DNA of 64,000 bases, taken from positions 7,679,001 through 7,743,000 of the forward strand of contig NC_135258.1 in the NCBI RefSeq assembly GCF_964204865.1, in the 5' to 3' direction. Below, one piece after another: positions 1 through 64,000 of the stretch. A model generated the notes under the pieces. The model had not been told where the DNA came from. It searched no databases and saw only the letters and a program-made list of their open reading frames with translations. Positions within the stretch are counted from its first letter, which is position 1; every line of letters begins with the position of its first letter. The DNA is from Styela clava (lineage: Eukaryota; Chordata; Ascidiacea; Stolidobranchia; Styelidae). The translations under genes and the position numbers were made by a program.

Positions 1-691
1 AATCACATTTGTATTTGATATTTTGTAAATCAATCATATATTCAATGTTGTTATTTTATGTCGTTCGTTGAAAATCTATAATTAGAAAGATTTTAACCTT
101 TCACGAGAATAGATTCATCAATATTATTAAACCAAACTTGAGTTAGTATATTTTATAAGTTATACTTGGATAACTTCCTATTTTGAAATGTTTTTGAAGT
201 TTTTCAAATATTTTATGATAACAAAACTCAAAAAATGTATTTTTCCTAACCTAATGAAATTTTTTCAAATATTTTAGTTTCTGGTAAACTTTGATTTAAG
301 TAGACGTGAAAGCAAAGCAAGATGCATTTTTACTGGAATTAACATTTGCAATTTGTATTAAATTTTATTCTCCCAAGTCCTAAACACTGGCATGTTATTT
401 AACTTCGTAATCATACAACTACGTAAGTTTTCCCGTTATAGGCGTCAAAGTTACTTCAAGAGCGCATGGTGACAAATATTACGCGGTTTCAAGTTATCGT
501 CATCAATAAAAAATGAATTATTACATCACTGTGGTTCTGATAATTGGCATATTTTAGTGACTAAATATATTTTGAAAATTTATGTTTTCACTTTATTGTT
601 GAAACTGTGTCACTGATACCAATAATAAAATTTGTTAAACGATTATTAACGTATAATTCGATAATTACAAACATCTTTCTAGAATCTAGAC

Positions 692-2002
692 CAGGGATGT
701 GCAACAGGCGGCCCACTTTTCCCCCATCAAGCATAAAATCCTCATCTGATTTTTGCGCTTGTCGCCGCGTTGAATCTTTCGCCGTTTCCCCCTGTGACTA
801 TTGGAAGGGTAAGTGATAGCCGCATTCTCTTCTGGTTGTTGTCGCTCGGGTTGCCGCTAATTTTTTAATTCGCTGCTAATCTCACTGCTAATATTTTTTT
901 GTGGGAATGTTGGATAACATATACTGTAATATATATATATATATATAGAATGGTTTATTAGGATTTTATACGAAAAGTTTTGTGATATCAACAGCTCGTA
1001 TATGTTAAGAATAAACACATCTGCAATTTGTCCAAAGATCGCCAACGGTAAATGGAGCTTTCCATATTATCAGCATTTGCCCTCAAGGAATGATTTAATA
1101 AAGAAGGATGAAGGTTCTGGAAGGCTATTGTAATTATTATATATGTCCATAAAGTCCCATTTTTTTAAGAATTGCGAAGAGAATTTATCGATATCATATA
1201 TTGTTTTGACCCTTATTAAATGAAGTTAAAATACTTAAACAATTACTGATTATAATACAACAGACCTGATTAAGATATATTGAGAACTGACTTCATAACA
1301 ATATTGAAGTTGAAAAGGAACTTCATGGACACCCTGATTTATTTTTTCTCTCTTCGAGTTTAACTATGAATCTCGATATAAAGAAAATTTAGCTGTTTTT
1401 TTCGAATATTGCTTTGACAACAGCAGAACAGCCCGACATATTGCACGACAAAGTCGGCACCCAATGCTAACCGATATTGATGTGAATTGCTGCAAAGGCG
1501 GTACTTGATTTGCAATTTTATTTGAATTTTTATTTGCATTTTGAAGATGTTTTTTTTATCCTATATGCTTCAATGCTATATTTGCTGCTGTAATACAGCA
1601 ACAAGGTGTCGCTGACTGGATGACTCATTGAGTCTTCCGCGACCCCGTGTCAATTGCTATCAATCAATGTTGTTCTCGTTTTATTAGTTTACTGTGTTTT
1701 TCTTTTGCGTTCTATTGATTCTTGCATGGCGAAATAAAATATCTGAATCTGATTCTTTTAACCACGCTTGAATATCTGCCTGAGCGAAAGAAGTGTCGGA
1801 GCGGCCGAACAACATGTAATTGTCGCGTCGCTTATTGCGCTTATTCGGTCATTGTTACGAAAATACACAAGGAAATCGATGCTCGAGAAAACATGAATTG
1901 CCTGTAGAGGCGGGGATTTGGTTTGCATTTTCGATTGACCAGATAGCGGATTGTAGTGCAAGTGTGATAACTGCCGCCAGTAACTGGGCCTCCGTGTCCA
2001 TA
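692..2002. mobile_element. Candidate hAT element, copy 1
   Basis: A hAT-style end CAGGGATGTGCAAC begins at 692 after the sequence atctagac. A degenerate reverse-complement end precedes tactagag at 2003-2010. The region 1790-1900 holds the core sequence shared with other hAT elements in this window. The right end is poorly conserved, so the limit is tentative. The equivalent in copy 2 is 14345-15653. No coding capacity is seen; the short ORFs inside are not protein-like. Confidence 0.45.
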
Positions 2003-2010
2003 TACTAGAG

Positions 2011-2291
2011 CAGTCATTTTCAACCAATTTGGTTGAGCAGAAGTCAGTAGGCTCGGGGAAATCCTGTACAATAGTTTGATATTTTGTTATTGTCTGAATT
2101 GTGAATTACACAACAATAAAATCAGACCAAAGCAAGCGAACCAAAATGAACTTCAAAGTGTTGCAAGTTTAATACGGGTGGCAAATCTAAAGGTATTTTA
2201 TATTTGAACAATAAAAACATACAGATTTTCAATTTGAATGAAATCTCCCGGAACCCCTGACATGCCGCGGAATTCCGGTTGAAAACCACTT
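2011..2291. mobile_element. hAT MITE with 8-bp target duplication, copy 1
   Basis: The left end CAGTCATTTTCAACC and the right end GGTTGAAAACCACT are inverted repeats. The flanks tactagag (2003-2010) and tattagag (2292-2299) match at 7 of 8 bases, as expected for a hAT insertion. No coding capacity. Confidence 0.65.
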
Positions 2292-2462
2292 TATTAGAGC
2301 ACTGCTGTACTATTTAATTGATTTTTTCAAACTTCAGCTTTGAAGAACAAATGTTTACAGAAGAATAACGTAAAGTAAATGACTAATTAGGGATATTGCG
2401 GCCACTCGTAAAAAAGCTTTTATGTGAATTTGGTATTGCGTTCACTAATATGGTCAATAATT

Positions 2463-4165
2463 ATGGAAATCCTTAACCGGTTAATCGCCGCGTGACGTTT
2501 GACGTAATAACTTATAATTTCAGCTTGTTGCGTCACAATGCGTATAAATCAATTTTGCGTGTTCTTATCCCGGTATCGCTTATTAAAATTATTCACGAAT
2601 CGAGATAGTTTCATGATTGCTTTGCTGCAAGAGATAGGCAGCGTGGTTCGGGCGTGTGGAAGTATTTTAGAAAACTTGATTCCGTTGTTAAACGTCATTT
2701 ATGTGACAAATTATCAGAGTTCGATGTGCAAATTTTACTTCGAGATATATATCATATGAAGAAAAATGGCATCAACTGCGCAGTCGTTTAGGGATGGGCC
2801 GGGATTCGGATCCGGACTCGGATTCGAGTCGAATCCAGGCATTTTTTGGACTCGGATTCGATTTCGAGTCCACGTCGTTTTTACCAAGTCCATAATCAAT
2901 TCTGTTTTTACTAATTTACGCCTATGTTTGTACTTTTACCTCTTTAAATCCCACTACATACCTTAACTAGTAAAATTCAAAGTTAGCTCTGTAACAATAT
3001 CCCTCGCGTGCATTATAAACACTCCTAATAAAACGACGACAGATATCCAGATAATATAACGCAAGTTAAAAACTATTGATCGCTTATAACAATGATGTTG
3101 CGCCAGTCGCCTTCAAACTATCTATTCATGTGGTACACAATAAAATATGTGTTAGCGCAATATTTTTGAGTTTTAGATTCGCGTAAAAATGAAACATGCC
3201 CTGAATCAACCCAATGGGGAATCTCATCAATACCTCTTTTAAATCGGGTTTACTACGTGCAATCCTTTCGCTAAAAAGGCAATGGAAAGCATGGAGAGTT
3301 TTAGAACGTTTAGATGAACTATTAAATTGCAAGCGGATGTACCACAATGTATTGACGACGAGTGGCATTTCTCTACCATATGCGCACGTGACATAGTAAA
3401 TTCACGGCTAGAAATATCTGGAATTATGGGAAAGCATTGTAGTCAAAAGATTTTTTATTTTTCATATTAACATGTAAGAATATCTGAATAGCCGACCAGA
3501 ATTGACGCAAGGTGGTGGGCTGGAAATCCAGTTCACAGCCAAGGCGCACATTGGCCCACGTTTACGTTTGTATCATGGCCGCCAAAAAGAGAAAAAGATA
3601 TTATTGGAATGATTCAACAGCTATCTGCGGAACCATCAGGCAAAAAATATGAGCTACGACGTATATTTGTGAGCGCACGATGCTGTAGCATGGTCAAAAA
3701 CGTGTTTTTCTGCTTTTCTATTATGACGTCACGGACTCGGCAGATTCGATTCGAGTCCTTGACCTATTACTCGGATTCGTCGAATCTCTGTAATGCCGGA
3801 CTCGTCCCATCCCTACTGAGTCGTTGTATTACATTGAATATCCGATTTTGCAATGAAATCGTGAACAATATATTTCGAAATCGACCGAAAACTGATTCTG
3901 AATTCATCATTGTCAAATTTCCATAATCAGCAACCTTGGTACTTCCAATTATTTTTCACATTTATTGAGTCCTTCCTCACACAGTTAGTAATATTCTTTT
4001 GAATTAAATGCCACAAGAGATAAATTTGCGATGACGTAATCATATTTGAAGAAATTGTACGATATGAAGATGATTTGTACCTGAGATGTCAGTTAACGGT
4101 TAAAATAAATCGTAACCGTTAACCATCTGAAATCGGTTAACCGATTAACCGGTTAAGCTTTCCTA
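2463..4165. mobile_element. Copy 1-specific DNA transposon with TTAACCGGTTAATCG inverted ends
   Basis: This block is absent from copy 2, where about 145 unrelated bases (16087-16231) sit instead. Its ends are inverted: ggaaatccttaaccggttaa at 2465 and the reverse complement of ggaaagcttaaccggttaa ending at 4163. The interior contains a second nested element (2789-3815). No transposase reading frame is visible, so it is non-autonomous. The exact target duplication is unclear. Confidence 0.6.
2789..3815. mobile_element. Nested TAGGGATGGG-ended element inside the 2463-4165 transposon
   Basis: The left end TAGGGATGGGCC and the right end CCCATCCCTA are inverted. The subterminal regions are rich in ggactcggattcgagtc-type motifs on both sides, also in inverted orientation. 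The sequence agtcgtt occurs at 2782-2788 and again at 3819-3825, an imperfect target duplication. Non-autonomous. Confidence 0.55.
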
Positions 4166-4395
4166 GTCCTATTAATCATCTATTTTCTTCCGACACTAAC
4201 AGAACTCATTTTGTCATATAATATAAATTCAGTCTGGTCAATTTATATTAAAACTGGAAGCCAACGCAGTGGGATAATAATTCAAAACAAAAAACAAGGC
4301 GAAGAAAATTATTATTTGATGAAATATCAATACTAGCTGATTTGTAATCTAGAAAGTCAATCCATGGTCTGATGTTATACAGTGGTTAGAAATTG

Positions 4396-7337
4396 TTAAA
4401 TTGGTCGAATTTTCATTTCTGTGAATTTGAGAGAATAATAGTATTCCTTCCAGCTGCGCCATACCAAGCCATCTGCGAATGATTCTTGAACTCCGCTTTG
4501 GAAATAATGACCGTTTAAATTGCTTGCATGGCAGTTTGTGTACCACCAAGCCCCTTTAAAAGAAACCGCGCAATTCCCAGAATGTATATCGTTGTCTTGA
4601 TCTTTAGTCGAAAATCTATGACCGTTGTGGCCACTCAAAGAATCTCCCGCGTCTCCAGTGTATCCTCCAACGGTGAGTGCATATTTCGATTTCGGTCCTC
4701 CTACTTTGAAGTTTCTGTGAAATTAATGCCGATGTTTAGGCTTCAAGATACAATTAAGTTATTCATATAAAGCAGGGATGTACAAGGGCCACAACCCGAC
4801 CATTTAGTGTGGCCCTTATGAACACCCCCCCCCCCCCCCCCCATGAAGCATAAAATTCTAATCCGACAGTTTATGTTAACAGGTGATATTAACGAACTAT
4901 GCAGGAACTCAAATTTTCAATTGTCGCACTCTAAAATGTTAAATGAATAACATTTTTCATTGTGTGAACTTTTTAATTGTTGTGTTCATGAAAAAGTCTA
5001 TTTTTTTTTCGTGGCCAGGCTAGTTAGGCTGAAGTTAGTTATATGGCCCACCGACAAAAAATGTTGCACACCAATGATGTAAAGTAATCGAATGACTCTT
5101 ACGAATATTTCGCATATTTCCTATTTCCTTCCCAATCTTCTAAATCGATACGAAGTTCGTAGTCATTATCACGAGTCAGACGATGAAGATTTTCCAGGCC
5201 TTATAAATAGTTAAAATATTGAATATATGAATTAACTTATTTACGACATCCTTTTGGAAATTTTCAAGACTTACCAAACCAAAATTCATCATCTTTGTTT
5301 CCAAATCCATTTACATATTCATTCCAAGTTCTATAGAAATCCGTTGAGCCACTTGAACGTCGTTGGAAAACCTCAAGAAAAGTAACTACATTTGATAATA
5401 GTAACGTGGCAACCTCATACATCCAGACCATTATTATTAATAACTAGGCTTTAATAGACCCATTACCAGCTAACATACAAAGACGGCCTATATAACTGAA
5501 CAGCATTGGCGTATCCAGGGCATGGTCGACATGGCGCAGTTTGGACAGGGGCGCAAAAAGACGACAGTCTTAATCGTAAAATGTTTTAACAAATTTAATT
5601 TCAAATTGAAAATGTTTAAAACTCGTGTGTTTTTAGTGAAATATAGTTACATACAAGTATCAGTCGTTAAATTGTAAGTCAACGATTAATGGCACGCATT
5701 TTAAAATCTTGCATGCGCGTTATTTTACGTATACGCCACTGCTGAACAGAAAACCAAATGGCAGACATTTGCAGATAAGACTCATTAATCTAGATTAGAA
5801 AGACCAGGATAAGTAGTAATTTACGGTAATAATCATAGGCATCTGGGGAAGATTAACAAAATACCCAGTAAAACAAATATCAACGCGAACACACAATGAA
5901 TTGCAATAATGTATTGTTGTGAACAATGTAATTCCTCACCATCCAACCCCCACCGTCAGTTGTTAGATCACAGAATACTTCAAGCTTTGAGTAAGATGGG
6001 TAAATATCAAAAACTCCACCGGTTTCATTCCAAATTTTCGCATCATTCTTAGTCACTTTTCCACAGTCGGAAAAAGTTAGAGGTCTCAATTCTGTCATGA
6101 GAGAATTGAATAATTCAATTTTAGAGTGAAAAAATGAAAAGCTATCAATAATATAACAATGCCTGTTTTAAAATGAAGACACTACGACTGTCGACAGCGG
6201 TCATCGAAGCACAAATTACGCGAATCACATGAATAAAACTGAGATTGTGAACTACCTTCATAGACCCGCGTTTTGGCGTTTATCTACCCTTCGTAAGTGG
6301 GTAACTGCCATGCGAAGTTAGTTACAGATATCGGTATGAAAATCCACTTCCAATATTATATGAAACAACAATGGTTAAATTGATTCAAAACGCCGAAAAG
6401 TTGGAAGAAGTATGATTGTATTTACTTTCAGTCGAATAGCCGAGTGGTCTAATGAGCCATACTCAAGAGTCGTCCATTTCACCTTGACAAGACTTAGCTT
6501 CTCTGCAGCGTCTGCGGCTATGATTATTTTGAATACAAACCTTGAGCCACACGAATCAATTCTGAAAATTTTCTTTCTATCTCAGATGTGTTGTTCAACA
6601 TCTTTTCCTCAATGTTGGTCATCTTGGTTTTGAAACGAATCTCCATTGCTGTAATAGTAAACAATCTTTCAGAGCTAACTGAATTCAAAGAGCATCTTTG
6701 ATGTGGCCTGCACCAAGGGGAGGGGTATAGGATCAGTCGACCCGGGAAACACACTGTAGGGGCGAGTTCGTTTCTTATTTAACTAATAATACAAACATTT
6801 ACCTATTATTTGGCCTATTTTTGGAGGTATGTATGAGAGCCATCATTATCAGAAACTTGCCCTGGGAACCAGAAAAGTTTGACACGATCCTGCCTGCTCC
6901 TAATCCAGATCTATCACATAAAGCTGTACCTTATGATTGGCGAGGGCGCGCTTCAAATACTTCTCCTCAAAAATCGATCGCAATTTATAAGCCTAATGTA
7001 TGCTTTCATGTAGTGTTTTATACTTTATTGCCTACACTCAAAACCAACACACTTCCTATAGTCCGCAATATGCGGTAGTACACGACTTACCGTTGAATTT
7101 CTTTTGCATTTCCTGTTCTATCTTTGTATAGTTAACTATGCCTGGTGGTCCACGTGGTCCCGCTTTACCAACTCGCCCTGCATGAGCATGGTCTGGTCGA
7201 GAATTCGAGAGTAATGTGACCTGTCTTGTACAATATTCATGCATTTGATAAACTTGGGAACAAAGACCATCGTCAGGCAATGAATCGGTCATTGAAATCA
7301 GACAAATAATCAACATTGCAAATGAACTATTTACCAT
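4396..7337 (-). CDS. Secreted fibrinogen-domain lectin (ficolin-like), FREP-1
   Basis: Six exons on the minus strand: 7337-7091, 6648-6541, 6091-5940, 5371-5275, 5199-5103 and 4714-4396. All have GT-AG borders and join in frame to 339 aa. Residues 1-19 form a signal peptide ([19 protein letters not shown]). C26 and C36 could link subunits. Residues 54-68 are a very short Gly-X-Y run ([15 protein letters not shown]), and 69-118 form a coiled-coil neck. From about 120 comes a full fibrinogen C-terminal domain with DCG, TDGGGWM, the calcium-site motif KDQDND and the family signature [13 protein letters not shown], so four conserved cysteines are present. Known ficolins and tachylectins bind acetylated sugars outside the cell and act in innate recognition; that role is inferred here. 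The short collagen run is unusual for a true ficolin, so 'fibrinogen-related protein' is the safer name. The reading frame stays open upstream of the chosen ATG to 7445, so a longer N-terminus is possible. Confidence 0.88.
4773..5076. mobile_element. hAT MITE in lectin intron 5, copy 1
   Basis: The left end CAGGGATGTACAAGGGCC and a right end reading GTTGCACACCAATG are inverted. The flanks atataaag (4765-4772) and atgtaaag (5077-5084) match at 7 of 8. It contains a long C run at about 4826-4843. It is shared with copy 2. Confidence 0.7.
5504..5741. mobile_element. hAT MITE in lectin intron 3, copy 1
   Basis: The left end CATTGGCGTATCC and right end ACGTATACGCCACTG are inverted repeats. They are flanked by a perfect 8-bp duplication, ctgaacag (5496-5503 and 5742-5749). 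The same insertion sits in copy 2. Confidence 0.8.
6431..6474 (+). pseudogene. tRNA-Leu 5'-half-like fragment in lectin intron 2, copy 1
   Basis: The stretch beginning gtcgaatagccgagtggtct resembles the 5' half of a leucine tRNA: A-box like TAGCCGAGTGG and an anticodon arm containing tactcaaga. No 3' half, B box or matching acceptor strand follows, so it is at best a truncated relic or a chance match. Copy 2 has the counterpart at 18534-18577. Confidence 0.25.
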
Positions 7338-7543
7338 GCTGTATCGTTTGAACCCTAGATAAGTCATAATGCTAGAAAAATCACAAGAGTTTGTTATATT
7401 TTCGAATAAAAATACTAAATATAATATATACATCATACTTAACAAAAATATAAAGTCGTAAAAATACGATCTTAAAAATAGAATAGGAAACTTTTATTTT
7501 TCTCCACGCACAAAAACTGAAACAAGGCCATACTCTATCTAAA

Positions 7544-7726
7544 CAGGGCTTTTCAAACTGGCGATTTTGACATTCCGGTAGCAAAAAGGCTAAGATCGTG
7601 ATAAAATCTTTTTCGACACTAAGTTATGTTTAAACCAAGATTGGATCATTTGTGCGAAAATATGCAAGAACTCAATAAAAGTTTGGCCATGCCAAGTGGG
7701 TCGCAATGAAAAAATGAAGAACACTG
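7544..7726. mobile_element. hAT MITE upstream of FREP-1
   Basis: Left end CAGGGCTTTTCAAA and right end reading AAGAACACTG, with flanks tatctaaa and ttctaaac. The longer counterpart in copy 2 (19675-19927) has the cleaner flanks atctaaac and ttctaaac. Confidence 0.6.
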
Positions 7727-9747
7727 TTCTAAACTAAAGCAAGTTTTACTAGCTATTCAGATGATTTATATATTATATAGAACTACTGATAGATCTTCAG
7801 ATATTTATTGACCCTTTGAATATTTATTGTAATAATAACTCGATCATTATGTGATATGTTGAACAATATACGAGGCGTTGCGTTTATAGCTTTTGTTTTA
7901 AATCACTTTCGTTTTTCATTTATTTGTATTACTCCATGCTTTGAATGACGACGATTTTATATTCAGGCCAACGAAAAATACGTACATATACTTTCGTCCA
8001 GCGTATTGTACCACACACAGCATTTAAAACTAGGGAAACCTACTAACACTGATTGCTACGTGATAATACGCCTTCTAACTAAAAATTAGGCGTCATGGTT
8101 TTAAGAAAACGTATTTGCTGTCTACGATTAAGATGAGAAAGTCAACAAGCCAAAGTGGATGGAAAATTCCCATATATTTGAGATTGGAAAAGATCGGAAA
8201 ATATCTGACATTTCACGGTAGTTGTTGTACTATTTATTACATTGATTAGAATTATCTTCAACTAAGTTAAACAACTTGAACTATGCATTTACGGTCAAAT
8301 AACGATTAAATTTGATTATGTTATACTAACAGCATACTAATACAAACTCATAATGCGGCAGACCAGCCGATTGTTTTACTGCAGAACTTCATTTGGAACA
8401 AACTGTACCGAGTCTAATATATGATTATAACTAACAAATTTCTGATGTGAAATTTTAAACCAGATTATATCGATGTAACAGATGATGTCACGAAAACCGG
8501 CCTACAAAGAATAAATTCATATTTATTCTGCATTTCTGTAACAGTAAGATTTTGTGTGTGGTTGACTTTAATAACAATAATAGGTGTCATTCGAAACATT
8601 TTATATAAATAAACAGAACACTAGTCTATCTTCTTGTTACCGTCAGTTTAAATTATTATGTTGTGACGGATAGGAACCAAGACGTATTGCATGCAGATAG
8701 CGCGTGTGTGACGAAAAAGGTTGATCGATTTATAAGGGCTTTTGCACTTGAAAACATTTTAAACTTAACCAGACCCCTACTTCATCTTCAATTACAGTCA
8801 TATAAGAACAAGTAAAAAGACGTTTCAATTTAAATACCGCGATATCTATTTTATTAATCCAAATTGGTAAAAAAAAAAGTGTCCCAAGTTTTTTGGGTAA
8901 CTGGAATTGGTCCTTGGACTAAAGTTCGTGTTCTTGCTCTAACACGTGGCCAACTAAATATCAATATGGCACAGGTCAACACTTCTTGCATCAAAAATAT
9001 ATTTTCTCGTTTTCAGCGAAGCTCAGTTGCAAAACACTGCATTATAGATTATGACGTCATATGTGTATTTAGATTCAGGTGCATACATGCGTGAATATTT
9101 CTCACTTCCAGTTCTCTGACCAAAATGAACTCCACAAAAACGTAGGAAATGCGTTTTCAATATGAAGATTCGCACGCTTGCCTTGAAACACTCACAATAT
9201 TATTATATTCTATTTTTGTTACTTTAAAATATAGTTAATTTTTCTCTGTACTCTATTTTTTGTTTATTTTCCTTATTGTTCGTGATAAAGACACTAAAGA
9301 CAATATACATCGACGATGAACAATTCCATACCGACTAGAGATCAGCCATTTTTCATTATTGGTAATTGCATCGGTATCGTCAAAAAATAAATACAGACGT
9401 TAAAACCTATTGCATTTATTTGGAATGGTCGAAGTTTCGTAGCAATTATATGTGTTCCGATGCATTCAGTTTCTATTATTTGTTTTTAAACTCGTGTTCT
9501 CGCTCATTTCTCACGCATAAAACACCCGCTTCCGTTAAATGTCACCGAGGTCAGAAGTTTGCATCAATTTCCCTATAATCTCATCGTCAAATAATAGTTT
9601 CAGTTACATGATTAAATTGAAAGTAGAGATAACGCAATAAAAAGTAGCATAGCATAACTTTTGTATTTTCAAATATATATATGCAGTGAGACAACAACTA
9701 TTATGACAATGTATTACTGCGTGTTGCATGTCAATTATAAAATAACA
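7727..9747. other. Intergenic region upstream of FREP-1
   Basis: No exon with coding character was found on either strand. The region aligns with 19928-20570 and 22546-24100 of copy 2 with growing divergence, and presumably includes the lectin promoter. No clear TATA box or other site could be assigned. Confidence 0.5.
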
Positions 9748-9803
9748 AGAGAGCGATGCTCAAATATATGGGCACGTAGACCAAACGAAGCAGTAGTCTA
9801 CTT
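9748..9803 (+). repeat. Dispersed repeat 'Z', left part, split by the nested hAT
   Basis: Begins acaagagagcgatgctcaaa, like the copies at 29267, 41046 and 59143. It is interrupted at 9804 by the hAT composite and continues at 12809. Confidence 0.6.
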
Positions 9804-10407
9804 CAGTGGTTCCCAAACTTTTTGTACCATCGCCCCCCTACATTAGTTTATACAACTTCATCGCCCTCCGGCACTACAAAAAAAAAATTGAAAGTTTGAA
9901 ACGATTATATTACAGACCAAATAAGGAGACAAATCATAGTTTATAATGTTTTTAATGAGATGGATGAGCTTGGTGTTTCTGAGCGAGTTTTTTATTATTA
10001 TATCTAAAATTACCCCGTTTACTGATGGGAAGGCGATTTAGTTGTTTTGATAGCAATAGCAGCACGGCTGAAAATCCATCTTTCACCATATCAGAGGTCG
10101 GAAATGAAAGAATCCAGGGTTCTACCTCCTCAAAAACCGCCGTGTACTCTTGCATTCAACTCACCAAATTCACCCCATTCCACATTAAAATAATGAAAAA
10201 AAAAATGAATTTTCCAAAACTCATAATAATGATTTTCGTACATCTCATTCATTCCTACGGCCTGATGACCTTCACCAAAATACATGATATATAACGATCT
10301 TCGGTAAAATTCATCCCTGATTCCTCATCCTACCACGTCCTCCAGTCCGATCACCAGTTCATAGAATTAATCAGCCATTTGTTTTGGATTTGTGGACTCG
10401 GATGGTC

Positions 10408-12567
10408 CAGGGGTCGGCAAATTTTACGTCGCTCGCGGGACAAAATTTTTGGTATTCTTTTGCGGATCGCATATATTTTTTGAAAGTTGAAAACGGAACA
10501 TCGTGCGAAAACTGCGACAATTCGTGAACTCAACTCAGTCGTCTTAATAAAAAATTATTACAACGACGTTCAATGTGACACTGTCCTGTTTCTGCATCAC
10601 GCTTGAGCATCACGACGCCAAGATTGGAAGATTTTCTAAATGGGCATCACTAATCCTAGTTCTTTGCTTGTTCTTTGTAATGTTCTTTTCGAAAATAATT
10701 GTTCACATAAATATGTACTTCCAAACACTGAAATGAATATTTTCGCATGGTTTGTGAAATTTTGATAAAGATTTTCTTTAAGAAGATACATTCTTACAAA
10801 TATTAAGCAGTGATGAATCTCTCGAATAGAATATGAATCCTATTTCCTTATTGCATTGCAATATATTCGAATATTTACTGCGCTATTGAACCCCTGCACT
10901 CAGCATCAACTTTCCTGCGTGTTTCTATTTGTCTAATTATAATTAAATTGTAGGCTCGTTAAACGAGTAGCTGTTCAATATAATTTTTAGGATATAATTA
11001 AATTTAGTCTAAACGTGTCTCACGATAAATTATGTTACGTAAAAAAATGTAATTTACTCCTAGAGCGTAGATAATAGATAAAATTAATTCATCGTTAAAA
11101 CCGCCGTTTGGATGTTTCCCCTGACATAGACTTCCTTGTTTACTCGTAACATTGGCCAATCAGCAAGATGCAAAAATATACGTAACAATGCCCCCTTTCG
11201 CATCCACTCAGACAGACTTTCAGGCGTGGTCGTGAACATTACCTCATTTTCGCGATTTTGAATTATATTCGTTAGTTTTTAGTTGTTTTTCGGAAATTTG
11301 AATAAAATAAGTCAACGATCACCTTGTCCTCTTAGGACAGTGGTTCTCAACCTGTGGTACGCGTACCACTAGTGGTACGCGGGAGCTTTTCAAGTTGTAC
11401 GCGAGCAGATTTCAATTATTGCAACAATTAACCTTTCAATTGGCTAAAATATACCGGCAACGCTTTATCTTCCTTACTGTATGTATTCGCTAAACAGCGT
11501 TTATGGATGTTTCCCCAAGCATCAGTTTCCTTGTTTATTTCCGTAACTATATCCAATCAGCAATAAGTCAACAATGACGCAACTCGTAACAATTGCAATT
11601 TCTGCGCTCAACCGCTCAGACACTTCTGTCGCTCGAGCAGATATTCGAGCATGGTTGCAAACATTACCTCGTTTTTGTAGTTTTGAGTGATATTTGTCAG
11701 TTTTCAGTTGTGTTTCAAGAAAATAATAGTGAATTAATTAACTAAATTGTCATTATGCCTTCCGCGGAGCTTTACTTTAGTTGCAGTAATCGAAATTGAA
11801 TCTCGCAAATGCTGCGATGGACAAGGCTAAACTTAGCCATATCAGTACCTGCAAACGGCACATGGTTGATTAATTTTAATAAAAATTATGGTTTCAAACA
11901 CGTGAACCAGTTTATAAGCGCCAACATACCAAAACACTCTCAGAATAAGCATAAAGTTTGCAATAGTAAAGTATAAGAGTAATTTTTCCAGGGTCAATGA
12001 TCGGGGAAACGTCTATAGTGTTGGTGCGCTATCGGTCCTTGTCTTTAGAGATTGCCTTTGCCCGCTATACCTCAATAAATGAAGCGATATGGACATGTTT
12101 TTGTTTGTTTTGCACAAAGGATGTAGTTTAATAATATAAAATACACACATAGCATGTTCCTTGTGTCTCCCTCCCCCCGCCAAAAAAGAAGCTTTTTCGG
12201 TGGTACGCGGCCATAGTAAAAACAGTAAAGTGGTACGCGGTCAGTAACAGGTTGAGAACCATTGTCTTAGGAGATTCAGTTTAATTACAGTAATCAAAAA
12301 TTAGTGTAGAAATAGCTGTGATAGACTAGGCTAAAATTATTTACCGGTACTTTCAAAAAACATATTGTTGAATGGTATGAATTAGAATGATAGTTTGAAA
12401 CAAATACTTCATTTTATATAACAACTCGCGAAACCACTCTTAAAATAAGCACCGAAATTTTTTTAGAATGGTAAAGTATGGGAAGAATTATTCGGGGTCG
12501 AAGGTCGGGGAAAGGTCAATTTAGTGAAGCGTCCCGGGCCAGATTACTACAGATTTCCCGACCACTG
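10408..12567. mobile_element. Middle nested hAT layer inside element A
   Basis: The left end CAGGGGTCGGCAAATTTTAC and the right end CAGATTTCCCGACCACTG are inverted. Without the innermost insertion it is about 1.22 kb, the same as the matching layer in element B (37478-38701). The flanks ggatggtc and ggataccc agree at 5 of 8 bases, so this insertion is old. It contains the shared hAT core sequence. Confidence 0.75.
11338..12264. mobile_element. Innermost hAT element, perfect 8-bp target duplication
   Basis: The ends are CAGTGGTTCTCAACCTG and, inverted, CAATGGTTCTCAACCTG (one mismatch). A perfect duplication tcttagga flanks it (11330-11337 and 12265-12272). Subterminal 'gtggtacgcg' repeats occur at both sides. 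It is absent from element B, so it inserted after A and B separated. No transposase ORF. Confidence 0.88.
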
Positions 12568-12808
12568 GGATACCCAAACTACCGTACCTTGCTGCGAAGA
12601 CGAGTCCAGCAATCCTTTCGCGTGTGACATCGTCCACGTGATTTGTACCTACGAAATCACGCAGAGTACAGTAATCAAGTGCACGATGCGCCGAACAAAA
12701 ACAGGTTTTGCGAAATCGCTCCCCTATCGCCTCCTTTGACTTTTTCGCCCCCCTCTGTATCGTTTTCGCCCAACGGGGGGGCGATATCGCCCACTTTGGG
12801 AATCATCG

Positions 12809-13060
12809 CTACCTTACCTTTAACAGTACCGGTGCCCCAAACCATTGAAAACTTACGAATTTCGCTTACCAAGAATGCGCAGAATCAAAACGGACAAACG
12901 GTGTTCCCATGAATAAAAATAATACAGCCTTCTAGCGGAAATTACAGTCTTTAACCAGCACTGAAAATTTCAAAGCAATTGGAAGCATAAGAATACTAAC
13001 AAGAACAACAACAACATAATACAAAAACGACAGTCATGTCCATTTGGTGTACAACAAATC
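12809..13060 (+). repeat. Dispersed repeat 'Z', right part
   Basis: Continues the repeat broken at 9803: accggt-containing stretch, then aaatttcaaagcaattggaa, then an acaagaacaacaacataata tail. The same order occurs at 29267-29650 and 41046-41458. Confidence 0.55.
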
Positions 13061-14344
13061 CTTTTGCTAACCCTGGGATTGCTTATATTATGCTTGAAGA
13101 ATATATTTATGTACAAATATGAGCCTCAGTGGGATCACGAATACTTTGAGGGATACAATATTTCACGCATGTTACGTACAATTACGTCTCATGCGTAAGG
13201 GAGACACACCTTGCCAAAAAGAGTATCAAATTGGTGAAGTAGTATTTTACTGATACCAATTATGTTATCAAGGGCGCAGAGGTCTAACATAGATCTTTGA
13301 AAATTTTCAATCCATATAAAGTGTTACTGTTTTTATTTATTAAAATATTATTATGACGTGGAACGTACGTAATAATATTTAAATATTGGAGATTAATAAC
13401 ATTTTGATCACTATTTCAAAAAACAAAATAGTGATAAATAAACTTTTATCATATTAAAATATATTTAATCTATGAAAACGCGAAATTAGACAACCACAAA
13501 AATAATATGGTGCCATGTTTTTCATACACCGAACGTTAATCCACGTAGCTCAAATATTTGGGACATTCTCGTTTTACGCATCAGTTTCCAAAACTAATAT
13601 TTTTTTTTATTGTTTGACGTAGCTCAAATCATTTTTGACATTTTTGTTGTGCGAATCACATTTGTATTTGATATTTTGTAAAACAATCATATATTCAATG
13701 TTGTTATTTTAAGTCGTTCATTGAAAATTTATAATTAAAAAGTTTTTAACCTTTCACGAGAATAGATTCATCAATATTATTAAACCAAACTTGAGTTAGT
13801 ATATTTTATAAGTTATACTTGGATAACTTCCTATTTTGAAATGTTTTTGAAATTTTTCAAATATTTTATGATAACAAAACTCAAAAAATGTATTTTTCCT
13901 AACCTAATGAAATTTTTTCAAATATTTTAGTTTCTGGTAAACTTTGATTTAAGTAGACGTGAAATGAAAGCAAGATGCATTTTTACTGGAATTAACATTT
14001 GCAATTTGTATTTAAGTTTATTCTCCTAAGTCCTAAACACTGGCATGTTATTTAACTTCGTAATCATACAACTACGTAAGTTTTCCCGTTATAGGCGTCA
14101 AAGTTACTTCAAGAGCGCATGGTGACAAATATTACGCGGTTTCAAGTTATCGTCATCAATAAAAAATGAATTATTACATCACTGTGGTTCTGATAATTGG
14201 CATATTTTAGTGACTAAATATATTTTGAAAATTTATGTTTTCACTTTATTGTTGAAACTGTGTCACTGATACCAATAATAAAATTTGTTAAACGATTATT
14301 AACGTATAATTCGATAATTACAAACATCTTTCTAGAATCTAGAC

Positions 14345-15653
14345 CAGGGATGTGCAACAGGCGGCCCACTTTTCCCCCATCAAGCATAAAATCCTCATCT
14401 GATTTTTGCGCTTGTCGCCGCGTTGAATCTTTCGCCGTTTCCCACGTGACTATTGGAAGGGTAAGTGATAGCCGCATTCTCTTCTGGTTGTTGTCGCTCG
14501 GGTTGCCGCTAATTTTTTAATTCGCTGCTAATCTCACTGCTAATATTTTTTTGTGGGAATGTTGGATAACATATACTGTAATATATATATATATATATAG
14601 AATGGTTTATTAGGATTTTATACGAAAAGTTTTGTGATATCAACAGCTCGTATATGTTAAGAATAAACACATCTGCAATTTGTCCAAAGATCGCCAACGG
14701 TAAATGGAGCTTTCCATATTATCAGCATTTGCCCTCAAGGAATGATTTAATAAAGAAGGATGAAGGTTCTGGAAGGCTATTGTAATTATTATATATGTCC
14801 ATAAAGTCCCATTTTTTTAAGAATTGCGAAGAGAATTTCATCGATATCATATATGGTTTTGACCCTTATTAAATGAAGTTAAAATACTTAAACAATTACT
14901 GATTATAATACAACAGACCTGATTAAGATATATTGAGAACTGACTTCATAACAATATTGAAGTTGAAAAGGAACTTCATGGACACCCTGATATATTTTTT
15001 CTCTCTTCGAGTTTAACTATGAATCTCGATATAAAGAAAATTTAGCCGTTTTTTTCGAATATTGCTTTGGCAACAGAACAGCCCGACATATTGCACGACA
15101 AAGTCGGCAACCAATGCTAACCGATATTGATGTGAATTGCTGCAAAGGCGGTACTTGATTTGCAATTTTATTTTAATTTTTATTTGCATTTTGAAGATGT
15201 TTTTTTTTTATCCTATATGCTTCAATGCTATATTTGCTGCTGTAATACAGCAACAAGGTGTCGCTGACTGTATGACTCATTGAGTCTTCCGCGACCCCGT
15301 GTCAATTGCTATCAATCAATGTTGTTCTCGTTTTATTAGTTTACTGTGTTTTTCTTTTGCGTTCTATTGATTCTTGCATGGCGAAATAAAATATCTGAAT
15401 CTGATTCTTTTAACCACGCTTGAATATCTGCCTGAGCGAAAGAAGTGTCGGAGCGGCCGAACAACATGTAATTGTCGCGTCGCTTATTGCGCCTATTCGG
15501 TCATTGTTACGAAAATACACAAGGAAATCGATGCTCGAGAAAACATGAATTGCCTGTAGAGGCGGGGATTTGGTTTGCATTTCGATTGACCAGATAGCGG
15601 ATTGTAGTGCAAGTGGGATAACTGCCGCCAGTAACTGGGCCTCCGTGTCCATA
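14345..15653. mobile_element. Candidate hAT element, copy 2 counterpart
   Basis: Same element as at 692-2002, carried along in the segmental duplication. It keeps the CAGGGATGTGCAAC start and the right flank tactagag (15654-15661). Confidence 0.45.
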
Positions 15654-15661
15654 TACTAGAG

Positions 15662-15945
15662 CAGTCATTTTCAACCAATTTGGTTGAGCAGAAGCCAGTA
15701 GGCTCGGGGAAACCCTGTACAATAGTTTGATATTTTGTTATTGTCTGAATTGTGAATTACACAACAATAAAATCAGACCAAAGCAAGCGAATCAAAATGA
15801 ACTTCAAAGTGTTGCAAGTTTAATACGGGTGGCAAATCTAAAGGTATTTGATTATATTTAAACAATAAAAACATACAGATTTTCAATTTGAATGAAATCT
15901 CCCGGAAGTCCAGACATGCCGCTGAATTCCGGTTGAAAACCAGTT
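15662..15945. mobile_element. hAT MITE, copy 2 counterpart
   Basis: Counterpart of 2011-2291 with the same flanks tactagag and tattagag, so the insertion predates the duplication. Confidence 0.6.
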
Positions 15946-16451
15946 TATTAGAGCACTGCTGTACTATTTAATTGATTTTTTCAAACTTCAACTTTGAAAA
16001 ACAAATGTTTACAGAAGAATAACGTAAAGTAAATGACTAATTAAGGATATTGCGGCCACTCATAAGAAAGCCTTTATGTGAATATGATCCCTATGTCTTT
16101 AATTTGTTATATATATATATATAATTTGTTATCCTAATATAGTTTCAGTCTGGTCTATGTAAGTTGGAACTGTAAACGGGCGAAGTTAGAAGGTATCCAA
16201 AACGAACAAAAACAACACAGAGAATGTTTAATCATCTATTTTCTTCCGACACTAACAGAACTCATTTTGCTATATAATATAAATTCAGTCTGGTCAATTT
16301 ATATTAAAACTGGAAGCCAACGCAGTGGGATAATAATTCAAAACAAAAAACAAGGCGAAGAAAATTATTATTTGATGAAATATCAATAATAGCTGATTTG
16401 TAATCTAGAAAGTCAATCCATGGTCTGCTGTTATACAGGGGTTAGAAATTG

Positions 16452-19400
16452 TTAGATTGGTCGAATTTTCATCTCTGTGAATTTGAGAGAATAATAGTAT
16501 TCCCTCCAGGTTCGCCATATCACACCATCTGCGTATGATTTTTTAACCCCGCCTTTTAAATAATAACCATTCAAATTGCTTGCATGGCAGGCTGCGTACC
16601 ACCAGGCCCCTTTATACAGAACCGCGCAATTCCCAGAATAGGTATCGTTGTCTCGATCCTTAGTCGTAAATCCACGACCGTTGTGAGCACTCAAAGAATC
16701 TCCCGCGTCTCCCGTGAACCCTCCAACGGTGAGTGCATATTTCGATTTCGGTCCTCCTATTTTGAAGTTTCTGTGAAATTATTGCCAATGTTTACACTTT
16801 CAAATACAATTAAGTTAATCATATAAAGCAGGGGTGTGCAAGGGCTACAACCCGACCATTTAGTGTGGCCCTTATGAACACCCCAAATGAAGAATAAAAT
16901 TCTAATCCGACAGTTTATGTTAACAGCTGATATTAACCAACTATGCAAGAACTCAAAATTTCAATTGTCCTACTAAAATGTTAAATAAATAATATTTTTC
17001 ATTGTGTTAACTTTTTAATTGTTGTGTTCATGAAAAAGTCTATTTTTTTTCGTGGCCAGGCTAGTTAGGCTGAAGTTAGTTATATGGCCCACCGACAAAA
17101 AATGTAGCACACCAATGATGTAAAGTAATAGAATGACCCTTACGAATATTTCGCATATTTCCTATTTCCTTCCCAATCTTCTAAATCGATACGAAGTTCG
17201 TAGTCATTATCACGAGTCAGACGATGAAGATTCTCCAGGCCTTATAAATAGTTAAAATATTGAATAAATGAAATAACTTATTTCTGACATCCTTTTGGAA
17301 ATTTTCAAGACTCACCAAACCAAAATTCATCAACTTTGTTTCCAAAACCATTTACATATTCATTCCAAGTTCTATAGAAATCCGTTGAGCCACTTGAACG
17401 TCGCTGGAAAACCTTAAGTAAAGTAACTACATTTGAAAATAGTAACGTGGCAACCTCACACATCCAAACCACTATTATTAATAACTAGGCTTCAATAAAT
17501 CTATTACCAGCTAACATACAAAGACGGCCTATATAACTGAACAGCATTGGCGTATCCGCAGGGCATGGTCGACATGGCGCAGTTTGGACAGGGGCGCAAA
17601 AAGACGACAGTCTTAATCGTAAAATGTTTCAATAAAATAATTTCACATTGGAAATAATTGAAACTCGTGTTTTTACTGAAATATGATAATATACAAGTAT
17701 CAGTCGTTAAATTGTAAGTCAACGATTAATGGCACGTTTTTTAAAATCTTGCATGCGCGCTATTTTACGTATACGCCACTGCTGAACAGAAAACCAAATG
17801 GCAGACATTTGCTGATAAGACTCATTAATCTAGATTAGAAAGACCGGACCAATAAGAAGAAATTTAGGGTAATAATCATAAGCGTTGAGGGAAGATTAAA
17901 ATAATAACCAGTAAAACAAACTTTAACGTGAACACACAATGAATTGCGATAATGTATTGTTGTAAACATAGTGATTCCTCACCATCCAACCCCCACCGTC
18001 AGTTGTTAGATCACAGAATACTTCAAACTTTGAGTAAGCTGGGTAAATATCAAAAACTCCACCGGTTTCATTCCAAATTTTCGCATCATTCTTAGTCACT
18101 TTTCCACAATCGGAAAAAGTTAGAGGTCTCAATTCTGTCATGAGAGAATTGAATAATTCAATATTAAAGTGAAAAAATGAAAAGCCATCAATAATATAAC
18201 AATGCCTGTTTTAAAATGAAGGCACTACGACAGCGGTCATCGAAGCACAAATTACGCGAATTCCATGAATAAAACTGAGATTGTATTTTAAATTGATGGT
18301 CTCCAAGCATCAGTGGAACAAATAAAAAAAATTTTCAATACTGATCAACCGTAGCTACCTTCATAGACCCGCGTTTTGGCGTTTATCTACCCTTCGTAAG
18401 TGGGTAACTGCCATGCGAAGTTGTTTACAGATATCGGTATGAAAATCCACTCCCAATAATATATGAAACATTAATGGTTAAATTGATCCAAGACGCCGAA
18501 AGGTTGGAAGAAGTATGATTGTGTTTACTTTTAGTCGAATAGCCGAGTGGTCTAATGCGCCATACTCGAGAGTCGTCCATTTCACCTTGACAAGACTTAG
18601 CTTCTCTGCTGCGTCTGCGGCTATGATTATACAAACCTTGAGCCACACGAATCAATTCTGAAAATTTTCTTTCTATCTCAGATGTGTTGTTCAACATCTT
18701 TTCTTCAACATTGGCCATCTTGGCTTTAAAACGAATCTCCATTGCTGTATAATAAATAAATATTTCAGAGCTAACTGAATTCAAAGAGCATCTTTGATGT
18801 AGCCTGAACCAATGGGAGGGTCATAGGGGCAGTCGACTTGGTAGCACACTGTAGGGATGAGTTCGTTTCTTAGTTAACTAATAATACAAACATTGCACTA
18901 TTATTTGGCTTTTATTTTTGAAGTTTGATATATAGGCGATCATTATCAGAACTCGCCCTGGGCAGCAGAAAAGTGTAGCACGATCCTGTCTGCAACCCAC
19001 CGAGCTCCTAATCCAGATCACATAAATTGTACCTTGTGGTTGGCAAAGGCGCGCTTTAAATACTTCTCAAATATCGATCGCGTTTATAAGCCTAATGTAT
19101 GGAGTGCTTACACTCAAAGCCAGTATTAGTACCGGTTGAGCCATAAAATCCGAGCAATTTATTGACGGTGAGTCATATTGTGCGCCCTATGGTCCGCAAT
19201 ATAAGTTAGTAGCCTACACAACTTACCGTTGAATTTCTTCTGCATTTCCTGTTCTATCTTTGTATAGTTAACTATGCCTGGTGGTCCACGTGGTCCTGCT
19301 TTACCAACTCGCCCTGCGTGAGCATGGTCTGGTCGAGAATTCGAGAGTAATGTGACCTGTCTTGTACAATATTCATGCATTTGATAAACTTGGGAACAAA

Positions 19401-19473
19401 GACCATCGTCAGGCAATGAATCGGTCATTGAAATCAGACAAATAATCAACATTAAAAATAACTTATTAACCAT
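16452..19473 (-). CDS. Secreted fibrinogen-domain lectin (ficolin-like), FREP-2
   Basis: Six exons on the minus strand: 19473-19227, 18744-18637, 18134-17983, 17412-17316, 17240-17144 and 16770-16452. Their lengths (247, 108, 152, 97, 97, 319) equal those of FREP-1, again giving 339 aa with no break. The signal peptide is [19 protein letters not shown]. The short Gly-X-Y run, the neck and the first half of the fibrinogen domain are nearly the same as in FREP-1. Exon 6 is strongly diverged: 24 of 106 residues differ, including WWYAAC for WWYTNC and many changes in the loop after the NLNG motif. The calcium-site motif is KDRDND. It probably recognises a different ligand from FREP-1; this is an inference. 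An extracellular innate-recognition role is the family expectation. No expression signal could be judged from the sequence. Confidence 0.88.
16829..17117. mobile_element. hAT MITE in lectin intron 5, copy 2
   Basis: Counterpart of 4773-5076 with the flanks atataaag and atgtaaag; it lacks the long C run. Confidence 0.7.
17545..17781. mobile_element. hAT MITE in lectin intron 3, copy 2
   Basis: Counterpart of 5504-5741 with the same perfect ctgaacag duplication (17537-17544 and 17782-17789). Confidence 0.8.
18534..18577 (+). pseudogene. tRNA-Leu 5'-half-like fragment in lectin intron 2, copy 2
   Basis: Counterpart of 6431-6474, with tactcgaga in place of tactcaaga at the anticodon position. 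No 3' half was found. Confidence 0.25.
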
Positions 19474-19674
19474 GTTGTATCGTTTTTGCCCTGGATAAGT
19501 CATAATGCTGAAAAAATCATGAGAGTTTGTTATATTTTCGAATAAAAATACTAAATATAATATACACATCATACTAAATATGAATTCGTAAAAACACGAT
19601 CCTAAGAATATAATAGGAAACTTTTATTTTTCTCCACGCACAAAAACTGAAACCAGGCCATACTCTATCTAAAC

Positions 19675-19927
19675 CAGGGCTTTTCAAGGGCGATTTAGAC
19701 ATTCCGGTGGGTAGCAAAAAGGCTTAGGTCCTGATAAAATCTTTTTCGACACTAACTTATGTTTAAACAAAATATCGTTCAAATTTGAAAGATTTGGGAC
19801 CAGTACTAAGACGCGCCATCATCGAAATAGAGGCCAGATTCAATCATTTGTGCGAAAATATGCAATAACTCAATAAAAATTTGGCCATGCCAAGTGGTTC
19901 GCAATGAGAAAAGTTTTAAGAACGCTG
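19675..19927. mobile_element. hAT MITE upstream of FREP-2
   Basis: Left end CAGGGCTTTTCAA, right end TTTTAAGAACGCTG, flanks atctaaac and ttctaaac (7 of 8). It is about 70 bp longer than the copy 1 version. Confidence 0.65.
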
Positions 19928-20570
19928 TTCTAAACTAAAGCAAGTTTCACTAGCTATTCAGATGATTTATATATTATATAGAACTACTGATATATCTTCA
20001 AATACTTCATTGATTCTTTGAATATATATTGTAATAATAACTCGATCATTATGCGATATGTTGAACAATATACGAGGCGTCATGTTATTAGCCTTTGTTG
20101 TATTTCACTTTCGTTTTCCATTTATTTGTATTACTCCATGCTTTGAATGACGACATTGTATATTCAGGCCAACAAAAATACGTATACTTTCGCCTAGCGT
20201 ATTGTACCACACACATCACTTAAAACTAAGTACACTACTAACAATGACTGCTACGCGACAATACGCCTTCTAACTGAAAATTAGGCGCCTTAATTCTAAG
20301 AAAACGTATTTGATGTCTACGATTAAGCTAAGAAAGTCAACAAGCCTTAGTGGATGGAAAATTCCCATACATTTGAAATTGAAAAAGATCGAGAATTATC
20401 TGACATTTTACGGTTGTACTATTTATTACACTTATACAAAATATATTTAATTAAGTTATACAACTTGAACTATGCGTTTACAATCAAGTCAAAATCAATC
20501 TGATTAAATTATACTAACAGCATACAAACTCATATCTGCGACGTACCCGCTATCACTGATTGTTTTACAG

Positions 20571-22545
20571 TCTGAATCATCAGCCAAACAGAAGAGTGTT
20601 TGTCACTTATGCCCGGCAGAATCGAGCCTTAACATTGTTTTGGGACATAAAGTTTTTTTTATTGTTTAGATATAATGTATATGACATATATAATGATACC
20701 CAGGTGGATGTGGAGTATATAATGTTGAGCAATTTTTTTTCAAGTGGATTTAAAGTATTCGGTCCAAGATGACCCACATCCTGAATCCTAACCTGGTAAA
20801 CATACAATGTTCAGGTTGTGCGCCATCTTGGTACGAATACTTCAGGAGCGCCTTTTTGCTAAAAACAATTATTTGAGTATCTTGAAACTACATGGTTTAG
20901 TTTTGCATACATGGTAACATTGAATCTCCTTACAATGTCCGAAATTCAATTTTAGTAGAATAAATGGTAGTTTATTTCACTAATACAAGCCAAGATCTAT
21001 CGACAGCATCTAGCCACTTTCTATTGCGCTCATCAAACTACATTTGCGTTGTCGCGCGCATTTCGTTTTCCTAGTTTAAGCTTAAGCTTAAGGATTTGGG
21101 AAATATTTTATTAGTTGAATTGGATTGGAATATTTGACCTCGTCTTTCACTCCGAACAAGGCCATGTAAAACCATCCACTGGTATCTAAAGATGTGTAAC
21201 ATATTTTCTTTTGGAAGAACCGCAACCTTTCAGTGCTGCATTGACTTTGGCAAAATTAATATATCCTTGTGGAAATAGAAGGTATGCGTATGCGAAACCG
21301 AAAGGTGCACCTGTTATGCCAACATAGTTGAGTCAAAGTTTTGAATACTAGTACATCACACACATTTTCCTGCGTGCTTCGGTTGTACGTAGTAACGCGC
21401 ACATTTTTGCGCACATGCATCAAATTCCACTTGATTATTGAGCTATAGGTTTTTGACGAGCTTTTGTGTATGATTTCATTCCATAGAATTTGTATGCTGT
21501 TCTAAAGAATACTAGTTTCAGCTTTTTCATTCATTCAAACCGCGTGTTTAAAGTAAGTTTTGTAATATTGCGTGTTGGTTTCCAATATCCTCAAATCGGT
21601 GATGCCAGTAAATCTTTAATACAAAAAGATCAGTACATCTGCAATAAAAACAGCAGTACCCACTCAAATGACATCTGGGGGATGGATACTTTTAGTATCT
21701 ACTCCATCGCGTGCCTCTTACAGTCTTACCAGTTTACATGAGTGCCAATTGGTATCTAAGCTCAGCCAGAGACAAAAAGTTTCGGACTGCAGTTGGCGTG
21801 ACGTTTTTAAATATATATTCTACAATAAGATTATTTGATTGCATACTACTGAAAGTTCCGCCTTATATGTCTTTTCCCATTGCACTATTCCTTTACTGAT
21901 ATTCGATAATATGACGCTCATCTGACATAGTTCTCAAAGTGTGTAGATGGGTATAATCTTTTCCATGCTGTTCAGATGGGAATGCGCGAATATATATAAG
22001 AATTGCTAATATTGGTTTGCAATGCGATAAAATCCCATCTTGGCATTTCTGCCTCTCGCAATTGCTGCGTATACTTATCGGGGAAGTTCTGTGGCGTGGT
22101 TATCAAATGAAAAAAAAACATGGGATTATTTTTTCTACTTCTCTACTACTATCAAACCTTGACATTTTGTGAAAACTTTTTCCATGCAACCTTTTTAATC
22201 TTAAACGCTTAAACAATCACTGTATGTAATAGCAGCTAGTGCGCATCGTATACTTATGAAGGGTATGCCGGTCTATAAAGCTTACAACGGCTGATAAATG
22301 TTAAAGGAAATTTGGATCCTTTGTACAAAGCCCCCACCGCTAATGCAAAAATGTGTGATTTAAGAAAAAACACTCCGCCACGCTTTAAGATAATAAAGTG
22401 GGAATCATTCAGTTGGGGTTAGGAATGATTTGATGATTTGAATATTCATCGCAATCTGCTTTCCTCACCCTAACTGGACATCTACTATTTTTATTTTGAG
22501 TGGTGGCGGGACTTGTACAACCATAGCCAGGTACTGACTCGCCAA
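20571..22545. other. Copy 2-specific insertion without recognised genes
   Basis: About 2 kb that interrupts the alignment with copy 1 near position 8380. The short ORFs have no recognisable domain. A fragment of the palindromic 'P' repeat lies at 20764-20856. The rest could be an old transposon, but no clear ends were seen. Confidence 0.45.
20764..20856. repeat. Palindromic MITE 'P', fragment
   Basis: Contains the ends seen in the full copies: a gtgcgccatcttggtacgaa-like segment running to caggagcgcc. Compare 40088-40325. Confidence 0.45.
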
Positions 22546-24229
22546 GAAAAAACTGTACCGAGCCCAAGATGTGTAAATGATATCTAACCAAAAAAGATGT
22601 GAAATTTATAAATAAATTGTTTTCACGTAACAGATGATGTCACGAATACAGATCGACAAAATTGATATTAATTACGCATTTCTGTAACTGTAAGATCAGC
22701 GTATGCTTGACTTTAACATTGATACCTGGTGTCATTCGAAACATTTTACATGGACAGAATTCATCTTTTGTTATCGTCAATTCAAAATATTATATTGAGA
22801 TGGATATGAACCAAGACGTATTGCATTAAGTCGTGCGTGACAAATGTTAATCATTTTATGAGGGCTTTTGCACTTTAAAACTTTTTAGATAACCAGATCC
22901 CTGAATCATCTTTTATTTATCGTCATATATAGAAAAAGGAAAAACACAAAGATGTTTAGAATTAAATACAGCGATATCTCTCTTATTAATATAAACAGTT
23001 AAATTAATTTTCTCCTAGCTGGAATTAGTTCCTGGCTAAATTTCGTGTTCGCGCTAAGTGTTCTTGGCGAACACGTGGTCAACTAAATATCAATATGGCA
23101 CAGGTCAACACTTCTTGCATCAAAAATATATTCTCTCGTTTTCAGCAAAGGTCAGTTGCAAAAACACTGCATTATAGATTATGACGTCATATGTATATTT
23201 AGATTCAGGTGCATACATGCGTGAATATTTTTCACTTTCAGTTCTCTGACCAGAAGGAAACTTCACAAAAACGTAGGAAATGCGTTTTCAATACGAACAT
23301 TCACACGCTTGCGCAAAATAATTGCAATATTATTCTATTCTATTTTTGTTTCTATTGACATATCACTTTAAAATAGTTACTTTTTCTCTACACTTTTTTG
23401 TCTATTTTCCCGGTTGTTCGTGTCGGGGACACTAAAGTCAATCTACACCGACGATATCATACAGTATGGACTCGCAAACATTTGGTGTTGTGAAGACCGT
23501 AATGAGTTTGGCTATCATTTACGGAGCCCTACAATTAATTATGAAAAAAAAACATTGTTACACTGCGAATAATGTTCGTGAATAAAATAATTTTTGTTAA
23601 TGACTCGGATGTATTTGCTGCTTGTCAAATTTTAATAATGCCGTTTTTGCTCATTTGGTAAACGAATAGCACTTTGGAATCTATGCCACACACAATATAG
23701 AGATGAAACAATGTATCGGTATCCGCCATATTTTAGATATTGGTAATTGTATCGGTATCGAAAAATAAATAAATACATCTTTAATGCAGACCCTAAACCC
23801 TGTTTTATTTATTTGCAATTGAAATGTTTGAAGTTTCGTAGTTATTATATTGTGAATTCCGTACATTATTTGTTTTAAAACTCGGGTTCTCGCTTATTAC
23901 TCACGCATAAAACATCCTATTCCATCAAATGTCAACGAGGTCAAAAAGTCGTTTTTACGTTTCAACTTTCTTAGTATCGTTTTTCGTCAATTATTAGTTT
24001 CAGATGCATGATTAAATCGAAACTATAGAAACGCAATAAATAAGTGGTATAGCATAACTTTTGTATTTTTAAAATTATATAAGTCATGAGAGAATTAGAT
24101 TTAATAGGGCAAGATTTTGTAATTAGCCAATCTTTGCTTTATTCAAATCATAAATAAATATTATCAACTCTCTGATTACCTTTAACTTTGCTCGAAAAAT
24201 ATATTTATCAGTCGGTCCATGAAATACAG

Positions 24230-24460
24230 GGTACAATTTTTGATATTCCCGTAGTGTGTGTACCAGGTTAGGCCGTAATTTTATTCCGATTTTCTTCATT
24301 TTAGTTCTATTACGAGTTCGAGCACTGTCTGTATTAGCCAAGTAAAAATATCCCCTGCCCATAGGTTTCAGTCCCATCACACAACTTGATGTAAAGTAGG
24401 CGAACAAAATTAGTTACCTCCATATTGGTACACACACTCCTGGAGCCCCAAATTTATTAC
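24230..24460. mobile_element. Palindromic MITE 'P', full copy
   Basis: The left side cccgtagtgtgtgtaccagg and right side ttggtacacacactcctgga are inverted repeats about 230 bp apart. A related copy in inverted orientation lies at 29940-30145 and another at 40088-40325. The superfamily was not determined. Confidence 0.6.
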
Positions 24461-25530
24461 GTACGTTACGTATAATTAAGTCTTAAACATAAGGGATACA
24501 CAAGTTTCCAAAAACCTTAAGAAAAAACATACATCGGTTTCACCGCTTCGAATATTTGAGTTTATTGATAACAATTATTTTATCACGGACACAGAGGTCA
24601 ATCATAGATTTATGAGAATTTTCCGTACATTTAAAGTTTTAATTGTTTTTGATTATAAAAATATCATTATGACGTGACACGGACGTAACAAATACTTACT
24701 TGGTTCAATTTAAATATTGAAGCTTAATAATATCTTATTTACGGCGATTTTTTTAAAACAACAAAATCGTTCAGCGCTAAATAAACTTCTACCATATTAA
24801 AATATACCTTATTAGGTAACCGCTAAATGTCACAATCACATTCCCAAAATATTTTATCCCTTTTTATTTTGTTTTAATTCACCGAACGTTAATTAACGTA
24901 TCTCAAATCATTTGTGACATTTTTGTTTTACGTATCAATGCGGATTTGATGTAAATCAATCATTCATTTGCTCGTTGCTCTATTATCCGTTCATTGGAAA
25001 TCTATAATTAAAAAGTTTATACATTGCTTGAATTGATTTATCAATATTATTGAAACAAGCTTAACTTGATGTAAGTTACAAGATATACTTAGATGGCTCC
25101 ATATTTCAAAATGCAGTTTGAATTTGGAGTGTGTGCCTTAATTGTCCAAATGTTTAATGAATAGTGGTGAAAACAAGAACTCAATAAATATATTCGTGGT
25201 AATTGTATAGATTTGTTTTACAATTGCATTAGTTTCACATTATAAAGTTTATTTTATTGAAAACAAAATGATTTTGAATCATTCGAATTTTGCTGGAATT
25301 ACCTTTCATGATTTGTATTTAATTTTATGACTGACGTATTGACAACGTCGTAGTTGTCACAGTCACAGCATAAGTTTCTCACGTTATAACTTATGAGCGT
25401 CAAAGTTACGTCAAGAGCGTACGGTGACAAATATTACGCGGTTTCAAATTATCGTCACCAATAAAAATTTAACTATTGCGTCATAGTGGTTCTGATAATT
25501 AGTATAATTTAGTGACTATACCTATATATA
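24455..25530. repeat. Third, older partial copy of the duplicated unit
   Basis: The block 24455-25530 follows 13150-14225 in order but with roughly 20-25% mismatch by eye. Shared landmarks include the stretch around 24880-24960 matching 13530-13670 and the stretch at 25390-25515 matching 14100-14220. Homology stops near 25530 before any lectin exon, so this copy is truncated. Confidence 0.7.
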
Positions 25531-25927
25531 TATAGTGTCACATTTACTTTCCACACACCATTCCTTTTTTCCTTTTCTATGAATAGAGTAGTCAAAAAGG
25601 AACTAATAATTTCATCTACGTTTGCTTATTAGTTGCGGGCTTAAAATGTGACAATAAAGACATGTCATGAAAGTGGTTCGATAAACATTTTGGTTTTGAT
25701 TTTAATTTTCAAGAATTATTTTTATGAGATTGCGATGTAATATTTGAATATTTTATTATTATGTCCGTAGCTAAATTAATCCGTCCGTAACTAAAATTAA
25801 AAAAAAAAAATTTGAACAAAAATTCGTTCAAGTAATATAAATATTTGAAAGTTTTCAAACTAACCCGCGACTTACATCATTCCACCCTTAGATTATTTCT
25901 CAGTGTACAAAGAATTGAGGTGACTCA

Positions 25928-26021
25928 AAAATGCCTTGTCCAACGTGTCCCACTTGTCCCACGGTAAACGTTGGATGAGAGGGACACGTGGGTCAAGTGG
26001 AACACGACATTTTCGAGACAC
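25928..26021. repeat. Short hairpin MITE 3' of AKR-1
   Basis: About 94 bp of near-perfect inverted repeat around a short loop: ctcaaaaatgccttgtccaa opposed by the reverse complement of a segment ending gacattttcgag, with gtgtcccactt on one arm and aagtgg/cacgtg on the other. The transcript of either strand would fold into a long hairpin. Confidence 0.6.
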
Positions 26022-26165
26022 CGCTAAGAATTGTTATAATGCAAAGCAAATATGTTTCATTAAATGTACAAAGTACAAAACACCAATAATATTTCATTTA
26101 AAATAAAAGCACGGTTTCATATGATGGAATGTTGCTTTTATTTGGTTGACCTTACAATCCCATGT

Positions 26166-29100
26166 TCATTCATCTTGTCTTAACTCATCTTCAGAATAAT
26201 TCGGTTTATGTGGCCAATATTTATGACCTTCAAGAAACCTGGAAAAAGTTGGAAATGATCAAAATTAATTGCGGACAAAAACTCAATTACATTTCTATCT
26301 TTCTATTCATTGAACGAACTGAAATGAGGTTTTTCTCCGTCATATTTGTTACATGAACTGATTAGATGTGGTAAACAAGGAATTAAATAGCATCTAGATC
26401 TATATACAAAGTTGAAAAACATATGCAAACGAATTAGAATGTGATTTATAAATCACAAGAGTATCGTATACCATGACTGCTTTAGCTAGAGAACCCAATT
26501 CAAAGAATTCGTGGTTCATATAATTATTCTGCCGGATGGAATCTTGATTTCCTGCGGTGTCAGCGCCAAAACGAATGTCGCGATATCTCATATGTTGTTT
26601 CGATTTGACTGACATTACATGCTGAGTTATTTTGCACAAAGTGTAGAATCGTAATTTTCAGACATGTAACTCGTATTTTAAACAACCTCAATAAATTTAA
26701 TAGATGCGAGACAAAACGTAATACCAGACTTAGGTTTAAGTCTGGTATCTGAACGGCCCCCCTTACCATTTTAAACAATTAATTAATTTCTAACCTAAAT
26801 ATAATTGTATTGGAATATACCGAAAGTCGCGTATATACATGGTCAGTCAAATACATCAGTCACAAAAAGTTTTATTGCTAATAGCAAAATATCTTCCACC
26901 CACTACATTTCGACATAAAAAAAAAAAAGAACAAAAAGATGGAAAACATACTGCATGATACCAACGTTTAACAGTCTCCGGTCAAAATATATAATATAAT
27001 AGTATAATAACGTTAAAAATATTTTACCATTTTAAGTCAAAAGCTCTCCAATCTTTGTTCAAATCATAGATCAATTCCATTTCTTCATCACTTAATTCGA
27101 AGTCATAAACCTAAAGTAGATCATGATTTTTTGCGAAGGGGAGCAGAAAAATGGAATAAGATAAGTAAAGAATACAATTCCGAATCTTACTTGGAAATTA
27201 CTTTTTAACCGGGATTCATGTGAGCTGTTTATAACCGCCCCTATTCCCCTTTGTATTTGAAATCGAATCGCTATGTGCGCAATGGTTTTTTCTCGTTTTT
27301 CTGCAATTGATTTCAACACCCGATCTTGTCGAAGGATTGGATCATGTATTGTAGGCCTAAATAGAAATGAGTACGCCATATGCATTAACTTAATAGTATA
27401 TTTTGAGGAATTGATTTTTAAGGCCTCCTAACCGCGCTTGTAACTCAAAATTTATTTCTTCTCTACTGCAATTGTGATCTCTGTGATAACTTGTCTTGTT
27501 CTAGAAGGAACTTTCCTTAGGTAGACCTTGCAGTCTTGCCCGCCTTTCAATTATATCTCATTATTATTGTTTGTTTGTTTATTTTTACTGCAATATGTAC
27601 TTATATGTAACGAAATATTCGGAAATAAACCATCATCATCATATACTAATAGAGTACTAAAATTATAATCCATTGTAATAATCTAAAACGAAATTAAAGT
27701 CTCAAACTCTCAATTAAACTACATAAACGTATGTAAGTCAAAAATTTCGTGTAATAACAAAGCAATGTTATTACATGAGAAAAAATGCATGGAGTTCAAT
27801 GGCCCGTTGCTATGAATTTTTTCCCGACCTTTGTCCCCCGTGTAGAACTTTTTCCCGACCTTTGACCCTCGAGTGTTAGAGTACTAAAATTATAATCCGT
27901 TGTAATAATCCAAAAATTCTAGTATTAGACACCCCAACAATAACAATGCAATGTTATTACATGAGATATGAGGCATGGAACTCAATGGCCCGTTGCTATG
28001 AACTTTTTCCCGACCTTTGACCCCCGAAAAATTTTCCCTATACTGTACCATTGCAAAATTTTCGGGGCTATTTTAAGAGTGCTTTTGCGAGTTGGCGCCT
28101 GTATAATGGGGTATGTGTTTCAAACCATCATTAGGATTCATTGCATACAACAATCTGTTTTTTAAAAGTACCGGTAAAGAATTTTAGCCTAGTCTATCAC
28201 CGCTATTTCTACACTAATTTTTTATTACTACAATTAAATTAAAACTCCTAGGAAAACAGAGTGATCTGATCATTGAATTATCTGATTCATATTTAAGTTT
28301 CCGAAATACAACTGAAAACTAACGAATAGAGTTCAAAACGCGAAAACGAGGTAATCTTTACGACCACAATTGAAAATCTGTCTGAGTGAGAAAAATGTTT
28401 GAGCGGATGCAAAAAGGAAGCATTGTTACGTCACTTTTTGCATCCTGCTGAATGGCCAATGTCACGAAGTAAACAAGGAAGTCGATGCTCGGGGAAAGGT
28501 TCATTGCATTTCCCTCGTATACATTTAAATCATGGCTCCATGCTGCTCAATGAAATATTTATGCGCAATCCAAACTACTCAAGCGCTTCTGCTTTTATTT
28601 ATAAACTTCCTAACGCAGAAAATGATGTTCCACGCAAATAGGTAGTGAGAAAAATGACATGAAATTGACACAGTCCACTTAAAGGGAAACTCTCGCCGGA
28701 TGTAACGGAATTCTCTAAACTCACGGAACCCCAATAATTGTTTTGGAAACCCTAGGATTCGGCGGAACCATGGCGATAAAATTACCGACCTAATATATAT
28801 AAATACAAGCAATAGCCCAAAGTTTCCAAGTTCACACTTTAATAGTAATCAATTCACTTTTTGTATAAAAAATAAACCTACTTTTTCCTTCTCTTTGATC
28901 CAAGAACTCCAAATGCCATAACAGCGATCCCGTTATCTTTGCAGAACTTCACCATATTTCTATCAGTCAAGTAAGGATGTGATTCAGTCAAGTGAACAGC
29001 CGGTTTAATCGAGCATTCTTTTAATATTCGGTTAATCTGGTACTTGTTGAAATTTGAAACTCCGATGCTTCTGACTAAACCATCTTTCTGCAACTTTTCC

Positions 29101-30817
29101 ATCTCCTGTATTTGGTATAATAAGAGACTTATTTATGGTTTATTGAAAACAGACTGTTAAAAACTATAGTATTTACCTTCCACGTATCAACATAATGAAT
29201 TTCGTTATTGTGACGATAATTTCCGTCTTCATCGACTGGTGTTAAATCGTTTGTTTTCTATATCAAAAACAAGAGAGCAATGCTCAAATATATGGACACG
29301 AAGACCAAAACAAAGTACAACAGTATCAAATCTCTTACAGTACCGGTAGCCTTCCTTTTATAGAAACTCATGAATTTGCTGTCCATCGAGATCGCTGAAA
29401 TGCGATTTAGGACCTCCACAGGACACCACCATGGTGTTATCATACAAGACTTGGAAGTGAAAAACGGATTCCATAGAACCAACGGAAATTTTTAAGAAAA
29501 TAAAAGTAATATAATTCGACGGAAAACAACAATCTTTAACCACTGAAATAAATTGTTTCAGTAATGACAAAAGCGAATTTTTCATAACCATAAGCAGACA
29601 AATACCAACAAGAAAAATAGGAAGAACAACAACTTAATAAAACAAAACTTTGTGCCCAATAAAATGAGACCATAGTTACCGGCATTGCACAGGGAATATG
29701 CAATAAAAATGCATCCAAATAATCAGTTTGCAAGTTGTTTAAGCTTTGCATAAATCCTTCTCTGACATCATTTGGGTGGTTGAATTGGCACCAGAGCTGA
29801 GAATACAATATTACAAATATCATATAATGCTATCTTGCATTACTCGCGATTTATTTGAGAACATGGACCAGTTTCTCACGGTCGTTTAATTAAACTAAAC
29901 GCGATGTCGTTTAAAATTAGTATTATATGCGTGGAAAAACGGGCACTCCAGAAGTGTGTGTACCAATACGGAGGGAACTAATTTTGTTGGCCTACTTTAC
30001 ATCAAGTTGTGCAAAGGGACTGAAACCTAGATGGGTAGGGGACATATTCGTTCGGCTAACACAGACAGTCCCCGAACTAATATACTTAAAATAAGGAACA
30101 TCTGAATAAAATTATGGCCTAACCCTAACCATACTACCGGAGTACCGAATAGTATTATATGTGTGGAAAAAAGATCATCAGTAAATCACTGTTACCTTGC
30201 TAGTCAGATACATATTTTCTCTTTTTACTTTTCCTTCATTGTACACATCTTGCAGAGTATCTCCGATCACATTTTCGTTTCTGTAAAACCACGCACAGTC
30301 TATGTGTCGATATCCTATTCCAATAGCTGTTCGAATCAAACTCCTAAGATCCTCATCCTGTGCAATACAATGGCATATTACATCGAAATACTATTGTAGA
30401 CCATATTGACCTATGTACTGTAGGCCAGGGTTTTCCAAATTGGGGTCCTCGGACCCCTGGGCGTCCGTGATAACTGCACAGGGGATTCGCAACGACCTAC
30501 ATGTGTGCGACAGTCTTTTCATCTCTCACCAATATGAAATGAAACATTGTCCTCCCTCGATAGTTAGGCACAAAAATTATTACGGCTCAGGATGGGGATT
30601 TCCCAGAAATGCTGCTGTAGGCTACTAAACTAGTGCTACTCATCGATACAACGATTCATCAGAACAATTCGGAGTTGAACTTCGTAATCAAAAATAACAA
30701 AAGAATAACTGACTCCGGAAATATTGCAATACCCTATAGCCTACTTACTTTCCACGTTCCAAGTGCCATTGCCGGCATCTTATATCCTGTATTCAAGGTT
30801 ATGAAATCCATGTCCAT
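26166..30817 (-). CDS. Aldo-keto reductase AKR-1, diverged cofactor site
   Basis: Eight exons on the minus strand: 30817-30749, 30357-30196, 29796-29680, 29257-29177, 29105-28882, 27356-27191, 27110-27028 and 26238-26166. They join in frame to 324 aa. This is a cytosolic (beta/alpha)8 oxidoreductase of the AKR superfamily, which reduces aldehydes and ketones with NADPH. The catalytic tetrad is present as D43, Y48, K77 and H110. The usual cofactor contacts are altered: L182 where AKR-2 has Q, F208 where it has Y, and N261 where it has K; S160, N161, R267 and N271 remain. The exon 5 donor (GTAGGT) is weaker than in the sister genes and overlaps an in-frame TAG, so mis-splicing would truncate the protein. 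An AATAAA lies about 25 bp past the stop (26142-26137). It is either a neofunctionalised enzyme or an early pseudogene. Confidence 0.83.
27650..28035 (+). repeat. Local tandem duplication in AKR-1 intron 5
   Basis: The sequence agagtactaaaattataatc starts both halves (about 27651 and 27877). Both halves continue through caatgttattacatgaga, then tcaatggcccgttgctatga and tttttcccgacctttg. The unit is about 225-235 bp. Confidence 0.6.
28010..28500 (+). repeat. Shared hAT core sequence in AKR-1 intron 5
   Basis: Runs from tttttcccgacctttgaccc through aattttagcctagtctatca to aacaaggaagtcgatgctcg. The same order appears in elements A and B, in the hAT at 44459 and in AKR-3 intron 5 (61315-61800). 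No terminal repeats were seen here, so it is a decayed insertion. Confidence 0.55.
29267..29650 (+). repeat. Dispersed repeat 'Z' in AKR-1 intron 3
   Basis: Begins acaagagagcaatgctcaaa followed by tatatggacacg, and ends in a region rich in aacaacaac. It starts about 10 bp beyond the exon 4 acceptor. Unclassified; SINE-like or MITE-like. Confidence 0.6.
29940..30145. mobile_element. Palindromic MITE 'P' in AKR-1 intron 2
   Basis: Left side cactccagaagtgtgtgtac, right side catactaccggagtacc. The interior resembles 24230-24460 in inverted orientation. Confidence 0.55.
30428..30625. mobile_element. hAT fragment in AKR-1 intron 1
   Basis: A hAT-like left end CAGGGTTTTCCAAATTGGGG with the subterminal tcctcggacccctggg. 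No convincing right end, so it is probably truncated. Confidence 0.45.
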
Positions 30818-31271
30818 ATTGGGATGGTGGGATTCTAAACACAATGATCGGCAAACCTATTTATAATTGACATGGCTGCGAATGAACCCAAGTTTATTAA
30901 TTATACTTGATAAATAAAGCATCGAGTAACAGAGACTTATGTAAAGATAGACATATTTAGTGTCGAAAACCTTAGATATGGCACTAAATCCGCGCACAAC
31001 AAAAAATACATTATTAAGAACGACATGAATTAAAAATTGCAGAAAATATATAAAATGAACTTGGTCAACGAAAACAAAATAGAGGGTTGTTACGTATGGT
31101 TAGCAGATATAACAAATATACTTTTATAAATGATTACCTTTTTTTTCAGCGTTCACTTGTGCCCTCCTAGTGTCATGACTTGCACGTGTAGCGAATGTGG
31201 ATTGTAACTATGGACTTCAATTTTATTTAACCCATTTATATTAAAAGTCTGTTGAAATCAATGAAATAGCT

Positions 31272-32621
31272 CAGGGTGGTTCAAACCGAGACCCGCAAAC
31301 ACATTCCCGAACAATTTCTACGTGCACTAACTAAACCATTGGGAAATACAATGGCGTAGCATCCACCCCCGCAACCCCCGCGGTCGCGGGAGGGCCCACA
31401 GCGAAAAGGGGCCCAAGCGGTTAGAATTAGGAAATTTAAGTCGCAAAACCAGAAGCTGCATTGCAAAACCAGTTGTGCACATCTTATAACGTTGATGTTA
31501 GTTCTGCTCAAATCATTTTGTTACGTAACAATGCCAAGGAGTCGTCGATTTTCGGCGTCTTGTGGTTTGATTGCACCGGCAAAATCACGAAGGCTGTCAG
31601 AATGTCGAAAGCAAAACCTCTCAGTGGCGCACAGAAAGACAGAAAAAGGGCAGGAGAGGAAGCACGTATGGAAAAAATTAAAGTAAACAAGATAAACGGC
31701 AAATTTTAGGTTACCATTGCCTTTTAATAGCGACATGTTAAGCTTTTTGACGAAATAAAAAAGGGGTTGTTTTAGCTCATGTCCAAGAGTTTTTAGGGTC
31801 ATTTCCACGAAATATTTTTGCGGGGGGGGGGGGGGGGGGGGGGGCACGAGAGTCTTGCTACGCCACTGGGAAAATATTTGTATTTATTGAACATTTTTGA
31901 GGTATTTTTATTCACGGAATTTCAATGCTGTATCCACAACGTCAAGACGATGCCAACATGAGAATGACGTCCTGTGATAGGTAGAAGAAGAACGATTTGT
32001 CTTGTGCAGACAGAACCAGGCCGATGAGATGAGTGACGCTTTTTATCTAAACTTCGTGCTTAAGTACCTCCTCATTTGAAGACACGTTTTTTATTTTTAT
32101 TTCAGTAAAACACTCTTCTATGTTCAAACGCTGACCATGTGACAGCAGTGAGAACCGCAGAACTGACTTACCGCCGCGTGATCCAGTTTTTTTTTCTGGG
32201 TTTGGAATCCCAACTTCAAGTCAAAGATAACAATTCATTATACAATGAGTGTAATAAAAAAGGTGACCAAGGTAAATTGGGCAAAAACGTATTTCCTTAC
32301 CCACAGTAACGTTAAACCCGAGTGTTTGGTGTATTTTCAAGTAATATCTGTCACGATAGAATGTAATTTTTAAAAGACATTACAAAACCAAACCCGAGAA
32401 AAGATACCGAAAATACCACGGTATTACTCTGGAAGCAATTTTAAAAAACCTAACAGCTTTAAATATCTCATTGAAAATGATTAGAACGGTAAACTCTAAT
32501 TGCTTAATATATTTAAAATAAGTAAACTCGCGATGTTTTGATCATTTTTGGGTTTTCTTCGACTGCGACCCGCGAGACATTCTCAAGAGTTTTTGCGGCT
32601 CGCCAACCTCGAACCACCCTG
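31272..32621. mobile_element. hAT element upstream of AKR-1
   Basis: Ends CAGGGTGGTTCAAACCGAGA and, inverted, CAGGGTGGTTCGAGGTTGGC. The flanks aaatagct (31264-31271) and atatagct (32622-32629) match at 7 of 8. It contains a second hAT at 31349-31868. No transposase ORF. Confidence 0.8.
31349..31868. mobile_element. Nested hAT MITE inside 31272-32621
   Basis: Left end CAATGGCGTAGCATCC; right end, inverted, CAGTGGCGTAGCAAGACTC. The flanks gggaaata and ggaaaata match at 7 of 8. A run of about 20 G lies at 31823-31842 near the right end, opposing C-rich sequence at the left end. Confidence 0.78.
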
Positions 32622-32635
32622 ATATAGCTCATTCA

Positions 32636-33387
32636 GGGTCCATTCACATCTGTCCACACCACTGCGTTATTCTTCAATTGTTTAAGTATATCTTGTATTG
32701 TTTGAAGAAGTTAGACCATGATCTAACGAAACCTCACAAATTACTTACTATTTCGTTGAAAGAGATCATGTTATTTTTACTTTTCACTTTAATACTATCT
32801 CGTTCAAGCATCCTTGTGGTGAGTGCCACATACGGATCCGAAGTAGAAAGTAAACAAGGAGAAAGGACCTGCAGTTCAATACACAGTATCCAAGTTCCCT
32901 TAAACGTGCGTGGTTGCGTTAACTCATAATTTTGCCGGACTGCATCAGCGCAACGAGTTCTCGAGGATACATTATTTGCGTTGACGCGCTGCGTTGTTCG
33001 AGATTTGAGTTGATATCAGGTGCTTTGTTTTATGGTTTGGCGATGACTTTAAGCAACTAACCTCAACTATAAGATGTTCTAAATTTATATCTTCTCATTG
33101 TGTATAAATCATTGTAAGTTTGTATTGTTTTGAAACATAACAACTAGTGTATTGATATACAACTGGATTATAGACTCGCCAAAAACCCTCAACTTTATAT
33201 CTAAATAACAGTTTGCCTCCCCACTTATTTCTCCAACGCTTTGCATATCGAGTTGCTGAGCCAGAATGGATACAGGTACCGGTACTTCTGCGCCCTGAAA
33301 ATATGACGCATCGCAGTGTGAACAAGTTCAACGCATTGCGTTTGCGTAAAATATAACACAACGCTTTGCGTTGGTGTGAATGGGCCA
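32636..33387. mobile_element. Possible PIF/Harbinger-like MITE
   Basis: The left end GGGTCCATTCACA and the reverse complement of the right end, GGCCCATTCACACCAACGC, are alike. The interior is rich in cgttg/gcgct motifs. The target duplication is not resolved, so the assignment is tentative. Confidence 0.4.
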
Positions 33388-33389
33388 TT

Positions 33390-34730
33390 TAAGCTATTTC
33401 CCTGATAATGATTTATCGCTACAAGCCTTAGCAATACTCTCTTTGTATCGAACGTTCTTTGTATCGATCAATTTGATTCCGTGTGTTTCCGGCTTTCGTC
33501 CAAGGCTTGAAATATAGTGTTTTCATGTTTTGTTGATTTACTGCTTTGGATTCGACCGTATAACTGTATTAAGGGTTCAAGCGTATATTTCAATATATCT
33601 GTATTTGGATTCAATTCGATTGTGCAACAAAATACGAACATTTGGTCTAACAGTCAACAATAACAGTCTATAGTTACAATCCACATTTGCTACGCATGCA
33701 CTGGCTTCGTGAATTCTGGACTAAATACTGTCTGATTAGAGACCTTCAGGTTGCATAAAAGTATGTAAGATGTCTAGCCAAATAAAGTTTATTAAAGAAT
33801 TGTTGTTACAGCTTTATCCTGAGAAAACTCCATCGGTTATAAATACATTTTACGCATAAACTCTATCTACACTTTACCAAATATTTGATTCTCCATTATT
33901 TCAAAAAATCGAAACCTTGATTTCGACTCTCACTTATTTAAATCTCAAAATTTGTTGTTGAAGTAAATTTCACATGCATACTGCAACTTGTCTTTCCACG
34001 TTCCTATTACTGCAATATTTGTCGTACCAACTGTTGACAAGGTACACTGTAAAAATTTTTGTAATTTTACATCCATTTCTTTGTAAAAAATACGACAACA
34101 GTATAAGTATTTTACATAACAGTAAATTTTACATCGTACAAGCGTTACCTTGGTTGTAAACTCTGGACTACTGGTGCTGTAGAGTGTAGACTACCGGTAT
34201 ATTTTCAGGTTTTGCAAGGTGAGTTAATTTATCAACTACTTGGAATGCCTATTTAAGTTCTGCCTTTATTACCAACTTTCATTCAAATTAACGGAGCGTG
34301 ACGACTGCTGCCAAGCCCACTTTCTACCCTTCTCAGAGGGAAGACGGCGGTTTTGTTTTGTGTTAAGAACTGGTTTTGCGGTCGAGAAAGTCAATGTTTA
34401 TTTCGACTCCATAACCAGCATAACAGGCGATAAATTGATTGATAAAAACGAATAAATAAAAACTGATTATGAAATCAGGAGAGCAGATAAACCTTAGAAA
34501 AGGTTCAAAACGTACAGAATATAAGATAGAAGGTTTTGCCAAGAAGAAGCGGTATGTGTTCACTCGCCCAAAATTATTAGACATAAAGAAAATGTCGAAT
34601 GTCGATTAGACATAACGAAACAAAATTAGTGGACATAACCATCGTTTTGCATTATTTTTGGACACCTAGTGGAAAACTTGAAAAATCGCTTTCTTCTCTG
34701 ATTAGTGGACCAAAATTGTCAGTGGTTGAA
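33390..34730. other. Intergenic, nothing recognised
   Basis: No exon-like stretch, terminal repeat or RNA gene was recognised on either strand. Confidence 0.4.
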
Positions 34731-34734
34731 CATG

Positions 34735-34995
34735 GAATTTTTTTCTAGAAGGCTATTACTTTTATTTATTTCAAATATTTCTGTTAGCTATGTGGGATTC
34801 GTTTTTTGTTTGCTATGACGTCACAGAACGTTCTGCGGACGCACATCAGCTGATTCCGCGCGCGGCTTTAGCCAATGGATCTAGAGCTTAGCAAAAGTGG
34901 GAAGTTTTTTACGCCGAACAGTAGACTGTGGTATGATTTTCGAAAAATGACGAAATGCTCTACGTGTCCATATATTTAAGCATATCTCTCGTGGT
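34735..34995 (-). repeat. Dispersed repeat 'Z', inverted copy
   Basis: Reverse complement of the family seen at 41046-41458: gctatgacgtcacagaacgt here opposes acgtttaatgacgtcatagc there. It ends tgtccatatatttaagcata then tctctcgtgg. Confidence 0.6.
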
Positions 34996-35547
34996 AAATT
35001 TATTCACACGCATGATAGCGCTAATGTTCACCAGTTTTCAAATTAAACCAACCTGCAAACATACCTTGAGACTGTACTTGTGAATCAATTGGTTAACTTC
35101 CAGGTACAGTCGGCAGTTCATGAAATTGAATGCAGCGATCTTTCTTTGTCTACCGGTACCGCTGCGTGCTATGATGCGCTAGTTAAGTGTACGAAGACTT
35201 CCACCAAAATCTGATAACTTCAGTTTTCTATTGCTGACTTAACAACACAAAGTAAATACAAATTGTAATCGGGTACATCACAAAATCTGGTAAAGCTTTC
35301 AAACATGACATTGGACAAAAAGTCTCCGACACTAATGATGAGTTTACTTTAGAAGTTTAGATAAACAGTCGCGCTATTTAAAAAAATCCAAGACTGTGTA
35401 AATGTTAGCTAACAGATACGTTGTAAATGGGTTGGACTTAGATATGGCACTTCGAACGGAAGATACATTAGGAAAGTCATTAGATAACAAGAAAGCTATG
35501 CTCAAATATAAGGACACGTCGCAAGGTGCCGCTATTTTTTTATTCTG

Positions 35548-37060
35548 ATCATCCATTATTCATAATTTAATTTTAGCGTGAATTGAAATACCAAGTGATC
35601 CAAGTCACTTCTGGAGCCATGTTCACGACGTAAGTACTTCTATTTAGCGTTACAAAACCACTTTTGCATATGTTATTCCACCTGACAGATCATGATCACC
35701 CGAAATCGAGCAAGCTATTTCTCTCGTTTTCTCGTGGTAACGACCCCAATATGACAGATCGCTGGCGCTGGTTCGTTATCGTCGGCGCAGATGACATTTT
35801 GGATGATTGTAGCAATACTTTGACAAGATCAATAACGGTACTTTCGTAGCTTTTCCATGTCCTGTCGTAATGATCTATTCTTCTTCATTTATTTCAACGC
35901 GAATTGAAATACCAAGTGATCCGAGTCACTCCTCTACTAAATAAAATATTTTTATCATCGATTCCCCAAAAATCATACACAAACGGTATCTTACCACTAC
36001 CGTACCTGTGTCACAGTTTATGAAGATGTTTCTAACGTGGTTGTAGATGAATGAGAAAACTCAAGGATTCCAGATTGATCGTTTATTGAACGGCAACTCA
36101 CAATTTATAACTTAAAACAGCATAACAGATTACATCACTAAAGAACTGAAAACACGTCCGGCCGCCAGCGCAGCGACCGGAGAAGAGAGATCAAAAGACG
36201 CAATTTTTCGCTCACGTATAGTGAGTGGTCGGAGTCCAAATCCGACAAAACAGCATTAAACAGGGGTCAAAATGACTGTTTATAAACATAAAAAGATATA
36301 TACACACACAATATAAACTCGGACACTTTAGTCCGCGACACCTGCAGGCCTGATATTCGATCGCGGAGCGGCTTATATTCATTCACTCAATTCATTTCCT
36401 CCGATCAAAATTAACAAATACGGTAGGCTACAAAACTTGCATTACTGCAATAGTAAGATCGCGAAAGAAATAACTTACCAGTACTGTACCTGCATCATTA
36501 TGGTACCTCTAGCTAGATCACGGAACCGCTTGAAATAAGTGTTAAAACCGTTTTACCATGGGTAAAATTAAATACAGCAAAATTTTGGATGAAATATCAG
36601 ATCTCATAGAATTCAAAGAAATTTTCTAATAAATAAAAGTATTCTTCTAGCAAAAAATACCATCTATACCCACTAAAAATTTCAAAGCAGTTTGGCCGAG
36701 TCATCAAGAAGAAAAGCAATTTTTTCATAACAATACCAAGAAGAAGAATACCAATACCAACAAGATTAACAAAACAATCCATCGGTCCAAATACATCCCA
36801 AAATCATATGCGGTAACTTACCAGTACCTGTATCGAGGTACATGTAACGGCACATGAACGGTCATAGCTTTACCAGGTCCTGTGACAATGATCCATTCTT
36901 CATGATTCATTTTCAACGTGAATTGTGAAACTAACTGATCCGAATCACTTCTTTAATACCAGATCGGGTACCGCAGCCATTTCCCATAAAAAACGTCCCC
37001 AAATTATTTTCGGTTACTTACCAGTACTTGTATTTTTTTTTTATATCAGTCGTTCCAATT
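35548..37060 (-). repeat. Array of repeated exon-like modules
   Basis: Several partial copies of one module occur on the minus strand. Module landmarks are tttcaattcacgttgaaa-like sequence (about 35600, 35900, 36930), a coding-like piece after it, and a shared donor-like end of the form ggtactg|gtaagt (about 35993, 36478, 36824, 37021). The best piece (about 36913-36824) reads MNHEEWIIVTGPGKAMTVHV and onward to a GTAAGT donor. The 35.87 kb copy has a stop at the matching W codon. It could be an array of duplicated exons from an unknown gene or a degenerate transposon. No known domain was recognised. Confidence 0.4.
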
Positions 37061-37236
37061 AGCGGGAGTTTTGAACATGAAAACTCAATTTTTAGAGACA
37101 TACCACTAACCTTCATTTGAATATATGTTACTATGTGTAAAATATGGCAACTGTCAGTTGGTGTCAAAGGCCATCTCGAAATTGACCAGCAAGTTTTCGT
37201 TCAGATGGGTCGTGTCTGCTTCTGCATGCATTAGAC

Positions 37237-39311
37237 CAGTGATTCCCAAAGTGGGCGATATCGCCCCCCGGTGGGCGAAAACGATACAAAGGGGGGCGAA
37301 AAAGTCGAAGGGGGCGATAGGGGGGCGATTTCGCGAAACCTGTTTTTGGTCGGCGCATCGTGCGCTTGATTACCGTATTCTGCGTGCTTTCGTAGGTTTG
37401 AATCACGTGGGCGATTATCACACGCGAAAAGATTGCTGGACTCGTCTTCGCAGTAAGGTACGGTAGTTTGCGTATCCCATTGGTCGGGAAATCTGTAGTA
37501 ATCTAGCCCGGGACGCTTCACTGAATGAATCTTTTCCCGACCTTTGACCCCGGAAAATTTTTCCCATACTTTACCATTCTAAAATTTTCGGTGTTCATTT
37601 TGAGAGTGGTTTCGCGAGTTGTTGCATATGAAATGAAGTATTTGTTTCAAACTATCATTCTAATTGATACCATCCAAAAATCTGTTTCAATGTGTCTAGT
37701 GTAGTCTATCACAGCTATTTCTACACTAATTTTTGATCACTGTAATTAAACTGAAACTCTTAGGAGGACAAGGTGATCATTGACTTATTTCATTTAAATT
37801 TTCGAAAAACAACTAAAAACTAACGAATATAATTCAAAATTGCGAAAATGAGGTAATGTTCACGACCACGCCTGAAAGTCTGTCTGAGTGAGGAATGCTT
37901 CTGAGCGGATGCGAAAGGGGGCATTATTACGTTAATATTTGCATCTTCCTGATTGGCCAATGTCACGAAGTAAACAAGAAAGTCATTGCCAGGAGAAACA
38001 CCCAAACGGCGGTTTTAACGATGAATTAACTTTATTTCTTATCTACGCTCAAGGAGTAAATTACATTTCTTTTACGTAACAGAATTTATCGTGAGACACG
38101 TTTAGACTAAATTTAATTATATCCTAAAAATTATATTGAACAACTACTCGTTTAACAAGCCTACAATTCAATTATAATTAGACAAATGCAAACACGCAGA
38201 AAAGTTGATGTTGAGTGCAGGGGTTCAATAGCGCAGTAAATATTCAAATATATTGCAATGCAATAAGGAAATCAAATTCATATTCTATTCGAGAGATTCA
38301 TCACAGATTCATTTTTGTAAGAATGTATCTTCTCAAAGAAAATCTTTATCAAATTTTCACAAGCCATGCGAAAATATTCACTTCAATGTTTCGAAGTACA
38401 TATTTGTGCGAACAAATATTTTTGAAAATGAACATTACAAAGAACTAGGATTAGTGATGCCCATTAGAAAATCTTCCGATCTTGGCGTCGTAAAGCTATC
38501 AAGCGTGATGCAGCAACAAGACAGTGTCACATCAAATGTCATTGTAATAATTTTTTAATAAGACGACTGAGTTGAGTTCACGAATTGTCGCAGTTTTTGC
38601 ACGAAGTTCCGTTTTTAACTTTCAAAAAATATATGCGTTCCGCAAAAGACTAGCAACCCTAAATTTTGTCCCGCGAGCGACGTAAAATTTGCCGACCCCT
38701 GAGCCATCCGAGTCCACGAATTCAAAACAAATGGCTGATTAATTCTATGGACTGGTGATCGGACTGGAGGACGTGGTAGGATGAGGAATGGAGGATGAAT
38801 TTCACCGAAGACCGTTATGTATCATGTATTTTGATGAAGGTCATAAGGCTGTAGAGATGAATGAGATGTACCTAAATCATTAGTATAAAATTTAAAAAAA
38901 TCATCTTGTTCTCATTATTTCAATGTAAAACGAGATGTGATTAAGAGTTAAATGCTATAAGGCAATAGTACACTGCGGTTTTTGAGGAGGTAGAACCCTG
39001 GATTCTTTCATTTCCGACCTCTGATATGGTTAAAAACGGGTTTTCAGCAGTGACACTATTGCTATCAAAACAACCAAATCGCCTTTCCATCAGTAAACGG
39101 GGTAATTTCAGATAAGATAAAAAAAACTCGCTGAAGAACACCAAGCTCATCCATCTCATTAAAAACACTATGTATAAACTATGATTTGTCTCCTTATTTG
39201 GTATGTAATATATTCGTTTCAGACTTCCAATTTTTTTGCAGTGCCGGGGGGCGATGAAGTTGCATAAACTACTGTAGGGGGGCGATGGTACAAAAAGTTT
39301 GGGAACCACTG
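37237..39311. mobile_element. Composite nested hAT element B
   Basis: The left end CAGTGATTCCCAAAGTGGGC and the right end, inverted, CAGTGGTTCCCAAACTTTTT match element A in the opposite orientation. A perfect target duplication cattagac flanks it (37229-37236 and 39312-39319). It carries the same middle hAT layer (37478-38701) but not the innermost one, so the two-layer composite moved as a unit. No transposase ORF; the minus-strand ORFs near 37.2-37.5 kb fall in the repeat-rich end. Confidence 0.88.
37478..38701. mobile_element. Middle hAT layer inside element B
   Basis: Ends CATTGGTCGGGAAATCTG and, inverted, CAGGGGTCGGCAAATTTTAC, as in 10408-12567. The flanks gcgtatcc and agccatcc are decayed target copies. 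It contains the shared hAT core sequence (37530-38010). Confidence 0.75.
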
Positions 39312-39319
39312 CATTAGAC

Positions 39320-39939
39320 TACATTCTGTATTTTGTATGATTTATTGAATGAACTTTCTGCAATGCAGCATTATGAATTGTAAAGCAATATTTCAGCGAC
39401 GAATAATTGCTGAAGATAAAGCGTTGACGGTGTCCGCACGTTACGGACGACATTATCAACTAATCAATGTCGATAAATTTTTGTCTATGTCAGTACTCGC
39501 GATGTTTACAGATTAGAATGAGACAGCCGCACAAAAGTGCTACAAAACTTGTTTGTTCTAATCCCATATGGAATAAGAGTTTCGAGATTACACTTACATC
39601 ACCCTAGCGGTTTTCTTTATATTGCCGACCTTGACAAGAGATTACTGGTTTGAGCAATAAATGGCATTCATAAAGATTTTGTTTTTCCTTTCTAGCTGTT
39701 AGCTCAAAGCTGCGAAAGGCAAAATTCATTTCAATATAATTTACTTTGAACTCACGAAATCGAATGGGAATTTCTCTTAATTCTAGTTTAGCAAATAAAG
39801 AGCTGAGAGTTGTATCTTTAACACATTTTTCATTCAATACCAACTTAAAAAATTGAAGAACAATAGCTCTGTTTTGATTATTGGGAATTGGACATGATTA
39901 ACATTTTAATGTTGAACTAAATTGCTTTTTTATCTGGTT
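39320..39939. other. Spacer 3' of AKR-2
   Basis: No gene recognised. A minus-strand attaaa (39909-39904) sits about 30 bp past the AKR-2 stop and may serve as its polyadenylation signal. A minus-strand ORF at 39604-39843 has no recognisable domain. Confidence 0.45.
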
Positions 39940-42900
39940 TCAATCTTCAGAATAATTCTCTTGATGTGCCCAGTATTTGTGACCTCCAAGAAACCTGAAA
40001 ATAGACGGGCGGTATGATCAGTAGGTTTATATAACTATATGTGCACATTACATACTAATCCAATATGGGACGTTGAAAATGTGATGGAAAATAGGGCGCT
40101 CCAGAATGATGTGCACCATGATGGCGGGCACCGGAACGTCGTATGTGTACCAGATTAGGGTTAGGTCATAATTTTATTTCAATATTCCTTATTTTAGTTC
40201 TATTACGAGTTCGGTGACTAGCCAAGTGACTCCCGTAGTATTTGTACCTAAATTATGGTCTAATCTGATACACATACGCCGTTCCGGTGTCCGCCATCTT
40301 GGTTCACACACTACGGGAGTACCTTCACAAATGTGTAATAAGGTTTAGTTTAGAGTTTAGACCAACGGTGCGCAAGGTCTGCATACCGAAATTTATTTTG
40401 GAGAGAGGGCGCATTGAGAAGAGTAATCGATTTTATCAAAGGACCATATCATATAGTCAGTCATAATAATCATGATAGTGTCAACTTTAATGGCGGCTGA
40501 CGTTGAATTAATGAGATGGAAAAATACATTAATATCATTTTAAATATATTTGAAGTTTAGATATTTTAAATGAAGATCAAAATAAAATTTGTATGTAGTT
40601 AAAAGAAAATTTTCAACTTTCGCCAGCATCGGGCCCGCACGAAATGCTTTTGAAGCCGTAGTTTGCTTATCCCTGGTTTAGAGCAGTGGCCGGCTATCAC
40701 CGGTCCGCGAAAAGGTGACTACCAGTCCGCAGAAAGTTGACAAAAAAGCGAACAAGGCCCAAACGAGAATATCGGTCAGAGACCAAAGACTTATCGATCG
40801 AAAGTTAGGGGATCCCTCAAAACAGCGCGCTCACTCCATAGTGACACATTGTGTCTCATCACTAATTAATTGCTAACTCGCTAATTATACGACATAATTT
40901 GCCCAAAATCAATAGGCTTCTGTTACGAGATATGATGAATGCACATGCAAAATCTGCAATCTCGCTTTCGTGAGATATCGCGTGCATCTAACAGACAGAC
41001 AAACAGACAAATACCTATTAACATACTTACCGATTAAAATCGATAGGTAACAAGAGAGCTACGCCCAAATATATGGACACGTCTGTTCGTAGTACAGTAC
41101 GGTGTACCGTACCGTCAGATCACAGTCTACAAATATATTCACACCAAGCGAAGCAGTACAGTAGGACACAAAATGGCTTCCGATGTCCGCAGAACGTTTA
41201 ATGACGTCATAGCAAACAAAAACAAATCTCACAGAGCTAACAGAAATATTTAAAATGAATAAAAGTAATAGCCTTCTGGGGAAAATTTTTATCTTCAACC
41301 ACTGAAAATTTCAAAGCAATTGGTCCAGTATTCGGAGAGAAAAGCGGTTTTTTAATATTTCCACTAGGTGTGTTATTCTGTGTCAAATAACAACAAGAAC
41401 AAGAACAACATAATATTGAAACGATCGTTATGTCCATTACGTGTCCAATAACCACCTCCACAGTCTAACGACCACAAACTGTACGACTAAAAACGGCACC
41501 CAATAGCAAACCAGACAAACACAACTCATCTGGGCAGCACGTCTGACTTCACAAACAATTTTCACGTCAATATGTCGCAATAATGCTAGGTCAATTGCGT
41601 TCACTGCGCCTTCGTGAGAAAGTTTCACATTAGTCCAAATAAGATCTCACAACTAAATGATTCTCGCTAACAACGTGACTGCTGGCCCAGTCAGCTATTT
41701 AAACGGTGCTAATTATATACTTGATGATTATCATAGAACTAGCACATTTTGTAATAAAATTATTTGTGACTGAACAAACATTAATAATGAAATTCTTGAA
41801 TGACTAAGCTCCAATGCGAAACAAATACTTTCAAGATCAAGCACAATGATTTGTATTTGCAATATGGATTTGTAGCCGTAAGTGAAATCAACGAAACTTT
41901 CTCGTGGTAACGACCCCAATATGACAGATCGCTGGCGCTGGTTCGTTATCGTCGGCGCAGATGCCATTTTGGATGATTGTAGCAATACTTTGACAAGATC
42001 AATAACGGTACAGGGACTTTCGTAGCTTTTCCATGTCTTTTTCATACTAAGCTCGCAAACGAGGCAATGAAGCCTTCTAACGAAGAGATTCTCTTGAACA
42101 ATCACGAGATATCAAAGTAGGCTGGACGTAAACAGAACGTTACGTGGGTCCACTTAGCAGCCTTTGTCATACTAAGTTCCCGAATGAGCAAAGAAGCGTT
42201 AGAAACTCATTTGAACGATGAGATTGTCTTGTCCACGACGAAATAGCGAAGTAATGTACAGTAAAGTAATGGCCAGAAAACAAATGCAGGTCTTGATTAA
42301 ATAGCATTAAAATAGAATAAATAGCATCACCTCTGTTTTTGAATATATCGCCAACATTGTTTTTTAACGCGTATTATTTATTACATAAGCTCAGTTCGTT
42401 TTTATAAAAGTGGTCCGTCAAAAGTTTGGTCTGGCTATACCGGTCCGCCACTTAAAAAAGGTTGATTACCACAGGTTTAGACAATAACTCATCTGAAGCG
42501 AGAGGGATTGATACTCTCGTATGAAGATTCACTAAAATATAGGTGAACATCATACCCTTCCAAGTCGAACATTCTCCATTTCTTGTCCAAAGTATAAATC
42601 AGCTTCATTTCATCTTCGTTCAATGCGAAGTCGTGAACCTAGTTATTTAAATAATGTAATTATTGATTGTAAATAAGTAGGAAGGGGATTTTTTCCTAAA
42701 CTAAAAAAGTTATTCTCACTTGAAAATTGCTCTTTATTCTCTCGGGATCCACACTTTTTGCAACAGCTCCTACTCCTCTTTGTATTTGAAATCTTATTGC
42801 TACTTGAGCGACAGATTTCTCTCGTTTTTCTGCAATTGATTTCAAAACTGGATCCTCAAGAACAACCGGGTCGTTGTCGGTAGCCCTGAATTGGAAATAT

Positions 42901-45900
42901 AAAGTTTTGTATTGCGTTGATTTGTTCTTGTGCTCCATCAGCGAAAGTTGCCTTTTCCAATCCATTACAAATTAAAGAATAACAAACGCAGTACAAACGA
43001 TACCAGGCATTGGAAGACACTCTTGTCAACTGCAACAACTACCCTCATTTGATATTAAAGAACCCAGTCAAGTGTTAACAGCATTCACAGCTTTTCGCAG
43101 ATTACAATATGAAGGGGACATTCAGTCGCTCAGAATGATTATATATATATAAAGGTATTTATATTTCGCTGCCTAGTTCAAGAATTCCAAGACCATAGGC
43201 CAAATTTGAAAATTGAATCATTTTTATTTAAAAATATTACAAAGAAATATGTGCTTTTTAACTGGTATTTAATCATAGTTGGAAGAAAGATATATATAAA
43301 AGTATTTCAATAAAATGGAAAATATTTAAAATAAAAAATGTACGTTTCACTGATATTCGTAAAAAAGCGTTTTGATGTCTCGAGTTCGGCTAGTTCGCGT
43401 AACCGCCTGTTTGTCATATTGTACGCTTTTTGCTTAAAAAATATCTCACCAGGATCTTGTTCTGGATCCCAGCGCTGCGTATGCCACCACAGCAATTCCA
43501 TTCCTTTTGCAGAATTCTATATGTTTCACATCAGCTAAGTAAGGATGAGATTCAATCTGATGAACAGCAGGTTTAATCGAGCAATCTTTCAATATTCGGT
43601 TTATCTGGTATTCGTTGAAATTAGAAATCCCGATGCTTCGAACTAAACCTTCTTTTTGTAATTTTTCGATTTCCTAGACAAGAAATATACCAAAAAATCT
43701 TATAATAAGAGAATAAATTTATCACAAGATATTTGAAATCCTCAATTAGCAGAAATGACAGTTGATACACGCACTAGACTAGAGCCTTAACTGTGCAAAC
43801 ATAGCGTTCCCCGTCAGGATTTAAACGTTTCATGATGTCTATGTTTGCTCGATCCTTGAGTTTTCATTTTAAGCAATCTTAAGGGCTCCAGTGGTGTCAG
43901 TTTTGTTCGAATACGACCTTCGATCAGTCGGTCTTTTTGTTCTTTCCTAACCTAAGATCTCTCAGCGCTTTACCTTTCAGTGTCTTATTGTATGAATCTT
44001 CAAAATATGTGTGAAGTATCCAATAAAAGAACTACAATAAGTAACTAGATTTATAAAAGCTTTGCCATATACCTTCCAAGTATCAACATAATGAACGACG
44101 TTGTTGTAAAGATAAGCTCCGTTCTTGTCTTGAGGAAGCGGAACGTCTGCTTTCTAAAATGAAAAATTGAATTCAATTTAGAAAACTGAGTAATGTATTT
44201 ATTCATTAATTCCCATTTGTGTTGATTTTTATAAATACCATTTTTGGCCACCGACCCTTGCGATACCTTATTTTGCCATAAAAACACCTAAATACGGTCG
44301 GGCATCGCGTCTGCGTTTTTGACGTCAAACAGGTTTGTCTCTTTTGACAATGTGCAAAGAGATTGCTGAACTCCGTTTCGTCTGTTGTAAGATGGTTCAC
44401 GTAACTGGTGAATTGTTACCAACTACGGATTGTTTTAAAGATTTATATAAGTTTAGACCAGGGGTCATCAAACGTTTTTGACCGCGGGCCAGGTATGACT
44501 CAAACTGTGTTGAAACGGGCCGGACAAATATTTTTGTCATTGCAATACAATAAATTTCTAAAAGTTGGAAAATTTATTCAACAATATAAATTCTACATTT
44601 CGGAAGTTTTGAATAATAAATTCTATATCGCAGAATATAGATCAAAAACATCATAGCAAAACAAATATACAATATGTCTAACAACTATCCTGATGTTAGC
44701 TGTTAACATAACAATTGCTGTCATGAATATCCGCATGTGAGCGGTACAAAAGTTAATGTGACCTGTACTATTAGCGCAAAATGCACGTTCGACGTTTATT
44801 TTAGCACGAGAAACGTACACAGCAACAGTTTCGCCGAAAGCACGCGCCACGAGTGTACGAGTGCATCCATCCTCCGCACAAACGCTGCGTTCCGGTATAG
44901 GATTTCAGCCTATTTTATCACAGCTATTTCTAGACAATTTTTGATTACTGCGATTAAACTACAACTCCTAAGAAGGAAAAATATTGATTGACTTATTTTA
45001 TTCATCGTTAAATTTCTGAATTACAACCGAAAACTAACGAACGAAAACTAACGCGGATGCGAGAAGGTCTATTGTTAGGTCACGTTTTGCATATTGCTGA
45101 TTGGCCAATGTTAGAAAATACACAAGGAAGTCGAAGCTCGGAGAAACATCCTTTGGAAAAAAGTGCGCCATTTTTCATGTTATTGCGGGTCAGATGGAAG
45201 GACGCCACGGGCCGGATCCGGCCCGCGGGCCGTAGTTTGGTGAACTCTGGTTTAGCTATAAATAACAGATAGTAAGGCGAAAGTATGTTTTAATAAAAAA
45301 AAACACGTTGAAATACGGGGATGAAACGTAAATAATAAAATAATTGAAAAGTTTTGAAATGTAAATATCCCTGTGGGACGCGCTCCACCGTTTGAGAACC
45401 ACTGGTTTAGACTCACATTTCCCAACTTCGTAAGAATTCCCTCCGGTTGATTTGGGGAAGAAAATTTTACATTAAATTTGGTATAGATTCATTAATTTTG
45501 TTCACATTTTTATTACTATTGTAATGCATGTATATGGAATGGACACATTACAAACAACTCGAATTTTCCAAAAGCCAGAGTGCGACTTGCGCCTAATTGT
45601 TTGTCTATTGAAGATAAAACAATTAACGGAACACAGTTTTTACGAATAGCGGAGAAGGGATAAAGGGTTAGGAAAAAGGAGGAATTTATCCTCAAAGGCT
45701 ACGAACCACTGTTTGAACGAATTTTATAGTCTTGTCAGTATATATGTCTTTGGAAATAATATGATAACTTGTACAGTATCAAAAAACTTTATTTATTTCT
45801 GCTAAAAACTTACCGGCAAAGCACATGGGATGTGAATCAGGAATAAATCCAAGTAGTCGGTTTGTAATTTGTTTAGGCTTTCCATAAATCCCTTTCTCAC

Positions 45901-47039
45901 ATCTTTTGGGTCATTGAATTGTGCCCACAGCTGCATAAATGCAATATATTACGTAAATACTACACAGTGCAAAATTCGCCTCATATTTTTCTATCTTTGT
46001 AAATTTTATGGAAGTTGATGTTTCGTTCGATAGTTGAGGGAATTTAACGCGATCCAGATGGGTTCGCTGATATTACGACACCCAAGAACACGGGCATCGT
46101 GAAGACCCCATGATCGCTTCACTGAATACATTTATATATCTAAATTGAATTAAATACAAATGCGAAGAAATCATCTAAATACCTTGCTTGTTATAAACAT
46201 TTCTTCTCTTTTTACTTTTCCTTCTTTATATAAATCTTGCAAAGTATCTCCGATTTCTTTCTCATTTCCATACAACCAAGCACTGTCTATATGCCGGTAT
46301 CCACATTCGATTGCAGCGCGGACAGTCGTACAGACTTTTTCTGGTGGTATCTGCCAAAGCAATGAACTCACATCAATGGTCGCTTATGTACCGTTTTGGA
46401 AAAACTCGAGTAATTGACTCGATTCGATTTCGGCTCGAGTTACCATATATCAAAGATTCGAAGTAACTCGAGTCTTCTGAATACTCAGACCCATACTTAT
46501 TTATCCGCCAGTGAGACTTACCTCAGTGATTCGTCTCGAATGACTTCGGGTTTAGGAATTTCCCTTGGACACTGGACTAGCTTGCGTTATAATTTGGATC
46601 ACTGAAACTTGTTGGATTGAACGTAGGTCACATGTAGATTGGAGGAACTTATTCATTTTCAAATTATGGTGAGCTACTCAAATTTAATAACTTTCGAGGC
46701 ATATTATAGAAGATTCGCTATAATACTCATCTAAATAACACGGAATTAGTCTACGATTTTCAGAGCTATAGGTTTAGATACATTAATAGATGTAGTTTTT
46801 CAGTTGAACAAAATATCCGAATCGAATTGGCGCCCAGCAAGTACAATTTCGTTGTGAGTCTTGTAGAAATATTTAATGTATTTTCTTTAAAGCAAATGTC
46901 TTGTTTAATCATCAAGATTTTTTTTTATACACTTCTCAAGTGTTTGTGAACCTGGTAGTCAAATATCTATACTTACAATCCCGAATCCCAATACCAAAGC
47001 TGGCATCTGATGTCCCGTGTTTAATGTTAGTTCGTACAT
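39940..47039 (-). CDS. Aldo-keto reductase AKR-2
   Basis: Eight exons on the minus strand: 47039-46977, 46350-46183, 45930-45814, 44153-44073, 43673-43450, 42885-42720, 42638-42556 and 39994-39940. They join in frame to 318 aa, a normal AKR length. The protein opens with [16 protein letters not shown]. The catalytic tetrad is D43, Y48, K77 and H110. NADPH contacts are S160, N161, Q182, Y208, K261-S262, R267 and N271. The C-terminus is [15 protein letters not shown]. It is predicted to be a cytosolic NADPH-dependent aldehyde/ketone reductase; the substrate cannot be told from sequence. The exon pattern equals that of AKR-1 and AKR-3, so the three arose by tandem duplication. Introns 3 and 7 are swollen by hAT insertions (44459-45404 and 40363-42474). 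Confidence 0.92.
40088..40325. mobile_element. Palindromic MITE 'P' in AKR-2 intron 7
   Basis: The best-preserved copy: ggcgctccagaatgatgtgc on the left and, inverted, ggtactcccgtagtgtgtga on the right, with the inner arms (gatggcgg, accggaacg) also matching. The inverted arms are about 50 bp each. Confidence 0.65.
40363..40675. mobile_element. hAT MITE in AKR-2 intron 7, left of a tandem pair
   Basis: Left end CAACGGTGCGCAAGGTCTGC; right end reading GTTTGCTTATCCCTG. The flanks gtttagac (40355-40362) and gtttagag (40676-40683) match at 7 of 8; the right flank is also the left flank of the next hAT. Confidence 0.72.
40795..41045 (-). repeat. Dispersed repeat 'Y', inverted copy
   Basis: Reverse complement of 50172-50465: ggggatccctcaaaacagcg, then tgtcgtataattagcgagtt-type sequence, ending aacatacttaccgattaaaa. 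Unclassified. Confidence 0.6.
41046..41458 (+). repeat. Dispersed repeat 'Z', the fullest copy
   Basis: Starts gtaacaagagagctacgccc and tatatggacacgtctg, ends in aagaacaacataatattgaa and tacgtgtccaataa. The ggacacgt near the start and acgtgtcc near the end are inverted, which hints at MITE-like ends. It abuts repeat 'Y' directly. Confidence 0.6.
41897..42040. repeat. Recent duplicate of 35734-35870
   Basis: About 135 bp from ttctcgtggtaacgacccca to gtagcttttccatgt is almost identical at the two sites; I see one substitution and one 4-base difference. The stretch belongs to the module array at 35.5-37.1 kb. Confidence 0.7.
44459..45249. mobile_element. hAT element in AKR-2 intron 3, left of a tandem pair
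   Basis: Left end CAGGGGTCATCAAACG followed by gaccgcgggcc; right end, inverted, CAGAGTTCACCAAACTACGG followed by cccgcgggcc. The flanks gtttagac (44451-44458) and gtttagct (45250-45257) match at 6 of 8. It contains the shared hAT core at 44890-45150. Confidence 0.8.
45258..45404. mobile_element. Truncated hAT, right end only
   Basis: Ends GTTTGAGAACCACTG, directly followed by gtttagac (45405-45412), which equals the left flank of the neighbouring hAT at 44451. The left end is lost. Confidence 0.55.
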
Positions 47040-47790
47040 GACAAACAACAAAATCAGGCTTTGTTGTCAAATATTATTTGTTCTTCAACTTTTCAAATTT
47101 AGTCCGGACTCTCGGTTTAATGTTTTTCGTGAACTACTATATACCTTCGTGACAGCTATATACATTTTAAAGACGTATGTTATATAGAAATATAATATTA
47201 TGATATAATAGAAATGTAACATATATAGAAATAACATAACATATATGAAAACCAAATAGAACCTAAAAGGTATCAACATAAAACCTCGAATAAATAAAAA
47301 CGTATTGTAAAAGAAATGAGTAAGCATGTATTTTATTCGTGATCTCATCTGACCTTCAAATTTTCCGCTTTTTTAGCGACCACTCTGTCTGTATATTTAT
47401 TTAATCGACCTTCTCTAAAATTTTCATCTTATTTAACAGCGTCCTAGTTTTACATCACACATTGCGTATTTTCATGACAAATAAGCACGGCTCTTCCTAA
47501 TCAAAAAAACGGTAACGTTTTTGTCAATGCCAATACGTGCTATTATTTTTTTGGCATAGTTATGTTGAATATTATCCACCGAAAGTAGCCATGTGAGAAA
47601 ATTTGCACAAAAGCAATTTATTCTTATTTGATTGCCAAATATATAATTAGGATAACGTCGCCTAGTGATAAATTGACAAAGAAAAGAATTAATAGCAAAG
47701 CGCATCGTTCAAATGTACAATGTTACAAACATTTTAATAGATATCATATTAAATAGAAATGAAAGTTAAGTTTTGAGAATTGGGGCTTAT
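46820..47790. repeat. AKR-2 exon 1 and upstream block, partner of 48790-49640
   Basis: The block containing AKR-2 exon 1 and about 750 bp upstream is homologous in order to 48790-49640. Landmarks in both: exon 1, then ggcatagttatg, then atccaccgaaagtagccatg. This is presumably a duplicated promoter region. Confidence 0.65.
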
Positions 47791-48215
47791 CTATTATTTG
47801 ATAGATATGTTCGCGCGACCCTCCATTTTTTATGCGGATTTTGTTTCAATGCAAATACCGGTCATCATGCATACTAAGATATTGCAAGAATCCAATTTTG
47901 GTTATTATTGTAAAACTGCTCGAGCTGGCGAAAATTAGATACAGGGACGTTGGATTACAAACAATAAAAAAAAAACTTGTGCTTGTTCACATATATGTTG
48001 TTGTTGTTGTCATTAGGTTTTATGGCACTGATAACATTAGTGGTCTTTTGCACCATTAACATATTTGAAATGAAGAATTCTAGATATCAAATTAGGAAAA
48101 ATAAATAGATATATATACAATAAAATAATTATAATATTAATAATCCTAAAGAATTCTGCCCTTAAAATACAACGAATTGTATAGCAGATTCAATCATATG
48201 TAATTACTTCTGCCG
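47791..48215. other. Intergenic, nothing recognised
   Basis: AT-rich spacer. A short (GTT)n-like run lies at 47997-48010. No gene or element ends seen. Confidence 0.4.
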
Positions 48216-48407
48216 ATCTTCCAAAGCTTCTGGTCCTAAATTTTATATCGAAACGTTCCAGTAAACACCCATGCATGGAAGGTCGAATGGACATTTATCA
48301 TCGTTGCAATTTCGGCTGAATGTCATATTGTTTTCCGTATCTCATGATCACATTATTGTCGTTCTCGAAAGCCATGTTTGAAAACCTCCGCTTAATATTT
48401 CACTAAT

Positions 48408-48599
48408 TCAATTATTAGCAACAAACAAGTACATACTTATTTGAAAAAACACCCCGGGAAATACCGGTCCTTTGTAAAATGCTGTGATACTGGGCGATTG
48501 CGACACATTCCTGATTATATCAATTTGACATCCGGAAAAGCATTTGAAGCTCAACGCGGGATGTAACCCTAAAAAACCTGCTGCCAACGCAAGCAGCAC
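48408..48599 (-). CDS. Possible first exon of a small secreted Cys-containing protein
   Basis: A 63-codon minus-strand ORF opens with a hydrophobic signal-like stretch (MLLALAAGFLGLHPALS) followed by FKCFSGC, reminiscent of the start of Ly6/uPAR-type domains. A second coding-like piece with CNDDKCPFDLPC lies downstream at about 48250-48330. The two are not joined by obvious splice sites, and no further exons are seen. The region is partly duplicated at 49745-50160. It may be a small gene, a relic or chance. Confidence 0.22.
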   Translation of the reverse strand: MLLALAAGFLGLHPALSFKCFSGCQIDIIRNVSQSPSITAFYKGPVFPGVFFQISMYLFVANN

Positions 48600-48789
48600 A
48601 GAATCAATGGGGATATATACCGTGAGAGATCCAAATTACGGTAAGCTACTAAAATTGAATAGATTTCAAGGGATATTATACAAGTTTTTGATTTAATACT
48701 CATCTAATCTAAATAGCACAGGAGTGGCATCTAAATAGTAGAGCTAGATTTAGATGCATTAGCAGGTGCTGTTTTTCAGTTGAACGAAT

Positions 48790-49640
48790 TGGATTGACGT
48801 CCAACAAGTTTCGTTGGGAGTCTCATTTCTTGAAAGTAAATGAGTCTCGTTCGACCATCAAGAATTTTTTGGACACTTCACAAGTGTTTGCAAGCCTTGT
48901 AGTCCAATATATATCTATACTTAAAGCCCCGAATTCCAATACCTAAGCTGGCATCTGTTGTCCCTTGTTCTCCAACTTTTCAAACTTAATCCTGACTGAC
49001 TTCGGATTGATTTTTTTCCTCGTGACTTATTTTCCTATGATCATGATGGCTTCCGACAGCAAATTCAAATAGGAGAAAGTTTTAACTGTTGAAAACGTTC
49101 CACTGTTGGTGTTGTGACGAGTTACAATAGTAGCCCTACGTTGAACAATTTACACTGAGCTGTTTTTAAGACACAAGTGATCTCGTATACTGGTGCTTTC
49201 TAATGTCTGATTAAAATTTACCGAATTTATTTAATCGTCTAGAAAACTTCACATTTTTAACAATGTTTTTATTTTATACACAATGCACACTGCGTATTTT
49301 TATGCTCAATTAAACACGGCGCTTACTAAACAATACTAAATGAACTGTAACGTTTTCAGTGCCAAGTACGCGCTATTATCTTTTCGGCATAGTTATGTCG
49401 GACAATATCCACCGAAAGTAGCCATGCGAGAAAACTTGCATAAAAGCATGTTCTTTTTGTTTGATTGCCCAATATATAACTAGGATAACGTCACATAGTG
49501 AAAAATTGACATAAAAAATAAGTAATAGCAAAAGGCATCGTTCAAATGTACATTGTTACTAATAGTTGGAGTAGATAGGCCTAGATAGAATGAATTATAA
49601 CTTAGCATGCTTTGACATGCATACGTTCAAATTTCTGCTT
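48790..49640. repeat. Duplicate of the AKR 5' block
   Basis: Diverged copy of 46820-47790 containing the decayed exon 1 and the upstream region. The spacing between the copies is about 1.9 kb. Confidence 0.65.
48920..48975 (-). pseudogene. Decayed AKR exon 1
   Basis: Reads GQQMPA, a stop, then VLEFGA, aligned with exon 1 of AKR-2 ([13 protein letters not shown]). TTG has become TAG, and the donor GTAAGT reads TTAAGT. Its flanks resemble those of AKR-3 exon 1 (63880-64000). No other exons of this copy are present, so only the 5' end was duplicated or survived. Confidence 0.7.
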
Positions 49641-50171
49641 ATCTAATTTTTTCCTGAGCCAGTAAAAATCAGATACGCCGACATTGTATTACGTATAACA
49701 AACACACCACGTGCTTAATTACATATAAAATTACGAACAAAACACTTCTGTCTATCTTCCAAAGCTTTTGGCCCTAATTACTTTTCGATTTTAATCGGTA
49801 AGTATGTTGATAGGTATTTGTCTGTCTGATCACGTTTTGAGTATGTCATATTTTCAGGCGGTTCTGTTACAAAAAGTCATGTAATGCTAACCGGTTCGCT
49901 GATCACAAAATATTCCGTGAGACGTTTATATAGAACCGGTGCGAACCGGCTGAATCCCACTACTGCTTTTGGCCCTAATTCGTATATCAACACGTTCCCT
50001 GTTCCAAGTTTCAAAAAGAGTAAATATGCTAACATTTTGCTGATACGCTCAGCATCGCTGACAACGTGCAAGATCTTTACCACGCAAAGAGTGTTGTCCT
50101 GTCCAATGGACATTAAACATCGTTTGACCACGTTTTGAGTACTGCAGCAGTTTGCGGTTGCCATGTTTAAA

Positions 50172-50465
50172 ATAATTACTTATCGATCTTAAGATCGGTA
50201 AGTATGTTGATGTCTGTTAGAGTTAGATGAACGCGATATCTTGCGAAGGCGAGGATGAATCTGCTCCAAATTTTGCATGTGCATTCATCATATCTCGGAC
50301 CAGAATCCTATTGATTTTGAATGTATTATGTCGTATAATTAGCGGGTTATTAATTAATTAGTGATGGGACACGTGGTGTCACCATTGAATCAAAGCGAAG
50401 GAATTGAAACCGCAGTTTCTGATTTGGAGGATCCCCTTTTTTCGTCGCTGAGAACGATTGTGTGC
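50172..50465 (+). repeat. Dispersed repeat 'Y'
   Basis: Begins cttaagatcggtaagtatgt and includes ttgcatgtgcattcatcata, tatgtcgtataattagcggg and ggaggatccccttttttcg. The inverted copy is at 40795-41045, and a 5' fragment is at about 49790-49835. Confidence 0.6.
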
Positions 50466-50642
50466 GTAACACTGCCCTATCTGCGATGTTGAGCGTTTAG
50501 GTATTTTGGTTACTCGCCGCTTCGACTTTTTGGGATTGGTGATGACCGGTGTATTGTTCCTTGTTCTGGAATCGTTGTATTAAGCCAATTCGGATGCAAT
50601 CGGAACCATCCTTCATATACTATCTTTGTATTTGACACAAAC

Positions 50643-50860
50643 TGTGATGAAATTGAATTAGCGCCACCTAATGTGGCCAACGTGGCACCATCGTTAATAG
50701 TCTCATGGCTATGCGAAGGTTTTATTTGGTTAGCGTGCGTCAGGATTGCTACATCTTGTAACTTGTTCTTTTTCTTGTTTTAGTATAGTAGTAATCTTTA
50801 AGTTAATAAATGCCTAGAAAACAGTCTAAATGAGTTTTCCTCGAATGGTTTCACTACAAT
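50643..50860 (+). repeat. 5' LTR
   Basis: Matches 54679-54895 with about four mismatches: C/T, A/G and G/A in the first 90 bp and T/A in aaatgcc/aaaagcc. Confidence 0.88.
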
Positions 50861-50903
50861 TTTATTAACTTAAAAATTAGCTTCGGTTTTACCACTACAA
50901 AGC

Positions 50904-51464
50904 GTGATGGCTCAACAATTGGAAAAGTTTATCCGTGTACCAGTCTTGGACACTCCGCCGAATTCGCCATATGCTCAAAAGGTTTTCAGTCATTGGGAAC
51001 GCATGATCAAGAGCTTTTTGAATTCTGCAGAAACTGCTAGAGCTTCGTCTCCGACGACAACAACATTGCCTGTGATTGACAAATTGGCAATTATTGTGGG
51101 CTACATGTCTCCTGATGTGTTTGTTTATATTTAAGAAATAACAACATATGACACTGCTATGGCCAAATTAGAGAAGTTGTACAAGAAGAAGAAAAATGAC
51201 GTTTTTGCCAGGCATAAATTGGCGACGAATAAGCAAAGAAGTGGCGAATGCGTAACAGAATTTTTCCAACAATTGTCTTCGTTAGCTAAAGACTGCAACT
51301 TCGAAGCCGTATCTGCTGATAAGTATAGAGAAGAAGCTATAAGAGATGCTTTCATAACTGGATTGAAATCCGCCGAAATTCGTCAACGGTTGTTGGAGCA
51401 CGAAGTATTAACACTTGACAAAGCTCTTCAGATTGCAGATTCATTAGAGAGAAGCCAAAAGTAG
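50904..51464 (+). pseudogene. Retrotransposon gag, interrupted by TAA
   Basis: One reading frame runs from the ATG at 50904, through an in-frame TAA at 51132-51134, to a TAG at 51462-51464. The second half has a Lys-rich start and the pattern VTEFFQQLSSLAKDC...AFITGL, typical of the gag of this Ty3/gypsy branch. The capsid and the zinc-knuckle region downstream (51678-51779) share the same frame, so gag and pol were probably one frame originally. Confidence 0.75.
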
Positions 51465-51485
51465 CTTTATAGTCTTCCATAACGT

Positions 51486-53837
51486 TTGATTGATCCTTTC
51501 ACACTGAGCATTTCCTGTTGGATGGTACGGAGTGGAATTGGCCAATTAATGACCACATTGTCAGAAAAAGAAGCATCTGAAACTGTATCAGACACAGAAG
51601 AAAGACGTGATGACAATTTCAAATCTATAGCTGTGACATCGAGAACTTCAAACTTCGATTTTGCTGTCAAAAGGTGTGGTTATTGTAGAGGTGTGCATCG
51701 CTTAAAACGTCAAAATTGCCCAGCCAGAAATGTGTATTGCTTCAAGTGTGGTCGACGTGGACACTTTGCAAGAGTATGTAGATCTTCTAATGAAAATCGT
51801 GACAAAGTTGAAAACCCACATTTAGCTGCTGTTGTATCTAGCAGTCTAAAACTAGCTCTTGTTTCTGTAATAATCTCTGGCAGGCAAGTTGATGCTCTTC
51901 TCGACTCGGGCTCTTCTGATAATTATATGGCTAGCAATTTCGCGTCTTCTCTTGGGCTTACTCTAAAAGGACCGATGTCTAAAATTTCACTAGCATCAAA
52001 GAAGTCCGAAACTCGTATATTGGGATCTGTGACAGCCAATATTAGGGCTAATTCCCGAACATACAAAGATGTCAACTTTGGCGTAATAAATAACTTGTGT
52101 GTGGATGTTATATTGGGGCATAACTTCATGAGCAAGCACAGAAGAGTTATATTTCGGTTTGATGGCGCTTATGAGGATCTAAATGTCGAGAAAACCTGTA
52201 ACCTAACTGCTGCAAAGGTTAGTGAACCTATTCAGATTTTTCAGTTTATTGAACCCAACTGCAAACCGATAGCAGCTCCGTCTAGAAATTATTGTTCAGA
52301 CGATCGTCGATTTATTAAAAGCGAGATATCTCGTCTTCTTGGGGAAGGTATAATAGAGCCTTCAAGATCCCCATGGAGAGCACAAGTTATTGTGACCAAA
52401 GATGCCCGGCATAAGAAACGTATCGTTATTGATTATTCTCAAACGGTAAATCGATACACCTATTTAGACGCCTACCCATTGCCCAAAATTGACAAGATAG
52501 TAAATGAGGTAGCTAAAGGACGTGTATTGTCTACTATAGATTTGAAATCGGCCTACCACCAAGTGCCATTGGCAATAAGTGATAGACCTTTAACTGCATT
52601 TGAAGCTTCTGACTCCCTTTATCAATTTTGCAGGCTTCCATTTGGTGTTACTAATGGTGTAGCTGCATTTCAGCGATATATTGACTCTATCATTGCCAAA
52701 TACGACTTGAAGGGAACTTTGGCTTACTTGGATAATGTCACTATTTATGGTACGAACAAGGAAGAACACGATGAACGACTGAAAGCATTTCTCTCTGCTG
52801 CCAAAGATTGTGAGTTAACTTTAAACCAAGATAAATCCTTTTATTCTGCTACTGAACTATCACTGTTGGGTCATCTAGTATCACATAACACTATTAAACC
52901 GGATCCTCAGCATTTCAAACCGTTGCTCGACATGAAGCCTCCTCGTGATTCTAAGAGTTTAAAGCGTTGCCTTGGAATGTTTGCTTACTATTCCAAATGG
53001 ATTCCTAAATTTTCTGATAAAATAATTCCCTTGACTAGAAATTCGGGGTTTCCACTTTCAAACAATGCTATGAGATGTTTTGAAATTTTGAAAAGCGATC
53101 TACTAAATGCCTGCCTCGGGAGTATAGACGAAAGCAAGACTTTCACCATTGAATGTGATGCGTCTAATAACGCAATAGCTGCTATTTTAAATCAGTGTGG
53201 TCGTCCAGTAGCTTTTACTTCCCGTACACTATCTAAAAGTGAAATAAAGTACCCTTCAATTGAAAAAGAAGCTGCTTCTATTATAGAAGCAGTATGAAAA
53301 TGGAGTTATTTGTTACATGGAAGAAAGTTTTGCTTAATTACAGATCAACGGGCCCTGTCTTTCATTTTCCCAAAAAACCATAAAAGCAAAATTAAAAACA
53401 CTAAATTGTCATTGTGGAAATTGAAACTTAGTTGCTACAATTATACTGTTGTTCATCGAGCCGGGATTGACAATGTAGCCCCTGATACTATGTCTCGAAT
53501 AAGTTGCCTTTTTGGCAATCCTGATTTTGACCTCAAAAGTATTCATGAACAACTTGGTCACCCGGGTGTTAGGAGATTGTCACATTTCATCAGATCTAAG
53601 AATCTGCCTTTCTCTACTGAAGATGTGAAACACATTTGCTCCAACTGTCAGCAATGTGCGGAGCTAAAGCCGCGATATTTTAAAGGCAATTACAAGCATG
53701 ATTTAATTAGAGCAACTCGTCCGCTGGAACGAATCAGCATTGATTTCAAGGGTCCCGTTTGCGGTAAAAAGCAGTATATTCTGATAATTGTTGACGAATA
53801 CAGTCGTTTCCATTCGCCTATCCTTGTAAAGATATGA
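51486..53837 (+). pseudogene. Retrotransposon pol: zinc knuckles, protease, RT, RNase H, integrase start
   Basis: In this frame: a CCHC knuckle at 51738-51779, a protease with LDSGSSD near 51900, and a reverse transcriptase with the STIDLKSAYHQ motif and the box YLDN at 52725-52736. RNase H with ECDAS follows. A TGA at 53295-53297 cuts RNase H. The frame then resumes into the integrase His-His-Cys-Cys finger (HEQLGHPG...CSNCQQC) and the first catalytic Asp (IDFKGP). The frame closes at 53837 because one base appears to be missing near 53808. A TAA at 51480-51482 also precedes this part. The box normally reads YxDD. Confidence 0.85.
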
Positions 53838-54580
53838 CTTCTACAACTGTGATACAGTGCCTTTCTTCCTTATTTTCACTGGTGGGATTACCTGAATACG
53901 TACATAGCGATAGAGGCCGGTCATTCTTATCAAGAGATGTTACGGAGTTTCTTGCAAGAAGGGGCGTTGCTAACAGCAATTCCACTCCGTACCATCCAAC
54001 AGGAAATGCTCAGTGTGAAAGGATCAATCAAACGTTATGGAAGACTATAAAGCTACTTTTGGCTTCTCAAAAATTACCAGAGGGTGCCTGGGAAATTGTC
54101 TTACCTGATGCCTTGCATAACGTAAGATCTTTATTATGTGCGTCTACTAACTCGACTCCACATGAACGGTTGTTTGGTTTTCAACGACGATCGATGCTGG
54201 GCCAATCGCTCCCCGATTGGCTACTTTCAAGGGGTAGTGTGTTGCTTCGAAAATTCGTTCGGACAAAGACCGAACCTCTCTGCGACGTGGTGGATCTATT
54301 GGATGCCAATTCTAAATATGCACTGGTACGCCACTCAGATGGAAGACAAACTACAGTTTCTGTGAAAGACTTGGCGCCATGTCCCGACCAATCTAAAGCT
54401 AAACCAACCGAGACTCCAAATGATTTGAATGACGCTGATTTGCCAGAAGCTCAGGATGAATTAAATTCTACTTCGGATGAAAATTCGGAAACTCCCGTAG
54501 AAGATACTGAAAGCCCTCAACTTCGTCCCTCTGGTAGAATACGTAAGAGCCCGGATTGGTACGGAGATAGAATCTCTTAG
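53834..54580 (+). pseudogene. Retrotransposon integrase core and C-terminus, shifted frame
   Basis: Continues pol in another frame. The second catalytic Asp is in VHSDRGRSF and the Glu in GNAQCERINQT. A C-terminal GSVLLR region and DGRQTTVSVKDLAP follow. The tail is Ser/Glu/Pro-rich and ends before the 3' LTR. The frame change near 53808 separates the first catalytic Asp from the rest. Confidence 0.82.
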
Positions 54581-54678
54581 CTTTATTCTACGAAGTGCTA
54601 TTTTCATTTTGTAATTTTCGTGCATACTTTATATTCTGTTATATATATATATACATGATCTTTCTGGGTGGGGTGATT

Positions 54679-54895
54679 GTGATGAAATTGAATTAGCGCC
54701 ACCTAATGTGGCCAACGTGGCACTATCGTTAATAGTCTCGTGGCTATACGAAGGTTTTATTTGGTTAGCGTGCGTCAGGATTGCTACATCTTGTAACTTG
54801 TTCTTTTTCTTGTTTTAGTATAGTAGTAATCTTTAAGTTAATAAAAGCCTAGAAAACAGTCTAAATGAGTTTTCCTCGAATGGTTTCACTACAAT
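54679..54895 (+). repeat. 3' LTR
   Basis: See the 5' LTR. It is followed directly by agtcgacg, the start of a local tandem repeat. Confidence 0.88.
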
Positions 54896-55140
54896 AGTCG
54901 ACGTTCGCCATTTTCGGTGGCAAATAGGCTATTTATTGGCTGAAACCAAATCGAAACAATCAGGTTCGGGGTTGCAGAATTCTTCACCAAAATTTGGCTG
55001 GGCTGTGATTGAATAGCTGCCGCAACCCCGGTTAGCGCCGTTGTTTTTGACACAAATATAGGATAGTCGGCATTAGCCATTTTTGGTGGTAAATAGGCTA
55101 TTGGCTGAAAACTAGTTCGGATTTGCAGAATTCTTCATAA
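54896..55140 (+). repeat. Local tandem repeat, unit about 169 bp
   Basis: agtcgacgttcgccattttc (54896) and agtcggcattagccattttt (55065) start two units that both continue with ggtggyaaataggcta and gcagaattcttca. The second unit is incomplete. Confidence 0.6.
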
Positions 55141-56612
55141 CAGTATTTCCTCGAGTAGTATTTCGACGACGACGTGGGGTGGGCTATTGTTTCCTACAAA
55201 TTTTGATATAACGCGATGCCCAAGATGGATATAAAAAGATTAGAGGTTAAAAAGAGGGAAATTCTATCCGGTATTGCAAACAAATCGCGGCAAAAGCATC
55301 GAAAAGAAACTGAGATGGAGACCTTATGTCGACTTGATAAAGACTAAAAAACACATGCCGGAGGTGCGAAAATGGGAGACCATAACCGAAAAAAAATTAT
55401 TGTCGCGAACAAGACAAAAAACGAACTGCCGAGGTTCGTGCGCGCGAAACGGCTCCGAAAAGATCTGGCCGTCTCCAAAAAGTAAAAAAAAAACGGAGAG
55501 TCGAGTTTTGTGCGCGGGAAACCACTCCGGAAAGATTTGGCCGTTTCGAAAAAGTAAAAAAACGGACAGCCGAGGTTCGTGCGCGCGAAACGCCTCATGA
55601 AAAATCTGTCCGCCTCCAACAAGACAAAAAATGGACAGCCGGGATTCGAACAAGGAAACTATACAGGAAAAAAACTGCTCGTCTAAATCGAATAAAAAAA
55701 CCCGCCACGGACACGGAATCGTCAACATGGAGAAAATAACACAAATTATACACATTCAGAAATTTCATCACCGTATTTCCAGTGGCGCAGATTTTCCCTG
55801 CACTCCATGCCACCGTTTACAGTACAAAGTTAGTTCAGTGAAACTCAATAACACTGCTTACAAAAAAAGTAAACATGAAAATAATTGAATGTGTTCTATC
55901 GTACGAAATTAAGTCACCAGATGGAAGCGTGTATATTCGCAGAATATGTCACACATCGTTAAAGAATGGGAAGATACCTTGCCAATCTAAATCGTCATAA
56001 TATGACGATAGCGGACCAACCAGCAGCTTTAAAATACCTGAATGTGCTAGAACTTTGTTTGATTTCACAGCAAATCCCTTTGATGAAAATTTTTGGATTT
56101 CCTCGAGGCAAGCAACGAGGAATTCACTGGCCCGCATTCAATGTTTCCTCTAAGTTACACGTCGTATGTGATCAATTTCCTCGGTTGCCGTCTGAATGTC
56201 AGTTGATTCCATTGAAGTTAATTAAAACGTAAATTGTCCTACACATCGCATTACATGTATGATTATGTGCTAATTTATAAATTGATATGTGCACAATTAT
56301 ATTGAACATGCTTCAAAAAATGATGAGGAATTGTGGAATTCTATGTTTATCGACGGCAACGATGACGTGCAGTTAAATTCTAATGAATCAGTCAAAAATA
56401 TTCCGTAGCACCAGATATTCAAACAACGTGTCCTTCTTGCCATTTCTCTGATAGCGAGAAAAAACGTAGTTCAACAAACTCATCACCCACAAATGTTTCG
56501 TATTTGCCGACATCTACGGGTAGCGTTTTGAGTCGCAATTTATGGAACACAGCACAAACACAGGGAAGGAAAGTAAAAAATGTTCCATCAGATGGAAATT
56601 GTACGTTTGATG

Positions 56613-56678
56613 CCGACCCGCGAACGTCTTTCCGATTCTAATTTTGGCCCGAGGCCAATAAAGTTTGGGAACCCCTGA
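56613..56678. mobile_element. hAT end fragment inserted in the OTU part
   Basis: GC-rich gacccgcgaacgt to tttgggaacccctg, a typical hAT right end, splits the OTU reading frame. The left end is missing. Confidence 0.5.
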
Positions 56679-56904
56679 CTTAGTAGGCTACGTCTTGGCA
56701 TATCGTTGCAAACCCCAGTCGAAATACGACGTGAACTATTATTAAAATATATGCTTGAACACGCGGATGCCTGTAGAGTTTTTGTATGTATCAATGTCAG
56801 ATATGAAGAACTTGATTGCTCTGACATGGAGCATCCGTCAGATTACGATACGACATTTCCCAAGTTAATAATCCGGCGCCTCGTCATAATCTAATGTGGC
56901 AAAA

Positions 56905-56985
56905 TTTAAGAAGAATAATACTAACAAGAACAACAACATAATATTGAAACGATCGGTATGTACACTGACGTGTCCAATAAGATTG
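56905..56985 (+). repeat. Dispersed repeat 'Z', tail fragment in the Helentron remnant
   Basis: aatactaacaagaacaacaa, then ataatattgaaacgatcggt and gacgtgtccaataa, the same tail as at 41380-41455. Confidence 0.55.
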
Positions 56986-58207
56986 TCGTCAACACAAAGG
57001 GAAAGAAGTTTGGCTGTTTTATGGGCAGGTTTATGTCACTTTGTCCCGGGTCAGAAAGTTGGAAAATTTGTATCTGACTGATTTTGTTCCATGTACTATC
57101 AGATGTAGTTCTGAGTGTTCTGAAGTGATGAAAAACATGCGTGCAATGACTATGACACACCAACGTCCACCCGGATTGACATATTTAAATAAATCAATTT
57201 GGTTAACGGTAGGTCATTTAAACATAAGGTACTTTTTAAAGAAGATGGACGATTTAGTTTCTCATACATGAAGTGAAATTTTTCGTCATGCTGATATTTG
57301 CTGTTTCACAGAAACATATTCGATCGGACGTCACAACAAATTCACCAACAAATTGGACCACGTTTCCTTTAGAGAAGACGTACCCAGTGAACAAAATCAT
57401 GGTGGAAAGCACGGATTATTAGTCTGTGCTTCGCGAAAGCTGAATCCAGTTGAAATAAAAACATCCTCGAACGTGCTTGAGCATAAAATGATTCGACTGA
57501 AAACTTCCACAAATAAAGAATTTTTTTTGTTGTGAATTTACAGACCACCGAGTTTTCTGCAGTTGGAATTTCTTAACATATATATTCTCCGAATTAATGA
57601 CCTTCATTTCACAAGGAGATCCAACATTCATCTCGGGATATTTTGTTGATAATATTTTCCATAATCGATCTTCTATCAAGGAAAAATTTATTGAGCTTGG
57701 TTTCCGACAATATATTCCAACCAATCGCGCGACCACAGATGATGGGTCTCTGCTTGATCACATGTATTTTAATAGAAATTGTACAAATGACGGCATTGTT
57801 GTTGATATTGTGGACACGTATTATTTGGATCATTTGGATCATCAGTGTTTATAACAATCAATTAACTAACCACATAGTTTAATATCTTTGGCGAAACACC
57901 GCTGTGTGTCTCAGCAGGATAAATCATTCAGAATATGGCCAACCAGTAAAACACAATTTGCAAGAATAACACATGTGAAATCGTACTCCGTCAAAATTGT
58001 CGAGTAAAATATTGAACATGTGAAAGATCGATAAGTCGGTGGTCTCCGATCGCTATCTAGTTTTACTATTTGTTGGGTCTAGCGCAAAAACGTCATTTGT
58101 GTGATATTCCAGTTTGGTTTTAAGTACCCGTTACAAAACGAGGCCTAAAAAAATCGGGTATAAATGTATACATTGTTATCATTGTATACAAAGTATATTG
58201 GTGTGTT

Positions 58208-59070
58208 GCCATTGGAAACCAGATACAGTGGCCTATATTGCTACTCAATTTTGGTCACCGCATCATTATTTTACACGGAGTATGATAAAGTTGATTCGTT
58301 ACTATAAAGCTACCGTCCATTGGAAACCAGATACAGTGGCCTATATTTAGGCTTACCATACGTCCCGCTTTTTAGCGTCTTGTCCCGCCGTCCCGAGAAG
58401 TCAGCCAAAAGTCCCGCTTTGGCGCTCAGCTATCCAGCATAATACACAAATATGTTCTCGTTAATGTTGTTGCTGTGTAGCGCGACGCTAGCCTACTTAC
58501 TAATGGTGAATGCGTTATTTTGTTTGTTTCGTTGCTTCCCGCTAACATTGTTATCGAACGTATCACATATAAAATTAATTATAATTGGTCCTGTTCGGAT
58601 GTTCACGTGAATGTAACATTGAACAACGTCTTTTTGAAGGTGTTATCTACACAAAAGCATGTTTGCGCGAATAAGTAAATCCTTAATGCTTGAAAACGGC
58701 AGACTATTTCATTATTCTTTATTCGTTTTGCTGTACTTAAAAAATCCAAATTTGGATCATTTGTATCGTTAGCGTCTATTCCTTTCTATTTTTAGAACTG
58801 AACCCGATATTTAGACAGAGAATATGCGCATGAATTCTCGATGATAATATTGCCAATAAAGATGGCTTTAAATGTAGGCCTTAGTAGTAAAATCGGACAA
58901 TGTAAAGTTACAGGATCACAGCTAAGGGGTCGTGTCTTTAGAGGCGTCCCGCTTTGAAGTCAAGCAAAAATATGGTAACCCTACCTATATTGCTACTCAA
59001 TTTTGGTCACCGCGTCATTATTTTACACGGAGTATGATAAATTTGATTCGTTACTATAAAGATACCGTTC
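58208..59070 (+). repeat. Tandem repeat of about 105 bp, interrupted by a hAT
   Basis: ccattggaaaccagatacag begins units at about 58208 and 58317. The second unit is split at 58347 and resumes at 58984 (tattgctactcaattttggt through cggagtatgataaa). Confidence 0.7.
58348..58983. mobile_element. hAT element with perfect 8-bp duplication
   Basis: Ends TAGGCTTACCATACGTCCCG and, inverted, TAGGGTTACCATA, with gcgggac subterminal repeats on both sides. A perfect duplication cctatatt flanks it (58340-58347 and 58984-58991). 636 bp, no transposase ORF. Confidence 0.85.
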
Positions 59071-59142
59071 TCTGATCTAGTAAAGCCTCGAATCGAATTC
59101 TCAGCAAATTCGGTTTCTTTTATCAACGTGAATATAGATTAA

Positions 59143-59445
59143 AACAAGAGAGCAATGATCGAATACATGGAAACGAAAGCCGTAGTGACATATCTTTTAC
59201 ATTACCGGTAGCCTGCCCATCAGATCACTGACATGCAAGCTCGGCACGAATTTTTTAAATTTGATGACGACATCACACAAAGCTTCGAAGTAAAAAATTG
59301 ATCTAATTGATTCCAAATATAATAGCTTTCTAGCGGCAACAAGAAGCTTTAATCACTGAAAATTGGTCCAGTAGTTAAATAGAAAAGCGATTTTGCATGC
59401 AAACAACATAATACAAAACAACCATTGGTTCACTTCGTGTGCGAT
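59143..59445 (+). repeat. Dispersed repeat 'Z'
   Basis: acaagagagcaatgatcgaa at the start, accggtagcctgcccatcag inside, and an acaacataatacaaaaca tail. Confidence 0.55.
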
Positions 59446-59543
59446 GACATATAAATTCATCAGAAACATATCGAAGCATTTCATTTTTAAATCATAGTTG
59501 TTTGAATTATTCATATCTTAGTTTTTCTTATATATTTATGCAG

Positions 59544-59682
59544 ACCAAAGCTGTAAAACGGAAATTGAAAATATGGAGTCAATGGCTGCGAAAACAGTTG
59601 CATCATATAAAAATGATGCCTACTCACTGGCTCAATATTTAAAGAAAATTGATATAAGAAACACTGAATTAAAATATTCGTA
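59544..59682 (+). CDS. Orphan coding-like terminal exon, unknown
   Basis: After a pyrimidine-rich tract ending tttatgcag, an open frame encodes QSCKTEIENMESMAAKTVAS and continues for 25 more residues to a TAA. An AATAAA follows at 59735-59740. Codon use and composition look protein-like, but no upstream exon on the plus strand was found and no domain is recognised. It lies between the AKR-2 and AKR-3 genes, opposite in strand. Confidence 0.22.
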
Positions 59683-59872
59683 AAATCGGCGTAAAATTAA
59701 AGTATTGTTTGTTATTGCAACTGTAAATTATTTAAATAAAGAAAAAAAGGCTTTGTTTACAGTATATTATCACTTGAACAATTTAGTAAATTTTGCATTG
59801 AATGTGATTGTAATTGAATGAATATTTATTCGTCATAAATTAAATAGACGGGAGTCGTAAAAATAGTTGATT

Positions 59873-62800
59873 TTAATCTTCAGAATAATTTGATTGATGT
59901 GCCCAGTATCTGTGGCCGCCAAGAAACCTGAAAAAAGAGCGCATCATGTAAGGAATACATCTAATTTATATCTATACTCCATGCCTTGCTAAAAATAACA
60001 GTCGGTTAAAACTAAATTGAAAATGGATCGAAAATAAATGTTTATTAAACTCCAGGTCTGAAATTGGTTTAAATAAATAAGTCAGGACAGTAATGATCAA
60101 ATATATGGGCACGAAGATCCAACAACTAACCGCTGTACAGGTTGCATTTGCCACTCACAAAGTCATGCGGCTGACATCAAAACATCACAAACAACATCAA
60201 AACCAACGACAGTCGTGGCGTATGCAATCGCGTTTAGGGCGCTAAACAGTGTTCCTTCCCACGAATTGAAATAAAACAGCAAAAGTTTGTTTAAATATCG
60301 GATCTCGTAGTACTTGGGTGATATTGAAAAAATAATCATAAAAATCAATAGACAACTGACGACTTATACCTACCTCAACCTTAAGTGATAAAAATACGAA
60401 ATCGATCGACCCATTTGTTACGAAGAAAATCTATTTTTTCCAATAAATAAGTCGCTTCCAACATCACAGAAGCCAACAAAATTAGAAGCCTCAACTTTGA
60501 TGATTTAACTAAAAATATCAGTAAATGTTCCCACCATGCCATATCGAACGCCCTCCAATTTTTGTCCAAACCGTAAATCAGCTTCATTTCATCTTCGGTT
60601 ATTTTGAAGTCGTAAACCTGGATATTCAAAAAGGTGTTGTTGATAACTGCAATGTAAGAAAAAATCAGGAGGTTGAAGGAAGGGAAATATATTTTACTAA
60701 TCAGAACGCCTGTGTAAAGCTCACTTGAAAATTGCTTTTTATTCGCTCAGGGTCCACGCTTTTTGCAACAGCTCCTACTCCTCTTTGTATTTGGAATCTT
60801 ATTGCTATTTGAGCGACAGATTTCCCTCGTTTTTCTGTAATTGATTTCAAAACTGGATCTTCAAGAACAACTGGGTCTTGGTCGGTAGCCCTGAAATAAA
60901 AATATAAAGTTTTCCTTCGATAAAAGTACGAGAGTTTTTTTTGTCATCATCAATTTATTGAGGTATTTTGCGCATTACTTTTTGAAATTTGTTTATGCAA
61001 AACTACTACCCATTAAACAACATATCAATAAATAGCATTTGTTTGAGCACGTCTGAAATCCTGCAGCCGTCCACATGTAATCACCATTAATTTTTTGACT
61101 TTGTGTACCTAACTAGTGTTTCCACACGAACTTTTCTTAACGTAAGTCATGCCAGCAACCCATTGAGAAGAGTGATTTCCAAAAACTTTAGCCTATGGTA
61201 CAATTAAGAAAATTCATGTAAACTTTGCATTTAAAAAATTACGCCGACGATTAACGATATTGAACGGTTGACAAAAATGCCATGCTTCCTAGACTAGCAC
61301 GAGGCCTGTCCGCCTGTTTAGATGGACCTTTGACTCCCGTAAAATTATTCTTATACTTTACCATTGCAAACTTTTCGGTGCTTATTTTAGCAGGGTTTCG
61401 CTATTGGCGCCTGTAAAATGGGATATTTGTTTCAAATCATCATCATGATTTATAGCGTTTAATTAACCATCTGTTTTTAAACGTACCGGTAAAGAATTTT
61501 AGCCTAGTCTATCACAGCTATGTCTACAATAATTTTCTAATACTGCAATTAAACTGACACTCTTAAGAAGACAAAGTGATCATTGAAATATTTGATAAAT
61601 ATTTAAATATCCGAGACACAACTGAAAACTAACAAATAGAATTCAAAAACGCGAAAACGAGATAATGTTTACGACGACGCTTGAAAATAGGTCTGAACAA
61701 GAAAAGTGTCTGAGCGAATGCGTTGATACGTCACTTTTTGCAGCTTGCTGATTGGCCAATGTCACGAAGAAAACAAGGAAGTCGATGTTCGCGGAAAGTT
61801 CATAGCAAGGCCTGTCTGTAGCCAGTTGGGAAACAAATTTACGACCCAGAGGCGCCGTGGTACGACGACCAATTTGGTCGCCATTTCGCCACTGTCCTGC
61901 GGAACACTCCAAAGAAGCTCGCGGAACTACAAAAATCTCTCACCAAAATCTTGTTTTGGAACCCAGCGCTGCGTATGCAACCACAGCAATTCCATTTCTT
62001 TTGCAGAATTCTATATGTTTCACATCAGCTAAGTAAGGATGAGATTCAATCTGATGAACAGCAGGTTTAATAGAGCAATCTTTCAATATTCGGTTTATCT
62101 GGTATTCGTTGAAATTAGAAATCCCGATGCTTCGAACTAAACCTTCCTTTTGTAACTTCTCGACCTCCTGAACAGAGAAAAGAGAAAAATCACTGATAAA
62201 TAAATCTTTATTTGATCCATCGTATAGAATACGCCACATTGACGAACACAACTCGATTCGTTCGATATTTTATCGAGAAACAAATATGGTACCGGTGTTG
62301 TGCTTGAATAATTTTTATCAACAGTTAGGTAAATCCGACATTGCAACGACCAAGTAGTTATTTTTTCTTACCTACTTATCGCCAATGAGATGAGAAACTC
62401 CCTTGTCAGGAACACTATAAGGCAATGTTTTTTTTAGTTTATTTATATCAGATAGAATTTATTCCAATAAAAAAGAGAGCGTATCCATTAGCTGTGGAGA
62501 CTGAAGATATGGGTAAGTCACGATCTTACCCGACACCGGCTTTTTTAATTAGAAAATTTGCAATGTTTCATCAATGGTCGACAATTATTCTACGAATGGG
62601 AGACAATCCTGTTTCAATTTCAAGGTCACATACTTTCCAGGTATCCGCGTAATGAACTTCATTGTCATGGAGATAAGTTCCGTTTTCGTCTTGTGGAAAT
62701 GGATCTGCTGTTTTCTTTATAAAAAGAATAAATTAGAGTCAATTATGGAGGGATTTAACAGATAATTTCACGACTCCACAATTCCTCACGATTCAATATG

Positions 62801-64000
62801 TATTTCTATCTAAAACTTACCGGCAAAGCACATGGGATGTGAATCAGGAATAAATCCAAGTATTCGGTTTGTAATTTGTTTAGGCTTTCCATAAAGCCCT
62901 TTCTCACATCTTTTGGGTCATTGAATTGTGCCCACAGCTGCAAAAATGCAATATATTACGTAAATACACAGTGCAAAATTTGTATTTGTAAATTTGTGGA
63001 TGTTTATGTTTCGTTGGATGGGTGAGGGAATTTACGCGATCCAGTCGTGTCGTGCGATAGCAATTTTATTCCTGACATTAGTGCTATCCGCTTTTTGAAG
63101 ATTAGTTGCTTGTACACAAGCAAAGATAACTAAATTCAATTACAAAATAGCGTTATAGTTAAAACGATACCGACAGCAATTAGATTCAAAATTATGAAAA
63201 CAGGTTTTCTTTTGTATCGAAATCATCAACAGTAGATTTCCTCATTCACAAAACGTACGTATGTCACTAACATGAAACGCTTTGCATTAATCTGATAGAT
63301 AACTTTCAAAATGCTAAATACGACACAATTCGTCGGCTGCGATGCACTGTCGTAAAACAGTGCACCGTCCTAATAATCCAGATATCCCAAGAACAGGTTC
63401 GCGGACCCGCTGGTCCCATCAATGGACAAGTTAAAAAAAACGAAAACAAATACGAAGAAATCAGCCTAGTACCTTGCTTGTTAGAAACATCTCTTCTCTT
63501 TTTACTTTCCCCTCTTTATATAATTGTTGCAAAGTATCTCCGATCTCTTTCTCATTTCCATACATCCAAGCACTGTCTATATGCCGATATCCACATTCGA
63601 TTGCAGTGCTGATTGTAGTATCGACTTTTTCAGACGATACCTGCCAAAACAATGAACTGGCAATCCGTATATCTCATTTACGGTCGCTTATGTAAGGTAA
63701 TGAAAAAACTCGAGTAATTGGTCAATCAAATACCTGGCTTATTAATGGCATATCCGATATGGCTGGTATCAAGACGAGAGGCTCTGGTTCGCCCTATGAT
63801 TTAGCCGTTTTATCGGCTTTCGTCTCTCCGAGATGAATATGTAAATCCTATCTCGGTTAAAAATATTTAATATATTTTCTTAAAAGTAAATGAGTCTCGT
63901 TCGACCATCAAGAACTTTTTAGACACTTCATAAGTGTTTGCAAGTCTGGTATTCCAATATCTATCTATACTTACAGCCGAGAATCCCATTATCAAAGCTG
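59873..64000 (-). CDS. Aldo-keto reductase AKR-3 (start beyond the window)
   Basis: Eight exons on the minus strand: at least 26 bp of exon 1 (64000-63975), 63640-63473, 62937-62821, 62714-62634, 62167-61944, 60890-60725, 60617-60535 and 59927-59873. About 37 coding bases at the N-terminus lie outside the window. The visible 306 codons, including the stop, are unbroken. Exon 2 has [14 protein letters not shown] with the catalytic Asp and Tyr and ends TSK (catalytic Lys). HIPCALP supplies the catalytic His; the [22 protein letters not shown] and [14 protein letters not shown] cofactor motifs are intact. The C-terminus is GGHRYWAHQSNYSED. An AATAAA lies about 45 bp past the stop (59830-59825). 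It is a close sister of AKR-2 with the same predicted role, an NADPH-dependent carbonyl reductase in the cytosol. Confidence 0.92.
61315..61800 (+). repeat. Shared hAT core sequence in AKR-3 intron 5
   Basis: Aligned in order with 28010-28500 in the same intron of AKR-1: ggacctttgactcccgtaaa, cgtaccggtaaagaatttta, then aacaaggaagtcgatgttcg. By eye about 80% alike. Confidence 0.55.

Follow-up and report, generated by a model that had tools for sequence, protein, structure and literature searches.

The tandem lectin genes FREP-1 and FREP-2 of Styela clava have a mosaic history, in which the last exon, exon 6, carries an older divergence than the sequence on either side of it. Both genes lie in the window, the whole 64,000-nucleotide stretch of DNA that was analysed. 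The reading that we prefer, to which we give a probability of roughly one half, is that this divergence was maintained against gene conversion, where much of the rest was homogenised and exon 6 was spared by selection.

Both genes are intact, lie on the reverse strand, and consist of six exons encoding 349 amino acids each. In FREP-1, exon 1 (7091–7367; 14/277 differences from FREP-2) contains the start codon, a leader that is hydrophobic by eye, and three Gly-X-Y triplets (GKA GPR GPP), and exon 2 (6541–6648; 6/108) encodes the stalk, which is coil-like by eye. The fibrinogen domain begins in exon 3 (5940–6091; 3/152) and continues through exon 4 (5275–5371; 3/97) and exon 5 (5103–5199; 1/97), the latter placed by splice sites and frame, to exon 6 (4396–4714; 40/319), which encodes the P domain with the calcium loop and acetyl pocket, and has the acceptor ag/AAACTTC and the stop TAA. 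Exons 1 to 6 of FREP-2 are located at 19227–19503, 18637–18744, 17983–18134, 17316–17412, 17144–17240, and 16452–16770, the last being the divergent island. The span of 4396–16770 given in the first-pass annotation takes in FREP-1 and, from FREP-2, exon 6 only; exons 5 to 1 of FREP-2 occupy 17144–19503.

The sole Pfam domain at E ≤ 0.001 is Fibrinogen_C (PF00147), with E values of 4.5e-72 and 9.2e-73 for the two genes over positions 4–220 of the 221-position profile. The top solved-structure matches are ficolins for the whole FREP-1 (E 5e-69) and FIBCD1 for exon 6 of FREP-2 (E 2e-36). By alignment, D284, D286, C305, H306, A324, and Y335 of the calcium site and acetyl pocket are common to both proteins, while positions 296 and 323 each carry Phe in FREP-1 but Tyr in FREP-2. 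The calcium-site aspartates and acetyl-pocket residues of a ficolin/FIBCD1-type acetyl lectin are present in this alignment, and binding of that type is predicted. The proteins are without the collagen arm of ficolins, having the three triplets and no Pfam collagen match at E ≤ 0.001. Molluscan FREPs have one or two immunoglobulin domains ahead of the fibrinogen domain, and no immunoglobulin domain was found here in the Pfam search at the same threshold. The motif GKAGP is present, which we take to resemble the MASP-binding motif. FREP-1 and FREP-2 are tandem lectins of the secreted type, in which the leader is followed by a minimal Gly-X-Y stub, then by the stalk and a fibrinogen domain resembling that of ficolins.

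The recount agreed with the first-pass figures: exons 3–5 differ at 7 of 346 bases and 3 residues, and exon 6 at 40 of 319 bases and 24 residues over 105 whole codons, corresponding to approximately 25.8 nonsynonymous and 14.2 synonymous differences by NG86. The alignment from exon 2 through the 3′ flank (2447 bases) contains 160 differences, and the densest 319-bp window, at 4766–4448, holds 46 of them, a number matched in 0 of 10,000 permutations. From the position of this window, the peak extends approximately 50 bp into intron 5. The introns beside exon 6 had been described as intermediate in divergence, which applies to intron 5 on the island's 5′ side (4715–5102, reverse strand; 26/373, 7.0%) and not to the 224-bp 3′ flank of FREP-1 on its other side (4172–4395, reverse strand; 5/224, 2.2%). 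Homology downstream of FREP-1 ends at 4172 and a 300-bp flank overruns it (49/298), so flanks of 224 bp or 200 bp were used. A peak in a functional exon between noncoding flanks of low divergence, as in duplicates where divergence is held against conversion, is thus found in FREP-1 and FREP-2.

The two genes had been placed in recently duplicated blocks, which is not simply the case. Noncoding divergence ranges from 1.6% between the downstream flanks of block A (1–2432) and block B (13654–16086), which are 98% identical, to 22.5% in intron 1, the latter value taking in a poorly aligned stretch with gaps (34/80), and the BLAST identity falls to 76% upstream. The heterogeneity among noncoding segments is significant at p = 3e-67, and at p = 0.012 once intron 1 and the outer flanks are removed. 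Introns 2–5, exons 3–5, and the 3′ flank are 1–9% diverged, and the raw values for intron 1 and for the flank far upstream are 22–24%. Intron 1 has kept this high divergence with no obvious function. Among dense 80-base windows, exon 6 has two, with 14 and 15 differences, and intron 3 also has two, at 13 each.

The synonymous sites of exon 6 show 14.2 differences in 66.7, compared with 31/597 in the flanks, an approximately 4-fold excess (p = 4e-5), and the comparison with exons 1–5 (14/67 versus 12/150) gives a 2.8-fold excess (p = 0.012). The synonymous divergence of exon 6 is 0.21 raw and 0.25 corrected, and its dN/dS is 0.45. Because dS is raised together with a dN/dS of this size, the exon 6 peak reflects a mosaic history rather than diversifying selection acting through point mutations. 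We rejected a recent duplication followed simply by acceleration of exon 6, on the grounds of the noncoding mosaic and the raised synonymous sites.

Diversifying selection had been proposed as one explanation, and in the FREP-1/FREP-2 pair it is not supported: in addition to the dN/dS value, the site model for the subfamily (7 of its 10 copies) is not significant (M2a, 2ΔlnL 1.42, p = 0.49). A process in which selection acted on point mutations confined to exon 6, with no exchange, would suit the number of residue changes, their enrichment in columns variable in other clusters, and the strong positive signal in the last exon of half of the hand-chosen sets described below. Selection on residues leaves dS unraised, however, so that this process is refuted as the sole cause in FREP-1 and FREP-2, where the synonymous sites are raised, and as a general account it is highly improbable; in cluster C6 it stays live.

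The residue changes had been said to cluster around the calcium site, WWYxxC, and the loop after NLNG. This is only partly so: 9 of the 24 changes are at, or next to, a residue mapped to the pocket or the calcium site (p = 0.11), and 4 of the 9 mapped pocket residues differ between the two proteins (p = 0.12), while the calcium aspartates 284 and 286 are unchanged. Eleven of the 24 changes fall in the 21 of 105 columns that are variable in other clusters (p = 0.0009), and dN/dS of the pair at these hypervariable columns is 0.75.

Conversion with another paralogue was the other explanation put forward. The signal of exchange stands, as seen in the raised exon 6 dS and the noncoding mosaic, and no sequence found in the assembly supports another paralogue as the partner; homogenisation of much of the rest by exchange, with exon 6 spared, is the simpler reading. 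When each exon 6 was searched against the 376.6 Mb assembly, the best non-self match was the partner gene (87%), followed by matches of 83–85%, with none closer. In both the exon 6 tree and the exon 4–5 tree, FREP-1 and FREP-2 are united by a split with 100% bootstrap. With the majority state of six paralogues as the reference, 21 changes are FREP-2-derived, 15 are FREP-1-derived, and 4 are other.

These results bear on an import, in which another member of the array, since lost, missing from the assembly, or present on another haplotype, overwrote exon 6 in one of the two genes, and the rest of the pair is a younger duplicate. In its favour, the exon 6 dS is above both flanks, a lost member may have been the donor, and the array once had more blocks: a junction segment occurs again on the left, outside the window (L022 9154–10000, 95%), and a relic of an older block edge lies at 24561–25518 (approximately 67–71% identity to 13246–14216). 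No FREP exon was detected by tblastn beside this relic in the window or in what may be a third block on the left (L022, 10 kb). The search result and the fully supported split argue against an import, as do the changes on both lineages, which would also suit a lost close relative as the donor. We regard this explanation as unlikely.

The genome contains at least 161 fibrinogen-domain matches, from which the 37 closest non-overlapping pairs were taken; five were dropped, leaving 32 with alignable flanks (200 bp). The same assembly gave no COX1 match and one GH6 match (E 1.5e-6), which hints at a tunicate, GH6 in animals being linked to that group. L034 was left out of the family tests as its frame was not found, and the listing of exon-versus-flank pairs left out those with Sd/S > 0.35. 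The synonymous divergence of exon 6 exceeds that of the flanks in 23 of the 32 pairs (Wilcoxon p = 0.0034), and the excess is significant in 9 of 32 (one-sided p < 0.05), FREP-1/FREP-2 being the strongest (p = 1.2e-4). The island pattern is not universal, because 23 pairs have no significant excess and 9 of 32 go in the opposite direction. This set superseded 12 hand-picked pairs besides FREP-1/FREP-2, where five showed an excess at p < 0.05 (in two cases relative to a single flank), one was at p = 0.06, and six showed none, among them L092/L093, which was significantly lower than its own flanks. L047 and L049, which have no stop, were excluded from the hand-picked test and kept among the 37 pairs.

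A like pattern is present in a second cluster, on one side only: in C10_15215/C10_15222 the synonymous differences are 0/37.7 in exons 4–5 and 15/67.8 in exon 6, and the flank on the intron side has 18/298, while the 3′ side is not alignable (101/270). AU tests reject the exon 6 tree for the alignment of exon 4, intron 4, and exon 5 (p = 0.0003) but do not reject the exon 4–5 tree for the exon 6 data (p = 0.13), the latter counting against the preferred reading. In cluster C6, L006 and L039 are identical in the exon 4 and exon 5 stretches and have approximately 20 nonsynonymous differences in exon 6. Several C6 pairs have dN > dS with dS not above the flanks. Exon 4 varies as well among L035, L037, and L039 (nonsynonymous 6.5–11.7 of approximately 82 sites; synonymous 4.3–7.5 of approximately 20), so that the last exon is not the sole variable coding part of this cluster.

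If exon 6 mutated at a locally elevated rate, synonymous and nonsynonymous sites would be raised alike, as is observed. Such a rate is hardly tenable given that the synonymous divergence of exon 6 falls short of that of the flanks in pairs such as L041/L101, L053/L054, L090/L091, L092/L093, and L099/L100, and that the distance of the FREP genes to outgroup paralogues is not higher in exon 6 (dS 0.46–0.60) than in exons 4–5 (0.47–0.69).

In site models (M1a/M2a) of the last exon, strong positive selection was obtained in three of six hand-chosen sets, C6, C14a pooled with C10c, and C13 (7 of 9 members), with 2ΔlnL of 44.5, 36.0, and 20.6. The result was not significant in C18, C10d, or the FREP subfamily (FR), whose set includes the pseudogene-like C10_15222 and C14_14406. 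The code was custom-written with naive site posteriors and checked only by 72 null simulations without recombination, where 2ΔlnL was at most 5.6; recombination in the arrays could inflate the values. Positions 287, 288, 295, 296, 307, 323, 331, and 336 (FREP numbering) recur as selected, each in two or all three of the significant sets. The columns variable across clusters, determined from 28 pairs after C14_14411, C14_14519, C14_14524, L047, L049, and pairs with Sd/S > 0.3 were dropped, cover 7 of the 9 residues mapped to the FIBCD1 acetyl pocket. The earlier picture of an immune recognition lectin under selection therefore suits part of the wider family, where some other clusters have a site class with dN/dS > 1 in this exon, and not FREP-1 and FREP-2.

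In the history that we propose, interlocus gene conversion or unequal crossing-over has homogenised parts of the tandem blocks, and exon 6, with the calcium loop and acetyl-sugar pocket, has retained an older divergence similar to that of intron 1 and of the flank far upstream. Copies with an overwritten pocket may have been selected against, so that two binding specificities would be held on one common scaffold. That exon 6 was spared by selection and not by chance is what we infer, and a selective reason is plausible because the same exon is positively selected in other clusters of the family. Sparing can also happen without selection, since intron 1 and two windows of intron 3 are diverged too. 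A neutral mosaic, in which the exchange tracts missed exon 6 by chance, would agree with the old intron 1 and upstream flank, the dense windows of intron 3, the FREP subfamily having no site under positive selection, and the 23 pairs with no significant island. We consider it rather improbable, because the synonymous excess of the last exon occurs in several clusters beyond chance and the differing columns are enriched for those variable in other clusters.

This locus, together with part of the wider family in the same genome, suggests that in ficolin-like lectins a scaffold can evolve in concert while the binding exon diverges. Animals without antibodies need a means to keep many recognition specificities, and these genes hint at one. 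We tentatively raise the less probable idea that the last exon is an exchangeable specificity cassette of a germline lectin repertoire, where conversion would keep the scaffold exons alike across many tandem arrays while the pocket exons stay distinct, are driven to vary at approximately 21 fixed columns within or near the acetyl pocket, and are perhaps shuffled between copies. The selected positions could be matched to ligands. In a literature search of titles and abstract openings, no fibrinogen-domain family with such a pattern was noticed, and its absence is not claimed.

Divergence maintained under gene conversion was reportedly described for RHCE/RHD by Innan in 2003. FREP-1 and FREP-2 resemble human red/green opsin and RHD/RHCE as tandem duplicates whose flanks are kept similar by conversion and whose divergence peaks in one functional exon. 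For tandem opsin duplicates, section 3.2 of PMC3924837 describes flanking introns kept alike by conversion and a peak in one functional exon, exon 5 in human red/green opsin, and such islands of divergence also occur in copepod GOT1 paralogues, according to an excerpt of PMC3728101. The FREP family differs from opsin and RH in that the last-exon excess is found in several unlinked tandem clusters, some with dN/dS > 1 in the same exon, as known here from the sequence of one genome.

The calcium aspartates, the Cys-His pair, and the pocket Ala and aromatic positions of the FREP proteins align with the FIBCD1 pocket as outlined in part of PMC3908420. Unlike ficolins, FIBCD1, and tachylectin-5A, FREP-1 and FREP-2 combine the lack of a ficolin-like collagen arm with pocket-side positions that vary among paralogues. 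The FREPs of Biomphalaria form large, diverse families of fibrinogen-domain proteins according to an excerpt of PMC12074976, a likeness to the present family. FREP-1 and FREP-2 differ from these molluscan proteins in having no immunoglobulin domain, and the variation described here is germline, between paralogues.

The assembly comprises 376.6 Mb in 379 contigs, and the window lies at C10:7679001-7743000. Its minus strand carries two intact six-exon genes, FREP-1 (7367-4396) and FREP-2 (19503-16452), whose splice sites are canonical and whose reading frames each stay open over 349 residues; further FREP exons in the window were not found by tblastn. Each protein has a leader that looks hydrophobic by eye, three Gly-X-Y triplets and a stalk, together with a single fibrinogen domain (PF00147, E about 1e-72). 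Among solved structures, the whole FREP-1 protein is closest to ficolins and FREP-2 exon 6 to FIBCD1, and an immune function is likely from family membership. The motif VGKAGPRG is kept in exon 1 of FREP-1 (7091-7367) and FREP-2 (19227-19503) and in the paralogous copies C10_15215, C10_15226, C10_15234 and C14_14519. The GKAGP within it, which resembles the ficolin protease-binding motif, could link the FREP genes to complement.

When FREP-1 is aligned with FREP-2, the differences number 38/2427 in the downstream flank, 5/224 in the 3' flank, 40/319 in exon 6, 26/373 in intron 5, 1/97 in exon 5, 5/75 in intron 4, 3/97 in exon 4, 49/565 in intron 3, 3/152 in exon 3, 22/435 in intron 2, 6/108 in exon 2, 98/435 in intron 1, 14/277 in exon 1 and 99/951 upstream. 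The first-pass annotation had described exon 6 as more diverged than its flanks, and this holds when the whole exon is compared with intron 5 and the 3' flank (p=1.4e-4). When counted in 80-base windows, the differences reach 14 and 15 in exon 6, whereas windows of the 3' flank have 1-2 and those wholly within intron 5 have 2-7; intron 3 has two such windows with 13 differences, and counts are also high in intron 1 and in the upstream flank. Across the alignment of exon 2 through the 3' flank, the densest 319-base window is 4766-4448, which was matched in 0 of 10,000 permutations.

The substitution rates are dN 0.112 and dS 0.250 in exon 6 (ratio 0.45), versus dN 0.011 and dS 0.059 in exons 3-5. 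A dN/dS above 1 in exon 6, as expected earlier under diversifying selection, is thus not found for this pair, and site model M2a, set against M1a, gives no significant positive selection in the FREP subfamily (7 of its 10 copies; 2dlnL 1.42, p=0.49). The key evidence is the raised dS, as selection on residues alone cannot lift synonymous divergence. Synonymous differences amount to 14.2/66.7 sites in exon 6, which is above both the flanks (31/597 bases, p=4e-5) and exons 1-5 (11.5/150, p=0.012). The excess over the exon's own flanks is the central contrast, and it depends neither on whether exon 6 is the only peak in that half of the gene nor on how many selected sites line the pocket. A local mutation hot spot in exon 6 is unlikely, because outgroup paralogues are separated from the FREP genes by a dS of 0.46-0.60 in exon 6, not above that in exons 4-5 (0.47-0.69).

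The noncoding divergence between the two duplicated blocks is heterogeneous (p=3e-67; p=0.012 without intron 1 and the outer flanks), and therefore sequence exchange between the FREP blocks has most likely occurred. The synonymous divergence of exon 6 resembles that of the oldest block parts, intron 1 (22.5%) and the upstream alignments (76% identity), as if exon 6 had retained the age of the duplication. The gene pair is a mosaic of ages, in which an older exon 6 lies between younger flanks.

Whole-genome DNA searches with each exon 6 gave 11 matches for FREP-2 and 18 for FREP-1, selves included. The top non-self match of each was its partner gene (87%), followed at 81-85% by eight paralogues, located at 15.2 Mb on C10 and at 14.4-14.5 Mb on C14, and then by weaker matches; a donor closer than the partner was not found for either exon in the whole assembly. 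In unrooted trees of the ten genes, FREP-1 and FREP-2 are united in 100/100 bootstraps, in the exon 6 tree as well as in that of exon 4-intron 4-exon 5. There is therefore no support for import from a known paralogue, the conversion offered as one explanation in the first-pass annotation. Exon 6 may have been imported from a paralogue that is now lost. The FREP array has lost or moved blocks: the locus L022, just outside the window on the left, has a copy of 12809-13653 at 95% identity, and the edge of an old block survives at 24561-25518. Three paralogues (C10:15222486, C14:14411559 and C14:14524292) have only exons 4-6 recognisable, with a stop in those exons each, and such shortened copies could serve as donors.

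Some 3.3 kb of junction sequence recurs between the FREP genes and around the left end of the window (1-2432 with 13654-16086; 12809-13653 with L022 9154-10000), and at 95-98% identity its copies are more alike than the genes' upstream flanks (76-86%). Inverted copies of 87-88% identity (9793-11337 with 37758-39322; 12265-12805 with 37240-37765) probably represent a mobile element that entered between the FREP blocks. An LTR-type retroelement lies on the plus strand at 51135-54580; its matches to zinc knuckle, aspartic protease, reverse transcriptase, RNase H and integrase are distributed among several frames. An aldo/keto reductase exon (61940-62269, minus strand; PF00248, E 5e-15) is resembled by stretches at 28897-29107 and 43437-43685, which suggests a second tandem duplicated gene group in the window. 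Elsewhere, C9:16179895-16180164 matches GH6 (E 1.5e-6), a family that among animals points to tunicates.

Within the FREP subfamily, C10_15215 and C10_15222 show synonymous differences of 0/37.7 in exons 4-5 and 15/67.8 in exon 6; their 3' side is not alignable (101/270), so the pattern is a step rather than an island bounded on both sides. In AU tests, the exon 6 topology is rejected by the exon 4-intron 4-exon 5 alignment (p=0.0003), but the topology of the latter is not rejected by exon 6 (p=0.13).

The genome contains at least 161 fibrinogen-domain matches, counted as exons and not as genes; 150 of 718 first-look candidates were scored, and 82 last exons were analysed (72 from wider-family loci and 10 of the FREP subfamily). 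Among the 37 closest non-overlapping pairs, 32 had alignable noncoding flank. The last-exon synonymous divergence exceeded that of the flank in 23 of these 32 (Wilcoxon p=0.0034), nine of them reaching one-sided p<0.05, and fell below it in the other nine; whole last-exon divergence was higher at p<0.05 in 5/32. Where both flanks were alignable, the synonymous excess appeared in 13/21 pairs, six of them at p<0.05. FREP-1/FREP-2 gives the strongest signal of any pair (p=1.2e-4). Last-exon islands of divergence are over-represented yet not universal in the family. At C19:5.33-6.08 Mb, fibrinogen-domain matches are spaced at roughly 100 kb, a pattern that would fit several repeats of a 100 kb unit holding about three such exons. 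Over 2.5 kb, locus L035 is 100% identical to L036, 16 kb away, and L043 is 99.8% identical to L044, 44 kb away, reflecting a very recent duplication, a conversion or redundancy in the assembly.

Positive selection acts on the last exon in three other sets. Among six hand-chosen sets of last exons, 2dlnL reached 44.5 for C6, 36.0 for C14a+C10c and 20.6 for C13, compared with a maximum of 5.6 in null simulations (25, 25 and 22) for these three; it was 5.7 for C10d (p=0.058) and 0.3 for C18. Several pairs of cluster C6 (23.14-23.31 Mb), such as L037/L038 (27/268 vs 3/65), have dN above dS, but others do not (L006/L046, 0.53). L006 and L039 have identical exon 4 and exon 5 stretches and about 20 nonsynonymous differences in exon 6. 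Exon 4 is a second variable exon there, with 6.5-11.7 nonsynonymous and 4.3-7.5 synonymous differences among L035, L037 and L039. When hypervariable exon 6 columns were taken solely from clusters other than the one tested, 28 pairs gave a dN/dS of 1.39 at them (bootstrap 1.03-1.90), versus 0.22 elsewhere; for FREP-1/FREP-2 alone the values were 0.75 and 0.34. Column variability agrees between clusters (median Spearman 0.31; 118/120 cluster pairs positive; largest shifted median 0.04), an agreement that shared structural constraint would also yield.

Pocket residues, as named in PMC3908420, were placed by alignment with FIBCD1 (FREP residue = 244+q). FREP 272 corresponds to Lys381 of FIBCD1 (Arg186 of TL5A), 284 and 286 to the calcium aspartates, 289 to Glu398, 296 to Tyr405, 304 to Asn413 of the cis peptide, 305 and 306 to Cys414 and His415, 323 to Tyr431, 324 to Ala432 and 335 to Trp443. 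All of these except the aspartates form the nine ligand-side residues, seven of which fall in hypervariable columns (p=1.4e-4). Sites with a naive posterior >0.9 coincide with the nine in 7/17 cases for C6, 2/8 for C14a+C10c and 1/6 for C13, and many of the others neighbour them. FREP-1 and FREP-2 differ at 4/9 ligand-side residues (p=0.12), and 11/24 of their residue changes lie in hypervariable columns, which make up 21 of the 105 exon 6 columns (p=0.0009). Judging from the aligned residues, the differences likeliest to alter binding would be those at 303-304 beside the cis peptide and the Phe/Tyr swaps at 296 and 323.

Selection for different binding may have preserved exon 6 from being overwritten during exchange between the FREP blocks. 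Precedents for tandem genes under conversion are described for opsin exon 5 (PMC3924837) and copepod GOT1 (PMC3728101); in contrast to these, the present pattern spans several clusters of one lectin family.
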